A stretch of DNA of 64,000 nucleotides from Boletus sp. NGJ (Eukaryota; Basidiomycota; Agaricomycetes; Boletales; Boletaceae): NCBI GenBank assembly GCA_019096195.1, contig JAGTXK010000134.1:1-64000 (forward strand), written 5' to 3'. How positions within the stretch are numbered: the stretch's first letter is position 1; the number at the start of each line of letters is the position of its first letter. The notes under the pieces were generated by a model. That model did no database searches, was not told the DNA's origin, and saw nothing but the letters and a program-made list of their open reading frames with translations. A program made the translations under genes and the position numbers. Positions 1-64,000 of the stretch are shown piece by piece.

Positions 1-266
1 GTTATCAAGGCCAAAGGAGCTCATACCAAGTACTAGATACCTAGATAAATTTAGAGTCAAAAAACTGTTCAAATGAGTCATTGTTTTGAAATGGCTGCCA
101 GTTCATCAATTCTTATTCATATGTCTTAAAACCTTGATGGATAGAACACCAATGGTCAGTGCTTTATTTCATACACCTATATGTTAGGGTAAGGATTAGG
201 GGTTATTTGGGAATAACACATTTAGTGAAAAATGACCAAATATGCGGACAGTTTTTTGAGCCACTG
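1..266 (+). mobile_element. Tc1/mariner element, 3' end only
   Basis: The first 36 bases read VIKAKGAHTKY followed by a stop, the typical C-terminal tail of a Tc1/mariner transposase (compare the better-preserved tail at 1906-2046). About 230 bases of non-coding 3' sequence follow and end in GAGCCACTG, then TA at 267-268. That is the expected terminal inverted repeat end and target dinucleotide of the superfamily. The rest of the transposase lies left of the window, so whether it is intact cannot be judged. The end resembles the terminus of the insert at 1727-2289, so the two are related but different families. Confidence 0.7.
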
Positions 267-268
267 TA

Positions 269-703
269 TGTGCAGGTACTAGTACTAGTATGGCCTCACC
301 TTGCCATTACCACCACCATCACCCACCCCACCCATGCAGAAATGAACACATGTTGTGTACTGCCATCAACTCACCCTCTGAGTCTCCTTTCATTCACCCA
401 CCCACCTGGCACCTTTGCCTCACTCTCACCCTCACCCATGCAGGAACATATTTCTGCATGCACCATCACCTCTCCCTCCTCTCTCCCTCCCTTGCTCTCT
501 CTCTCTCCCTTGCTCATGCAGGAACAACTGCACAATACACATGACAACTGTGTGTGCTGAGCTCTGAGTCTCCATCTCCCTCCACCATCACCCCACCCTC
601 TCCTTTGCCTTTACCCACCCACTCTCGCCTCTCCCTCGCCTCTCCCTCTCTCCCTCTCTTTCCCCTCTCTGAGTCCCACCCTCCCCATTTGCATGGACAA
701 AGG
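269..703. repeat. C/T-rich low-complexity stretch
   Basis: The plus strand is strongly pyrimidine-rich, with CACCC-type runs, a repeated CATGCAGGAAC-like word near 438 and 517, and a CTCTCTCC tract at about 465-680. The overlapping open frames have biased composition (His/Pro/Ser/Leu) and no recognisable domain. I see no gene here. The last bases, AAAGG at 699-703, are the target duplication of the adjoining Gypsy element. Confidence 0.6.
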
Positions 704-1183
704 TGTTATGAACCTGACAGAACAAAACCACAAGGCTCAGAACTGCTTGTAGGCTATACAAATCCTGGCTCAATGGATGAGGTGGGGAGTCTTAGGTTGT
801 ACTATTCCCAATCCTACAATGACCAGAGTGGTCAAGACAATGAGTTGTTGGAGGAAGAATACAAGTGGATTAGACTGGGGATTCCAGTCATCAAAGTGCT
901 ACTTTATATATGTACAGGAATGATGCACAGACCAAGCTGTGTGTGTGATAGATTACTATGTATGGTAAGACAGAGATTAATGGGATTGTGTGAGAAAGAC
1001 AGAAATTAAAGAGTCGTGGGTCATATGAGGTATGATGTCATCTGACATCATAGGTTCTAGATCATATCATGTGATTGTTTTCCATGGTCATGTGCACAGT
1101 CAGATGACTTGATGAGAAAGAGTTTGAAGAAATGAAAAGTGAGTGTCGATATGAAAAGTTTGAAAATATTTAATATCATAACA
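704..1183 (-). repeat. 3' LTR of Gypsy element 1
   Basis: The segment begins TGTTATGAAC and ends ATATCATAACA, so it has TG..CA borders within longer inverted ends. A purine-rich tract (read on the minus strand) lies immediately inside at about 1184-1200, the expected position for plus-strand priming of a minus-strand element. Related LTRs occur at 8049-8376 (part), 13016-13493 and 18933-19410. Confidence 0.85.
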
Positions 1184-1726
1184 CTGCCCCCTTTTTAGGA
1201 CTTGAATTCCAGGTGAGTCATGGTTTTTTCAGTTTGTGTAAAGTTTTCATAGGGACAGAAGAGTAAAGTGAATGATATCACGGATAGACCACAAAGCTTG
1301 TGTGGTGCAGAAGGATGTTGATGATGGAAATCTTTAACTGCATCTGGTGCAGTGTTGATTATATCATTGGATTCCCAAGTACAATCTGTTTCGTCATATC
1401 CTTTTCAATGCACTAAATATTCTAGTTTCCAATTCTTCATCCTGGAAGTGGCTATGAAGTCAATTTCAAATTGCTCTTCACCTTCTTCATTAATCTCACT
1501 GGCAGCTGGGCGAGATTTTGGCTGACCAGGCAGTGTTTCTCTGTATGGTTTAACATGTGAGATGTTCACAGTAGGATGTATGTGAATAGAATTAGGTAAT
1601 TTGAGTGTGACTGCATTTGGTAGAACTTGTGTGATTTGGTAGGGTCCTATTCATTTTTGCGTCAACTTCTTTGCTGTATATGAAAGTTTTAATTTATCAG
1701 TTGAAAGCCAGACTTGCTGACCAATA

Positions 1727-2289
1727 CAGTGACTCCAAAAACCCTTTCCATGCTAACCCTCAATGTGGTGTGTGAAGCACACCACCATACACTATGGGAA
1801 TTTCGCTTAGCTTTGGTGGAATTGTAAATAGTACATACTCTTGGCTATGAGATTGCTTCCTAGGTCATGTGATTTGGTAGCCTTGCAAAACATGAAAACC
1901 CCCCTAATGGAATTCATGAATTGTGGAAAAGGGTTCAAATGGAGTGGGATAGGATACCAGTGGAGAAGTGTCAGAAATTGATTCAAAGCATGCCTAGGAG
2001 GATTCAGGCAGTGCTTAGAGCAAAAGGAGGCTATTCCAAGTACTGATAATATCCAAATACCCTTTTCAATTCAAAAGTGAAAAAACCCTTTCCATGGTAT
2101 TACTGTTTCATATTGATCATATCTCCACAGCCTGTGGGCCAAATCACATGACCTAGGGAGCAATCTTGTAGCCAAGAGTATGTACTATTTATAACTCCAC
2201 CAAAGCTAAGCGGAATTCCCACAGTGTGTGGTGGTGCACTTTGCACACCACATTGAGAGTTAGCACGGAAAGGGTTTTTGGAGTCACTG
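1727..2289 (+). mobile_element. Tc1/mariner-derived short element (MITE-like)
   Basis: This is a 563-base insert with long terminal inverted repeats. Roughly 150 bases at each end match in reverse complement, the outer 23 perfectly, starting CAGTGACTCC and ending GGAGTCACTG. TA flanks both ends (1725-1726 and 2290-2291). The related Gypsy sequence near 14031 shows the unoccupied site as a single TA, so this is a TA target duplication. The inside keeps only the last 47 codons of a transposase, so the element arose by internal deletion of an autonomous Tc1/mariner element and would need transposase supplied in trans. It is inserted in the integrase/chromodomain part of Gypsy 1. Confidence 0.9.
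1906..2046 (+). pseudogene. Tc1/mariner transposase C-terminal remnant
   Basis: The frame reads NGIHELWKRVQMEWDRIP, then a CQKLIQSMPRRI segment, and ends AVLRAKGGYSKY-stop. This is the characteristic C-terminus of Tc1/mariner transposases (the helix before the tail, then the RAKGGxTKY ending). The DDE catalytic core is absent, so it cannot act. The tail at positions 1-36 of the window is a homologous but different version. Confidence 0.85.
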
Positions 2290-5227
2290 TAGAATATGAT
2301 GGGGCTTTGAATCGTTTTTTATCAGAAGAGGTGATCATCCTCTTATGTCATGCTTCAAGCGCTTCTTCTATCTCTTTGTGACTTTGGCCAATTTCTCCTG
2401 CAAAACCAACAAGATTCCCTTCAAAACCCATGTGAGGTACATAGTTTCATGTGACTTTGAATGAAATTTCTCCAGTGGCTGTGGTGACAGTATTATTGTG
2501 GGAGAATTGGGCTAATTTTAACCAATCAACCCATTCATTTTGTTTCTTTCCAACATATGTGTGGTGATATTGTTTGAGATCTCTGTTTACACGCTCTGTT
2601 TGCCCATCTGTTTGTGGATGATATGCTGTAGAGATTTTTTGTTTAATGCCAAGGCAAAGTTCTTGGGTAAACACTGAAACAAATTGTGGTCCTCAATCAG
2701 AGACAAGTATGGAAGGGAGTCAATGTGTGCATCAGACATGGTCTCAGAATAAAATAGCTAAATCTTTCGAAGAACATGTATCATAGGTTGGAATAAATAC
2801 AACTTCTTTGGAAAATCAATCAATGATTACACATATAGCCATAAAGGAATGTGAAGGTGGTAAATCTGTGATGAAATCTACCAACAAATCTTCCCATGGT
2901 CTTTTTGCTGCAGATAATGGAATAAATTTTTCTACCAGTGCTTTTTGCTTTCCCTTTGTGAGGGCACACACTTGGAAGTGATCTATGTAGGTTTTAACGT
3001 CTTTTGTGACTCCTGGCCATAAGAAATAACAGGAGAGAGTATGTTTTGTTTTTGAATGTCCTCCATGACCAGTGATAAGAGAGTCATGGCATAAAGTTAA
3101 AAGTTCTGTACATAGTGATTCTGGTATGTAGATTTTGTCATTTTCATTTTTGAAAATATTTAAAACAGAATAGAGAAGAAAATTGTTTATTACGTTGACA
3201 TTTTGTTTTTTAGATTCATTTTGTAGCGTTATGAAGAAATTAGAAAAAAGAGAAACATTGTTTATGAAAATAGAAGGAGAAAGGACAGTGACATTTTGAT
3301 TGTGGTCAACTATAGTGTCACCATGATCAGGTTGACATGATAAAGCATTGGCTCTAGCATTTGAAGAACCTGGTTTGTAGACAAAGAAATAATTAAATTC
3401 TTGAAGAAGTGCATGCCAGTGTGCTCGACAACCACTAAGGGTTTGTGGCTTCTTTCAATATTCTAGATTTTTGTGGTCGGTCCAGATTTCAAATCTTTCT
3501 CGACCGATTAGATAATGGTGCCATTCTTCTAGCACTCAAATCACTGCAAATAATTCTTTATCGTAAATAGGATAGTTGCACTCTGCACTATTGAAGAAAT
3601 GAGAGATAAAGGCAATTGGACACCAATTACCATCTTTGCATAGGGTTGAGAGCACTGCTCCTGTTGTAATGTCAGAAGCATCAGTTTCCATGCGTACTTC
3701 TTGATCAGAATTAGAATACATGAGAAGTGGTGCTTCCGTAAATTTTCTTTTTAAAGTTTGAAAGGCCTTCTGTTGATCGGGTCCCCATTTGAATGGAATG
3801 TCTTTTTTGTTAAGATTGTTCAGAGGACAGGCAATTTCAGCAAAGCCTTCTATGAATCATCTATAATAATTACAGAGTCCAAGGAATCTCTAGAGTTGCT
3901 TCAATCATGTGGGAACTGGCCAATCCATGACTCCTGCCACCCTCTCCGATTGCATCTCTACCCACTTTTTAGATACTACCATACATAGAAAGTCCACTTT
4001 GTCCATGGAGAAGGTACACTTTTTTGGTTTTACATATAGGTCATTCTCACACAAGTGACAAAGAACTTCCTTGACAACCTCCTCATGTTCTTCTTTGGAC
4101 TTTCCAGATGTAAATACCATACAATCGTCAATATAGATGACGACTACTGCCTACATGTTGTTAAATATATTGTTCATCATGGTCTGAAATGTTGGGGGAG
4201 AGTTTGTTGGACCAAAATACATTACCATTGGTTCATATGCACCAATAGGCATTACAAATGCCACTTTCCATTTGTCTCCTTTTTTGATGCGTACGTTATT
4301 GTATCTCCATCAGAGATCCATTGCCGTAAACATATCTGCAGTCTTGATCCTGTCAATTAGTTGTGGAATAAGAGGAAGAGAATAAGAATTTTTTATGGTG
4401 CCTTCATTTAAATATTGATAGTCCATAACCATTTGTTTTTTACTGTCTTTTTTGGGAATGAAGAATACCGAAGATGTTTGTGGAGATTTTGAAGGTTTGA
4501 TATATCCCTTCCTTACTTCTTGCTTGATAAATGCCTGGACTTCTTCCATTTCAATATCAGAAAGGGGTATGATGCATCCCTTTTTTGGAGAGAAGTCTTC
4601 TTTGAGATCTATGGCATGATCCCAATGTTTCCTTACAGGTATTCTTTGTGATTCTTGTTCCAAGAAAACATCTAAAAACTTGTGATCAGTTAGTGGAACT
4701 TTCTTTTTGAGTCCTTCATTGATGATATGTAAGTTGATTGGAGTATACAAAGAAGAAGGTTCAAGTCCCATAACTTTACAGTAAGAAGTGCAACCAGGAA
4801 AGGTAATTGTCTGGTTTACCCAATCAATTTCAGGATTATGGCGGTATAGCCAATCATACCTAATGATCATTCAATGGGTTCCAAGTTTAGATATGTAAGT
4901 GTCTATGACTTCATAGTGTCCTTGTACTTCCACAATTAGTGTTACCACGTGATGGATAGGTCTGATAGCTCCTTCCTTTCCATCCACATTATGTATTGTA
5001 ATTGGGTTTCCAATATCATAAAAGGGAATTCTGTGACAATTAACATAGTCCTGGTCGATAAACGTATGCAATGCTCCTGAATCCAAGAGGGATTTGAACC
5101 AGTAACATAACCACTGTTCATTAACTTTGTATGAAATGACCGTTTCAAGCGAGAATTCTCTGCTGAATGATAGGGTCAATTCTTGGTTTAACATGACTTT
5201 TGTTGGTTTATAAATAGAAGATATTTT

Positions 5228-7470
5228 TTATTGTTTTACAAGGGAATTAAGTACACTTTGTTCTGGTACTGCACTTAATTGAGATGCCCTTGCGGATTGT
5301 AGAGATAATTTATGTAACACTGAAGATAGATTGGTAATTGGGAAATCAGATTCTATACAATTTACAAAAGAAGAAAGAGAAGAAAGTTCTAGCCGCTGAG
5401 TTCCCTCTTCACTCATTGGCATTGTCCATTTAAAGCCTCAGCTGCTCTTGCCTTGACTTCTACCTTGAACTTGTCTCAATAATACACCTCTGCTTCATCA
5501 GAGACATATGTCCTTGCTGCTACATTTGGTACCACTGTAGCTATGGGAGGAGGAGGAAGTGGTCGTCCTGGATAATGTTGTCGTACTTGAGACTGGTTAA
5601 AAAACATGAGACACTCGTTTTCTCCCATTGGTTGCTCTTCGTAAGAGCCTTGGTTCCAGTCCCAAATCTGCCTTTGTTGAGGCAGACATGATGTTCAGTG
5701 ATACGGGTTTGTTGGACAGTTAGGCTTTATATGCCTAGGTTTTCTGCAATGGAAGCAGGTCCTTGTGTCCTTGGACGGTCCAGCCTGCTGAACTCCTATT
5801 TCCATTGGGGCACCTCTGCCTGGTTGTGTGCCTGTCACCTTAAATTGCAGACGATTGAATTGTTGTGGGGGTTGCCCATGAGAAGGAGGGTAGGATGAAT
5901 AAGGCAGAAATTGAGATGGTGTAATGGGAGGACCTCATTCAGTTTGCATTTGTTCAAAGACTCTGCCAATGACTCTATATGAGATTACAAGGTCCTCATA
6001 ATTGTAGACTCTCGCTGAATTGTTAAGGCGAGATCTCTCATAGTTTTTGAAGTCTACTGTTACGGTAATGGAAGGGGGTATATCTTTTTCTCTTCCTTCA
6101 TCCCCTCCCAGACTATGAGACAACCTCTTCTTTGACTTCTATGACCAGGGATTCCCCTACAACACCCACGCAAGCATCGCCCCATCTGGAACTCCCCTTC
6201 TAGGCGATGCACAACCATGGCTGTGACACAGCCCATCCTAATTCATTTTATATGCATTTCACCTTTGATCTGATCAATAGACATTGCCTCCTTGGCTGTG
6301 TTCTCTTGTACACAGCCCAGTATTCCAAATTCCTCATTTGACTGATGCTTTGATCACTTATAGTAATATTCTGTCTGCGACTTAATATTACCATATATGG
6401 TATAAAGCCTGCCCTAGATTGGGAAGGCCTATATATATATGGGTGACTACCCCTCATGTCACTCTAACCTAGATCTACACAACTTCCCATATAATCTACC
6501 AAGCTCTCAGTTCCACCTCACTTCAGATGCCTGTGCCTGCTCTGGAAGTGATCACCACAGTGTTTGTGATCATGCTTCTCATCACTTCACACTTGTGTGG
6601 CATTCTTGCTGTTCACTCACCAACCTAGTCAATGGCAACTCCAACGCAGACAGAGATCTGCCTGTATAAGCCCAGGACTCCATCACTGGCAACCACATAC
6701 AATAGGTCTGTACCTTCACTGGACTGCGCCACCATCATCAAAGTCCAAGACTCTGCCATTGGTAATAGAGAAGGCTTCAACCCCAAGGAAGGCTCTACGT
6801 AGAAGCTAGCTATTGGTCCCCATACCAAGGAACTTGGGCATTGGGAGGTATTTTCCTCTCAAGTCCAGCTAGTCCAGTAATCAACCAGGTGGTCAATTAC
6901 TTGGGAACATGTTACTTGTTACCTGGTGTAACATCTACAGCCTTTTTTATGAGAACCATTGCATGGTTATCATCTATGTTTGACTCCTTTTATAAGACCT
7001 TGAGCTTTTGCAAGAACTGGTTGATGGGATGTCCGTTTTGTTTGAGAGCCTCTAGTTTCTTTAAAGACTCATGTGTGAGGGTATTGATGCAGAAGTGTGT
7101 GCATATTTGCTCCTGCATCTTCTTTCTTCCAAGTTGGCCATGCTGCATTAGCTTTGGCCGGAAGGAGATTGCCTTGTGTGTCTGTCGCTAATTCATCTTC
7201 TTGCTTGAGATAGTACTCAAGCATTAATTGGGCAAATCCTTCCACCTTTCCTTCTAGGCATGACAGCACTGCGATGATGAGGATTTTGTCATTTTTCCAT
7301 TTTTGGGCTACAATCCATAGTTTTATTTTTACCCACCAACTCCTGAAGATGGTGTGATTGCCATTCCATTTTCCAGGGTTGACAATCTTTTTTGTGATAT
7401 TTTTCTTATCGCATTCCTGCATGAGGTCGGAAAGCTTTTGGACGAGTTCCTCTATGTCCATATGAGACAT
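5228..7470 (-). pseudogene. Gag region of Gypsy 1
   Basis: The N-terminal part (from 7470) reads as a Gypsy capsid-type Gag with WxxWxxxxxLWIxxQKW-like spacing, closely similar to the start of the Gag at 18330. The nucleic-acid-binding zinc-knuckle area lies at about 5650-5780, where it is poorly preserved. A solo LTR (6058-6933) splits the region. It is broken. Confidence 0.75.
6058..6933. mobile_element. Solo LTR (Copia-like family) inside Gypsy 1
   Basis: The insert begins TGTTACGG and ends GTGTAACA and is flanked by TCTAC at 6053-6057 and 6934-6938, a 5-base target duplication. About 6250-6490 is clearly similar to 31860-32080, which belongs to an LTR beside Copia integrase sequence. It therefore looks like a solo LTR left after recombination of a Copia-type element that had inserted into the gag region of Gypsy 1. 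No internal coding sequence is present. Confidence 0.75.
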
Positions 7471-8048
7471 ATTTGATAACAGGTTTTAGGAGGGAGGTTG
7501 GTCGAAGATAAGAGTGATGGATTGCTATGCGATAGAGAGTGAAGGCAGAGGAAGGATGAAGAGGCCTCTGCCTGTCGGAGTTTGCTTGGTAAATTTTCCT
7601 TGGTCAGGCTTCTTTCAGCATCTTACTACCTGGTATCTTACAACTGGGTTCTGAGGTGCCTATGAACGAATCGAAGTATAAGTCATTAAAAATGGTGGGC
7701 AAATAGAGGGGGGGGAACCGGATCCACCTGGCTTCAGCGTAAGGGAATACTACCCTCATTAGTTGTGATGTTATGGGTGATCACAAGAACCTGGGTTCAC
7801 TATTGTAGAAACCAATGTACACTCAAGTCGGCACCCACTCGAGAAAGGGGGCTAGTGCACTATGCCCAGTAGTAACTTTATCCTTATTTATGACACCGGA
7901 CAAGCATATATAACTAGCGTTTCACCGAGTGCTATACTCGTTACCGTCAAGTGGTAAAGACTTCGGATGTTCCTTAAATGCTGGGCCCATGTATACGATG
8001 TCTCCTTAGCTCTGGAGTCCGAGTGTTGTATAGACAGTCTAATCCAAG

Positions 8049-8376
8049 TGTTATGAACCTGATGAAACAAAACCACAAGGCTCAGAACTGCTTGCAGGCT
8101 ACACAAGTCCTGGCTCAATGGATGAGGTGGGGAGTCTTAGGTTGTACTATTCCTAATCCTACAATGACCAGAGTGGTCAAGACAATGAGTTGTTGGAGGA
8201 AGAATACAAGTGGATTAGACTGGGGATTCCAGTCATCAAAGTGCTACTTTATATATGTACAGGAATGATGCACAGACCAAGCTGTGTGTGTGATAGATTA
8301 CTATGTATGGTAAGACAGAGATTAATGGGGCTGTGTGAGAAAGACGGAAATTAAAGAGTCGTGGATCACATGAGGT
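8049..8376 (-). repeat. 5' LTR of Gypsy 1 (incomplete)
   Basis: From TGTTATGAACCTGATG at 8049 the sequence follows the LTR at 704 base for base with scattered differences, and similarity stops abruptly after 8376. A piece of the outer part of the same LTR is found inverted at 10987-11100. Confidence 0.8.
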
Positions 8377-9394
8377 GCCTGTTCCCATTGACTTTCATTG
8401 GTTGAGATCATTTATTTTTACCGTCACACTTTGGTGCAGTATCCAACCCAATGTATGGAACATCCCAGACAAAGAACTCACAGTCACCTTACAACTCGTC
8501 TTCAATACTGTGTACCCGAATATCAAATATTATGTTACCACAACAGGATCAGTTTTCTCAGTCGTAAGTTTGATATCACCACATGCTGAACACTAAGCTT
8601 GTAGTCACTCCAGTGCCTGAGTGAGTGGCAGAACCGCTTTGGCTCAACTGCCCTTGTGATGATAATGAATTTCATTTCTAATCTTGATAGTGATGACCCG
8701 TATGCAATTGCAAAGTATTTGCAATTAGATTACCGCTTTTTATGGGATGACTTTGAGTCAATGGAAGCCGAAGGAATGTATCAGTCACCCTTCCTCCTCG
8801 AACTTATTGCGACAACACACCTCAGCAACCTTTCCACATGCATTAAGGTGCCTGGTTGGAATACAAGTGCAATGGCCATGGGGCAGGATGGTGAAGAAGT
8901 GATCACGTTAGCTGTGGCAGCAGTATGTTGACTGTAGTATCCTTCAATCATGCTAACGAATTATTTATTAGTTGGAACATGCAATCTCATTGATTGCTGA
9001 GGGACATTTGGAACTCAAGCCAGACATTCCAAGTGGTGCCAATGGAAAAATGAAGGTCAAGCTTCTGAAGGTAGTCAACAAACAAACTGGCCAGACAACA
9101 ACCACACCGTTTCAATTCTTATCAGTGAACTGGAGTGGCGACACTTCTGCTTACAGGGAGTCAGTCTGTAGAAGAGGACCAGCCTTCATTTGGGCAATTT
9201 TCTCTGAAGCCCATGCCCTCAAGTCCATCAAGGTTGAACCTGCCAGTGGTGCACCAGCAGATGAGACTGGTGCCTTCAATCCTTGCTTTTCATTGTGTAA
9301 GACCTCACCATCCAATTGTGATCTTTCATCTGACCTAACATGTTTCATACATTTCCAGAATTTACTGCTTGCTTTTAGTTGTCCAGCTTTGTGA
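8375..9394 (+). pseudogene. Fragment of an uncharacterised basidiomycete gene
   Basis: Three exons can be followed with intact splice signals: about 8430-8563, 8605-8922 and 8972 onward. The introns 8564-8604 (GTAAGT..TAG) and 8923-8971 (GTATGT..TAG) keep phase 0. The protein includes EWQNRFGSTALVMIMNF, LDYRFLWDDFESMEAEGMY and SPFLLELIATTHL, then WNTSAMAMGQDGEEV and a basic KVKLLKVVNKQTGQ stretch. I recall such sequences as an unnamed family common near transposons in Agaricomycetes, but give no function. No convincing start codon is seen. Its 5' side stops at the LTR breakpoint (8376/8377) and its 3' end is unclear after about 9250. It lies inside a segment that appears to be inverted (see findings). 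Confidence 0.5.
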
Positions 9395-10981
9395 TTCATT
9401 GTTTCATTGTCCCCCTACATCACATCACTATTAGTCAAGCCCAATCAGCTCTATACCATCATTCACTGGCAGTTGTGCATTTCAACACATTAACACATCT
9501 ACATTTGCTTTTATTACTTTTTCCCATTCTCCACAGTTGTGCTTTTTTATCCACTTAATTTCCTTTTTCTACTTGTCGATATAGGCATGATACTCACAAT
9601 AAAGTTTTGCCTTTCACCCTTTTTATCAACTGCACCAAGTATGAAAAGCATGGGTTAAGTTAAGTACAGTACCTGGCTTGTTTCATTCTTAGCCTGCTTG
9701 TCATCCTGGATGCTCAACACTGGTTTATCCAGCTGAAAAAGCATGACTAAGATTGATTAAGCATGGTTAACCATGGTGTCAAATACCTGATGACTGGCCA
9801 CCCAAGAGAGCCAGAGTAGCAGCATCCCTGAGCACAGATGGGTCAGATGCAGAGTGTTGGTGGGTAGCCCGGAATACATTGTGTTGTTGCTACACCCAAG
9901 TTACGGTTGGATGGCGACTGTCTGCACAGGGTAGAACCATATTGTAGAGCTGATGTGCAGTACTCAGAGAGAGGTGAGGGACATGGCCTCCCACATAACC
10001 CAGACTGGTTGGATTTGAAAGTAAGGACTATGGAGGAAATCCACATTGAGGATGGCGATAGAAGGCAGGTGGGACCCCATTGATTGGTCGACCTTGAACA
10101 AAGTGTTGAATTCCAGGAATACCCTGTACAGGGGGGAAGAAGTTTTACAGCCCTGCCACATAGTCACTTTCTATTTCAGCTGCTAAAGACCATCACTGGT
10201 TTGTACTTAGCATGCTATGACATGATATACATTTAAATTAAATCCAATTTTGATATGAAAATGTAAATATTTCTATTGCCTGCCAATGCACTTGCCTAGT
10301 AATCCAAATGTCTTATGAAAAGATAATATATAGTAGAGGTTTCTGATAATTCTATTGCTTGGGGAAAAATGTAACTACTAGGATAACCTTTCTAATCCAC
10401 ACACCATTATTTTGTGAAAGTATAAGCTCTATCAAAATATTATCATTGAGCTGCATAGCTGTGTTGAAATACTATGTGTATGTCACATTTAGTAAATATT
10501 GTTATCAATCCCATTACTATGACAATGTCATATAATTGTGATAAATACATAACAAGGGTTGAAAATACCAATAGCATAAATATTACACCTGATAATGTCT
10601 TACTAGTTATAATTCATGATTATATTTATTTAATACTGTTATATAGGTTATATGCCCCCAGGGTGCGTGGCACTGTACCTTCGCTGGTATGGGAAATCTA
10701 ATCCATTATATGTAACCCATGCAGCCCATGGGTCTGGTGTACAGCGACTTAAAGGCCACTACCAGTGGCAGCAAGGGTGAGGGTGACTTGGACTTGGACT
10801 TGGACCCAGACTCAAACTTGGAGTAACAATGCAACTTGGACACACAATTTTGCACACATTGCTGTCACTTTACTGTCTCAAGTCTGAGTGTGCAAACAGG
10901 AGGCTGGCCACCAGGGATGAGAGTGAGGGCAAGGGAGCAATAGTATAACATGCGCAGAATTGTGTAAGTCACATTGTCGCT
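9395..10981. other. Non-coding, no recognisable gene
   Basis: I see no conserved coding frame on either strand. The sequence has A/T-rich stretches (10200-10640) and a short CTTGGA-type repeat near 10785. An AATAAA-like signal near 9598 could be a polyadenylation site for the fragment upstream. Confidence 0.5.
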
Positions 10982-10986
10982 CCTTT

Positions 10987-11100
10987 TGTTATGATATTAA
11001 ATATTTTCAAACTTTTCACATCGACACTCACTTTTCATTTCTTCAAACTCTTTTCTCATCAAGTCATGTGACTGTGCATATGACTGTGGAAAACAATCAT
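10987..11100 (+). repeat. Inverted Gypsy LTR end piece
   Basis: The sequence starts TGTTATGATATTAAATATTT and matches the reverse complement of the right-hand 112 bases of the LTR at 704-1183. The five bases outside it, CCTTT (10982-10986), are the reverse complement of the AAAGG flanking the LTR at 704. So it is the outer end of Gypsy 1 together with its target duplication, in flipped orientation. Confidence 0.8.
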
Positions 11101-13010
11101 TACATGTACAAATAGAAAATTAATTAATTAATTGTTAGTTTGGTGTGTAAACTATATGTTTTCTAATAGAAATTCTTGCTCAAGCAATATAAATTCTTAT
11201 TCTGTTAGGCTAAGCTACATACTATTTCAAATGGGTCCATTGTGTTGTATGCATATGCTTACAGCTGATGGTTGCTAACTGTCTAAATGAATATTTTGGG
11301 TCCCTAACATGTTGTGGAACAGAAACAAACATATGTCTCAATTGCAAGCAAGGTCTTCACTGGCAGTACCAGCCACTTGTTTGGATGGCAATCAGCATAT
11401 GTATCCATCATGTTCTTTCAGAGGACCACTGAAATTCCCTTGCCAGCAGGTTGCAATAAAAACAATTAGGAGTACTATGCCAAGGACAACAATCCCATAA
11501 AATAAAGGTGCATATGGAATCATTATCATATTATCTGAGCTGACATTGGGCTTTTCCTGCAATAATGTGCCCATGGCTCAACAACTGACATCATATCTAG
11601 AATACCAGAGTGGTAATCTATAAATTCTGTGAGTTCTTGCTCTGATACATATGACTGTGGACTATGTGTTTAAAGTAGTTGATTCATGTTGCTGATATTG
11701 TGGATTCATGATATTGCTTCTGGGTTGCAGTACCGTGAGTGCCTCATAACAATCTACCAACCTCTAATATAAAATCTGACATGATGAAATGCTCACACTT
11801 GATACCCATCATATATTTATCACCTCTTCTACACTCTTGCACTACCTATAGATGATACCTCATCTACTATCAACCAAGCTCCCTCCTCGCTACATTCCAC
11901 ATACACCTTGAGTAGTTCCTCACCATAGGCTTTCCCCTATGATACTCTGCACAGTCACACAATATCCGTGCATCTCACAATATTCCCATTGTATCCTTCA
12001 CCATATAATATACCATACCACTGATAATCTCCATATACACTTTTACTAGTTGTACCCCTGTCGTATTCACCACACCATATGATACCAAATACAGGCCCAC
12101 AAGCCTCTAAACTACACAAGACCCATGGACATACCTGATGCAGTGCTTGATATTCACACAAGGTTACTAATTAGGAGCCAGCCTCCAGATCACCTGACCA
12201 ATAGGACTTACCTTATAGTGACCCTCCTTTTGATCTCCTGATCCTTGATTCACACCATAGATCACCAATGCCATTCCACAATGCCATCACAAGGCTATTT
12301 ATTAGATCCGCCATAGATATCTTAGACAAGATCTGATTCATCTCCCAATGCAATCCTATCTTGATACCAGATCTTACAATCAACCTATGCAATGCCTTCA
12401 GCATTCCCCTTTCATTTCCTCCTTTCATTTCATCTTTGGATTCTAATCTATTGACCCTTTTTAATATATCACAATGTAGCCATGCCTTATCACACTCTGG
12501 ACTACATTTCACCCACATGCATATAACACATGCATCTCATTCCATAGTGTATCTCCTTTGCCATTGAACTAACCTTTCTCTCATTCCTGTGATGTCATAC
12601 CCAGTACCTCATGACATCATAGCACAGCATGGTCCATGCACCATTACTGGTAGTATATAAATAGCTTCTAGCATACCATATACTTTCCTTAGTCTTAATA
12701 TTGCCTCTTGCTTCCTTGCATATTGCTTTAGTTAGAAACACTTGGAATATCAGGTATAGGCTTCATTCTTCCTTTGTTGGTTGTTCCTTTCACACAACCT
12801 GCAGTACAGTCCATTGTACATAGTGATTTATCTGACATATGTGTTAACATGGATAAAACTGGAGCATCAACATTCATCACATTCTCCACTAGAAAATGGA
12901 GAGGGACACTGCAGTGTGCAGCCCCCAAGGTACTTGATCTTTAGGATCATAAGGATGGGAAAACTCAGCATTCTGGACCAATGACAGAAAGCAACATTTA
13001 ATAGTATCAT
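11101..13010. other. Non-coding stretch, promoter-like words only
   Basis: No conserved protein is readable on either strand; open frames are short and of unremarkable composition. A TATA-like TATATAAATAG at about 12653 and pyrimidine-rich stretches at 11820-11960 and 12400-12560 are visible. This could be an unrecognised LTR or decayed intergenic DNA. Confidence 0.4.
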
Positions 13011-13015
13011 GTTAT

Positions 13016-13493
13016 TGTTATGAATCTTTTGGAACAAACCACAAGGCTCAGACGATGCTTGCAGGCTACACATGTCCTGGCTCAATGGATGAGGTGGGGA
13101 GTTATGATCTGTACTATGCCAACCCTACAATGACCAGAGTGGCCAAGGCAATGAGTTGTTGGAGCAGAATACAAATGGATTAGACTGGGAATTCCAGTCA
13201 TCAAAGTGCTACTTTATATATGTACAGAGATGGTGCACAGACCAAGCTGTGTGTGTGATAAATTACTATGTATAGTAAGACAGAGATTAATGGGGCTGTG
13301 TGAGAAGAGTGGAAATTAAAAGGTCGTGGATCACATAAGGTATGATGTCATCTGACATCATAGGTTCTAGACCATGTCATGTGATTGTTTCCACAGTCAC
13401 ATGCTTAGTCACATGACTTGATAAGAAAAGAGTTGATGAAATGAAAAACTAAGTATTGAAGTGACAAGTTTGAAAATATTCAATATCATAACA
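13016..13493 (-). repeat. 3' LTR of Gypsy 2
   Basis: TGTTATGAATC..CATAACA, 478 bases. It is followed by a polypurine tract (minus-strand sense) at about 13494-13510. Confidence 0.9.
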
Positions 13494-13504
13494 CTACCCC
13501 CTTT

Positions 13505-16500
13505 TTAAGACTCGAATTCCAGGTGAGTTGTGGTTTTTTCATTTTCAGTGAAGTTTTCATAAGGTTGAAATAAAGATGCAAATGAAGCAGCAGATAAACT
13601 GCAAAGCTTGCATGGTGTGGAAGAATGTAGATGATAGAATTCTTTGACTACATCTGGTGCAGTGTTGATGATTTCATCTGATTCCCAAGTACGATCTGTG
13701 TCGTCGTATCCTTTCCAATGCACTAAATATTCTAACTTCCAATTCTTCATCCTGGAAGTGGCAATAAAGTCAACTTCAAGCTGTTCTTCTCCTGCTTCAT
13801 CAATCTCAATAGTGTCAGGTCGAGATTTAGGTTGACCAGGCAACATTTCTCAGTATGGTTTAATGCATGAGATGTTCACAGTGGGATGAATGTGAACAGA
13901 ATTAGGGAATTTGAGTGTAATAGTGTTTGGTAGAACCTGAGTGATTGCATAAGGTCCTATCCATTTTTGAGTTAACTTCTTTGCCATATATGGAAGTTTT
14001 AATTTATTGGTAGATAGCCAGACTTGCTGACCAATAGAATATTCTGGAGCTTCTGATCATTTTTTATCAGAAGAGGTGATCATCCTCTTGCATGACGCTT
14101 CAAGTGCTTCTTCTATTTCTTTATGATTATGGCTTACTTCTCCTGCAAAGCCAATGAGGTTCCCTTCGAATCCCATGCAAGGTGCATAGTTTTGTGTGAC
14201 TTTGGAAGGAACCTCTCCAGTGGCAGTGGTTACGGTATTGTTATGGGAGAATTGTGCCAGTTTTAGCCAATCTACCCATTTGTTTTGCTTCTTTCTAGCA
14301 TATGTGCGAAGATATTATTTGAGATCTTGGTTTACATGCTCTGTTTGCCCGTCTGTTTGCGGGTGATATGCCATAGAGATTTTTTGTTTAATGCCAAGTA
14401 ACTTGCAAAGTTCTTGGGTAAACACTGAAACAAATTGGGGTCCTCAATCAGATATAAGTGTAGAGGGTAGCCCATGTGTACACCAAACATAGTCACGGAA
14501 TAAGATAGCTAAATCCTTTGAGGAACAAGTATCGTATGTAGGAATAAAAATGACTTCTTTAGAGAATTAATCAATGATTATGCAAATAGCCATAAATGAA
14601 TGTGATGGAGGTAATCCAGTTATAAAGTCCACTGAAAGGTCTTCCCACAGTCTTTTTGCCACCGGTAATGGGATAATTTTACCTGCTGGTGCTTTTTGCT
14701 TTCCCTTCGTGAGGGCACACACTTGGCAGTGATCTATGTATTCTTTAACGTCCTTTGTGACTCCTGGCCACAAGAAATATCGAGAAAGTGTATGTATGGT
14801 TTTTAAGTGTCCTCCATAACCAGTGATTAAAGAGTCATGACATAATGTTAAGAGTTTGATACATAATGATTCTGGGACAAAAATTTTGTCTTTTTCATTT
14901 TTGAAAATATTCAAATCAGAAAAGAAAAGGAAATTATTTATAGCATTGACATTTTGGTTTTTGATTCTTTTTGTAGTTTTGTAAAAAAATCAGAGGAAAG
15001 AGAAACATTGTTTATAAAAATAGAGGGAGGAAGAATGGTAATATTTTGGTTGTGATCAATCACAGTATCACCGTAATCAGGTCATCGAGATAAAGCATCA
15101 GCTCTACCATTTGAAGAGCCTGGTTTATAAACAAAGAAATAGTTGAATTCTTGTAAGAGTGCATGCCAGCATGCTTGTTGACCACTAAGAGTTTGTGGTT
15201 TCTTCTAATATTCAAGGTTGTTGTGGTCGGTCCAGATTTCAAATCGTTCACAACCTATTAAATAGCGATGCCATTCTTCTAGTGCTCAAATGACAGCAAG
15301 TAGTTCTTTGTCATAGATAGGGTAGTTACATTCTGTACTGTCAAAGGAGTGAGAGATAAAGGCAATTGGTCACCAATTACCATCTTTACATAAGATTAAG
15401 AGCACTGCTCCTGTTGTGATATTTGATGCATTGGTTTTCATGTGCACTTCTTGATTGCAATTGGGATAAGTGAGAAGTGGTGCTTCCATAAATTTTCTTT
15501 TTAGATCTTCAAAGGCCTTCTGCTGATTTGGTCCCCATTTGAATGGAATGTCTTTCTTGGTAAGATCATTCAAGAGATGAGCTATTTCTGCGAAGCCTTC
15601 TATGAATCGTCTGTAATAATTACAAAGTCCAAAGAATCTCTGGAGTTGCTTTAGTCTTGTGGGAATCAGCCAATCCATGACCCCTGCCACTTTCTTTGAC
15701 TGCATCTCTACCCCCTTTTTAGATACAACCATACTCAGAAAGTCTACTTTGTCTGCCAAGAAGGTACACTTTTCTGATTTTATATATAGGTCATTCTTGT
15801 GTAAGTGGTGTAGAACTTCCTTGACAACCTCCTCATGCTCTTCTTTAGACTTTTCAGATGTAAATATCATACAGTCGTCGATGTAGATAATGACTACCAC
15901 ATACATGTCATTAAATATATTGTTCATTATCATTTGAAATGTAGGGGGAGAGTTTGTGAGTCCAAAATACATTACTGTAGGTTCATAAGCACCAATAGGC
16001 ATTACAAACGCCGCTTTCCATTCATCACCTTCTTTGATGTGTACATTGTTGTATCCCCATCGAAGATCCATTGCTGTAAACATGTCCGCATTCTTGAGCC
16101 TGTCAATTAGTTGCAGAATGAGAGGAAGAGGATAGGAATTCTTTATGGTGCCTTCATTTAAATATCAGTAATCCATTACCATTCATTTTTTACCATCCTT
16201 TTTTGGAATAAAGAAGACCAGAGATGTTTGCGGAGATTTTGAAGATTTGATATATCCCTTCTTGACTTCTTTCTCGATGAATGCCCTAACTTCTTCCATT
16301 TCAATGTCTGAAAGGGGAATAACATGTCCTTTCTTGGGAGAGCAGTCTTCTTTGAGATCTATTGTGTGATCTCAATATTTCCTTACAGGTATTCTTTGAG
16401 ATTCTTGTTCCGAGAAAACATCTAGAAACTCGTGATAAGTTAACAGCACTTTTTCTTTAAGTTCTTCTTCGATAGTATGTAGGTTAACTGGAGTATAAGA

Positions 16501-16941
16501 AGAAGAGGGTCCAAGTCCCATAACTTTACAGTATGATGTACAGTGAGGGAAAGAGTTTGCTTGTTTTATCCAATCAATATCAGGATTATGGCAGTAAAGC
16601 CAATCATATCCGATAATCATTCAATGGGTTCCGAGTTTAGATATGTAAGTGTCTATAACTTCATAGTGTCCTTGTACTTCCACGATCAGTGTTACCACAT
16701 GATGAATCAGTCCAATAGCTCCTTCTGATCCATCTGTGTTATGTATCTTAATTGGGTTTCCAATGTCGTAAAAGGGAATACCGTGGTGAGTAACATAATC
16801 TTGGTCAATAAATGTATGCAACACTCCCAAATCCAAGAGGGATTTGAACCAGTAACGTGACCACTGTCCGTTAACGTTGCATAACACGATGGTTTCGAGT
16901 GAGAATTCACTGCCAAATGATAATGTTGATGCTTGGTTCAA
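13505..16941 (-). pseudogene. Pol region of Gypsy 2
   Basis: The parts are: protease-like stretch LHTFIDQDYVTHHGIPF (about 16820); reverse transcriptase with FTAMDLRWGYNNVHIKEGDE (16083 leftward) and the YIDD box (about 15880); RNase H (about 15500-15180); integrase zinc finger GYGGHLKTIH..HCQVCALTKGKQ (14914-14700); and chromodomain LEYLVHWKGYDDTDRTWES (about 13740). The chromodomain places it among chromoviruses, whose integrases are steered to heterochromatin marks. It is broken. Confidence 0.85.
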
Positions 16942-17154
16942 CGTGACTTTAATGGGTATAGATAGAAGAGATTTTTTGTTGTTTCACAAGGGAATTAAGT
17001 ACACTTGATTCCAGTGCCATGCTCAATTGAGACACCCTTGCGGATTGTATTGATAATTTACGTAAAACAGTGGAGAGATCAGAAATAGGAAAATCACTAT
17101 CTGTATAGTTTGTAAAAGAAGAGAATTGTTCTTGCCGCTGAGTTCCCTCGACAC

Positions 17155-18330
17155 TCATTGGCATTGTCCATTTAAAGCCTTGGCTGCTTGTGCTTTGGCT
17201 TCCACCTCAAATTTATCTCTATAGTATGCTTCTGCTTCTTCTGAAACGTACGCCCTTGATGCTACACTTGGTGCCGCTATAGCTATGGGAGGTGGAGGAA
17301 GCAGTTGTCCTGAGTAATATTGGCAAGATTGGGGTTGGTTAAAAAATGTGGGATACTTATTTTCTCCTGTTGATTGTTCTACATACGAGCCTTGGTTCCA
17401 ATCCCAAATCATTTGTCTTTGTTGTGGTGGATGGGATGTGCAACAGAAAGGATTTGTTGGGCAATTTAGCTTTATGTGCCTGGATTTCCCATAATGGAAA
17501 CAGGTCCTTGTGTCTTTTGATGGTCCAGCCCACTGGACACCTATCTCCATTGGGGCACTGCGACCCAATTGTGTATCCGTTGCTGTAAACAGAGGATGAT
17601 ATGTTTGTTGTGGAGGTTGCCCACACGGAGGGGGGAAGGACGATCTTGAAGGATAGTGTAAGGGGTTGACAGGAGGACCTCACTCTGTCTGCATCTGCTT
17701 GAATGCTTTGCCAATGACTTGATAGGATATCACCAAGTCCTCATAGTCATAAGTTCTGCCTGAGTTGTTCAGACAAGACCTTTCATAGATTTTGAAATCT
17801 ATGGCCTTTTTTATGAGGATCATGGCGTAATGGTCATCTATTAATGCCTCCTTTCATAAGATCTCGAACCTTTGCAGGAACTGATCTATTGGGTGTCTGT
17901 TTTGTTTGAGAGCCTCCAATTTCTTAAGAGACTCGTGGAAGAGAATATCGATACAGAAGTGAGTATGGATTTGCTCCTGCATCTTCTTCCATGTTGGCCA
18001 TGCTGTTTCTCCTTTAGCTGGCAATAGGTTTCCTTGTGCATCTGCTTCTATTGTAAATTCTTTATCAAGATAATGCTTGAGCATAAGCTGAGCAAATCCC
18101 TCAGCTTTTCCTTCCAGATGTAAAAGGACTGCGATATTGAGGATCTTGTTGTTTTTCCATCTTTGTGCATTGACCCACAGATGCAGCTTGATCCACCATA
18201 TCTTAAAGGTAGATCGATTGCTGTCCCATTTACCGGGATCGATGATTTTCTTGGTGACACTTTCCTTTTCACGTTCCTGGATTAGGTCTGCGAGTTTTTG
18301 AACAAGGTTGTTGATGTCCATGCGAGACAT
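17155..18330 (-). pseudogene. Gag region of Gypsy 2
   Basis: The frame starting MSRMDINNLVQKLADL at 18330 is a retrotransposon capsid-type Gag. Downstream, at about 17500, the zinc-knuckle CFHCGKSRHIKLNCP (CX2CX4HX4C) gives the nucleic-acid-binding domain. A Pro-rich linker leads towards the protease. It is broken. Confidence 0.8.
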
Positions 18331-18932
18331 ATTTTATTATGGATTTAAGAAGGGAGAGAGGTCATAGGTAGAAGTGATGAAATGTGATGTGATATAAAGT
18401 GAAAGCAGAGGGGGGATGAAGAGGTCTCTGCTTGTTGGGGTTTGCCTTGTAAATTTTCCTTGGTCAGTTTTCTTTCAGCACCTTACTACCTAGTATCTTG
18501 CAACCAGGTTCTGGGGTGCCTACGTAAGAGTCGAAGTATAGATCATTAAAAATAATGGACAAGTTGTAGGGGGGAACTGGAGTATGACTGTCATACTACA
18601 GACAGGTGTGCATGGGGGAAAGGCAAGATAAATCCCCTTATCGCACTACATGATGTCACAGGTAATCATGTGAACCAGGGTACACTATCATAGTACCACC
18701 GTACACTCGAATTGGCACCCACTCGAGAAAGGGGGCTAGTGCACTATGCCTGACAGCAACTTTATCCATATTTATAATGCCAGACAAGTGTATATAACTA
18801 GTGTTTTAGTGAGTGCTATATTTGTCACCGTCAAGTGGTGAATACTAGAGATGTTCCTTCAACACTGGGCCCACATATATGATGTCTCCTTAGCTCTGGA
18901 GTCCAAGTGTTGTGTATGCAGTCTAATCCAAG

Positions 18933-19410
18933 TGTTATGAACCTTTTAGAACAAACCACAAGGCTTGGACGATGCTTGCAGGCTACATGTGTCCTGGCTC
19001 AATGGATGAGGTGGGGAGTCATGATCTGTACTATGCCAACCCTACAATGACCAGAGTGGCCAAGGCAATGAGTTGTTGGAGCAGAATACAAATGGATTAG
19101 ACTGGGAATTCCAGTCGTCAAAGTGCTACTTTATATATGCACAGAGATGGTGCACAGACCAAGCTATGTGTGTGATAAATTACTATGTATAGTAAGACAG
19201 AGATTAATGGGGCTGTGTGAGAAGAGTGGAAATTAAAAGGTCATGGATCACATGAGGTATGATGTCATCTGACATCATAGGTTCTAGACCATGTCATGTG
19301 ATTGTTTCCATGGTCACATGCACAGTCATGTGACTTGATAAGAAAAGAGTTGATGAAACAAAAAAGTAAGTATTGAAGTGACAAGTTTGAAAATATTCAA
19401 TATCATAACA
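18933..19410 (-). repeat. 5' LTR of Gypsy 2
   Basis: TGTTATGAACC..CATAACA, 478 bases, same length as its partner and about 95 percent alike by eye. The minus strand enters the leader at about 18932 and Gag begins at 18330. Confidence 0.9.
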
Positions 19411-19415
19411 GTTAT

Positions 19416-20029
19416 AGGTTTGTGGTGTCACCATATCAGATTACTTTTCAAACCCATGACAAACACATGTGACACTGAGCAGAGCCCATCTTGAAAAGCC
19501 CTGTTTCATTGCAATTCTCACAGCGTGCAGATCATTACTTTGATTTTTAGAGCAGAAACACCCATGTGGCAGGTCCACATGTCACAGACCACTGGTGGAG
19601 GTTCATTCGACAGTGTTGGTCTTATGTCGAGATTGTTAGTGAAAAGATCAAGGGATGAGCTTGTCGGGGAGCATGAGATGATATGGATATGTAGAGATAC
19701 ACTTAGGAGATGAGTAATCCGTTCCGTTTGTCCGAATCTGTCAGGTCACGTGCTGCGGCGCTTGCCGATAGGACGTATTTGGGCGTGTTAAAGTGATCAG
19801 GGCGACACTCGACCGTGCTGTCTTGTGAACCTCCTTGTCCTGTGCGTCCTCCCATCCCGGATAATCGCACAATACAACTTGCAAGATCGCGTCTATCACA
19901 CCGCATCTCTTCACGGTAAATCGTCCTCCCATTCCTATCAGCGCCCTTTAGGTAGCTTGTATACCTCTTGTGAGCACGACTCCACACTTTGCAGCGTGTC
20001 CATGTTAATCTGGCTCGCAATCGCATAGA
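19416..20029 (+). promoter_or_regulatory. NST1 upstream region
   Basis: This is unique, non-repetitive sequence between the Gypsy 2 target duplication and the NST1 start codon. Composition shifts here to higher G+C with frequent CpG, unlike the transposon side. I see no firm TATA box or upstream gene. Gypsy 2 lies about 600 bases from the start codon. Confidence 0.5.
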
Positions 20030-23000
20030 ATGGCTGCAGGAAAGTCGCAAAAGGCTAAACAGCCTGCGACTGTTCCGGCCACGACCCCAAACTCATACTC
20101 CCCAGCGCCTGCTGCGAACGGGAAGAAGCACAGGAAGAAGAAGGGAAAGGGCAAGGAGCCTCAGAATGCACCACTCCAGGATGGTGACTTCTGCGATGAT
20201 GTGCCAAGCCTCGAGGAATCCGACATGCGACTGCCACCCATAAGTGGCCTCTCTCCCCATCTCGAGTCCGTACATATCACCACCACCGGATACGTCGCGA
20301 CGTCTGCCACCGCGCTCCCTCGTCCCGGTGCTGGAGTGACTACCCAGCTGCATGGTGAATTTCTGGCTACCACCCCAAACGACTTGCATTGGCGCAATAT
20401 TGAGGTTCAATCAAATCGCCGAACTGGGACGAAAGCAACCCAGCCCAGCTTTCAGCTTCCTTTTCCCAAGCCGAATGCAGCCAATGGTCCAGCGTTGGCA
20501 GATGATGAATACTGGTCTTCGTTTCCTCCTCACATAAAAAATTTCGTGAGTGCGACCGTCGCTTTGTTGCATACCGTTTCCTGACCAGAGTCCCAAGGCG
20601 CAAACTATGTACAATATTGCCCAACAGATGGTGCAGTCAGATACATACCTCAAAAACGGTACTGCGACGGCAACAGCGACGATGGCCACGGAGGGCATTC
20701 CGGGATATCCCCCGGGCGCATACCCACCGCTGCCTTTTGATCCATCCATATTTTCTGATCCCGCCTTTACACTATCCGTGGAGCAAGCTGCAGCCGCAGC
20801 ACTCGGCGCAGTGCCTCCTGCACCTGGCCAGCCTCCTCGTGGTCCCTTGCCACAGACAAACGTCGTGCTTCTCAACGACTTTGAAAGTGGGGAGCACGAG
20901 TTTGTGGAGGAAGACTACTACAGCGAAGATGAGGTCGACGGCGGCTATGAGGATGAAGACCTAGAAGACGAGTTTGACTTGCAGCCTCATCCAGCGCGCC
21001 CTCCCATTGGACCACACTCTTCGAATCCCGAAGCTGTCGCCCACGTTGTTCTGAGTTACGGAGAGACACCTGCGCGATCCCCAACAGCACCGCAGAAGCC
21101 CACTGACATTAGCACTAAGACTAGCACTACTACGCGTTCACCTGAGCCAGTTGACAGTGCTAAACAAAACAAGCAGAAAAAGAGGAAAGACAATATTAAT
21201 AATCCGGCCCAAGCTCCGGTGGCTCCTTCCGTGCCGGACTCGGCACCTGGTGCAGACATGCGCTGGGCACGCGCGGCACCGGAGTCGGCGCCGGAAAAGG
21301 ACAGAGGACGTCCCACGGCAACGGTGGATTTGACAAAGCGTCCTCCTCTCACCGCTAACGCCATGCCCGCTGCTCGTTCACCGACAAAAGAAAGCACCCC
21401 CGCAAATCCGCCCCCAAGCTCTCGCGCACAGGGAAAACAGCCAATGTCCTATCCACCGACAACGCCAGCGACCACAACTACCAATTCCGCCAGCGCTGCC
21501 GTCCCCGGTAACGGCCAGCAGCCTGCGAGGACTGCACGAGCTGCATCAAAGGCTCCGATAACAGCCCATCCTTATTCACATAACCATACACACCACCATC
21601 CATCGCCGCCATCGTCGAACGCATCTGTCCCTCACAAACCTCGTCCACCGGTCGACTCCGGCTCCAACAAGGGCTCGCAAAATAACAGCAAGATCTGGAG
21701 CACGAGCACGACGGAGGAACGTGAGCGGATCAAAGAGTTTTGGCTTGGCCTAGGGGAGGACGAGCGTCGCAATTTGGTCAAGATCGAGAAGGACACTGTC
21801 TTGAAGAAGATGAAGGAACAACAGAAGCACAGCTGTAGCTGTGCTGTCTGTGGGCGGAAGCGGTTGGTACCTTTTTTTCACGCGTCATGATGGCTGGAAA
21901 GAACGAATGGCTGACGTTTAATGACTTTTGGCCTTATGCTCCTTGCCCTGCATTCGTCGATCGGATTGGAAAAAAAAAAACACCGACTGCGTCTCTGCCA
22001 TCCTCGTGGTCGTTTGATCAATGGACTCTTAGACATGCAATCGAAGAAGAGCTTGAGGTACTGTACGATGCTTATTACGAGGAGCTAGAACAGTACGCGA
22101 ACTATCAGCAGCGCTACGTAAATTCTGGCGGCACCATACCACCTCCACCTGGGCCTGGACCCTTTCCTGGCAGCGTCGAACTCGATAAGAACGGTGCTGT
22201 CATTGGACATCCTCATACTAAATCCACACATCATCCTCCACGGTCAAACAGAACACCCGCTCTCACCAACGGCCGAAAACCTCCCAAACACGAGAGTGAG
22301 TTTGATGATGATGATGATGAAGGAGACGAGGATGAATATGAGGAAGAGGATGAGTATGATGAGGAGGACGAGGAAGACGACGAGGAAGACGAAGAGGAGG
22401 ATGGCGCAGAAGATGAAGAAGAGGATGCGAAACCTCGAGATCGAAGGAACGTCGGTTCACGCGGGCGTAGGTCGGTGAACGGTACAAAGGCGATCGGTCG
22501 AGACGGGTTATTTAATTTGGGCAGTAGCCTCACTGTAACAGGCACGTCGCCCCCTATCTGCGCTATAACCTTTTCTCATCTCTTTCACAGGTCCCAACAA
22601 TATCTTGACCGTCGCGGACGATCTGTTGAAAAATGATGGACAGAAGTTTTTGGAGATGATGGAGCAACTTGCCGAGCGTCGGATGCAGCGTGAGGAGGAA
22701 GCTGCGGCAGATGTGGAGGATGACAGTGATGCCGAGGAGGATGAGGAGGGCGATGAGGACGAAGACGAAGAGGAGGACGAAGAGGATGACGATGATGACG
22801 AGGAGGTAAGATTCAAATGGTGGCTTTCGCTCCTTGTGCTCAGCGATCTTTGTGACATGAAGGTCATGACCGAGGAGCAGAAGATGGAGGAGGGCAAGCG
22901 GATGTTTTCCATCTTCGCAGCCCGCATGTTCGAGCAACGCGTCCTTCAAGCGTATCGCGAAAAGGTCGCTCAGGAACGTCAACAACAGCTACTTCGTGAG

Positions 23001-24578
23001 CTGGAGGACGAAGACAAGCTCACGAAGGAGCGGGAGGTTAAGAAGCAGACGCAGAACCAGAAGAAGAAGGACAAGAAAAAGTACGGTGTGCTTCACTTTG
23101 TTTCACGCGTGTTACTCATGTGTGGTTTCAGGCAGCAGAAACAGGCAAAGGAGGAAGAGCGAGCAGCAAAGGCTGCGGAGAAGGCGGCTGAGGAGTCAGC
23201 TATGAAGGCCAAGCAAGTGGCACACGAGGAGGAGATGCGCAAGAAAAAGGATGAAGAGAAAGCTAAGCGCGAAGCTGCTCGCAAGGCTGCTGAGGAGGAG
23301 AAGCAACGCAAGGAGGAAGAACGTCGCAAGCGCCTTGCAGAGGAGAGAGAGCGCGAAGCTGAGCGGGAACGCAAGCGCAAAGAAAAGGAAGAAAAGGTGA
23401 AGCAAGAAAGGCGCGACAGAGAGGAGAAGGAGCGCAAGGCTAGGGAAGAACGGGAGGCTAAGGCTGCTGCTGACAAAGCAGCACGCGAAGCTGCCAAGAA
23501 AGAGCAACAGGAGAAGGAAGAGCGAGAGAAGAAGTTGGCCAAGGAACGGGAGGAAAAAGCTGAGAAGGAGCGTCTTGCACAACAACAACGCGCCGCAGCC
23601 AAGAATGCTCGTCAACCCACCTCTCCTCGTGCTTCAGGTCTTACTCAGCGTTCGCAGAGCACTAATGGCTCTACGAAGAAGATACTAAACAAGGCCGCGA
23701 CTGCGCCTGCCCCAGCTGCTACTCCAAGTCGTACGACTTCTCAACGCCTCTCCGCTACTGCATCTCAGCCCGCCACCCCTGTTGCCCCGTCTGTTCCGAA
23801 TACCTTCCCACCGCCGGTAGCCCCCCTGTACCCTCCAGCTCCGGGATTGGTCCCATCACCGACTACGCTCCCTCCTTATGCGCCGCCTCCGCCGTTCGGA
23901 GTCTTTGGACCTGGGCCTTCAATTTCACAAGGGCCACCTCCGCTTGCCCCCTCTGCTCTCCCCAGAGGCTTTGGATCACCCTCACCCTTCGACGGGCCTT
24001 TCAGCCGTGGGCTTCCCCAACCCGCGCCCATTGGGCCCCCGCCGAAAACGGTTCAGAATCCCATCGCCTCCCCAACACTCCTTGCTGCTGTTCCTTCTAG
24101 AAAGGCGTCCTTGCCGGAGCCCGGTCCTGGTCCTGTTGCAAGGCCAGTCTCCATCGCTCCGATTGCGCCGCCAGCACCGATAGCACCCATCGCGCGACCC
24201 ACTACTGGTGAAACATCGGGGTCTAGGTCCGGTTCGCCCGTTCGTCGGTCTCCCAGTCCAAAGGGCGTGCTGGGATCATCTGCCCTCGCAGCAGATGATG
24301 ATGAAGTTGTCCCGCCACCGGGCAGGCGTACGGTGCCAGGTGCTGTCGGTCAGTCCTGGGGCACGACTGCCGGCCCGCGCGCCGTCGTCGAAGCACGACC
24401 GCCCTGGGGTCCTCCCGCACCTCCACCCGGCTTCGGCTCACCACGGCCACCCCCGATCGGTGGCCCGCTGTGGGGGAACATCAGTCCAGAACCGTCTTGG
24501 CAATCTCCCGCAGGCTTTTACCCGAACGCGTTCATTAATCCGATCAATCCCTCTCCACCACCTTACGCTGGCAACTAA
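20030..24578 (+). CDS. NST1: NST1-like stress response protein
   Basis: This is a host gene with six exons: 20030-20545, 20589-21862, 22033-22523, 22591-22805, 22863-23080 and 23132-24578. All five introns have GT..AG borders and keep the frame. The protein begins [11 protein letters not shown] with a Lys-rich N-terminus. It then has an acidic tract (about 20900-20990), the diagnostic core [20 protein letters not shown] followed by [20 protein letters not shown] and a [10 protein letters not shown] cysteine motif, and the [20 protein letters not shown] segment. After these come Asp/Glu runs, a long Lys/Glu/Arg/Ala coiled coil (about 23140-23600) and a Pro-rich tail. Fungal NST1 homologues are linked to salt-stress response and mRNA-related bodies; the molecular role is not established. 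The start follows from the first ATG in frame with the conserved exon. Low-complexity shadow frames on the minus strand are artefacts. Confidence 0.92.
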
Positions 24579-24951
24579 CTCTCGACCTAATCAAGTGTAG
24601 TAACACGTCATAAGTGGCTTCTTTCTTTCTTTTTTTCCTTCTCTCGATGCGTTGTCTCCGCGCCTTGTTGACTCTCGAGACGTTACCTTTTGTACCCCTC
24701 CCTCTTCGCCTTTTTTTTCTCATAGTGCTTCATTTGCAATATCCGTCTAGTCAATGGTGCGCTCCCAGTCAAACAAAGTAGAAATACATTATAAAGATTT
24801 GAAAAAGTTCGGTATTGCTGTGTGCATCAAGTTCTAACCAAGTTACAGTTGTCTCCATGAAAAGCAAGTAAAAAGAAGGGAGGGAAGGTAAAGAATGAAA
24901 AGATGGAGGGCTATTTTATTTCAAGGACGTAAAAATCAATGGAAGACGCTT
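24579..24951. terminator. Shared 3' region of NST1 and NEO1
   Basis: This is the tail-to-tail intergenic region. T-rich runs at about 24618-24640 and 24708-24720 follow the NST1 stop, and A-rich sequence at about 24868-24915 lies just past the NEO1 stop on the minus strand. Both would fit fungal 3' end formation. No gene is seen. Confidence 0.4.
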
Positions 24952-27900
24952 CTAGAGCAACTTGCTCGACGCGGCGGGCGCGATCCGACTGCGTATCAAC
25001 TTGATGACATACAGGGGCAGTGCGCTGATCGCCACGATGACGGCCACTTTCCACGCAAAACGAGTGGATACTACGAATTCGAGATCTGTATGGGATGGTC
25101 TCATTGTCAGGGGAGCAGATAATCGAAAACCCTAGCAAAAACGACGCACCAAAGTATTCTGGCAAGAAAGCGATGCTGATCACATAAAAGAAGAGCGTAA
25201 CCACCTCAGAGATGACCATGTACGTGTGCCTATATGCGTGCGTGGGTACGTGGTACGGGGAAAAAAAAAGGGGGGGGGGGGGGGCACGGCGTTAACAACG
25301 ATGCGTGTGACAGGGGGTGAGTGGTGGATGGGAGAAAGAAGACGGGCTTACCAAGTCGTGATTTCCAAGGCGACCATGATCAGTTCGTTCAAGACGAGCG
25401 AGGTGAAAGAGATGGAGACAATATTCAAGAATTCGGTCTCGAAGAGCACGAGGGACATTAGCATAATAGCCGCGCCTGCGTTCGCAACGACCAAGAAAAA
25501 AAAAGGGTGTGAGCAGGGCGGTTTCTTTAAAAAAGAAGTAGACGGACCTTGGTATACACTGATCATTAACCATTGGAAGAACGTCTTGTAGGAGAGCGCT
25601 CGGCCCTGAAGAGTTACCGAGAGTGAGGATTCTTCTCATCGCAAAACGCACGCAGAGCGTACCTTTGTGAGCTCCTTGTACAGCTCGGGGTATATAAGTG
25701 CCAAATCTTCGTTTACGTCCGTGTCCAACACCAACGAAAATACTGGCGCCATCGTATAGATTGTCGCATAGCCAATCATGAGCCATCCTTGATATAATGC
25801 GATCGGCGCAAAGTAGAATATCGCCGAGAACACGGCTTGCATCACCGAGATGATGAGACCGCGGTGGATGACGAATTGGGCGAGTTTGGCAGAACGACGG
25901 TAAGAGTTGCGGCCGTGCCACATGAGGAGTTTGGTTAGGTAGCTGAATTGAGTGACGGAGAAGTCAGCGGCGAGGGAGGCCTGTTTTCCTTCTTTGCCAA
26001 CAATTCCGACGCCTAGAGAAGTATGCATGAGTTTCGAGGAGGTGAAGTAGAGGCGCTTGACTCACCGACGTCTGCAGCCTGTATCATGCTCACGTCGTTC
26101 CCACCATCGCCAATACAACACACCCGTTTCTTGGTATAGTGACGAATGAGGCGTGCCACGTCTGCTTTCTGCGTAGGGGAACAACGGCAGGCGACGACAG
26201 CGGATAGCTTCGTGGTTATTTCGATGAATTCATTCTTGTACAAGTTTAGACAAAGCTATCAAGGTAAATGTCAGGTTAGTCAAATGCGCAGAAGAGGACC
26301 CAACGTACTTGTAAGGATTCACCATCGATGACGAGACAGCAATCGAGCTTTGATTGCAGGAACTCGAGCTCGTCACGAACCTGATCCGATGTTTTCACTG
26401 ACATGCTGCTCAGCGCCAATGAATTTGAGAGAGAAACAAAATCGGACTCACGTTTCGCAACTTCATGAATGTATTGATTCCTCGCGACGAGTTTAGTCGA
26501 GATAGCAATACACCTCGCCGTCTCAATTTTATCGCCCGTCAACATCCAAATCTTGATTCCGGCGTTCCTCAACAACTCTAACGATGACTTGACGTCATCC
26601 TGAAGCTTATCCTCGACGCCCGTCAGACCCAACAGTTCCAGATCTCTCTCCAAGTATTCCGAGACGACAGCCGCCATCGCTTCATTCCTTCCCTCGGTCT
26701 TCACGCTCGCTTCGTGGTGTTGTTGTTTGAACGCTGCGTAGTGTTGTGCTGTCAACCTCTTCCTGCCAACGACCAGCGTCCTCAGCCCTTCTCTCGCCAT
26801 ATTCCCAGTCTCCTCTTCGAGCCAATCATTCTTCTGTACGATCCTTGCCATAACCACATCCGCGCCTTTTTGCAAGAACAGAATGTCGCCAGTGTGGGCC
26901 TCACGTACGACGATACTCATACGTTTTGACTCAGAGGTGAAGGGAAAGAGCTCGAGAATGTCGTAATCCAGCGAGGAGCCAGTAGGTGTTTGTAGCGTTA
27001 TCGAGGTACGGTCCCGTGCGGTGAGTGTCAAACCGACAGACTCTGTCCATTTGACAATGGCAACTTCGTCAGGGGAGGATGCTTGGTATGTTATGGTACC
27101 GTCGTCGTTCGTTACAGGAGTTACCTGGGAAGTAGATGGATCAACAAGCGCGGGAGCAAGGAAAGAAAAATATATACATTATGGCACAGTGCGAGACTGA
27201 GGACGACATCTCGCAATCTAGAAGACATGTCTCTGCGACCACGAGTAGCAAGTTGTACACCCGTTGCAATTGACCCAGATCTGGTACCTTGCGAATTTAT
27301 ACATCTCAGAATCGGTCCTTTCAAAGACAAGGAAAACAAGCATACCGTGCTCAACTCCAAACGCCATCGCAAGCTGATGTGCAACTTCATCCATCGAGTC
27401 ATACCCATAAGATATCGTACCCATGTGTAGTTTCTTCATCTCCATTTCTAGTGTAATTTCTGTCAATTTTACTCTCAGATACGTAACGACAAGGACACGA
27501 ACCATTTTGCGTGAGTGTTCCAGTCTTATCACTCAGCAGGTATTCGATTCTTCCAAGTTCTTCTGGAAGTGTACTTGTACGGACGATTGTACCTGGAATA
27601 TCGCTGTCCGACATAATTTGCTGCGCGTATACCGTTTTTCCCATGTCGAGGTTAACGCGGAGACTTAGCAAAATATTAGCGATAAACATTGATCCACAGA
27701 TGGTCAGGATCAAGGGGAGAAAACAGGAGGTAGACATGATACAGAAGAAAGGTAGGGGAAACGGCATGAAGATGAGAAACACACCTGATGGGAATGATGG
27801 ACGAGAAGAGAATCAAGAACCTAAAGACATAGATATACCAAAGCCCGCGGAACCCATTCAACGCTACAAGAACCACGGAGAGCGCAAACGTGACCGCACA

Positions 27901-29590
27901 AAGGATCTAAGAAAAGGGGGAGAATGGTGCAATGTCAGCGTCAGTTCTCAACGGTAGTACATCAGCAAGTGGGAGGTAGACCTTGAATTGGAAGAATTTT
28001 GTGTGGTACGTTGAAACGGAACACACCTTAGCGAGTCTGTTAATCTCCAGATCCAGCAGCCCAACCTTTGTCCCGGGATGGCTCGTATTCATAACTGCCC
28101 TCGTCTCGCTTCCCGTGTACACCACGAACCCGACAGCAGACCCTGCGGCCAACACAGTATTCGCCCAAAGCATGTTCTCCGCTGCAAGGGACTCCACAGC
28201 TGGGGAAGAGTTCTCATGTGTATGCCCTGATTTAGACGCCGAGCGCGCAGTGATGGTGCCGACGAAATTATGAATGTCCTTGATTGGTGCATCGGCGTAG
28301 ATCTCTCCATCAAGCATCATAACCTCTCTTTCACCCCCTTTTAAGCCTTGCGTCACAGTGATGGCGACGCGGGCCTTCCAGTCTGTCTCACCATCGAGCT
28401 GATCCGTACGTATGAAGCAAGTTCCAGACGGATCAGATGTTCGGAGTAAAATCATGTCGGCGGGTACGCGATCGTTCTTCTCAAGGAGTACGAGATCGCC
28501 AACTCTCAGAGACGAAGACGGTACGGAACGTGTGTGTGGACCTGGATCTGGCTGAGAGTGCGATTGTTCCTGCAGTTCGGGATCAGCAACATCGAATAGG
28601 GTCGCAGACTCAGATGAGTGGACACTCGTGCGTTTGTGAGAGGGAGGGGGAACCAATATTAGGTATTTCTGAGAGTTGGCTTCGCGGTCTCGGAGATTGC
28701 GTTTGTAGTCATCGTATGCTTCCTTTCCCATGGTGACGCATAGGACAAAGGCGAGTGGTGCAACATACGTGATTATGAAACCTAAACAATATAACAACAC
28801 GTCAGATACGAGGAAAAGCAAAGGATATTCTGATGCGCGTACCAATCTTGAGCGCAGGAATGAACTGCGAAAGTGCGACGAGCAGAAAATATAGATTGAA
28901 GAAGAATTTGAATTGTTCGTATAGAACAACCGGGAAGAAGGTGAATATGTTGTACTTTTGGTTGCGAACGATGTTAGGAGGAAAACAAGATTGGAGTTTC
29001 TCTGCCGAGAACAGAGCGACAGCACATCATGTATGACGTTCAATGACCAGCGAACAGAGGAAAGCCGTGCCCACCTGGAGGTCTGAACGGGATGGTACGG
29101 GATTCGTCCTGTCTACCTCTGCTTAGTGTTGATGAGCGCTGTAAGAGTTAAGGTATGAATACGAACGTCTACGATTGTTGTACCTATCCCACAAAACGAA
29201 TTAACGCACCTTAGATATTTGCGATCCCTCCAAACGCCTCAGCCTAGTCGAGCTCTGTCCCTCACCACCAATATCACCGTCGTCCTCGCCGTCAGGATCT
29301 CCGTCTGCGCTCCTCTCCGCGTGTCCCAACAACGTAGCTTCCTCGTCTGACTCGTCTGCATACTGCTCCCGTTGCTTCCCCTTACCCTTCAAACGTCCAC
29401 TCCCGAACCCACGTGTCGTTGTTCGTGCCGCAGCACCACTTCTGAGTGCACCAGTGTGCATGTTTGTCCTCTCGGGTGTTCGGTCGTCTCGTTGCGAAAT
29501 GGAATTGTGCCGGTCAACGAGAGGAGTGTACGCTGCGCGTGATCGTGAGCTGGGTGAGATGGTGTGGAGCGGTATGTCAGAGTTGGACAT
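24952..29590 (-). CDS. NEO1: NEO1-type P4-ATPase (phospholipid flippase)
   Basis: This is a host gene with many short introns. It encodes a P4-ATPase of the Neo1/ATP9 group, which moves phospholipids across Golgi/endosome membranes using ATP. The order from the N-terminus is: a cytosolic Ser/Arg-rich region starting [12 protein letters not shown] (29590); the signature [18 protein letters not shown] (actuator domain, about 28380); the phosphorylation motif [14 protein letters not shown] (about 27520); [18 protein letters not shown] (about 26540); the hinge [19 protein letters not shown] (about 26080); then membrane segments. The last exons give ALEITTW, then [18 protein letters not shown], then a [20 protein letters not shown] join across a 25086 intron border, ending SSKLL-stop at 24952. 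DKTG, TGD and GDGxND are all present, so the gene looks functional. An in-frame ATG at 29662 is an alternative start. Neo1 usually works without a Cdc50 partner. Confidence 0.92.
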
Positions 29591-29914
29591 GTAACCCTTT
29601 GGCAGTTTCTGTCTGTAATTTGACTGCCCGCGCGAGCTGCAATAGACGCTCGTCGTCCTCAAAAGTCAAAATTGACGTCGAGCCTTCCCTCGGTTCAAAG
29701 GAAAGGTTGGGTGCGACACTGTCCTAGTAACTTTCTAGTGAAGTGGTGACTTAGTAGTCGCGAGGCCGGGACTCCACACCGGAAAACGGATGTATTCAAA
29801 CTCAAATCTTGCCAAAACTTCAACCAGAAGCTGACATCTTCCTGATTCTTCCCTGACTACAATCATGGAATTGTGCGTTGACCTTCAAGAATCGTTCAAT
29901 CGTTCTGCCCCGAG
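29591..29914 (-). promoter_or_regulatory. NEO1 upstream region
   Basis: Unique sequence between the NEO1 start and the first base of the KDZ terminal repeat. There is no gene, and no clear promoter element was recognised. The accessory region begins at its right edge. Confidence 0.4.
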
Positions 29915-29967
29915 CCCATGTGGTCACATTCACCCGTAGCATACGGAGAGCCTGCTTGCAAAACACC
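29915..29967 (+). repeat. Left terminal repeat of KDZ copy 1
   Basis: CCCATGTGGTCACATTCACC leads into TAGCATACGGAGAGCC and the core CCTGCTTGCAAAACACC. It aligns with 56447-56503 and with the reverse complement of 49138-49192, at roughly 80 percent by eye, and best over the inner 31 bases. It marks the boundary between the host island and accessory DNA. Confidence 0.65.
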
Positions 29968-29998
29968 CCACCCTTGGCACCACTTTTTTTTGGTTCCC

Positions 29999-30051
29999 AT
30001 GGTCTTACAGACCCATTTTCCCCTACAACAAAAATTGGTCTGTGAGACCAT
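29999..30051. repeat. Hairpin-forming inverted repeat
   Basis: ATGGTCTTACAGACC at 29999-30013 pairs with GGTCTGTGAGACCAT at 30037-30051 with one mismatch around a 23-base A/C-rich loop. It sits just inside the KDZ end. It could be the relic of a small palindromic element or a subterminal transposase site. Confidence 0.6.
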
Positions 30052-30164
30052 CCCTCTCAAATTGCTAGCCCTGTAATCCTTTTCCAGTAGTAGGGACTTG
30101 TGCATGACATTCAATGTGCATTGTCTGGGATCATTATGGACTATGCCCTCTGCATGCACAATGT

Positions 30165-30425
30165 CTGTTAGAGCCTCTTGGAGTCTTGGAGTTTTTTTTT
30201 TGTCTCATTCTCATTCTACTTAATATATCTACTTCTACTTACAAAAAACATGCCTACCACCCTTGCCTGCAGTGCCTCACTGCACCCTCTACATGTGTGA
30301 TGAGTCTGTTTGAGCCTCTTGGAGTCTTGGACACTTTTTTCATCATCATTATTCCATTTGATGTATCTACTTCTATTTACAAATACACACCTGCTGCCCC
30401 TGCCCACAGTGTCTCACCCTCTCAC
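30165..30425. repeat. Two-copy direct repeat, about 120 bases each
   Basis: Copy one (about 30165-30290) and copy two (about 30305-30425) share GAGCCTCTTGGAGTCTTGGA, TATCTACTTCTA(C/T)TTACAAA and the following CCTGC..CAGTG segment, about three quarters identical by eye. No coding sequence was recognised. Confidence 0.6.
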
Positions 30426-31624
30426 TGCTGCCCTCACCACCCTCTCACTGTCCAATGTCACCAATGTGCTGTCCTTGAGCTCAGTGCTCACCCTCCAAGT
30501 CTCACCATCACACTCACCCCTACCCTTGCCCCATGCCCATGGATGTGCAGGCACATGTTGTTGCACATGTTGCTGTTACTGTTGCTGTCACTGCCATCCT
30601 TGTCCTCCTGTCCTCCCCTCCCCCTCATCCTCATGTGCTGTTGCTTCCAAGGGTGACCATACCATGCATGCATTGGCATTGTGTGGGCACTTCTCTTGCC
30701 CTTGCTCTCAGCTGCTGGTGCCAAAGGACAAGGGAGAAAAGCAGACAAATGGTTCAATGGTCAGGGAGGTTGTGGCAGAGTGCAATGGGAGACTGAAACT
30801 CATGTGGAAGGAAGAAGACCATTGGATTCTTATAAGACGATTGAAACCTGTGCAGCTGGGTCCACTTTGACTGGCCCATGTTGATGTTGTGTGGCTCTTG
30901 CAGGACTTTAACATTGGTCTTGCTGGAGGTGGCCTCTTTGCCAAAGTAGGTGAGTATAAAAACTATATTTTGAACAGGCTCACATGTCCAAAAATTCAGC
31001 ACATTGTGGTTGACAGTGTATCTACCCACTTTTATAGCACTCAGTCCTCTCACTTCAAGCCTGAAGGCCATCCATTTATAATTGGAGAAGAACATGTGTG
31101 AGTTGGCAGACAAAGTGCTGTTGCTTTGCTCTACTTGATGTTGTCCTTGACAGGTGGTGTCCTTTGCAGAATTGGCTCTGGATAAAATTACTGAAGTGAT
31201 CAAAGATGTACAATATCAAAGCAAGGCTAACCTCAGTCTCATACCCTTGATGTTGGGTTATAGCCTTGCATGATTACAGTTGAAACTATCAATCATGGAT
31301 ATTGCTGACATTTCAATAATCCTATGCTCCCCACAATTGTAATCCAACTTCTATTTAGTTCCTGTGGATGCCGCAATGAAGAACAATGACACTGAGACAC
31401 CCATGTCCCCCCATCTGCTAAAGTCTCAATCTAATCCATGCCATGCTATCAAGTATGAACAGTCACTCAACATTCTGGCATGTCATCACTGGCCTTGACC
31501 CTATCTGGGAGCCATTGTTGCATTGGTATGGATAAATTCACAAGGTCTGAGGGTTGCCCTGGCAGAAGGTGTCTGATGGATCAGTTAACAAAGACGGTAG
31601 AGTGCAGCATATATATAAGGTTTG
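30426..31624. other. Subterminal KDZ sequence, nothing recognised
   Basis: C-rich low-complexity sequence up to about 30650 gives way to plain sequence with short open frames and no domain I recognise. It contains the word GTTGCTGTTACTGTTGCTGT near 30570. It could be decayed element sequence. Confidence 0.35.
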
Positions 31625-32535
31625 TGTTACAATCTTGTAATAATGGGACATGTGACCTGAGTGAACCAAAGGTAATCTGGGTTCCACTAGGACCTGAGAT
31701 CTCTGGGATGACCTGTCCTTTGACTCTGAACTCTTCTGGAATTCCCCATGAACTCCCACTCAAGTATTATCATATCCTGCCACCTTCTAAGGTGATGCTG
31801 CCATCACCCTGGCAGTGAACCACAGCCTCCTATTTCACCTCTCTTTCTATTTTACCTTTTGATCCATAGATAATGCCTCCTTGGCTGTGCTCTCTTGCAC
31901 ACAGCCCAGTATTTCCAATCTACCATTTGACTGATGTCTTGTTCTCCTTATGGTAATATTTGACCCAAGTCTCATATTACCTTATATGATAGAAAGCCTG
32001 TCCTAAACTGGCAAAGTCTATTTATACGGGTGTCACCCCTTGATGTATTCCCTAACCTTGATCTACACAAATCAACCTGAGTGTACATCATCTCTGCCTC
32101 CCCATCAACTTTTGTTCCTAGAAGCTAAAGCTAGAAGCCCTGCTTCTTCTCATGCTACTGATTATCACAGTCACCAGCTTCTTTGTTTGCTTTGCATCCC
32201 ATTAGGGACAGGGCGAAGCCATTCTTCTTGGTATTGGCCCAAGGTTATAAGAGGCATCTACTCTACAGAGGTAGAGTAGGTAGCATAAATCTCACGGAGC
32301 ATACATCACAGATGGTTGCTGCTCTGAGATACATTGGGAGCTGGGGACATCTTTGTCACTCGTGTATCAGTGTTAGAGGTGGTGATCCTCAACACTTTCA
32401 AAGCCTTGCTATAGTACCCACCCATCAACTGGACCCTTGCCTATTCAGAGGAAGGGAGAGTAGCAGGTCCTAGTGGAACCCAGATCACCTTTGGTTCACT
32501 CAGATCACATGTCTCTATGTTACAAGGTTGTAACA
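31625..32535 (-). repeat. LTR of the Copia fossil
   Basis: The segment begins TGTTACAATCTTGTAATAA and ends AGGTTGTAACA. Its outer 70 or so bases are an imperfect inverted repeat of each other (for example GTTCCACTAGGACC against GGTCCTAGTGGAAC). The middle matches the solo LTR at 6058-6933. It lies directly beside Copia reverse transcriptase sequence on the minus strand, in the position of a 3' LTR. Confidence 0.65.
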
Positions 32536-32559
32536 AAAGGTAGCACCATAATTGATATT

Positions 32560-33810
32560 AGAAATCTGCAAGAAACCCTAAGCCATGAGCCATGCTTTGT
32601 AAACCAAGCCACTCTTATTGTCATCCTTAAACTTGAGGACCCAATGACATTCAATTGCCTTGCAACCTTCCAGTAGATCAGTGACTTTATACATGTTCAT
32701 GTTATGCATTGTCTGTAACTCTATTTTCATTGCTGCAAGCCACTGCTCATGATCAGGCCTTAACATGGCTTTGTTATAAGTGGCTAATGGAATCAACATA
32801 TTGTAGTCTAGGAAGGAAGGGTCCTGGTGTTTGTTGCTTCTGATGGCAATGTTGGCTTGTTTCTCAATGATGTGGGCCTGCTCCTTAATAGCTATATCTG
32901 CTGCAATATCAGAGACATTGCTATTTGGCTTAATAGCCCCTAGGGAGTCAGTGTTCACATCCATTACCCTCTTTAGTGAACCACCCTGTGAAGGCAATGC
33001 CTGGTGGGCTATTACACATACACAGTGATCTCTCAACTCATCCAGATGGGCCTATATGGCTGCACATTCATCTGCATAGGCCTTCCCAGCCTCAGTCTGG
33101 TGGTGGGCACACTTAGACCTGTGGGGCACTATGGGTAAAGTGGGAGGAGGGGGCAGCCATCACACTGGGAGTGGGCAAAGGCAAGACAGGTGATTCAGAT
33201 GCCAAGACTGTGGTAACTGCAGTTGCTTGAGAGGGAAGGACAGGAGGAGGAAGAGATGAGGCAGGATCATTCTCATCCTTGTTGTCACTGCTGGATGTAC
33301 TGTGGAAGTGACCCTCATTGAATGTGATATTGTGCACAACAAAAAACATGCCACTGATGGAGTCCCACAAGCAGTAGCTCTTTACCCCCTCTGGATAGCC
33401 CAGAAAGACTGCTTGATGTGATTTTGACCCAAGCTTATGCTGTAGCTTGGATAGAATATATGCCCAGCAGCACAACCCAAAAACTCAGAGGTGTAATAGG
33501 TCAGGCTTCCAGTGATGAACCATTTCGTAAGGTGTTTTTCCTGGTGGCAGGGCTATGGATTCAGTGCAGTTCCACAGATAGGCAGTAGTGAGCATGGCCT
33601 TACCCCAGAAAGTCAAGGGCAAGCCTGCTGCCTTAAGCATAGCAAGTGAATGGCCTTCAAGAATTTGAATTGCCTACTCAGTCTTCCTATTCTGCTGATG
33701 GGCATAGGGCATGGATAGCTGTCACTCAATCCCAGCCTGTTCCAATGCCTTTGTAAACTCTGTGCTGAGAAACTCCCCACTATTGTTGGAGCAAAATGCC
33801 TTGATTCAAC
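32560..33810 (-). mobile_element. Ty1/Copia fossil, integrase and start of RT
   Basis: On the minus strand, the integrase core region lies at about 33800-33490 (SMPYAHQQNRKTE-like and GKTPYEMVHHWKPDLLHL-like sequence). Its C-terminal part HKLGSKSHQAVFLGYPEGVK lies at 33475-33113. The reverse transcriptase start HEQWLAAMKIELQTMHNMN, with WVLKFKDDNKSGLVYKAW, lies at 33036-32578. Together with the LTR at 31625 it is an incomplete, broken element. It adjoins the minisatellite at its right edge, so it sits inside the KDZ left end. Confidence 0.8.
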
Positions 33811-34797
33811 CCTTGATGGATACAACCACACTGCACAGGGTGGGGGTGACCCAGGTCCGATGTATATGACCGCACTGAGAAGTGTGAGCATGACTGCCCT
33901 TGATGGATACAGCGAGACCGAGCGGGGTGGAGGTGACCAAGTAGCGATACATACGACCACATTGAGCAGGGTAAGTATGACTTCCCTCGATGTATATGGT
34001 GGGACCGAGCAGGGTAGAGGTGACCAAGTACTGACATATATGACCACACTGGCAGTGTGCATTTGGCTGACCTCAGTATAGACAGTGGAACTGAGCAGGG
34101 TGAGCATGACCGACCTCGATGGATATGACCACATCAAGCATGGTGGGGTTGACCGATGCATATGATCACACCAGGCGGTGTGAGTGTGGCCAACTTCGAT
34201 GGATACGACTAGACTGAGCAGGGTGAAGGTGACCAAGTACAGGCATATGCAACCACACCAAGCAGGGTGAGAATGGCTGGCCTCAATAGATATGGCCAGA
34301 CTGAGCAGGGTGGAGATAACCAAGTACCACTGGATATGGCCACACTGGGGAGGGTGATTGATCTTGACTGATCTCAATGGATATGACTGGACCAAGCAGG
34401 GTGGAGGTGACCAATTGCCGATGTATGTGACCACACCGAGCAGTGTGAGCATAACCGACCTTGATGGATATGCTCACACCAAGCAGGGTGGGGGTGACCA
34501 CGTACCCATGTATACAACCACACCAAGCAGTGTGAGCATAACCGACCTTGATGGATACAGCCAGACCAAGCAGGGCGGAGGTAGCCAAGTGCCAATGGAT
34601 ACAGCCACACTGGGGAGGGTGACTATAACTGACCTCGATGGATACAACCAGACTGAGTAGAGTGGAGGTGACCAAGTACCTGTGTATATGACCACACTGA
34701 GCAGGGTGAGTGCGACTGACCTTGATGGATATGGCCAGACTGAGCAGGGTGAATGCAACCGACCTTGATGCATACAATAGGACCGAGCAGGGTGCGG
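33811..34797 (+). repeat. Minisatellite array, left subterminal (KDZ copy 1)
   Basis: This is a tandem array with a half-unit of about 40 bases, typified by GATGGATATGACCACACCGA then GCAGGGTGGAGGTGACCAAG, alternating with a variant carrying GCAGTGTGAGCATGACCGAC. The last unit (GACCTTGATGCATACAATAG) is shared with the inner edge of the arrays at 47731-49016 (reverse orientation) and 56634-57522 (same orientation). The array is open in several frames on both strands, so long open frames here (for example 33613-34452 minus) are not evidence of genes. Confidence 0.9.
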
Positions 34798-34949
34798 ATT
34801 ATTGACTGCTGTATATCAGACTGAGGATCATGCGTTCATGTGTGGACCAACCAAGCTCAGTTTTGGCCTTGAACTGAGTCCAAATATTCCCTTTCATATG
34901 ACCATAATATCTATATGCTATTGATATGGCATATATGTCTATTCTAATG

Positions 34950-35814
34950 TTACACACGCTGCTCTTGAATATATTCTAGCATATCCAATAGCCTTACCTG
35001 AGTCTGAAGCAGTTCCATCCTCTGCTGTGAGGCCTGAATAAACAATTCTGTGGCCATTTCCATCACCATCTGAGCAAGCAGATGTTCAATTGGTTGATGC
35101 CAAATGCTGGCTACCTCCTCCACCATGCAATCAACCATTGCAGCATTTGCAAACACTGCCAATATCCTTAGAATAAGCCATTTACAGCATGATTATGTAC
35201 CCACCAAAATCCGGAATTCCCTCTATCTTGACACCCTGTTTGGCAAACCGATCACACTCAGCATTGTTTCTTACAGCCACTACATTCAGACAAGACGATG
35301 TGACATACATTATTGAGGTGAGGTAGTGAATGAACTTACACTGTTGATCAATGGTCTTCATGGCCTCTGCCTGATGCTTTTTTCTTGCATCACGACCGAG
35401 CAACATCTGCACATTCTGCTCTCACTCACCTGATCGATGCTTTCGAGCGGGTAGATCCATCTTGCCCATGGGGTGAGGCAGTGTTTGAGGTAGACAGGCC
35501 TGTGCTGTCTTCTGTGAGATGGAGGAGGGGGAAGGATCTTCGGCCATTGGAATGAATGGTGGTGGCGTTGGGATACAGATGTCATTTCGTAGAAATGGAG
35601 GAGGTGTTGGGATGTGGGCACTTGCAAACACAATAGGCCAGACATCAGGCATTGTGAAGGGGGGTGGGGTTGGTAAGCAGGCGCTGGTGAAATCAGTAAA
35701 GTTGGTTGTCATCAATGGTGGCTGGTAGGGTTGGAATGGAGGCAGGGTGGGAATGCGCCAAGACAGGTCTGGTGCATCAGGCATTTCTAGATCTAAAATG
35801 CAGTCAGTTACCAA
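34950..35814 (-). pseudogene. Cargo gene A, uncharacterised, PTPPPF repeats
   Basis: On the minus strand the protein starts near MVTDCILDLEMPDAPDLSW. It has three spaced copies of an (I/L)PTPPPF motif (for example HIPTPPPFLR and CIPTPPPFIP), then KHRSGE-stop-EQNVQMLLGRDARKKHQAEA in one frame. The stop is TGA and could be a mutated CGA. An intron at about 35340-35281 (GTAAGT..TAG) leads to NNAECDRFAKQGVKIEGIPDF. Another short intron leads to NAAMVDCMVEEVASIWHQPI, and the end is a Gln-rich helical part. No known domain was recognised. A further 5' exon may lie at 35870-36067. It is divergent from cargo gene B, with about 0.4 kb between them. Confidence 0.5.
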
Positions 35815-36242
35815 TTGAGTCCATGGTCACCCATGTACCAATGGAGTCTGATTCATGGTATGCCAAGACAGTTGATTGATTGTGTGTGGCTGAGGCGGCA
35901 TCTGAATTCAATGTTTTTTGGGTTGAAATTTTCCTGGGACAAGCTATGGCTGCACTCACCTGGTATTGTGAATCAAACTTGCTTTTGCATTTGGGAGTAT
36001 GTTTCGAGATATGGAAAAAATAAAATGGCAGGGAAGGAGAGAACTCAGATTGGGTGTGGTGATGCATGTGGTTAGCTGTGGAATGTGCAGTTATTTAGGA
36101 GATTTGGACTATGATGCATTAGCTGTAATTGCTGAGCAACAATGGCAGAGAACTAAACAATGGTAAATGCCATTTGGTGTAGCAAAACTTGCCATGCCCT
36201 GCACATCATCTTCCATTACATTCTCCATCACCATACATCACC

Positions 36243-38221
36243 ATGCCCTCCACAATCCAAACCATCATTGACAATGCCACAGCCGCCATCTGGCATGTGA
36301 TCAAGATCAAAGTGCTCAGCATGACTGATGGAGCTGCTGCTCAGACAGAAGCATGGCACCAGGCCATCACCAAGATCATGGGACAATTGGTATGCAATCA
36401 TATTTATCATACCCCAAGCGGCGAACTGACCTTGTTTGCCAGGACACGATTTGGGCTGTGGCAGGTGGTGCCGAGAGGGTACCTCTGCTGGCTGTCGCAT
36501 GTGACATTGAGATCTTGCAGTATCAAAATAGTTGATGGCTGGACTAGAGCAAGATCTTGAAGAACGATGTTTCCAGTTGACCAGACCACCCTTGGCTCAA
36601 GGCTGGCCCAGCCAATTTGGGAAGTGAGGGTGCAACTTCCTCTGCGCAGGTTGCTTGGCCATTGGGCTGGCAGACAGACATAAAGGTTTGGCCGGCCATG
36701 AAGATGCAGGATGGTAATGACATCAACATCGAAGAACAGCAGATGGCGCTAAAGAAGGTGAACAAAGGGAAGGGGAAGGCTCAGCAGATCAACCCACTGG
36801 AAACCGACTCTGAAGACTGGGGTTGCTCAAGGCAATGTGTTAAGCTATCAGATGCAGCAAGCATTGAACGATCTCATGGACACTCTGCAGCCAGGTCACG
36901 GCCACCACCACCACCTGCCAAAGAGATCGCAGATGAGGCCGACGCTGACCAGGTATGTGCTGCCTGCAAACGCTGCGGCAACAGGTGTACTCCAAATCCT
37001 GGCCATGCCTGTGTCCAGTGCCACCAGCAGAAGGTGCGATGCTCCCTGGCAAGGTCGCTCCAACGATCGACTTCCCATCATCGCCGATCTCCACCCTTGG
37101 AAAAACCACAGAAACGACGGAAATGCAGTGAGTCTCATGCTCGGCCACCTCCATCAAGAATTCTACACCATGCCCTACCGCCACCTTTCACCCCTGCACC
37201 ATTACCAACCGTGTGCATCCATGTCGTGGACTGACCACAACCGCCAAGCCAGTGCCGACGATGAAGATTGGCCCCCTGCAAAAGAAGGTTAAACAATCAA
37301 AACCAGCACAAGGTAAGTCACTCAATTCACAATATTCCAGCCTCTCAAGTTGATTACACAGTCCTGGAAGGTGTGGTGATCACCAGGGTCAAGAAGTCAG
37401 TGCCTGGATCACAAGTACCAGGCCCATCCACCACCGCAATATTGGGCGATGCTCAGCCTGATTATGCCGAGCCTGATGACAAGGGCAACTATGATGCTCT
37501 TCTTCAAGCATACTGCCAACTGCAGGCTAGTCACCGCCAGCTGGAAGCAAGCCACTCATAGCTCGAAGATCGAGTGAACACAATGGTCAGATTGTCACCA
37601 ACCTCAGAGACCATCACATTGGAATCCCAGACCATATGGTCTGTTCCTCATCCACCACCATGCGCTTTCCATTCCAACGAGTTCCTCAATAGGCCAGCGA
37701 TGATGCGATCGCTGGAATACCAGCTTGGGCCTTCATCAAGGTGGTGACCAGGCCAGACATGCACAGCTCCCCACTTTCCCCAACTCCGTCCCTTGGCCAG
37801 CATGCCGGTGAATTTGACATAGACTCCCCCGAAGCCCCCCCTCCCTTCTTTGACTAAGGATGCACCCCCTCAGGTGATTGCTCCCCTTTCCCGTCGAGCT
37901 CTACCGCCTCACATTCAGGCTGGTGCCACTGTCAATTGGGGTGCTGGCCTGAGTGTAATCTCAGGTAGAAGATGGGGGCCTCCCCAGCTCTTTCCCCTGC
38001 TCCCATCAATCTTTGATCACACAGCAGTGGGGACTTCCACAGGTTTGATGCCAGGATCCACCGTGTCATTGCCGACCATCACCTGTGTTCACGCCGAGGA
38101 CAACAACCCCATGCAAACACAGGGTGTGGCTGAGGATGATGCCATTACCAAAGAGCAGGCTGCCGGTGAGGATGAGGAAGATGCCAAGGCGGAAACTGGG
38201 CAACACTCGGCCCATCCTTAG
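36243..38221 (+). CDS. Cargo gene B, Cys-cluster protein (Zn2Cys6-like)
   Basis: The plus-strand exon starting MPSTIQTIIDNATAAIWHVI (36243-36389) is followed by an intron to 36442. Later exons (about 36617-37234) encode a Lys-rich stretch, a Pro run and the cluster CAACKRCGNRCTPNPG then HACVQCHQQKVRCSLA. The spacing of six or more cysteines is reminiscent of fungal Zn2Cys6 DNA-binding domains, but the N-terminal half is atypical. A helical segment YDALLQAYCQLQASHRQLEA (about 37490) suggests a coiled coil. The last exon ends with acidic GEDEEDAKAETGQHSAHP (38221). The exon model is approximate and a few stops may mean partial decay. I recall similar Cys-cluster plus coiled-coil proteins in repeat-rich Agaricomycetes; function unknown, possibly DNA binding. 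Confidence 0.45.
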
Positions 38222-38592
38222 ATTCGTATTGCCATTTGTTTCGCCAAATTGTAAAGTAGATATTGTAGGTATGTATGATACAGAGTATATATGGCTATTT
38301 TCTGGGCTGCCGAGTTCCAGGTGTTGATGCATTGGCATCAGGTGGCTGTGGAGCCTTGTGCACCCTTCCTGATCGACGCAGAGTTGTGCCTTTTGACAAA
38401 ATGCCAGTGTCAGATGTGATTTAAAAAGGATGAATATTCGCGTACCTTGGATTCAGGCCCCTGTCTCATTCGATACCACCAGGGTGCGAGCTCGGGACCT
38501 TGGTTTTTGCCCGCCCTCAGCTCCAACATGACTGGCTGGTGGCAATATACTCGGCTTTTTTAATGCTGACTTCAATTTCTTTTTGGGGGGTG

Positions 38593-40968
38593 CTAAGGGT
38601 GGATATTGAATCCATTAGCCTTGTCCATCCGGAGCGAAATCAAGCTATATACCTCAGTCACTGTCATCGCTAACCGAGAAAAGTCCTCTTCATCGTTGCT
38701 TTTCGGCAAAGGATGCTCCTTCGGCATCGGCATCTTATCCCTCGAGCCGTTTTGTTCGGCACTCCTGTTCCGACTGTCCTGTGGGGGCCTATAGACCAAT
38801 GATTTGCCTAGTTGGGGTGACGGCATTCGCCCAAGTTGCATGGTCGGCCTTCTTGGCATTTCTGGGCAGTCCAACTTTGAATCGTTCTTGTGGATGGTGG
38901 GGCCCGCCCTTTGGATTCTGGGTTGGCAGTCGTCCAGCTACAAATCCAGATCCATGGCATCAATGACGTGATATCCGAAGCAACTAACCGCTTACCATTT
39001 ATGGAGGTCCCGATGTTGATCGGCCTCGGTCGCCCATCCACCCCACTCTGGCCCCTTTGGTCACCACTGCTCTCCGTTTGGGGATTTCTTGCGGACAATC
39101 CTTTGGCACTGAATCAGTCGAATGAAAGCTCCAAAATGCACTTCTGATGCCATACCACTGTGTGTAGGGGCACCCGCCTTAAATGACACCATTTTCCGAG
39201 GAAGGTCCCCAGCTTCTTGTTCGGTCTCTGACCAATCACTGTATGGGGCAGATGGGCTCCTGACCACCTTGCGCTTCCCATTTCATTTTGTCGGAACTGT
39301 ATCGCACTGAATCTTCTTCCTCCAAGGTCGATTCATCCTGGCCACCATTATCCTGGCCATCGATCGGAGCCTCAGAGGGCCTCTTTGCCCTTAACCTTTC
39401 TGGCTGAGATCTCTGCTGTCCCCTCAGCTCTGTGGACCCTTCATCATTGCTCTCTGCTGGGTCCTGAAGCTCATACTTCCCATCCAACCAGCATTGGAAT
39501 TCAAAGATATCATTCGAGTGCATCCCATTGTTGTCGATTCTGAATAAAACTCCAGAAATCGTTTTGCGTCATTGGCCTTTAGATGGCTAGGATCATCAGG
39601 AAAGATGAAGCCGTCTGGAAGATGTTCAGACCGGAACAAGTCATCCTGGAACTCGGCCAGCTTTTTGAATGGGGCTGAGACCTTCTGGATTTTTGCATAT
39701 CAAGCCTGGGAATCATTAATGTTGTGCATGGCGGTTAGATATAAGGCCGAATGTACGGTAGTGTGAGGTGAGAAAGCCTCGGACCATATTTTGCATATCA
39801 CCTTGGTTTTGCCCGGTGAAATCTGGGATCCAGATGGAGCCATCTGATTGAGTTACCATGTTCACCGCATCGTCTCCTTGTTTCTGCCTTGGCTTTCTCT
39901 GCCTTTTTGCCTCGGCCTGGCCCAAATGCTCATCTTTGTCATCTGCCTCCACTTCATCCTCTGTAGGAGCAAAGCAGCTGCCGAGATACCTATCCCAGTC
40001 CCCCTGGATTGCGTCGAAGCCTTGGAAAGACGGGCCCTGTTCAATTGCCGAGTTGAAGTCGAAGCTTATGTCGGTCAGACTATGGGAATGTCGGAGTGCC
40101 GAGAGTCCACCCACTGGTTTGAGAACACCTCCCCTTTCTCATCCTTAAACCCACTCAATACGACCATCCGGATCCCTCCTCTTTTCCACATATCCTGAGA
40201 GAACTGCCTCATGGCTGATGCCACACCCCTCGTTGCAAACCTATATGACTTTCAGCAGGTGGCGGATGATTCAATCGGAAACACTTGCCGATGCCTTCGC
40301 TTCGGTCATGGCACCCTGTGAATTCCATGCGGCAGCAGTCGACTCAGCATTCTGGATCTCATCAGAGAGAGAGACCATTCGTGACTTCTGATAGCATCGT
40401 CTGATAATGCTGAAACATCGCCAAGGATCCCGGCTCTGCACGCCGAACCGTTCCTTGATCATCCCCTTGATTTCTTCTTTCCGTTGCTCCTGAATCACAG
40501 ACTGAGCTGTCCATGTCTTGCTGAGGGCGATGCCATCCCTTTTTTCCCCCATGTCTGCCCTTGTTTGTGCATCCATTTCTCATATACCTTTCCAAAAATC
40601 TGGAATCAAATCTTCATGACAGAAACAACATTTCGTTTCTCACCTGAACTTGGTGCTCCCACACTGCATCCTCCAGGGTAAGGTTCTCCCTCAGACACCG
40701 GATCCGAAGTATCAGAGCCCTCCAGATGGTTTGTCGTTTTTTACCTCTGGCAGCCTTCCATGACGGCCATTGCTCCTGGAGAATGCGCAGTGAGTTGTCA
40801 GATATGCTCGGGGTTCTCATGTTGCATCGGATTCCAAGATGGCCCTGCCTCATCTTCAGCCGAGACATCCTTGGCCTGGGGTTCCTCTTCTTCCATCTCA
40901 TCTTGTGAGCCATCATGGACAGTTCCTTGATAGTTGGTCGTGGTGTATTCCATCTCGTTGTCAGACAT
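38593..40968 (-). pseudogene. Cargo gene C, uncharacterised acidic/basic protein
   Basis: On the minus strand it starts MSDNEMEYTTTNYQGTVHDG (40968) with an acidic N-terminus. A SDNSLRILQEQWPSWKAARG segment follows, then KKRQTIWRALILRIRCLREN, before a GTGAGA donor near 40638. Further exons include TRADMGEKRDGIALSKTWTA (40576 leftward), RNAESTAAAWNSQGA-like sequence and an acidic EDEVEADDKDEH stretch (about 39950). The gene ends in a Pro/Arg-rich tail at 38593. I recognise it only as a type of protein repeated near transposons in mushroom genomes. Frame changes between segments suggest several introns or decay. It is convergent with cargo gene B, and its 5' end lies about 0.56 kb from the KDZ transposase start on the other strand. 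Confidence 0.42.
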
Positions 40969-41532
40969 AGTAGAGGGTAGACTCAAAGTGCAGCACAATG
41001 CATTCATTTGTCTTCATCGGATAGTGTTACAACAACCATGTCTCCATGTCACGATCACCGGAGACCGAGTAGCCAAGGTTACACAATAACCGCAATACTT
41101 CCGAAGAGGAGTAAGATATGCCAGGGCTCGGTGCCATAAGTGCCTCGAAATGTCACCAAGAGAAGTCATATAAAATGAACCATATGGCATAGGGCCAGGC
41201 ACCAAGCAGCAAACTTGGTTACGCGATACCGGCAACCCCCCCTGGCAGACATATTCCTCGATCCATGTAATTAGCTGAAGCGATTGTGATCGCAATATAT
41301 CCATACTGTGGGGCATAGCCGAGGTCACCGAATCACAGAAGTGCTGCAGGAGAAATCAAAGTTCCGGTATCCATGGACTTGGTTCTCGACTAGCCGAGAT
41401 GAGACACTACAGCGTCCGAACAAACCACGCGGGTGTACATATGCATTACTGATTTGTGTTTCGGCTCACAGTGTAAAGTGTGTTGTATCTGTGTTTTTTC
41501 ATGCTACTGTACTGTCTTCCATTGTCCTAACA
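40969..41532. promoter_or_regulatory. Divergent upstream region of cargo C and KDZ transposase
   Basis: No gene is visible. It separates two genes transcribed away from each other and should hold both promoters. From about 41250 on, it can be aligned with the end of the window in reverse complement, where copy 2 shows many CpG to TpG/CpA differences. Confidence 0.45.
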
Positions 41533-44500
41533 ATGCCTAAGAATGCCTACAAATGAAAGATTAACCCTGGAAGAGTTACACATGCCACTTGGATAACGAA
41601 AAATACCACAAGGGGGCCTAAGATGACTCTTGTCAGATTGGATGCTACCAAGGATCCAACTTCCACAACACCATCCCAATCTGTCCAGTCCACCCCAAGC
41701 AAGCCTGGACCATCTGACTCTCAGTTTACCTTCGGTGCCAGCATGTATGTTCTTTGTCACGTTTAAACTTGCTATTCTGATGATATCCGGTCAAGGCCGG
41801 ATGCTCGCCGATGGAGAATTAGAGGACATTTGGCCAATCCGATTGCCCCCTAAAAATGTACCCATCCTTGATTTTGGTGAATGCACTAATCCACACAAAC
41901 ATCTAGACCTCAAATGATTATCTCCAGTGAATGGGTCACTCACAAGGAAGAATTTCTGCAAGCTGTGTTGGACATGGAAGCTCCCACTGATCCCTGAGAA
42001 TGTTGTATATGCCGTCGGGATGGCATCTATCGGTGTTCGGACTGTTTCGGTCAGCCGCTGTTATGCACCAGGTGCTGTAGGGACCGACATAAGAGGCATC
42101 CTTTTCATCGCATTCAGCAGTGGACCAGGGCATTCTTTGACGATTCATCTCTGATCTTGGTGAGCTTTGTAAAGCATTCCTAAGCCTTGGGTGATTTTGA
42201 GACACATTGCGACAGACCGGCTTTCAGCTCCATCTCGGTCATGATGGTGGGCCATGTCCGAGCGGCGGCCAGAAACGTCCGAATACACCTGACGACCCGG
42301 CATCCATGGATGACGAGGCCTGGGAAGACATCGACCGAGATGACATTCCTCCACACCTTCGTCCGCCAAGTGGGTCAAATTATCTGACGGTGGTCGATGT
42401 GACTGGGATTCATTTCATGACCATCAACTACTGCACATGCCCCAATTCTGACCCAGAATATCTTCAACTTTTGTGGTGCAAGCTTTACCCTGCAACACTA
42501 CAAATTCCAAGGACTGTATTTACCTTTACCTTGCTGGGTGACTTCATCCAAGATAATTTGGAGTGTGGAACATCTGGAATGAACTATTACAGCAAGCTCC
42601 AAAGGATAACCTCCAACGTCTTTCCTCACATTGTGCTGGTAAGTTGCTGACCTGCTTTCTGCATGTCAACTGCTCATGCAGGTCCAGAATCATTACCGAG
42701 AGTTGCTTAGGGTCACTAGACAGTGGAGACTGCTAAAGCTTCTCAAGTGGAATGGCTTCGGCCACTATTCCCGGCAGCCACTGAAGGGAGATCTTGCCCT
42801 TTTTTGCCCTGCATGTCTTCAACCAGGGATGAATGTGCATGTCTCCATCAACGAGCTTTCTGAGTCAGTGATGATATTCGTTCACCGCTGCACTGTTTGA
42901 TCAAAATCCCTACAGCTGGAAGTATGGCTGAACTCTTATCATGGATGGAAACTTCAAGGCTGAACACATGTGGGAGAGACGGCCTGATGACCAAATCTGG
43001 CTGATGGATGGGCTTGGCTTTATGGTAACTTGGCCAAACTATCATGAGTATCTGAAGGAGACGCACCACCCCCTGGAGGTAATCATGCAATAAAGGAATG
43101 CCATTCCTATAATCACTGACATCCATCAACAGAGGTCAAGTTGCAACAATCATCAAGCTGTGAATCAGGCAAATGCCAGCCGAGGCAAATTGGATTCCAC
43201 TGGGATCAGTGGTTCGGCATGTGCTCGGCATGGCTGTTTCGTACCACACTCAGTGGTCGACTTTTAGAAGGGGGAGAGGTAAGCAATCTGCAGGAAGAAT
43301 ATGAATATGCTGATCACTTAGATCCATGCAGGCAGGTGAACATGGACTACTCTTTTGTTAACGCCCTTACCCACAACATGGACAATATTTCGAGCATCAT
43401 AAGTTTCTATGACATCAACTGTTCTTATATGAAGAAGCTCCAAGCTTGGCTACGTGATAATAGGTTCATTCAGCTGCCACCAAATCTGGCCATCGTACCC
43501 GGCATCAGAATGTGGCATGTGCATGGACATCAATCTTCATGTTTTGCTTGGTACTCCCCCTTGTTCATTCCTGGGGCAGGATGGGTCGATGGTGAGATCA
43601 TTGAGACCTTATGGTCTACTTTAAACATTGTGTCCAGGTCTGCCCAAGGAATGACCTCCTCCCATCGGCAAGAGCTTCTTGACTTCCAAATGAACGATTC
43701 CAATTTTATCAAAATGATCAGAATGTGTATGTTCCCCTGTGGTTGTTTACCCATTTATCCTGCCTGTACTCATTGATACCAGCTGGAACTCTGGCAAGGA
43801 AGCTTAAGGCTGCATGGAAATTGTTTGCATTGGCAAGGGTGACATTCCATGCCCTCAATGGGGGAGTTGCCCACATTCAAAGACAGCAGTGGCTGGTTGA
43901 GGAGCAGAGGGCTTTGGAGAGACAAGTTAGTGATCCATCAGCAATGGATATATTCAAGGTGCAGCTACACAAAGGTGAGTTGGAACATGGTGCATATTGC
44001 CACAGAGCTCAGACTGTTGCTCATGCATTGCTGAGTACAGCACTGACCATACAGGCCATTGAGAGGGAAATGCTTGAGGGCGTAACTCACACACCGGCAG
44101 CCCACTTAGGAGTTGCAACATGGCTTGCAAACAGTTTAAAACTTGAAGAGGCACAGATATCACTCAGCAGAGATATGAAACGGATGGCTTCCAGGGCCAC
44201 TGAACTTCAACAGCTGGCCCTTGCTTGCCGAGCTGATTGGCTGGCTGCTGAGATTTCATGCTTCCTTGCTGAAGCTTCCACATTCCTTCGGTTGAAAGAT
44301 GATGACAATGTGGAATCAGACATATCGGATAGAGACAGTAATATCGGAGAGGAAGACATGGTCAATAATCTCAGAGCTAAACAACCTGATCAGGCAAAGC
44401 TGCCATTGCCGTCTAACCTGGGTCATGACAAGTGCATGGTGATCGGTGCTCATCACCTGGTTAAACAGGAGCTCAAACTCCATGCCGGCCAAGCAAATGA

Positions 44501-45196
44501 TGCTTTATATGAAATCTGGCTCACATTAGCAGACAAGGCAGTGTTGTTCCGCACTGATGTTTGGCATGCTTCAAGCCATGCGAAGACAACCAGGGCTTGG
44601 GGAAAGGTGAACACCATGGATGCCTTACTTGCTTGGCAAGTTGCCATATATCGGAAATGCCAATCTGCCATGATAAATCTTTCAGCCAAGGATGACATGT
44701 TGGCCAGATATCAGGTGTTGAAGGACGAGGATCTTAAGGTTAGCACGGTGGTCACTGAGCCCAACTCCTGCAATCATCACACCAACAACCTGGCCTGGTT
44801 CTGGTTGATGGATATACTGGGGGACACTGAGATGAATGACTGGATGTCCAAATGTAAGTTCCACATTCTCGTGAGACCTTTCTGCCGACATTATATATAT
44901 CTACAGTCTACCAGATACATTGGTTGCATGCAAAAGCCACAATGGATCAGTGGGGAGAGGAGGCAGAGCTACTGATGGCTGAGTTTGAATGGACCATTGG
45001 TTACTTTGACCACAAATCAAGAGAATGGGAAGAGCATGCGGCACACAGTCAGCAGAATGACAGCCAAGGAAAAACATGCTATGCTGCCCACCAGCAGGCC
45101 ATCTATGCTCGACTTCGGGAGCAGTGTCGGGCAGAGTGGAAAAGCTGCCAGGAGTCACAACTTATGGAGATGTTGGATGGTAGCCTCTTTTTATAA
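41533..45196 (+). pseudogene. CxC2-KDZ transposase, copy 1
   Basis: The transposase of the KDZ element starts MPKNAYK (41533). The CxC2 cysteine cluster CCICRRDGIYRCSDCF..LLCTRCCRDRH lies at about 41995-42120, followed by FQLHLGHDGGPCP after an intron. The YLTVVDVTGIHFMTINYCTC segment, with the C-terminal half of CxC2 (DLALFCPACLQPGMNV), lies at about 42370-42840; an intron at 42639-42681 has clean borders. The catalytic KDZ core has WLMDGLGFMV (about 43010), FYDINCSYMKKL (about 43405) and a GWVDGEIIETLWS segment (about 43590), which supply the D, D and E candidates. The C-terminal part from about 43782 is helical and ends MLDGSLFL. In-frame stops (TGA at 41554 and 41995, TAG near 43273) mean it is probably inactive. 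The same stop at 43273 is present in copy 2. Confidence 0.85.
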
Positions 45197-45355
45197 GTAG
45201 ACATCATATAATGACAAAAATACACAGCCTGTCTGAAATGGTCATGCATTGTTGATGAATCCGGGATATTCCGAGGTCTGTGGGGGCTGAATATATAACC
45301 ACAGTCTCTCCACACCCTCCATTTCATCATATTCCCCATTCCTCATCATCCTGCC

Positions 45356-46114
45356 ATGGAAACATTTTCTGACAACACACCTGTCACCACTCTCCACATG
45401 ATGCTGTGGTATCAGAAGTGCCAGATTGAAGTGGCTGTGGCACATCTTGCATGACTTCCTGCCGAGCAGTGGCCGGCAACTTGGCACAATAACATGATCA
45501 TGGAATTGGTATGTTTTCCCCATTTCACATTGCAAATCGGCCCTTTGACATTATTGATTTGCAGAATGTCTTGGCCTTTTACTTAGGCCTATATGTGCCC
45601 ATGCACACCATAACTCCGCCAACCCCATCCTGTGCCCAATTCATCAAAGTCGGTGCCAGTCTGGAGAATCTCTAACAGGACATTATCCATGCCACCTTCA
45701 AAATTGACCTTGATGGCATGAAGCGAACCCCAGAGCTCTTACCAGGCTGGCAGCCAAGCGCAGGTGCTCCCACTTGTGGATTCAAGCACCCATTGTGGGT
45801 GGCCAACATTCCAGACTACCACTTCAAGGCATCTCAGTCCTTCATTGCCGATTCCTTTGCAAGGGTGGAAACCTTCTTCTAGGTATGTGAAATGCTTGGA
45901 TCATGGTCGTCAGCTAATTCATTACAAGGACTATTGGCCAATGGATGAGTCTCCATTGGGCAATGCTCACAACACTTAGCTGGATGCCCTGGCGACTGGG
46001 ATTTTGGCTGAGCTTCAGCAAAATATTGCCAAGCTTGCAAAGGCAGAGGCAACAATGATAGAGTCTTGGATAGATATGGTTTGGTTGCAGAGACTGTTTT
46101 GGAAGTGTCAGTGA
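45356..46114 (+). pseudogene. Small third gene of the KDZ element, copy 1
   Basis: The gene begins METFSDNTPVTTLHMMLWYQ about 160 bases after the transposase stop and on the same strand. Exon 1 runs to about 45507 (GTATGT donor). Exon 2 from about 45565 reads NVLAFYLGLYVPMHTITPPT and, later, ELLPGWQPSAGAPTCGFKHP. After an intron at about 45882-45928, a last exon reads DYWPMDESPLGNAHN then ALATGILAELQQNIAKLAKA and ends at about 46114. Splice signals are intact, but there are in-frame stops (TGA at 45452, TAA near 45674, TAG near 45976). It resembles no family I know. Its C-terminus is helical, Ala/Gln-rich. It ends about 165 bases before the convergent dioxygenase. Confidence 0.5.
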
Positions 46115-46278
46115 TGCATGCTTGGCCTGTGATCCAGACTCCTTGTCCATAGTTAATGGTGGTAATTTGTAATTCAAGCTTTACCCAGCGATATCTTGGC
46201 TGACGTTGACAAAGATAATTAACCAAGCACACACTGAGGCAACAAATCTACTTCCGACTTTGACGGCCTGCCTATTCT

Positions 46279-47531
46279 TTATTGTCCTCCCCACATCTCA
46301 TATTTCATGTAATTACAGCGGGAAACATCCATGTATTCATGGACATTGTCTCGCATGTAGTATGAGAGCACCCCCCACTCCCCTTCAACTTGACCAACTC
46401 CATGCTTGAGCATTTGCCCTGAGAATGCGATCACTGTCCCCAGGTCATACCGAAGCTGATGCTTGATGGTGGGGACCATAAAATCTAACCTGGTGTAGTT
46501 GCCAACCGAGACGAGAAGATCCAACCACTGGGGCCTTCTGTTGATATCAGTGTGAAATGGACATGCTTGGTTGGCCATGACAGACACAACATTATAAACC
46601 GATGACCACAAAGGAAGTACATCCTTCATGTCAAGGTCCTCCTGTGTGGCCATCCAGTTGCCAAGCCAAACCAATACCTCCTGACCCGAATCATACATTT
46701 CAGGATGCAGGATGGCAACTGATGCTGCCAAAAGAGTGGAATGCTCTTTCATGGCCAGCAGCCATTCACCATGCTCCACTGTCAGTTTTGGTTGCCTTGA
46801 GCAGTGCCAAGACCTCGGGTGGCCCATTTTCCCCCTGTTGACCAATGTCAGGTTAATGAAAAAGAGGGAAAGCCAAATAAACACCGACATTTCGGCTCTG
46901 TTGAAACCAAGCAGGGGATAGGTTGATCGTCCCTTGCAGCTTTGCCATAGGGTGGAAGTTTGCCTCTGAGATGTGCCAGTGAGTATTCCTGGTCAAGCTG
47001 CAGGAAAGAGGCCCAGAGAGCAGCAGTAGCTGTTCCCAGATGTATTGCTTGATTGATCTGTTGGTGAGATGGTCGCAGCATTTGGGGACATACTCACTTG
47101 GTTAGGTTGACTGATTGCACCGGGTAAGTACCAAAGTAAGACATAGCCTGAACGATCAGTAACAACCACGGGTTCAGTGAGCACAGTATATTCCTGATCA
47201 TTGGCGTCTGATGGCACCATTGAATGTCCCCTCCTTTTGATTCATTCACTGAGCTGAATGATGTCAACATTGCTGATCATCACTGGGCAGGAATGAGCAG
47301 GGCATCATCAAATGTGAGAGCCATACCCTTGTTTTGATATGCTTTTGAAATGATGCTGACCATCCTATTCGCCTCACAAACTGTCTGCACAGGAATGCAT
47401 GGAGGTGGAATTTTTGGCTGACTGTTGTTGTCAGCAGATGGCAGGGAATTCTGAAATCTAGACACCATATAGGCAGCCAATTTATTGGTGTAGCAAATGG
47501 CCCAATTGTCAGGAATTTCGGGGGGGCTCAT
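46279..47531 (-). pseudogene. TET/JBP-type 2OG-Fe(II) dioxygenase, copy 1
   Basis: The fungal TET/JBP family oxidises 5-methylcytosine with iron and 2-oxoglutarate and is known as cargo of KDZ transposons. On the minus strand, exon 1 starts MSPPEIPDNWAICYTNKLAA (47531). A later exon reads EPVVVTDRSGYVLLWYLPGA and ends at 47098. Exon 47057-46885 has AALWASFLQLDQEYSLAHL. The catalytic exon 46834-46279 holds the iron ligands: HxD in CPFHTDINRRPQW, and the distal His in GTVIAFSGQMLKHGV, then VLSYYMRDNVHEYMDV. A Trp lies about nine residues after the distal His, where I expect the Arg that binds 2-oxoglutarate. An in-frame TGA precedes the exon with IKRRGHS. It is therefore probably inactive. This copy reads through LTVEHGEWLLAMKEH, where copy 2 has one base fewer. 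Confidence 0.75.
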
Positions 47532-47730
47532 GGTAAAAGGAAGATCTGAAAGGATCTGGGAAAGCAGGGATCAGGAAAATATATAGAGTGGTAGATTCTC
47601 ATGGAAACTTATGTTTCAAGCGTGAGTCTGGATTTGGAGAATCGTTCACAGCTGCCGAGAAGAGTAGATTTCAGACAGAGCAATGCATTAGCCATAGCAT
47701 CTCCCCATATTCAAGGTGCATCACATGCAC

Positions 47731-49016
47731 TTGCTCAGTCTCTTCTGTATCCATTGCACTAGGTCATACTCACCCTGCTCGATCCTATTGTATGCATCAA
47801 GGTCAATCACACTTACACTGCTCAACCCCATCACATAGATCAGCAAGTGGTACCCCCACCCTGGTTGGTCCTGCTATATCCATCGAGGTAAGCCATGCTC
47901 ACACTGCTTGGTCTGGTCAAATGCATTAAGGTAAGTCACACCCTCACTTCTCGGTCACACCATATGCATCAGGGTCAGCCACCCCCATATTGCTCAGTCC
48001 TGTCATATACATCCGGACTCGGTCGCCCCACCCTGCCCAGCCTCACCATATCCATTGAGGTAAGCCCCGCTCACACCTCTCGGTGTGGTTGTATACATTG
48101 GAACTTGGTCACCTTTGCCCTGCTTGGTCCTACCATATACATCGAGGTCTGTCATGCTCACACTGCTCAATGTAGTCATATTCATCGAGGTCAGTCACGT
48201 TCACCCTGCTTGGTGTGGTCGCATACATCGGTACTTGGCCACCTCCGCCCTGCTCAGTCGTACAGTATATATTGAGGTCAGTCATGCTCACACCACACAG
48301 CGTGGTTGTCTTCATCAAGGTCAGCCCCCTCCACCCTGCTCAGTGTGGTCGTATCCATCAAGGTCAGTTACCCTCACTCTGCTGGGTGTGGTCATATCCA
48401 TTGAGGTCAGTCACACCCACACTGCTTGGTGTGGTTGCATACATCGGCACTTGGTCACCTCCACCCTGCTTGATCCCACTGTATCCATCGAGGTTGGTCA
48501 TACTCATACTGCTCGGTGTGGTCATATCCATCAAGGTCAGCCACCTCCACCCTGCTCGGTGTGGTCGTATATATTAGTACTTGGTCAACTCTACCCTGCT
48601 CGGTCCTACAGTATACATCGAGGTTGGTTATGCTCACCCTGCCTGGTGTGCTTGTATACATCGGTAGGTAACCTCTGCCCTGCTCGGTCTTGTCATATCC
48701 ATCGAGGTCGGCCACCCTCACACCTGCTCGGTGTGGTCGCATACATCGGTACTTGGTCACCTCTGCCCTACTTGGTCCCACCGTATACATCGAGGTCAGT
48801 CACCCTCATACTGCTCGGTGTGGTCGTATACATCGGCCCTCGGTCACCCCCAACCTGCCCGGTCTCGTCATATACATCGAGGTCAGCCACACTCACACCG
48901 CTCGAGTCCTGTCGTACATATCGGTACTTGGACACCCCCACCCTGCTCAGTCCCATGGTATGCATCGACCTCAATCTTACTCACCCCACCGGGGGTTGTT
49001 TCGTATCCATCGATCC
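47731..49016 (-). repeat. Minisatellite array, right subterminal (KDZ copy 1)
   Basis: Same unit as 33811-34797 but in reverse orientation (CACCCTGCTCGGTGTGGTC, then CATCGAGGTCAGTCACCCTC). It is followed at 49017-49137 by sequence shared with 56504-56633 in reverse complement. Open frames up to 364 codons (48085-49179 plus) are by-products of a unit lacking stops. Confidence 0.9.
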
Positions 49017-49137
49017 TTCATCTAGTTACCCTTTCCAGGGCCTTCCATATCCTATGTATATGCATGTTAGGCGGGCCCAGCCATGTCTTACGCATCTCAT
49101 ATATCTCGGGCCCATCACAGTATCATCCATACATGTT

Positions 49138-49192
49138 GGGTGTTTTGCAAGCAGGCTCACCGTATGCTATCAAATTTGACTGCATTATGTGG
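49138..49192 (-). repeat. Right terminal repeat of KDZ copy 1
   Basis: GGGTGTTTTGCAAGCAGG leads into CTCACCGTATGCTA and then TGCATTATGTGG. It is the reverse complement of the ends at 29915 and 56447. Similarity to copy 2 stops just outside, after 49192. Confidence 0.65.
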
Positions 49193-49906
49193 TTGAACAG
49201 GTCTAAAGAAACACGTACGGGATTTTTTTAAAAAAAGTCAGTGTATCCTGAGTGAGACTGCTGGTTCCCAAATGAAAACACACCCATGTCTCACCACCCT
49301 GCCACACCCATTGTATGCTCTGATTTGACCCAAACTGTATTCACTCCCAAAGGTGCTGCTCAGCATGATTCCGGAGTGCATATGTTTTGGGGCCAAACTC
49401 CGTCCTGCAGATTGACGCTGGCAGCTACCAGCCCATCTTTCTCATGAGAGGCCCAACCACGAAAGCCTAAGAAGGACCATGTCAAATTCCAACGAGATTG
49501 TCATACTACATTTCCAGTGATCTGAGAACATCAACGACTTGTGTGGAAGCAACCAAATCTTCCAAGAACACGGGCACAATGAAGAGCAAGCTTGATTTGG
49601 TCAACCAAACTACTCCAGTTGTATCCTGTAGGTCCAGTATGATGGGGGCTGCGGTTGAGTCATGATAGGACATGGTACATGGCAATGCTGCTGAGCGAAG
49701 TGACAGGATAAGAGAGCTGTAAAATGACGCCCATCATGTAGGATGAAGGGAGAGGTTCACGTGTTTTGATTCGAACAGAAAATGGGTATTCTAGTGGGTG
49801 TTGAGGAAAAGTGTTGGAATATCATACAAGATGCTGGTAAAATAACCACAGATTACAAAAACTGACCATTAGTCTCACATGAGTGACTACAGTGACTTCT
49901 TCAGGT
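49193..49906. other. Spacer, no gene recognised
   Basis: Unique sequence between the KDZ copy 1 end and the peptidase gene. No conserved frame is seen on either strand. Confidence 0.4.
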
Positions 49907-50849
49907 TTATGTAAAGTTTGTGTATGAGACAATGATGGTCTGGTCTATACCACAAGAGTATGTGAGAGGTAATTTGGTGCCACGCTCAATGTCGAAGTAC
50001 ATAAGAAAACCTGGGGGCACAGTGCCCAGGCTGCTAGCTCTGAAATGGACACGAAATTGAGTGAAGGTCACCATTTCAAAGTTTGCAAGGGCCATATGAC
50101 CGCCACCTAGGAGTTCTGAAAGCCGAGTAGCTATGACCATTGCCTGAGCAACAACACTGCAAATAGGGTAACCGTCGCCATGATCCACGGAATTGACATG
50201 CTGCATGTGAATCCAGCTGCAGCTGGAATTCTGAATCCACACTACACCACCAAACAGACTGCTGACTTCGATTGTGAGGGTGATACTGTCACCAGCCTTA
50301 GCTGGAGCTGGGGAGGTGAACTCCAGGATGTTATTAAGGCTGGTCCTGTACATGGCTGTTCAATCACGAATGATGAATGTTAATGTTAATTCGGATTGGA
50401 AGTTTGACATCTCTCACAAGAAGCCTGGACGCCACCTTCTACAACTCTGAATAGGACACTGACCATGATGAAGTTGCTACTGCATCCAGCATTGCCAATA
50501 GCAAGCATGAAAGTGACATCACAGTCAGTCGCCACCGCTTCTATGACCTGAGGGACCACGAAGGTAACTGTGGCATAATCGATCGCATGCTGTTGGCAAA
50601 GAAATGAGCTCAATCTGCATGGAGCATGGAGATGATACTAACTTGGTTAAAATCCCAAGAATTATGCTAACCACCAGCCCAATTGCTGTTATAATTATTT
50701 CTGGAGATAATTGACACAGAGCGGTCGGAGGGTACACGTGGCTGGATATCTTCGCCACCAGCAAGGCGAGCCCCCAGGTGAGACAGGGGAAGGGCCATAG
50801 CCACAAAGGTGAGAAAAAGGACAAAGAGAAGGGCGAACTTAGAGACCAT
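49907..50849 (-). pseudogene. G1 (eqolisin/peptidase A4-like) secreted peptidase, degenerate
   Basis: On the minus strand it starts MVSKFALLFVLFLTFVAMAL, a good signal peptide, and continues through a propeptide-like region to NNYNSNWAGG, the hallmark start of mature G1 glutamic peptidases. After an intron comes YATVTFVVPQV, matching the family's GTFTVP strand. A second likely intron (GTGAGA donor near 50415, CAG acceptor near 50355) precedes the SPAPAKAGDSITLTIEVSS and ALANFEMVTFTQFRV strands. It ends SYTNFT at 49907. The catalytic Gln and Glu of the family (normally in the segments following the TFTVP strand and in WYEW) are not visible at the expected places. It is therefore a decayed or non-proteolytic member. 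It is probably a host gene trapped between transposons. Confidence 0.6.
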
Positions 50850-51412
50850 GGTGCAAATGATGGAGTTGTCAATTTTCAATATAATGAGAGACCATCCTGC
50901 AACCTTTATACGCTTGGCATACATCCTTGAAACGACATTGGCAGGTGTGTTCACCTTTGGGAACCAGAGTACCAACCTGTTCTGTTTTGTGCCATGACCA
51001 ATGAACATGTTCGAGTTGTCCGCCATGTGCCTTTATCTTCGTTTTAGATTACTGTAAACAGCTGAAGTATGTAATCATCATGCATGGGTCATGCAGATGA
51101 GTTATCAGGGTGGCACCAAAGAGTACTATTACTGGAAAGTACTCGACGTGGATGGAGTAGCCGTGTTTTCAACTTTCATGGCACACTTTTCCCAGCTCTT
51201 GTCCAAAAGTGCCCATGTTTTCGATGTCTATGGTGCCGGTGACCACTGGCACCTCAGCATCACAAATATTGCAGAAGTGTGATAAACTCTGGTGCCTCAT
51301 TACAGCTCCCATGTGGTGCTGATATTGTTGATGTGAATGAGAGCAGAGCTACTAATCTGGCCTTTCATCATACCGTAGAATATCATGTCATATCATAGTG
51401 ACCTATAGGGCA
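50850..51412. other. Intergenic, no gene recognised
   Basis: An open frame at 51091-51282 (plus) has no recognisable feature. The region separates the peptidase start from the Plavaka 3' end. Confidence 0.35.
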
Positions 51413-54400
51413 TCATAACCCTCACAAGTGAGAATGTCCATGTCCAGCTCCTCCCCTTCATCTACAACCACTCGATCAGGCTCCTTGTCATCACTTGACT
51501 CGCTTTCATCACCATCACTGATATTATTGTCACTGTCATTGCCAGTTTCCATTATCCCGGCCCATTCTTCCTCTTCATCAACCTCTTCTCCTTCTGGCTC
51601 TTCCAGAGGTTCTCCTACCTGAGTCTCAGTGTCCTCACCCTTGTCCTCAACAGGCTTGCCAGAATTTTGAAACAGGACTTTGTCGCAGTCACATGTTGCT
51701 TTATGACCAATGCCACCCCCTCAGTACCTCATGAACATGTCGTGGTCGACGAACCTAGAGATATTTAGCTTCATGTTACATGGTTCAGCTGACAAACTTA
51801 CATATTTATGTAGTAGTACTTCCAATCATACTCTGGTGGGTTGCCTTTCAAGCAGTGAGCTAGTGAAGGTCCAGGAAGTAGTTCTTGAGTGAGATCGTGT
51901 TTGAATGCTGGAATCAGGTGCACCCTGCACACAATGTAGTCAGGATCAAGGAAGCCGAATGCATCTGAAGAGTTTTCTTGATCAAAGAACTGAAGTCAGT
52001 GGAGCCACTTGGTGTTCCAGCCAGAGAGATAGTTAACATTATAACAAAACCAGCATATGAACAGGACATCCATATGCACAGGTGCTGAAAACAGTAATCT
52101 GGGATTATCTTGATGCTGTGCCATTTCATGAAATATGTGAATGATGCATGCATACCAGTATGGATGGCTACGTTCATCGTCATGTGACAAAACCATGACA
52201 TCTGGTCGGCTGAGAGGATTGATGGTATCTTGATCATGACGCAGGTTGTAAGTGGTGTAGTTCACATGGAGTAGTGCATGGTGATGTATTTGATTATTTT
52301 TGATGTTGATGCACATTTGGTCATTGTCCAAAAAGTTGTGTTCATCACTGTCATAAACAAGATCACATGCACAAGCAAGAAGATGGTCTTTCAACTGTGG
52401 AAGAAAATCCTGTCACTTTTCTTAGTTGGTTACATGTGAGTAGCCTCCAACATACCTTGAATGCAAGATTGTCTTTTCGTATTCCTAGCCATGCAGTGAG
52501 GTCTTCACCCCTACATGAGGACTGGGGCAATGAAATAATGATCTGATGGGGGTGTGCGAGTGCATTGTGGTTGTGTATCCAACTCAGCCTACTGATTGAA
52601 TCTCTTTCGTGTTGTATCCACCTTCCTGATGAAGTGTTCAATAGCTTCCTGGTTTGCGATGCTTTTGACCATATTGGTCTTCTGTTTCCCAGACTGCGGA
52701 AACTGTCATTTGAAATGTCAGTGTTCAAGTTCACCCTGGAACATATCAAGTTAGTATCAAATCAAGAAATGAAAATATTAGTACTACTTACAGTTTGTGT
52801 CATGTAGTTATCTGTAGTTCCAAAGTGCCATATCATAATCACATAATCTCCAAGTGCATGGAATTTGTAGGTCAGGAGGTTTAACTTTTTTGTCTTCAGA
52901 TGGGAACCTGAAGTAACAGCATGACCTTGTTGTGCTGCAAGTGTAGCTGTGTGGTGACCATGAGCTGCATGTTCTTGAGGGAGCTCAGTTGTTTGATAGT
53001 AATTGCAGGTCATGTGCTGAAATTTCCATACTGACTTCCCAAGATAGGTGGGACCGCGTCAAAATAGCTGAGAGTATATTCAGTGTGGAGATGAAGTTTC
53101 CCAAATGAATGCCATGTTGCAAGGTCAAAAAGCATGTCGAGCACAATTTCATTGTGAGGGGCAGATAAAAGTCCCTCAAAAACTGGGATTGCACACTAGA
53201 TACGTTCTAGTAGTAGAACTGGGGTGAAAATCAAATTTATAGCTTACTTGAAGAAGGTCTTCGAAATCCTGTGCTGCAAGATGCTTTATTGCTGATGCAT
53301 TCTTGTGGAATCGTCGAATGGTTCCCTGTCCAAATGTTGGCACTTTTTGGTACCTGGTTGCCATGTACGAGACATGGATTAGCGAATTGAACAATGACAC
53401 AGATGTGTGTTACCTATAGTTGAGCTGTTGTACTGCTGTTCCTCCCGCAGTGTACAAGATATGCATCAAGTGTATAAAAACTACCTTCCACACTCCAAGC
53501 TCAAATTTGTGTAAGAGATCCACTACAAACATCAAAAAAAAAATTCCATTCTTCATCTGAGGGGCACTCTGAGAAGGCATTCTGAATATCTGTGAGTTAT
53601 AATATGGTACTCGAGCTTTACACCTACATTTGTTGGTACGAATGACTTGCTTCACAACAGACTTTGGATACAGGGCCCCATTGATGCTAGCTCCATGTTT
53701 GAAAATGAGTTTGCAAGCCTTCGCAATTTTCTTTCTGTGTACATCATTGTCGACTCAAATGTTTATCTCTCATGTTCCCATGTCAGATGGCATTCCCATA
53801 TCAGAAGCATCCGCTTTCTTGACCAAGCACCGTGGACACAGACAGATACCAAGGAATTTTATACAGATGAGCAGAACTCTGGGGACAAAGTCGTCAGGTT
53901 ATGAAACAATTTTAATTGGCACTTACTTCTCAGGGTAATCTGCAGCAAATGTGTAGAACTGAGGGAATGCACAACACAAGTTCCCATCAGCAAATTTGAT
54001 CACCAGACCAAATTTATATGCTTGCATGAACTTCTCATTGAGCAGAAGTCTCCACATGGCCTGCATCAACTCACGCTTGCAATGAGTATAGACTTCGTCA
54101 GATGAACCCTCTCTATAATATTGTGAATACTCGTCCTGGAAATTGTCAGGTAGCTAGGTATTGATAATCACAGTTAGCTTTGGAAATAATCAAAACAGAG
54201 ATGTAACACATTGAGGGTATGTAAGCAACATGATGGCAGGCATCAGCACTCAGCTTTCCACGAGTATATTTAGATTCGTTTCCAAAGAACAGATAGATTG
54301 GCCATAGGGATGTGTCACCAAAGCTTGTGAGATGCGTAGCATCCGACCATAACATAAGTGGTATGACAACGCGCTCAAGGTCATCTCCAGGCTTGTGAGG

Positions 54401-55705
54401 AAGAGAATTGACTCTGAAATAGGTATCAAGATGTTCAGGGGACGTGTAAACTTCACCCAACACTCTTATGGGATCAGAGTTAGCATCAGGCTGCCAGTAC
54501 TCTTCAAAAGGGGTGATGTGAAATGATAATGTGATCTCGTCCTGAAGTGTGGTAATGATAATGTTGGTGATGTTGTGATGATATACACCGCCGACCTGGA
54601 GTATGGGAGCTGATGGGTCTTTCTCACCTAATGGCCATTGTGATCATTCATGAGGCAATGTGATAGAAAGTGATGATGTCTTCCATCCATGATTAGCATT
54701 GAATGGATTAGACTTCATCTGAAGATACTTCTCCACAATTTTTTTCTCTCGCTCATGCATGAAAGAATCTTCAAGCAACACATTAAATCTTGGATTTTTA
54801 ATAAATGACCATAGCCGATTGAGTTCACTAGCTGACTTTGCATTCGATCCAGAGTACTGCCAACACATGAGAAGACCTACAGTTGGACTGCTAAAAGCTG
54901 CATAGAGATTTTCAGGAGTAATTTCAGACTCTGTCAATTCATAAACAGTAGTCAACCTGTAATCCTGGTGGTGAGTCTGCTGAGCACCCTCCAAAGTGGA
55001 TGCATTGACGACAGAATGGATATCACCATCACCAATGGGTATGAGTGTTGGCCGAGCTGGGTAGATGCGGAAGAGACCCATACTATCAGGCTGTGTTCGA
55101 TACTCAACAAGTCCTACATGTTCTGAACAAGATGGTTCAGGCTCGGGTGAACTTGTAAGGGACTCAGAAGGAACATGTGCTGGGCCATCTCCAGTTGATA
55201 AAGAGTCTGTATAACGTGCTGGAAGGTGAATACGTCGTCTGGAACGTGCGAAGGTTATCAAAAAAGGCTCAGATGGTTCAGACATCTCAATGTCTGGATC
55301 TGGTGAAATGTAACCTGAAGGACCTGGTTTGTCGTCCCCCTACAAAGTAGAAACAATGAATCAACAAAAATAAAACATAATTGTATATTAACAAACCTGA
55401 TTTCCATCGAGTTCTGATAATCCAGAAATTGGATTAGAATGAGTATCTGAGTCAGAGTACTCATTGTTACAAGCAAGTGGTCATTCAGGCTGGCGAATCT
55501 GAACAACTGGGTTGGTAGCTTTGTTCTTGACCTGGTTAAGACGCTTTTGGGACTCCATAAGAGTCACTTTCAGTCATTTGTTTGCTTCACATCTCGCTTG
55601 ATGAGCATGAACCTGCTTTTGAGTTCTGAAGGATTTCCGACAGCCAAAGCATAAATGCTTGCCATCCATGAGGGTCAGAGGGAGTCGAGGTGGTTGGTCA
55701 TACAT
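51413..55705 (-). pseudogene. Plavaka-type (CACTA-related) transposase
   Basis: This is a DNA-transposon transposase of the basidiomycete Plavaka group. On the minus strand, an N-terminal zinc-finger-like part, CFGCRKSFRTQKQVHAHQARC, starts at 55705. A Ser/Pro-rich linker follows, then ELNRLWSFIKNPRFNVLLED. The diagnostic PLMLWSDATHLTSFGDTSLW with IYLFFGNESKYTRGK lies at 54375-54230. The FADGNLCCAFPQFYTFAADY segment lies near 53960, with CPRCLVKK (about 53830). The C-terminal DMFMRY-GGG motif (about 51720) is followed by a long Asp/Glu tail ending at 51413. Several introns are expected. The early TGA after ANK (near 55574) and other stops mark it as inactive. Terminal repeats of the element were not found. 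Confidence 0.8.
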
Positions 55706-56008
55706 TGAAAGGATTCACAAACAACTTTTATTGCAAATGTGAATGGATACAAGGTGTCATTGGAGAAGTTTGGAGCCTGCGCTCGAAAAAGAAGTCAGTT
55801 ACCTGTGAATCCTTGTTAAAGGCAATGAGATAGAAACAGAAAGATAAATATATCTTTCATACTAACTATTCTTGCCAACTGGTGAGTCGTAGATCCAGAG
55901 AAAAGCATCGCACATACCAAATCTTGCAGAGATAAAGAATATTCCCATGGGTCGCAGAGGACTTGAAGCCTCAACACCCATTCTTGTTCCTTGATTCTCA
56001 CCTCAACC
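55706..56008. promoter_or_regulatory. Divergent region between Plavaka and the fragment at 56009
   Basis: A 303-base interval between two divergently oriented starts. No other feature is recognised. Confidence 0.35.
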
Positions 56009-56324
56009 ATGCCTCATGTCGATTCTGATGAGCTCTCTGACAATGACACTGAGATCCAGCCAAACAACAATAACCGAAAGTGAGTTCCTAAAGATGACTA
56101 GTTACAGAACTCACGCACCCTTTCAGATCCAAGTCCAAGAAAAAGGGCACAGATCCACTTATCTCGGCTGCACAAACCATTGCATGCTGTGTAGATTTCT
56201 GTTGTGACATCGACAAAGTAATCAAAACTGTTCAGCTTGTTCAGCAAGATGAAGCTAGTAAACATGGTGAGTTGGATGAAGATGATGCTGAAGGGCAGGT
56301 GAGTGAGGAAGCACTTAGCCAAAT
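56009..56324 (+). pseudogene. 5' fragment of an uncharacterised gene
   Basis: Exon 1 (56009-56079) reads MPHVDSDELSDNDTEIQPNN with a GTGAGT donor. Exon 2 (56127-56324, CAG acceptor) reads SKSKKKGTDPLISAAQTIAC and CCDIDKVIKTVQLVQQDEAS and ends at another GTGAGT. Acidic and basic N-terminal regions followed by a DPLxxAAxxxA helix are typical of an Agaricomycete family often found near transposons (perhaps DUF6698-like, uncertain). No further exon can be followed: KDZ copy 2 begins at 56447, so the gene looks cut off by it. Confidence 0.45.
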
Positions 56325-56446
56325 GTGAGTACATTTTAAAGTTGGAGAACCTTGAGATCAAAGTTTGGTTATAGATCACAGGAATCAAGAGAGCAAATGA
56401 TATGAATATATTATAAGATACTCTAGATTGCGCCAAGTCTCAAGGT

Positions 56447-56503
56447 CCACATAATGTAGTCAAATTTGCCCATAGCATATGGTGAGCCTGCTTGCAAAAC
56501 ACC
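56447..56503 (+). repeat. Terminal repeat of KDZ copy 2
   Basis: CCACATAATGTAGTCAAATT leads into TAGCATATGGTGAG and the core CCTGCTTGCAAAACACC. It matches 29915-29967 directly and 49138-49192 in reverse complement. Confidence 0.7.
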
Positions 56504-56633
56504 TGACATGTACGGATGATACTGTGATGGGCCCGAGATATATGAGATGTGTAAGATATGGCCAGGCCAGCCTAACATGCATATACATAGGATACATGGA
56601 AGGCCCTGGAAAGGGTAACTAGATGAAGGATCG

Positions 56634-57522
56634 ATGGATACGAAACAACCCCCAGTGGGGTGAGTAAGATTGAGGTCGATGCATATGATGGGACTGAGCA
56701 GGGTGGGGGTGTCCGAGTACCAATATATACGACAGGACTCGAGCGGTGTGAGTGTGGCTGACCTCGATGTATACGACGAGACCGGGCAGGTTGGGGGTGA
56801 CCGAGGGCCGATGCATATGACCACACCGAGCAGTATGAGGGTGACTGACCTCGATGTATACAGTGCAGGACCAAGTAGGGCAGAGGTGACCAAGTACCGA
56901 TGTATGCGACCACACCGAGCAGGGTGAGGGTGGCTGCCCTCGATGGATATGACCACACCGAGCGGGGTGGAAGTGGCTGACATCGATGGATACAACCACA
57001 CTGAGCAGTGTGAGCATGACCAACCTCAATGTATACAGCAGGGCTGAGCAGGGCAGAGATGACCAAATGCTGATGTATATGACCACACCGAGCGGTGTGA
57101 GTGTCACCGACCTCAATGTGCACAATGAGACCAAGCAGGGTAGAGGTTACCAAGTCCTGATGTATACAACCACACCGAGCAGGGTGATGGTGACTGATCT
57201 CAATGGATATGACTACACTGAGCAGTATAAGTGTCACAGACCTCGATGTATATGGCAGGACCAAGCAGGGCAGAGGTGACTGAGGGTCGATGTATATGAT
57301 GGGACCGAGCAATACAGGAGTGACTGACCTTGATGCATACAGTGTGACCAAGAGTGCAGGTTACCTCAATGGGTATGGCAGGACCGAGCAGGGCGGGAGT
57401 GACCACTTGCTGATCTATGTGATGGGGTTGAGCAGTGTAAGTGTGATTGACCTTGATGCATACAATAGGATCGAGCAGGGTGAGTATGACCTAGTGCAAT
57501 GGATACAGAAGAGACTGAGCAA
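56634..57522 (+). repeat. Minisatellite array of KDZ copy 2
   Basis: Same half-unit of about 40 bases and same inner-edge unit as the arrays of copy 1. It has fewer units than 47731-49016, so array length varies between copies. The sequence inside it, from about 57412, is nearly identical to copy 1. Confidence 0.9.
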
Positions 57523-57721
57523 GTGCATGTGATGCACCTTGAATATGGGGAGATGCTATGGCTAATGCATTGCTCTGTCTGAAATCTACTCTTCTCGGCA
57601 GCTGTGAACGATTCTCCAAATCCAGACTCACGCTTGAAACATAAGTTTCCATGAGAATCTACCACTCTATATATTTTCCTGATCCCTGCTTTCCCAGATC
57701 CTTTCAGATCTTCCTTTTACC

Positions 57722-58976
57722 ATGAGCCCCCCCGAAATTCCTGACAATTGGGCCATTTGCTACACCAATAAATTGGCTGCCTATATGGTGTCTAGATTTC
57801 AGAATTCCCTGCCATCTGCTGACAACAACAGTCAGCCAAAAATTCCACCTCCATGCATTCCTGTGCAGACAGTTTGTGAGGCGAATAGGATGGTCAGCAT
57901 CATTTCAAAAGCATATCAAAACAAGGGTATGGCTCTCACATTTGATGATGCCCTGCTCATTCCTGCCCAGTGATGATCAGCAATGTTGACATCATTCAGC
58001 TCAGTGAATGAATCAAAAGGAGGGGACATTCAATGGTGCCATCAGACGCCAATGATCAGGAATATACTGTGCTCACTGAACCCGTGGTTGTTACTGATCG
58101 TTCAGGCTATGTCTTACTTTGGTACTTACCCGGTGCAATCAGTCAACCTAACCAAGTGAGTATGTCCCCAAATGCTGCGACCATCTCACCAACAGATCAA
58201 TCAAGCAATACATCTGGGAACAGCTACTGCTGCTCTCTGGGCCTCTTTCCTGCAGCTTGACCAGGAATACTCACTGGCACATCTCAGAGGCAAACTTCCA
58301 CCCTATGGCAAAGCTGCAAGGGACGATCAACCTATCCCCTGCTTGGTTTCAACAGAGCCGAAATGTCGGTGTTTATTTGGCTTTCCCTCTTTTTCATTAA
58401 CCTGACATTGGTCAACAGGGGGAAAATGGGCCACCCGAGGTCTTGGCACTGCTCAAGGCAACCAAAACTGACAGTGGAGCATGTGAATGGCTGCTGGCCA
58501 TGAAAGAGCATTCCACTCTTTTGGCAGCATCAGTTGCCATCCTGCATCCTGAAATGTATGATTCGGGTCAGGAGGTATTGGTTTGGCTTGGCAACTGGAT
58601 GGCCACACAGGAGGACCTTGACATGAAGGATGTACTTCCTTTGTGGTCATCGGTTTATAATGTTGTGTCTGTCATGGCCAACCAAGCATGTCCATTTCAC
58701 ACTGATATCAACAGAAGGCCCCAGTGGTTGGATCTTCTCGTCTCGGTTGGCAACTACACCAGGTTAGATTTTATGGTCCCCACCATCAAGCATCAGCTTC
58801 GGTATGACCTGGGGACAGTGATCGCATTCTCAGGGCAAATGCTCAAGCATGGAGTTGGTCAAGTTGAAGGGGAGTGGGGGGTGCTCTCATACTACATGCG
58901 AGACAATGTCCATGAATACATGGATGTTTCCCGCTGTAATTACATGAAATATGAGATGTGGGGAGGACAATAAAGA
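57722..58976 (+). pseudogene. TET/JBP-type 2OG-Fe(II) dioxygenase, copy 2
   Basis: This is the reverse-complement twin of 46279-47531. Exons: 57722 to about 57970; about 57990-58155; 58196-58368 (GTGAGT and GTGTTT donors); and a catalytic exon from 58419 that ends with the stop at 58974-58976. HxD (CPFHTDINRRPQW) and the distal His (QMLKHGV) are present. The Trp at the expected Arg position and the in-frame TGA before IKRRGHS are shared with copy 1. One base fewer near 58487 (GCATGTGAATGG against GCATGGTGAATGG) shifts the frame relative to copy 1, the only difference I noticed in the gene. Confidence 0.75.
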
Positions 58977-59138
58977 ATAGGCAGGCCGTCAAAGTCGGAA
59001 GTAGATTTGTTGCCTCAGTGTGTGCTTGGTTAATTATCTTTGTCAACGTCAGCCAAGATATCGCTGGGTAAAGCTTGAATTACAAATTACCACCATTAAC
59101 TATGGACAAGGAGTCTGGATCACAGGCCAAGCATGCAT

Positions 59139-59897
59139 CACTGACACTTCCAAAACAGTCTCTGCAACCAAACCATATCTATCCAAGACTCTATCATTGT
59201 TGCCTCTGCCTTTGCAAGCTTGGCAATATTTTGCTGAAGCTCAGCCAAAATCCCAGTCGCCAGGGCATCCAGCTAAGTGTTGTGAGCATTGCCCAATGGA
59301 GACTCATCCATTGGCCAATAGTCCTTGTAATGAATTAGCTGACGACCATGATCCAAGCATTTCACATACCTAGAAGAAGGTTTCCACCCTTGCAAAGGAA
59401 TCGGCAATGAAGGACTGAGATGCCTTGAAGTGGTAGTCTGGAATGTTGGCCACCCACAATGGGTGCTTGAATCCACAAGTGGGAGCACCTGCGCTTGGCT
59501 GCCAGCCTGGTAAGAGCTCTGGGGTTCGCTTCATGCCATCAAGGTCAATTTTGAAGGTGGCATGGATAATGTCCTGTTAGAGATTCTCCAGACTGGCACC
59601 GACTTTGATGAATTGGGCACAGGATGGGGTTGGCGGAGTTATGGTGTGCATGGGCACATATAGGCCTAAGTAAAAGGCCAAGACATTCTGCAAATCAATA
59701 ATGTCAAAGGGCCGATTTGCAATGTGAAATGGGGAAAACATACCAATTCCATGATCATGTTATTGTGCCAAGTTGCCGGCCACTGCTCGGCAGGAAGTCA
59801 TGCAAGATGTGCCACAGCCACTTCAATCTGGCACTTCTGATACCACAGCATCATGTGGAGAGTGGTGACAGGTGTGTTGTCAGAAAATGTTTCCATG
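59139..59897 (-). pseudogene. Small third gene of the KDZ element, copy 2
   Basis: Reverse-complement twin of 45356-46114, with the same start (METFSDN), the same splice signals and the same in-frame stops. It lies between the transposase and the dioxygenase with identical spacing. Function unknown. Confidence 0.5.
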
Positions 59898-60055
59898 GCA
59901 GGATGATGAGGAATGGGGAATATGATGAAATGGAGGGTGTGGAGAGACTGTGGTTATATATTCAGCCCCCACAGACCTCGGAATATCCCGGATTCATCAA
60001 CAATGCATGACCATTTCAGACAGGCTGTGTATTTTTGTCATTATATGATGTCTAC

Positions 60056-63000
60056 TTATAAAAAGAGGCTACCATCCAACATCTCCATAAGTTGTGACTC
60101 CTGGCAGCTTTTCCACTCTGCCCGACACTGCTCCCGAAGTCGAGCATAGATGGCCTGCTGGTGGGCAGCATAGCATGTTTTTCCTTGGCTGTCATTCTGC
60201 TGACTGTGTGCCGCATGCTCTTCCCATTCTCTTGATTTGTGGTCAAAGTAACCAATGGTCCATTCAAACTCAGCCATCAGTAGCTCTGCCTCCTCTCCCC
60301 ACTGATCCATTGTGGCTTTTGCATGCAACCAATGTATCTGGTAGACTGTAGATATATATAATGTCGGCAGAAAGGTCTCACGAGAATGTGGAACTTACAT
60401 TTGGACATCCAGTCATTCATCTCAGTGTCCCCCAGTATATCCATCAACCAGAACCAGGCCAGGTTGTTGGTGTGATGATTGCAGGAGTTGGGCTCAGTGA
60501 CCACCGTGCTAACCTTAAGATCCTCGTCCTTCAACACCTGATATCTGGCCAACATGTCATCCTTGGCTGAAAGATTTATCATGGCAGATTGGCATTTCCG
60601 ATATATGGCAACTTGCCAAGCAAGTAAGGCATCCATGGTGTTCACCTTTCCCCAAGCCCTGGTTGTCTTCGCATGGCTTGAAGCATGCCAAACATCAGTG
60701 CGGAACAACACTGCCTTGTCTGCTAATGTGAGCCAGATTTCATATAAAGCATCATTTGCTTGGCCGGCATGGAGTTTGAGCTCCTGTTTAACCAGGTGAT
60801 GAGCACCGATCACCATGCACTTGTCATGACCCAGGTTAGACGGCAATGGCAGCTTTGCCTGATCAGGTTGTTTAGCTCTGAGATTATTGACCATGTCTTC
60901 CTCTCCGATATTACTGTCTCTATCCGATATGTCTGATTCCACATTGTCATCATCTTTCAACCGAAGGAATGTGGAAGCTTCAGCAAGGAAGCATGAAATC
61001 TCAGCAGCCAGCCAATCAGCTCGGCAAGCAAGGGCCAGCTGTTGAAGTTCAGTGGCCCTGGAAGCCATCCGTTTCATATCTCTGCTGAGTGATATCTGTG
61101 CCTCTTCAAGTTTTAAACTGTTTGCAAGCCATGTTGCAACTCCTAAGTGGGCTGCCGGTGTGTGAGTTACGCCCTCAAGCATTTCCCTCTCAATGGCCTG
61201 TATGGTCAGTGCTGTACTCAGCAATGCATGAGCAACAGTCTGAGCTCTGTGGCAATATGCACCATGTTCCAACTCACCTTTGTGTAGCTGCACCTTGAAT
61301 ATATCCATTGCTGATGGATCACTAACTTGTCTCTCCAAAGCCCTCTGCTCCTCAACCAGCCACTGCTGTCTTTGAATGTGGGCAACTCCCCCATTGAGGG
61401 CATGGAATGTCACCCTTGCCAATGCAAACAATTTCCATGCAGCCTTAAGCTTCCTTGCCAGAGTTCCAGCTGGTATCAATGAGTACAGGCAGGATAAATG
61501 GGTAAACAACCACAGGGGAACATACACATTCTGATCATTTTGATAAAATTGGAATCGTTCATTTGGAAGTCAAGAAGCTCTTGCCGATGGGAGGAGGTCA
61601 TTCCTTGGGCAGACCTGGACACAATGTTTAAAGTAGACCATAAGGTCTCAATGATCTCACCATCGACCCATCCTGCCCCAGGAATGAACAAGGGGGAGTA
61701 CCAAGCAAAACATGAAGATTGATGTCCATGCACATGCCACATTCTGATGCCGGGTACGATGGCCAGATTTGGTGGCAGCTGAATGAACCTATTATCACGT
61801 AGCCAAGCTTGGAGCTTCTTCATATAAGAACAGTTGATGTCATAGAAACTTATGATGCTCGAAATATTGTCCATGTTGTGGGTAAGGGCGTTAACAAAAG
61901 AGTAGTCCATGTTCACCTGCCTGCATGGATCTAAGTGATCAGCATATTCATATTCTTCCTGCAGATTGCTTACCTCTCCCCCTTCTAAAAGTCGACCACT
62001 GAGTGTGGTACGAAACAGCCATGCCGAGCACATGCCGAACCACTGATCCCAGTGGAATCCAATTTGCCTCGGCTGGCATTTGCCTGATTCACAGCTTGAT
62101 GATTGTTGCAACTTGACCTCTGTTGATGGATGTCAGTGATTATAGGAATGGCATTCCTTTATTGCATGATTACCTCCAGGGGGTGGTGCGTCTCCTTCAG
62201 ATACTCATGATAGTTTGGCCAAGTTACCATAAAGCCAAGCCCATCCATCAGCCAGATTTGGTCATCAGGCCGTCTCTCCCACATGTGTTCAGCCTTGAAG
62301 TTTCCATCCATGATAAGAGTTCAGCCATACTTCCAGCTGTAGGGATTTTGATCAAACAGTGCAGCGGTGAACGAATATCATCACTGACTCAGAAAGCTCG
62401 TTGATGGAGACATGCACATTCATCCCTGGTTGAAGACATGCAGGGCAAAAAAGGGCAAGATCTCCCTTCAGTGGCTGCCGGGAATAGTGGCCGAAGCCAT
62501 TCCACTTGAGAAGCTTTAGCAGTCTCCACTGTCTAGTGACCCTAAGCAACTCTCGGTAATGATTCTGGACCTGCATGAGCAGTTGACATGCAGAAAGCAG
62601 GTCAGCAACTTACCAGCACAATGTGAGGAAAGACGTTGGAGGTTATCCTTTGGAGCTTGCTGTAATAGTTCATTCCAGATGTTCCACACTCCAAATTATC
62701 TTGGATGAAGTCACCCAGCAAGGTAAAGGTAAATACAGTCCTTGGAATTTGTAGTGTTGCAGGGTAAAGCTTGCACCACAAAAGTTGAAGATATTCTGGG
62801 TCAGAATTGGGGCATGTGCAGTAGTTGATGGTCATGAAATGAATCCCAGTCACATTGACCACTGTCAGATAATTTGATCCACTTGGCCGATGAAGGTGTG
62901 GAGGAATGTCATCTCGGTTGATGTCTTCCCAGGCCTCGTCATCCATGGATGCTGGGTCGTCAGGTGTATTCAGATGTTTCTGGCCGCCGCTCAGACATGG

Positions 63001-63717
63001 CCCACCATCATGACCAAGATGGAGCTCAAATCTGGTCTGTCGCAATGTGTTTCAAAATCATCCAAGGCTTAGGAATGCTTTACAAAGCTCACCAAGATCA
63101 GAGATGAATTGTCAAAGAATGCCCTGGTCCACTACTGAATGCGATGAAAAGGATGCCTCTTATGTCAGTCTCTACAGCACCTGGTGCATAACAGCAGCTG
63201 ACCGAAACAGTCCGAACACTGATAGATGCCATCCCGATGGCATATACAACATTCTAAGAGATCAGTGGGAGCTTCCATGTCCAACACAGCTTGCAGAAAT
63301 TCTTCCTTGTGAGTGACCTATTCGCGGAGATAATCATTTGAGGTCTAGATGTTTGTGTGGATTAGTGCATTCACCAAAATCAAGGATGGGTACATTTTTA
63401 GGGGGCAATTGGATTGGCCAAATTTCCTCTAATTCTCCATCAGCAGCATCCAGCCTTGACCAGATATCATTAGAATAGCAAGTTTAAACATGACAAAGAA
63501 CATACATGCTGGCACCAAAGGTAAACTGAGAGTCAGATGGTCCAGGCTTGCTTGGGGTGGACTGGACAGATTGGGATGGTGTTGTGGAAGTTGGATCCTT
63601 GGTAGCATCCAATCTGACAAGAGTTATCTTAGGCCCTCTTGTGGTATTTTTCGTTATCCAAGTGGCATGTGTAACTCTTCCAGGGTTAATCTTTTATTTG
63701 TAGGCATTCTTAGGCAT
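60056..63717 (-). pseudogene. CxC2-KDZ transposase, copy 2
   Basis: Twin of 41533-45196. The catalytic part and C-terminal 416-codon frame (61527-60277) read the same as copy 1 by eye, including the TAG stop in the core region. The N-terminal part (from about 62856 to 63717) differs at many positions, mostly CpG to TpG or CpA, for example in the segment matching the CxC2 linker (63045-62860). Probably inactive. Confidence 0.82.
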
Positions 63718-64000
63718 TTTTAGGACAATGGAAGACAGTACAGTAGCATGAAAAAACACAGATACAACACACTTTACACTGTGAACCGAAACACAAATCA
63801 GTAATGCATATGTACACCTGCATGGTTTGTTGGACACTGTAGTGTCTTATCTTGGCTAGTCAGAACCAAGTCCATGGATACCGGAACTTTGATTTCTCCT
63901 GCAGCACTTCTGTGATTCAGTGACCTTGGCTATGCCCCATGTATGGATATATTGCGATCATAATTGCTTCAGCTAATTACATGGATCGAGGAATATGTCT

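Follow-up and report, generated by a model that had tools for sequence, protein, structure and literature searches.

Does a block of about 19 kb within the 64,000-nucleotide stretch of DNA that was analyzed (the window) form one mobile element, and does the TET/JBP oxygenase gene inside it relieve the silencing of its own carrier? We compared the block with related copies in the 32.8-Mb assembly of a fungus, presumably a basidiomycete to judge from the element, and conclude, at a probability of roughly 0.85, that it represents one copy, now decayed, of a KDZ DNA transposon of the cut-and-paste type that carries five genes and probably belongs to the Kyakuja lineage. Structural evidence from target-site duplications and related empty sites indicates that the TET gene travels in a large KDZ element with three uncharacterized companions. 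The family offers a natural test of whether a transposon-borne TET protects its carrier, and the copies read show no long-run protection.

Structure and gene content of the window copy

As assembled, the copy in the window (e1) extends over 19,280 bp on the + strand (29912–49191), and its left part is chimeric. Its boundaries were placed by alignment with copies bearing exact 7-bp target-site duplications; at the right boundary, the homology of a paralogue to the contig begins precisely at 49192. The inverted terminal sequences and the inverted minisatellite arrays inside both ends, as reported in the initial annotation, were recovered. The left terminal inverted repeat (29912–29970, + strand) is a GAGCCCATG-type end and the right one (49133–49191, − strand) a CACATNATG-type end. 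Aligned end to end they are identical in 45 of 65 columns, and they contain a near-perfect core (29937–29971 versus 49169–49135, 94% of 35 bases). The pattern of this core, with up to three mismatches, has at least 49 matches genome-wide, whereas the same search with the pattern read backwards gave none. The left subterminal array (33810–34794) is built of 43/87-bp units, and the right one (47732–48984), with a 43-bp unit, is inverted relative to it. An extra segment of ~3.8 kb (29971–33809) separates the left end from the left array; it is missing from the C97 and C33 copies, whose arrays lie within ~1 kb of the element end. The segment contains an open reading frame (32578–33051, − strand) with a weak RVT_2 match below the cut-off (E = 0.086), and the CpG observed/expected (o/e) ratio over 30000–33800 is 0.04. 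Because C97 and C33 lack this segment and it is very CpG-poor, it was rejected as core cargo.

The transposase gene (41362–46106, + strand) encodes the CxC2-KDZ protein that had been recognized from its letters alone. Profile searches of the spliced model, whose first and last exons are uncertain, matched the KDZ domain PF18758 (E = 1e-35, 123.9 bits against a cut-off of 26.6; blocks 42920–43078 and 43297–43725) and, N-terminal to it, the cysteine cluster CxC2 (PF18803, E = 3.7e-22; block 42384–42629). With both PF18758 and the N-terminal CxC cluster, the element is a member of the KDZ superfamily. The motifs DGNF, FYDINCSY and DGEIIETLW, which we take to hold the catalytic residues, are present in e1, and an in-frame stop lies immediately upstream of DGNF. 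All seven copies that were read for stops carry them in the KDZ blocks.

Convergent to the transposase is a gene (46181–47688, − strand; catalytic exon ~46297–46779) whose HxD..H motifs had suggested a TET/JBP homologue. This identification held: Tet_JBP (PF12851) was matched above the cut-off (E = 1.7e-10 on the exon and 7.7e-10 on the model), and residues 201–336 of the query matched CcTet of Coprinopsis cinerea (PDB 7vpn, 8jkk; E = 8.5e-17). The exon contains no stop.

As had been proposed, at least four other genes accompany TET: besides the transposase there are genes A, B and C, supported by the conservation that their codons show in a comparison with six other copies. Six models were available per gene, of which five entered the alignment for C (without C97), four that for A (without C5 and C133n) and four that for B (without C97 and C5). 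The models were built by scoring conservation across copies that have decayed, not from transcripts, and some of their introns are perhaps artefacts of skipping stops. Gene A (34950–36216, − strand) has a model of ~253 amino acids with PTPPPF repeats followed by a conserved C-terminal region, and no Pfam or PDB match was found for it. Gene B (36243–38424, + strand; ~385 amino acids) carries a Cys-rich motif similar to one half of the fungal Zn2Cys6 cluster, with a sub-threshold match to Zn_clus (E = 0.017, 15.6 bits against a cut-off of 21). Gene C (38789–41097, − strand) has an acidic model of ~480–525 amino acids whose 5' exons are uncertain, with one model extending to 41583, and no confident match in Pfam or PDB. 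TET/JBP genes were reportedly associated with KDZ transposases by Iyer et al. in 2014, in an abstract said to mention that some of the elements encode further proteins, including a divergent HMG domain. In contrast to the HMG protein reported for those elements, none of A, B and C matched an HMG domain in searches of Pfam (E ≤ 1) and PDB profiles (E ≤ 10).

A fold-back at the left end

The block had been taken for one 19-kb insertion. Positions 1–31696 of the window are a fold-back arm, an inverted copy of C133:76420–108115 that is 99.97% identical over its length (10 mismatches, no gaps). The junction at 31696/31697 falls inside e1, and the left end of e1 lies within the arm. A second copy, e2 (21,757 bp, − strand), is inverted relative to e1 and runs from 56448 to 64000 and on past the window to C133:78204; it has the same gene order, and its positions 73509–56740 are 97.4% identical to 31697–48515 of e1. 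No target-site duplication flanks e1, which has CTGCCCC at its left and GTTGAAC at its right. Since the left end of e1 duplicates, in fold-back form, that of the neighboring element, the e1 block is not supported as a single 19-kb insertion. The view of the 29.9–49.2 kb block as one unit is thus right for the five-gene family, which is mobile together, and wrong for e1 itself. The left end of e1 is a fold-back produced by misassembly or a recent rearrangement. Copy e1 is also scrambled: it forms an inverted repeat with e2, its sister, whose outer side is repeated almost exactly, in fold-back form, by the left end of e1 together with 30 kb of flank.

The flanks are in line with this reading. 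Among the matches listed, the flank at 28700–29914 is present twice in the genome, once per fold-back arm. A paralogue of the e1 insertion site, recognized from the right flank, has a left neighbor that differs from that of e1, and a search of the assembly for the expected left flank returned, among the matches listed, only this paralogue itself and nine short matches of 74–87% identity. The true mate of the e1 right end, a left end flanked by GTTGAAC, was absent among the ends read.

That the fold-back is a real and recent inverted duplication, arising by template switching or break-induced replication between inverted copies with no assembly error, has a real though less than even chance. 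All 10 differences between the arms are confined to 1–17189; nine are transitions, with A/T in the contig-end arm and G/C in the other arm in 9/9 cases, and four of these nine fall at CpG positions, as expected from true decay. The junction moreover sits among inverted repeats (31622–31696 versus 32538–32464, 89%). However, the arm terminates precisely at the contig start, obvious shared bases are absent at the junction, the expected left flank is missing among the matches listed, and base-calling errors at methylated CpG might imitate some of the transitions. An assembler that folds back at a long repeat commonly leaves such traces: an arm ending at a contig start, a bare junction and a missing flank.

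It is very improbable that e1 is nevertheless intact, with genuine termini at 29912 and 49191 and a TET that actively shields it from silencing: both ends, both arrays, all five genes and a stop-free TET catalytic exon do occur in one block, but the missing target-site duplication, the near-identity of everything left of 31696 to the other arm and of the remainder to e2, the differing left neighbor of the right-flank paralogue, the outcome of the flank search, the tryptophan at the 2-oxoglutarate (2OG)-binding arginine and the strong CpG depletion all speak against it.

Copies elsewhere in the genome

Other copies of the family, 13–28 kb long, have exact 7-bp target-site duplications. Exact duplications were found at five of 12 end pairs (C97, C33, C5, C133:176.7–204.7k and C101), and TET lies inside four of these five. 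Assuming independent bases, the chance of at least five exact cases in 12 pairs is ~7e-19. The C68 and C73 pairs agree at 6/7 target-site bases. Against the preferred explanation stand four of the 12 pairs without a target-site duplication (e1, e2, C114 and C3) and the pair 56448/136880, which agrees at 6/7 bases, yet spans 80 kb. The terminal inverted repeats of seven copies cover ~60 columns and are 69–84% identical, and the left ends start with RAGCCC.

For the C33 insertion, at least 34 related empty sites are unbroken across the joined site at 94–98% identity; this count comes from 40 scored places among 201 candidates, the remaining six scored being the elements' own flanks, and the query as searched lacked the final 46 letters of the query as built. 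Empty sites were found for this one of the four insertions tested; C97, C5 and C133b matched themselves alone among the matches listed.

The genes occur in the fixed order A, B, C, CxC2-KDZ transposase and TET/JBP oxygenase, which is complete in at least 11 clusters and, at C133:176.7–204.7k, complete but split by extra sequence. These and the other genome counts are lower bounds because the searches return the best candidates only. Gene B lies within 16 kb of A at 31 of 33 start points for A, and KDZ lies within this distance of 22 of 29 start points for C and 22 of 32 for TET, where chance levels for A–B, C–KDZ and TET–KDZ co-occurrence are 0.03–0.06. One or two start points were taken per locus (A, 33 of 78 rows; B, 34 of 103; C, 29 of 137; KDZ, 56 of 88; TET, 32 of 57), and most rows outside these counts represent additional exons of loci already included. 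Incomplete sets also occur. A–B–C are present without KDZ at C11, C26, C35, C50 and C82, and together with TET but without KDZ at C27; C114 has A–B plus a piece of TET, and A–B stand alone at C39, C71 and C133:133.6–134.8k. Two cases count against the preferred explanation, namely the C101 copy, which has A–B–C–KDZ and no TET match, and the C73 end pair, which encloses TET and has no KDZ match. At 36 of the 56 KDZ start points, gene A was absent within 16 kb; we interpret these as truncated copies and KDZ elements of other kinds.

Because the family is repeated, has exact 7-bp duplications with TET inside most of the duplicated pairs, and has empty sites at C33, we conclude that KDZ, TET and A–C travel together. 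The proposal of one mobile unit is supported in this sense, and the search for further two-ended copies with the same cargo and for empty sites, suggested with it, yielded both. The worry that cargo and transposase might occur apart, or that no second locus with both ends might exist, proved mostly unfounded; the incomplete sets and the KDZ start points lacking gene A are the results that point the other way. Since at least 12 loci have A, B and C in the same arrangement with KDZ and TET and between the same ends, they are not random passengers.

Relation to known KDZ elements

The association of KDZ with TET, which had been thought undescribed, is not new, since TET-bearing KDZ (Kyakuja) elements are already published (Kojima 2025, PMC12730594; Iyer et al. 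2014 cited there). As described there, TET-positive Kyakuja of Agaricomycetes resemble the e1 family in their KDZ transposase, AG-type (CcTet-like) TET and 7-bp target-site duplications, and in forming several families and copies per genome. Genes A–C are not mentioned in the consulted sections of that paper (PMC12730594). The 7-bp duplication that marks Kyakuja is found in the family, though not at the chimeric e1. Kyakuja-1_LB and -2_LB of Laccaria have CA..TG termini without terminal inverted repeats (PMC12730594), whereas the e1 family has imperfect ones of ~60 bp, ends of the types RAGCCC and YACATNATG, and long inverted subterminal arrays. This difference counts against membership, but the CA..TG feature is stated for these two Laccaria families only; we therefore file the element under KDZ and regard its Kyakuja membership as probable, not settled. 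Zisupton and Dileera share the KDZ superfamily domain with the e1 family, but are given 8-bp target-site duplications in the same source (PMC12730594), in contrast to 7 bp here. Coding regions are described there as mostly undisrupted (PMC12730594), unlike the e1 family, in which none of the 25 assessable TET genes is intact.

Decay of the TET gene and of its carrier

Of the features of an AG-type TET/JBP protein, e1 retains the Tet_JBP domain, the HxD motif, the distal His and Asp337, in register with CcTet. It differs from CcTet at Arg385, the 2OG-binding residue (Trp in e1), at Arg321 (Gln) and at Gly331 (Arg; CcTet numbering). Replacement of Arg385 by Ala abolished the activity of CcTet (PMC11040006). 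The survey covered 26 TET copies from 57 rows, those that span much of the catalytic exon, and stops were counted within the aligned stretch; as the C44 copy reaches its contig end before Arg385, 25 copies were assessable. In 19 of them, Arg385 has been replaced by Trp or Gln; the six that keep it are all interrupted by one or more in-frame stops. Nine of the 26 copies are stop-free in the compared stretch, and six of these nine (e1, e2, C33, C5, C3 and C56) keep the three metal ligands and have Trp or Gln at Arg385. The replacements at Arg385 trace to transitions on one or the other strand of a single CpG codon; the CpG-containing codons of Arg321 and Arg393, within the same catalytic exon, have suffered in the same way, with stops among the outcomes. 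The checkable TET copies are thus all defective, and most of the damage is of the kind to which DNA methylation gives rise. The codons of its functional arginines contain CpG, and therefore the enzyme's gene is prey to the mark that TET presumably removed.

Since the arginine is lost in e1 and no assessable copy combines it with an open catalytic exon, the suggestion that TET relieves the element's silencing today is not supported. TET is probably dead, and the copies read seem to have lost any ability to relieve their own silencing. A non-catalytic role for which arginine-less TET proteins were kept, such as binding of methylated DNA, seems most unlikely. Asp337, His326, Asp328 and His376 are indeed largely retained (26, 24, 21 and 23 of 26 copies, respectively), as are the metal ligands of the six stop-free copies, but the retained residues mostly lie at non-CpG codons, and mutation alone accounts for a pattern made of CpG-codon transitions that also struck Arg321 and Arg393.

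Depletion of CpG, an indirect measure, gave an o/e ratio of 0.36 in e1 against 1.01 in the single host gene control region (20001–29900), and 0.17–0.54 across seven elements. Together with the absence of any intact TET among the 25 assessable copies and the stops in every KDZ copy read, these values do not describe an element that actively desilences itself. Depletion also extends beyond the family (0.27 at 1–20000, 0.37 in the spacer 49200–56440 and 0.17 at C133:117.5–130k), which counts against the reading. Between e1 and e2, 87 transitions were found at 627 CpG positions versus 52 other transitions in 12,746 sites. Hypermutation of the TCG type was ruled out, as the changed CpG sites showed no TCG preference in three comparisons.

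In the mechanism that we propose for the decayed KDZ transposon, the transposase would have bound the ends and arrays and moved the whole block, and TET would formerly have oxidized methyl-cytosine on the element, easing transcription or transposition. Genes A–C may have been accessory factors, with B perhaps binding DNA through its Cys-rich motif. The host seems to have won, as suggested by decay of the methyl-CpG type, the arginine and an open exon never combined in TET, and the stop-bearing transposases. More tentatively, and with less than even odds, A, B and C could have been core parts of an anti-silencing and transposition module and no passengers, and the genome could record an arms race won by the host, whose DNA methylation mutated CpG codons, including those of active-site arginines, and so disarmed the whole family.

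Position 331 varies within the family: 13 of the 26 TET copies have Gly, six Ser and seven, e1 included, the Arg that departs from the Gly or Ser given by Kojima (PMC12730594).

Structure of the window copy

The assembly searched for the element was fungal and comprised 32.8 Mb in 141 contigs (C numbers). The window copy, e1 (29912-49191), is bounded by terminal sequences at 29912-29970 and 49133-49191, which form imperfect terminal inverted repeats (TIRs) around a near-identical core. The core end pattern had 49 genome matches at ≤3 mismatches, and a control with the pattern read backwards had none genome-wide at the same threshold. Two minisatellite arrays with a 43-bp unit (33810-34794 and 47732-48984) are inverted relative to each other. 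A codon-conservation scan against six other copies revealed five coding blocks, namely gene A (34.9-36.2 kb, minus strand), gene B (36.2-38.4 kb, plus strand), gene C (38.8-41.1 kb, minus strand), the transposase gene (41.4-46.1 kb, plus strand) and a TET/JBP oxygenase gene (TET; 46.2-47.7 kb, minus strand); the gene models are predictions built from decayed copies. The transposase model matched CxC2 (E 3.7e-22) and KDZ (E 1e-35), and e1 TET matched PF12851 as well as CcTet, the Coprinopsis cinerea TET enzyme (E 8.5e-17). In Pfam and PDB searches, genes A and C had no confident match, and gene B showed a Cys-rich motif with a Zn2Cys6 match below threshold. The initial annotation of a KDZ element carrying TET and at least four other genes at 29915-49192 was largely right.

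Mobility of the element family

Target-site duplications were judged from the flanks at 12 end pairs. Exact 7-bp duplications were present at five, which bound copies on C97 (16.2 kb), C33 (16.1 kb), C5 (23.5 kb) and C133, the contig holding the window (176.7-204.7k, 28.0 kb), all holding TET, and a 13.0-kb copy on C101 with A-B-C-KDZ present and no TET match. Six of seven bases agreed at the end pairs on C68 (all five genes present) and C73 (TET present, no KDZ match); the same agreement was found for the pair 56448/136880, but these ends lie 80 kb apart and the pairing is doubtful. No target-site duplication was found at the C114 and C3 end pairs, at e1 or at its inverted sister copy e2 (C133:56448-78204). 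When the joined flanks of four insertions were used as queries for empty sites, with 40 of 201 candidate places scored, those of C33 gave 34 matches unbroken across the junction (94-98% identity). The C33 copy thus inserted into a high-copy repeat, other copies of which are empty. For C97, C5 and C133b, this search returned nothing beyond the flanks from which the queries had been joined.

The order A-B-C-KDZ-TET was complete in 11 clusters (C3, C5, C17, C33, C37, C56, C68, C97, C128, e1 and e2). At C133:176.7-204.7k it is split by extra sequence, yet bounded by the target-site duplication. Genes A-B-C occurred without KDZ at C11, C26, C35, C50 and C82, and together with TET, again without KDZ, at C27; C114 holds A-B and a TET piece, and A-B alone was found at C39, C71 and C133:133.6-134.8k. 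Conversely, 36 of 56 KDZ start points had no gene A within 16 kb. We take the partial clusters and A-less KDZ genes for truncated copies and other kinds of KDZ element. The exact target-site duplications, the empty C33 sites and the fixed gene order bear out the mobile unit that had initially been proposed, and the KDZ element family carrying TET and genes A-C is a real one.

In some copies, left-type (GAGCCC) termini lie on the TET/KDZ side (C42:30362-30482, C129:22023-22143, C133:136880 and C101:370336-383460), so neither end type is restricted to one side. The gene A model of the C5 copy takes in an apparent transposase, by its motifs probably of the Tc1/mariner type, a transposon nested in a transposon. 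Element ends on C35/C50 and C59/C127 (L051, L059, L050 and L057) have 12 identical flanking bases across different contigs, which reflects either segmental duplications or leftover haplotype contigs.

Decay of the TET and transposase genes

The carboxylate of 2OG is bound in CcTet by Arg385, and an Ala substitution at this residue abolishes activity (PMC11040006). We read 26 TET copies, 25 of which cover this site (CcTet numbering): six retain Arg, 11 have Trp and eight have Gln. Trp and Gln are the transition products of one CpG codon, one per strand; Arg321 and Arg393, which also have CpG codons, are similarly changed. In all six copies keeping Arg385, the exon is interrupted by one or more in-frame stops; among them, the Asp ligand is lost in two, and Arg321 has given way to a stop or a different residue in five. 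The transposase blocks contain stops in all seven copies read, with a single stop in e1, just upstream of the DGNF motif.

The CpG observed/expected ratio was 0.17-0.54 in seven elements (0.36 in e1), compared with 1.01 in one host region with a P-type ATPase (20001-29900). Between e1 and e2, 87 transitions fell at 627 CpG positions and 52 at all other positions (12,746 sites in all), and changed sites showed no TCG preference in three comparisons. Given the disrupted TET and transposase genes, the CpG depletion and the CpG transitions, the family looks, at the sequence level, methylated, mutated and disarmed, although the assembly may have missed an intact copy. CpG depletion extends beyond the family, with ratios of 0.27 at 1-20000, 0.37 in the spacer at 49200-56440 and 0.17 at C133:117.5-130k. 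Region 1-20000 is AT-rich and contains diverged direct repeats (2290-6056 vs 14035-17801, 80%). CpG-type transposon decay has been described for basidiomycetes with a Masc2-like methyltransferase (PMC4352252), whereas Kojima 2025 cites hypermutation as undetected in Agaricomycotina (PMC12730594).

Domains, ends and target-site duplications suggest a cut-and-paste element, whose transposase would act on the ends and probably also on the subterminal arrays. CcTet oxidises 5mC and 6mA (PMC11040006), and TET genes on such transposons have been proposed to ease silencing (PMC12730594, section 4.2). As the element's TET is of the CcTet type, this proposal fits its origin. The initial suggestion that the transposon could relieve its own silencing does not match its present state, in which Arg385 is lost or an in-frame stop is present in all 25 copies covering the site.

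Relation to described elements

Iyer et al. 2014 reportedly found TET genes on KDZ transposons, where additional proteins, as well as a divergent HMG domain, are also said to occur. The kind of element, a TET gene on a KDZ transposon, is already known. In Kojima 2025 (PMC12730594), TET-positive Kyakuja elements with 7-bp duplications resemble the present family in both features, whereas two Laccaria Kyakuja families have CA..TG ends and no TIRs, unlike the TIR-bearing family described here. A study in Marasmius oreades also looked at TIR motifs of KDZ or Plavaka elements (PMC8290104), and CxC2 regions precede intact KDZ transposons in Pleurotus (PMC7641404). Among the titles listed by literature searches we noticed none on the A-B-C genes, which may nevertheless have been described. 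Within the accessible parts of published descriptions, we did not see the five-gene order, the TIR end structure or the wholesale loss of TET active site or frame.

Chimeric structure of the window copy

Window positions 1-31696, which comprise 30 kb of flank and also e1's left end, align without gaps to C133:76420-108115 in inverted orientation, differing at 10 positions. The flank at 28700-29914 was found only in the two fold-back arms. At 31696/31697, identity drops from 99.97% to the 97.4% shared by e1 and e2 over 31697-48515, and 2.9 kb of e2 is also missing there from e1. The right flank of e1 (49192-50469) has a ~93% paralogue at C133:387069-388290, whose homology starts exactly at 49192 and thereby confirms the right end of e1. 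Left of the equivalent point, the paralogue carries sequence absent from the left end of e1, so the present left neighbour of e1 is not the original one; an assembly search with that sequence returned nothing beyond the paralogue and nine short matches of 74-87% identity. Hence e1 is chimeric. The single insertion initially read at 29915-49192 is not supported, since its left part to 31696 is a fold-back copy and no target-site duplication is present.

For the fold-back itself we lean toward misassembly. The duplicated arm ends where the contig starts, which suggests that the assembler folded back in a long repeat. A genuine recent fold-back duplication would suit the nature of the arm differences, nine of 10 being transitions with A/T in the contig-end arm and G/C in the other, four of them at CpG. 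All 10 differences fall within 1-17189. The inverted, near-exact duplication spans 31.7 kb, with a centre that is diverged or unduplicated, and the contig starts inside it. Beside the right end of e1, an ORF at 49907-50359 (minus strand) matches Peptidase_A4 (E 1.5e-9), and 59 of the 87 differences between 49192-50469 and C133:387069-388290 are CpG transitions.
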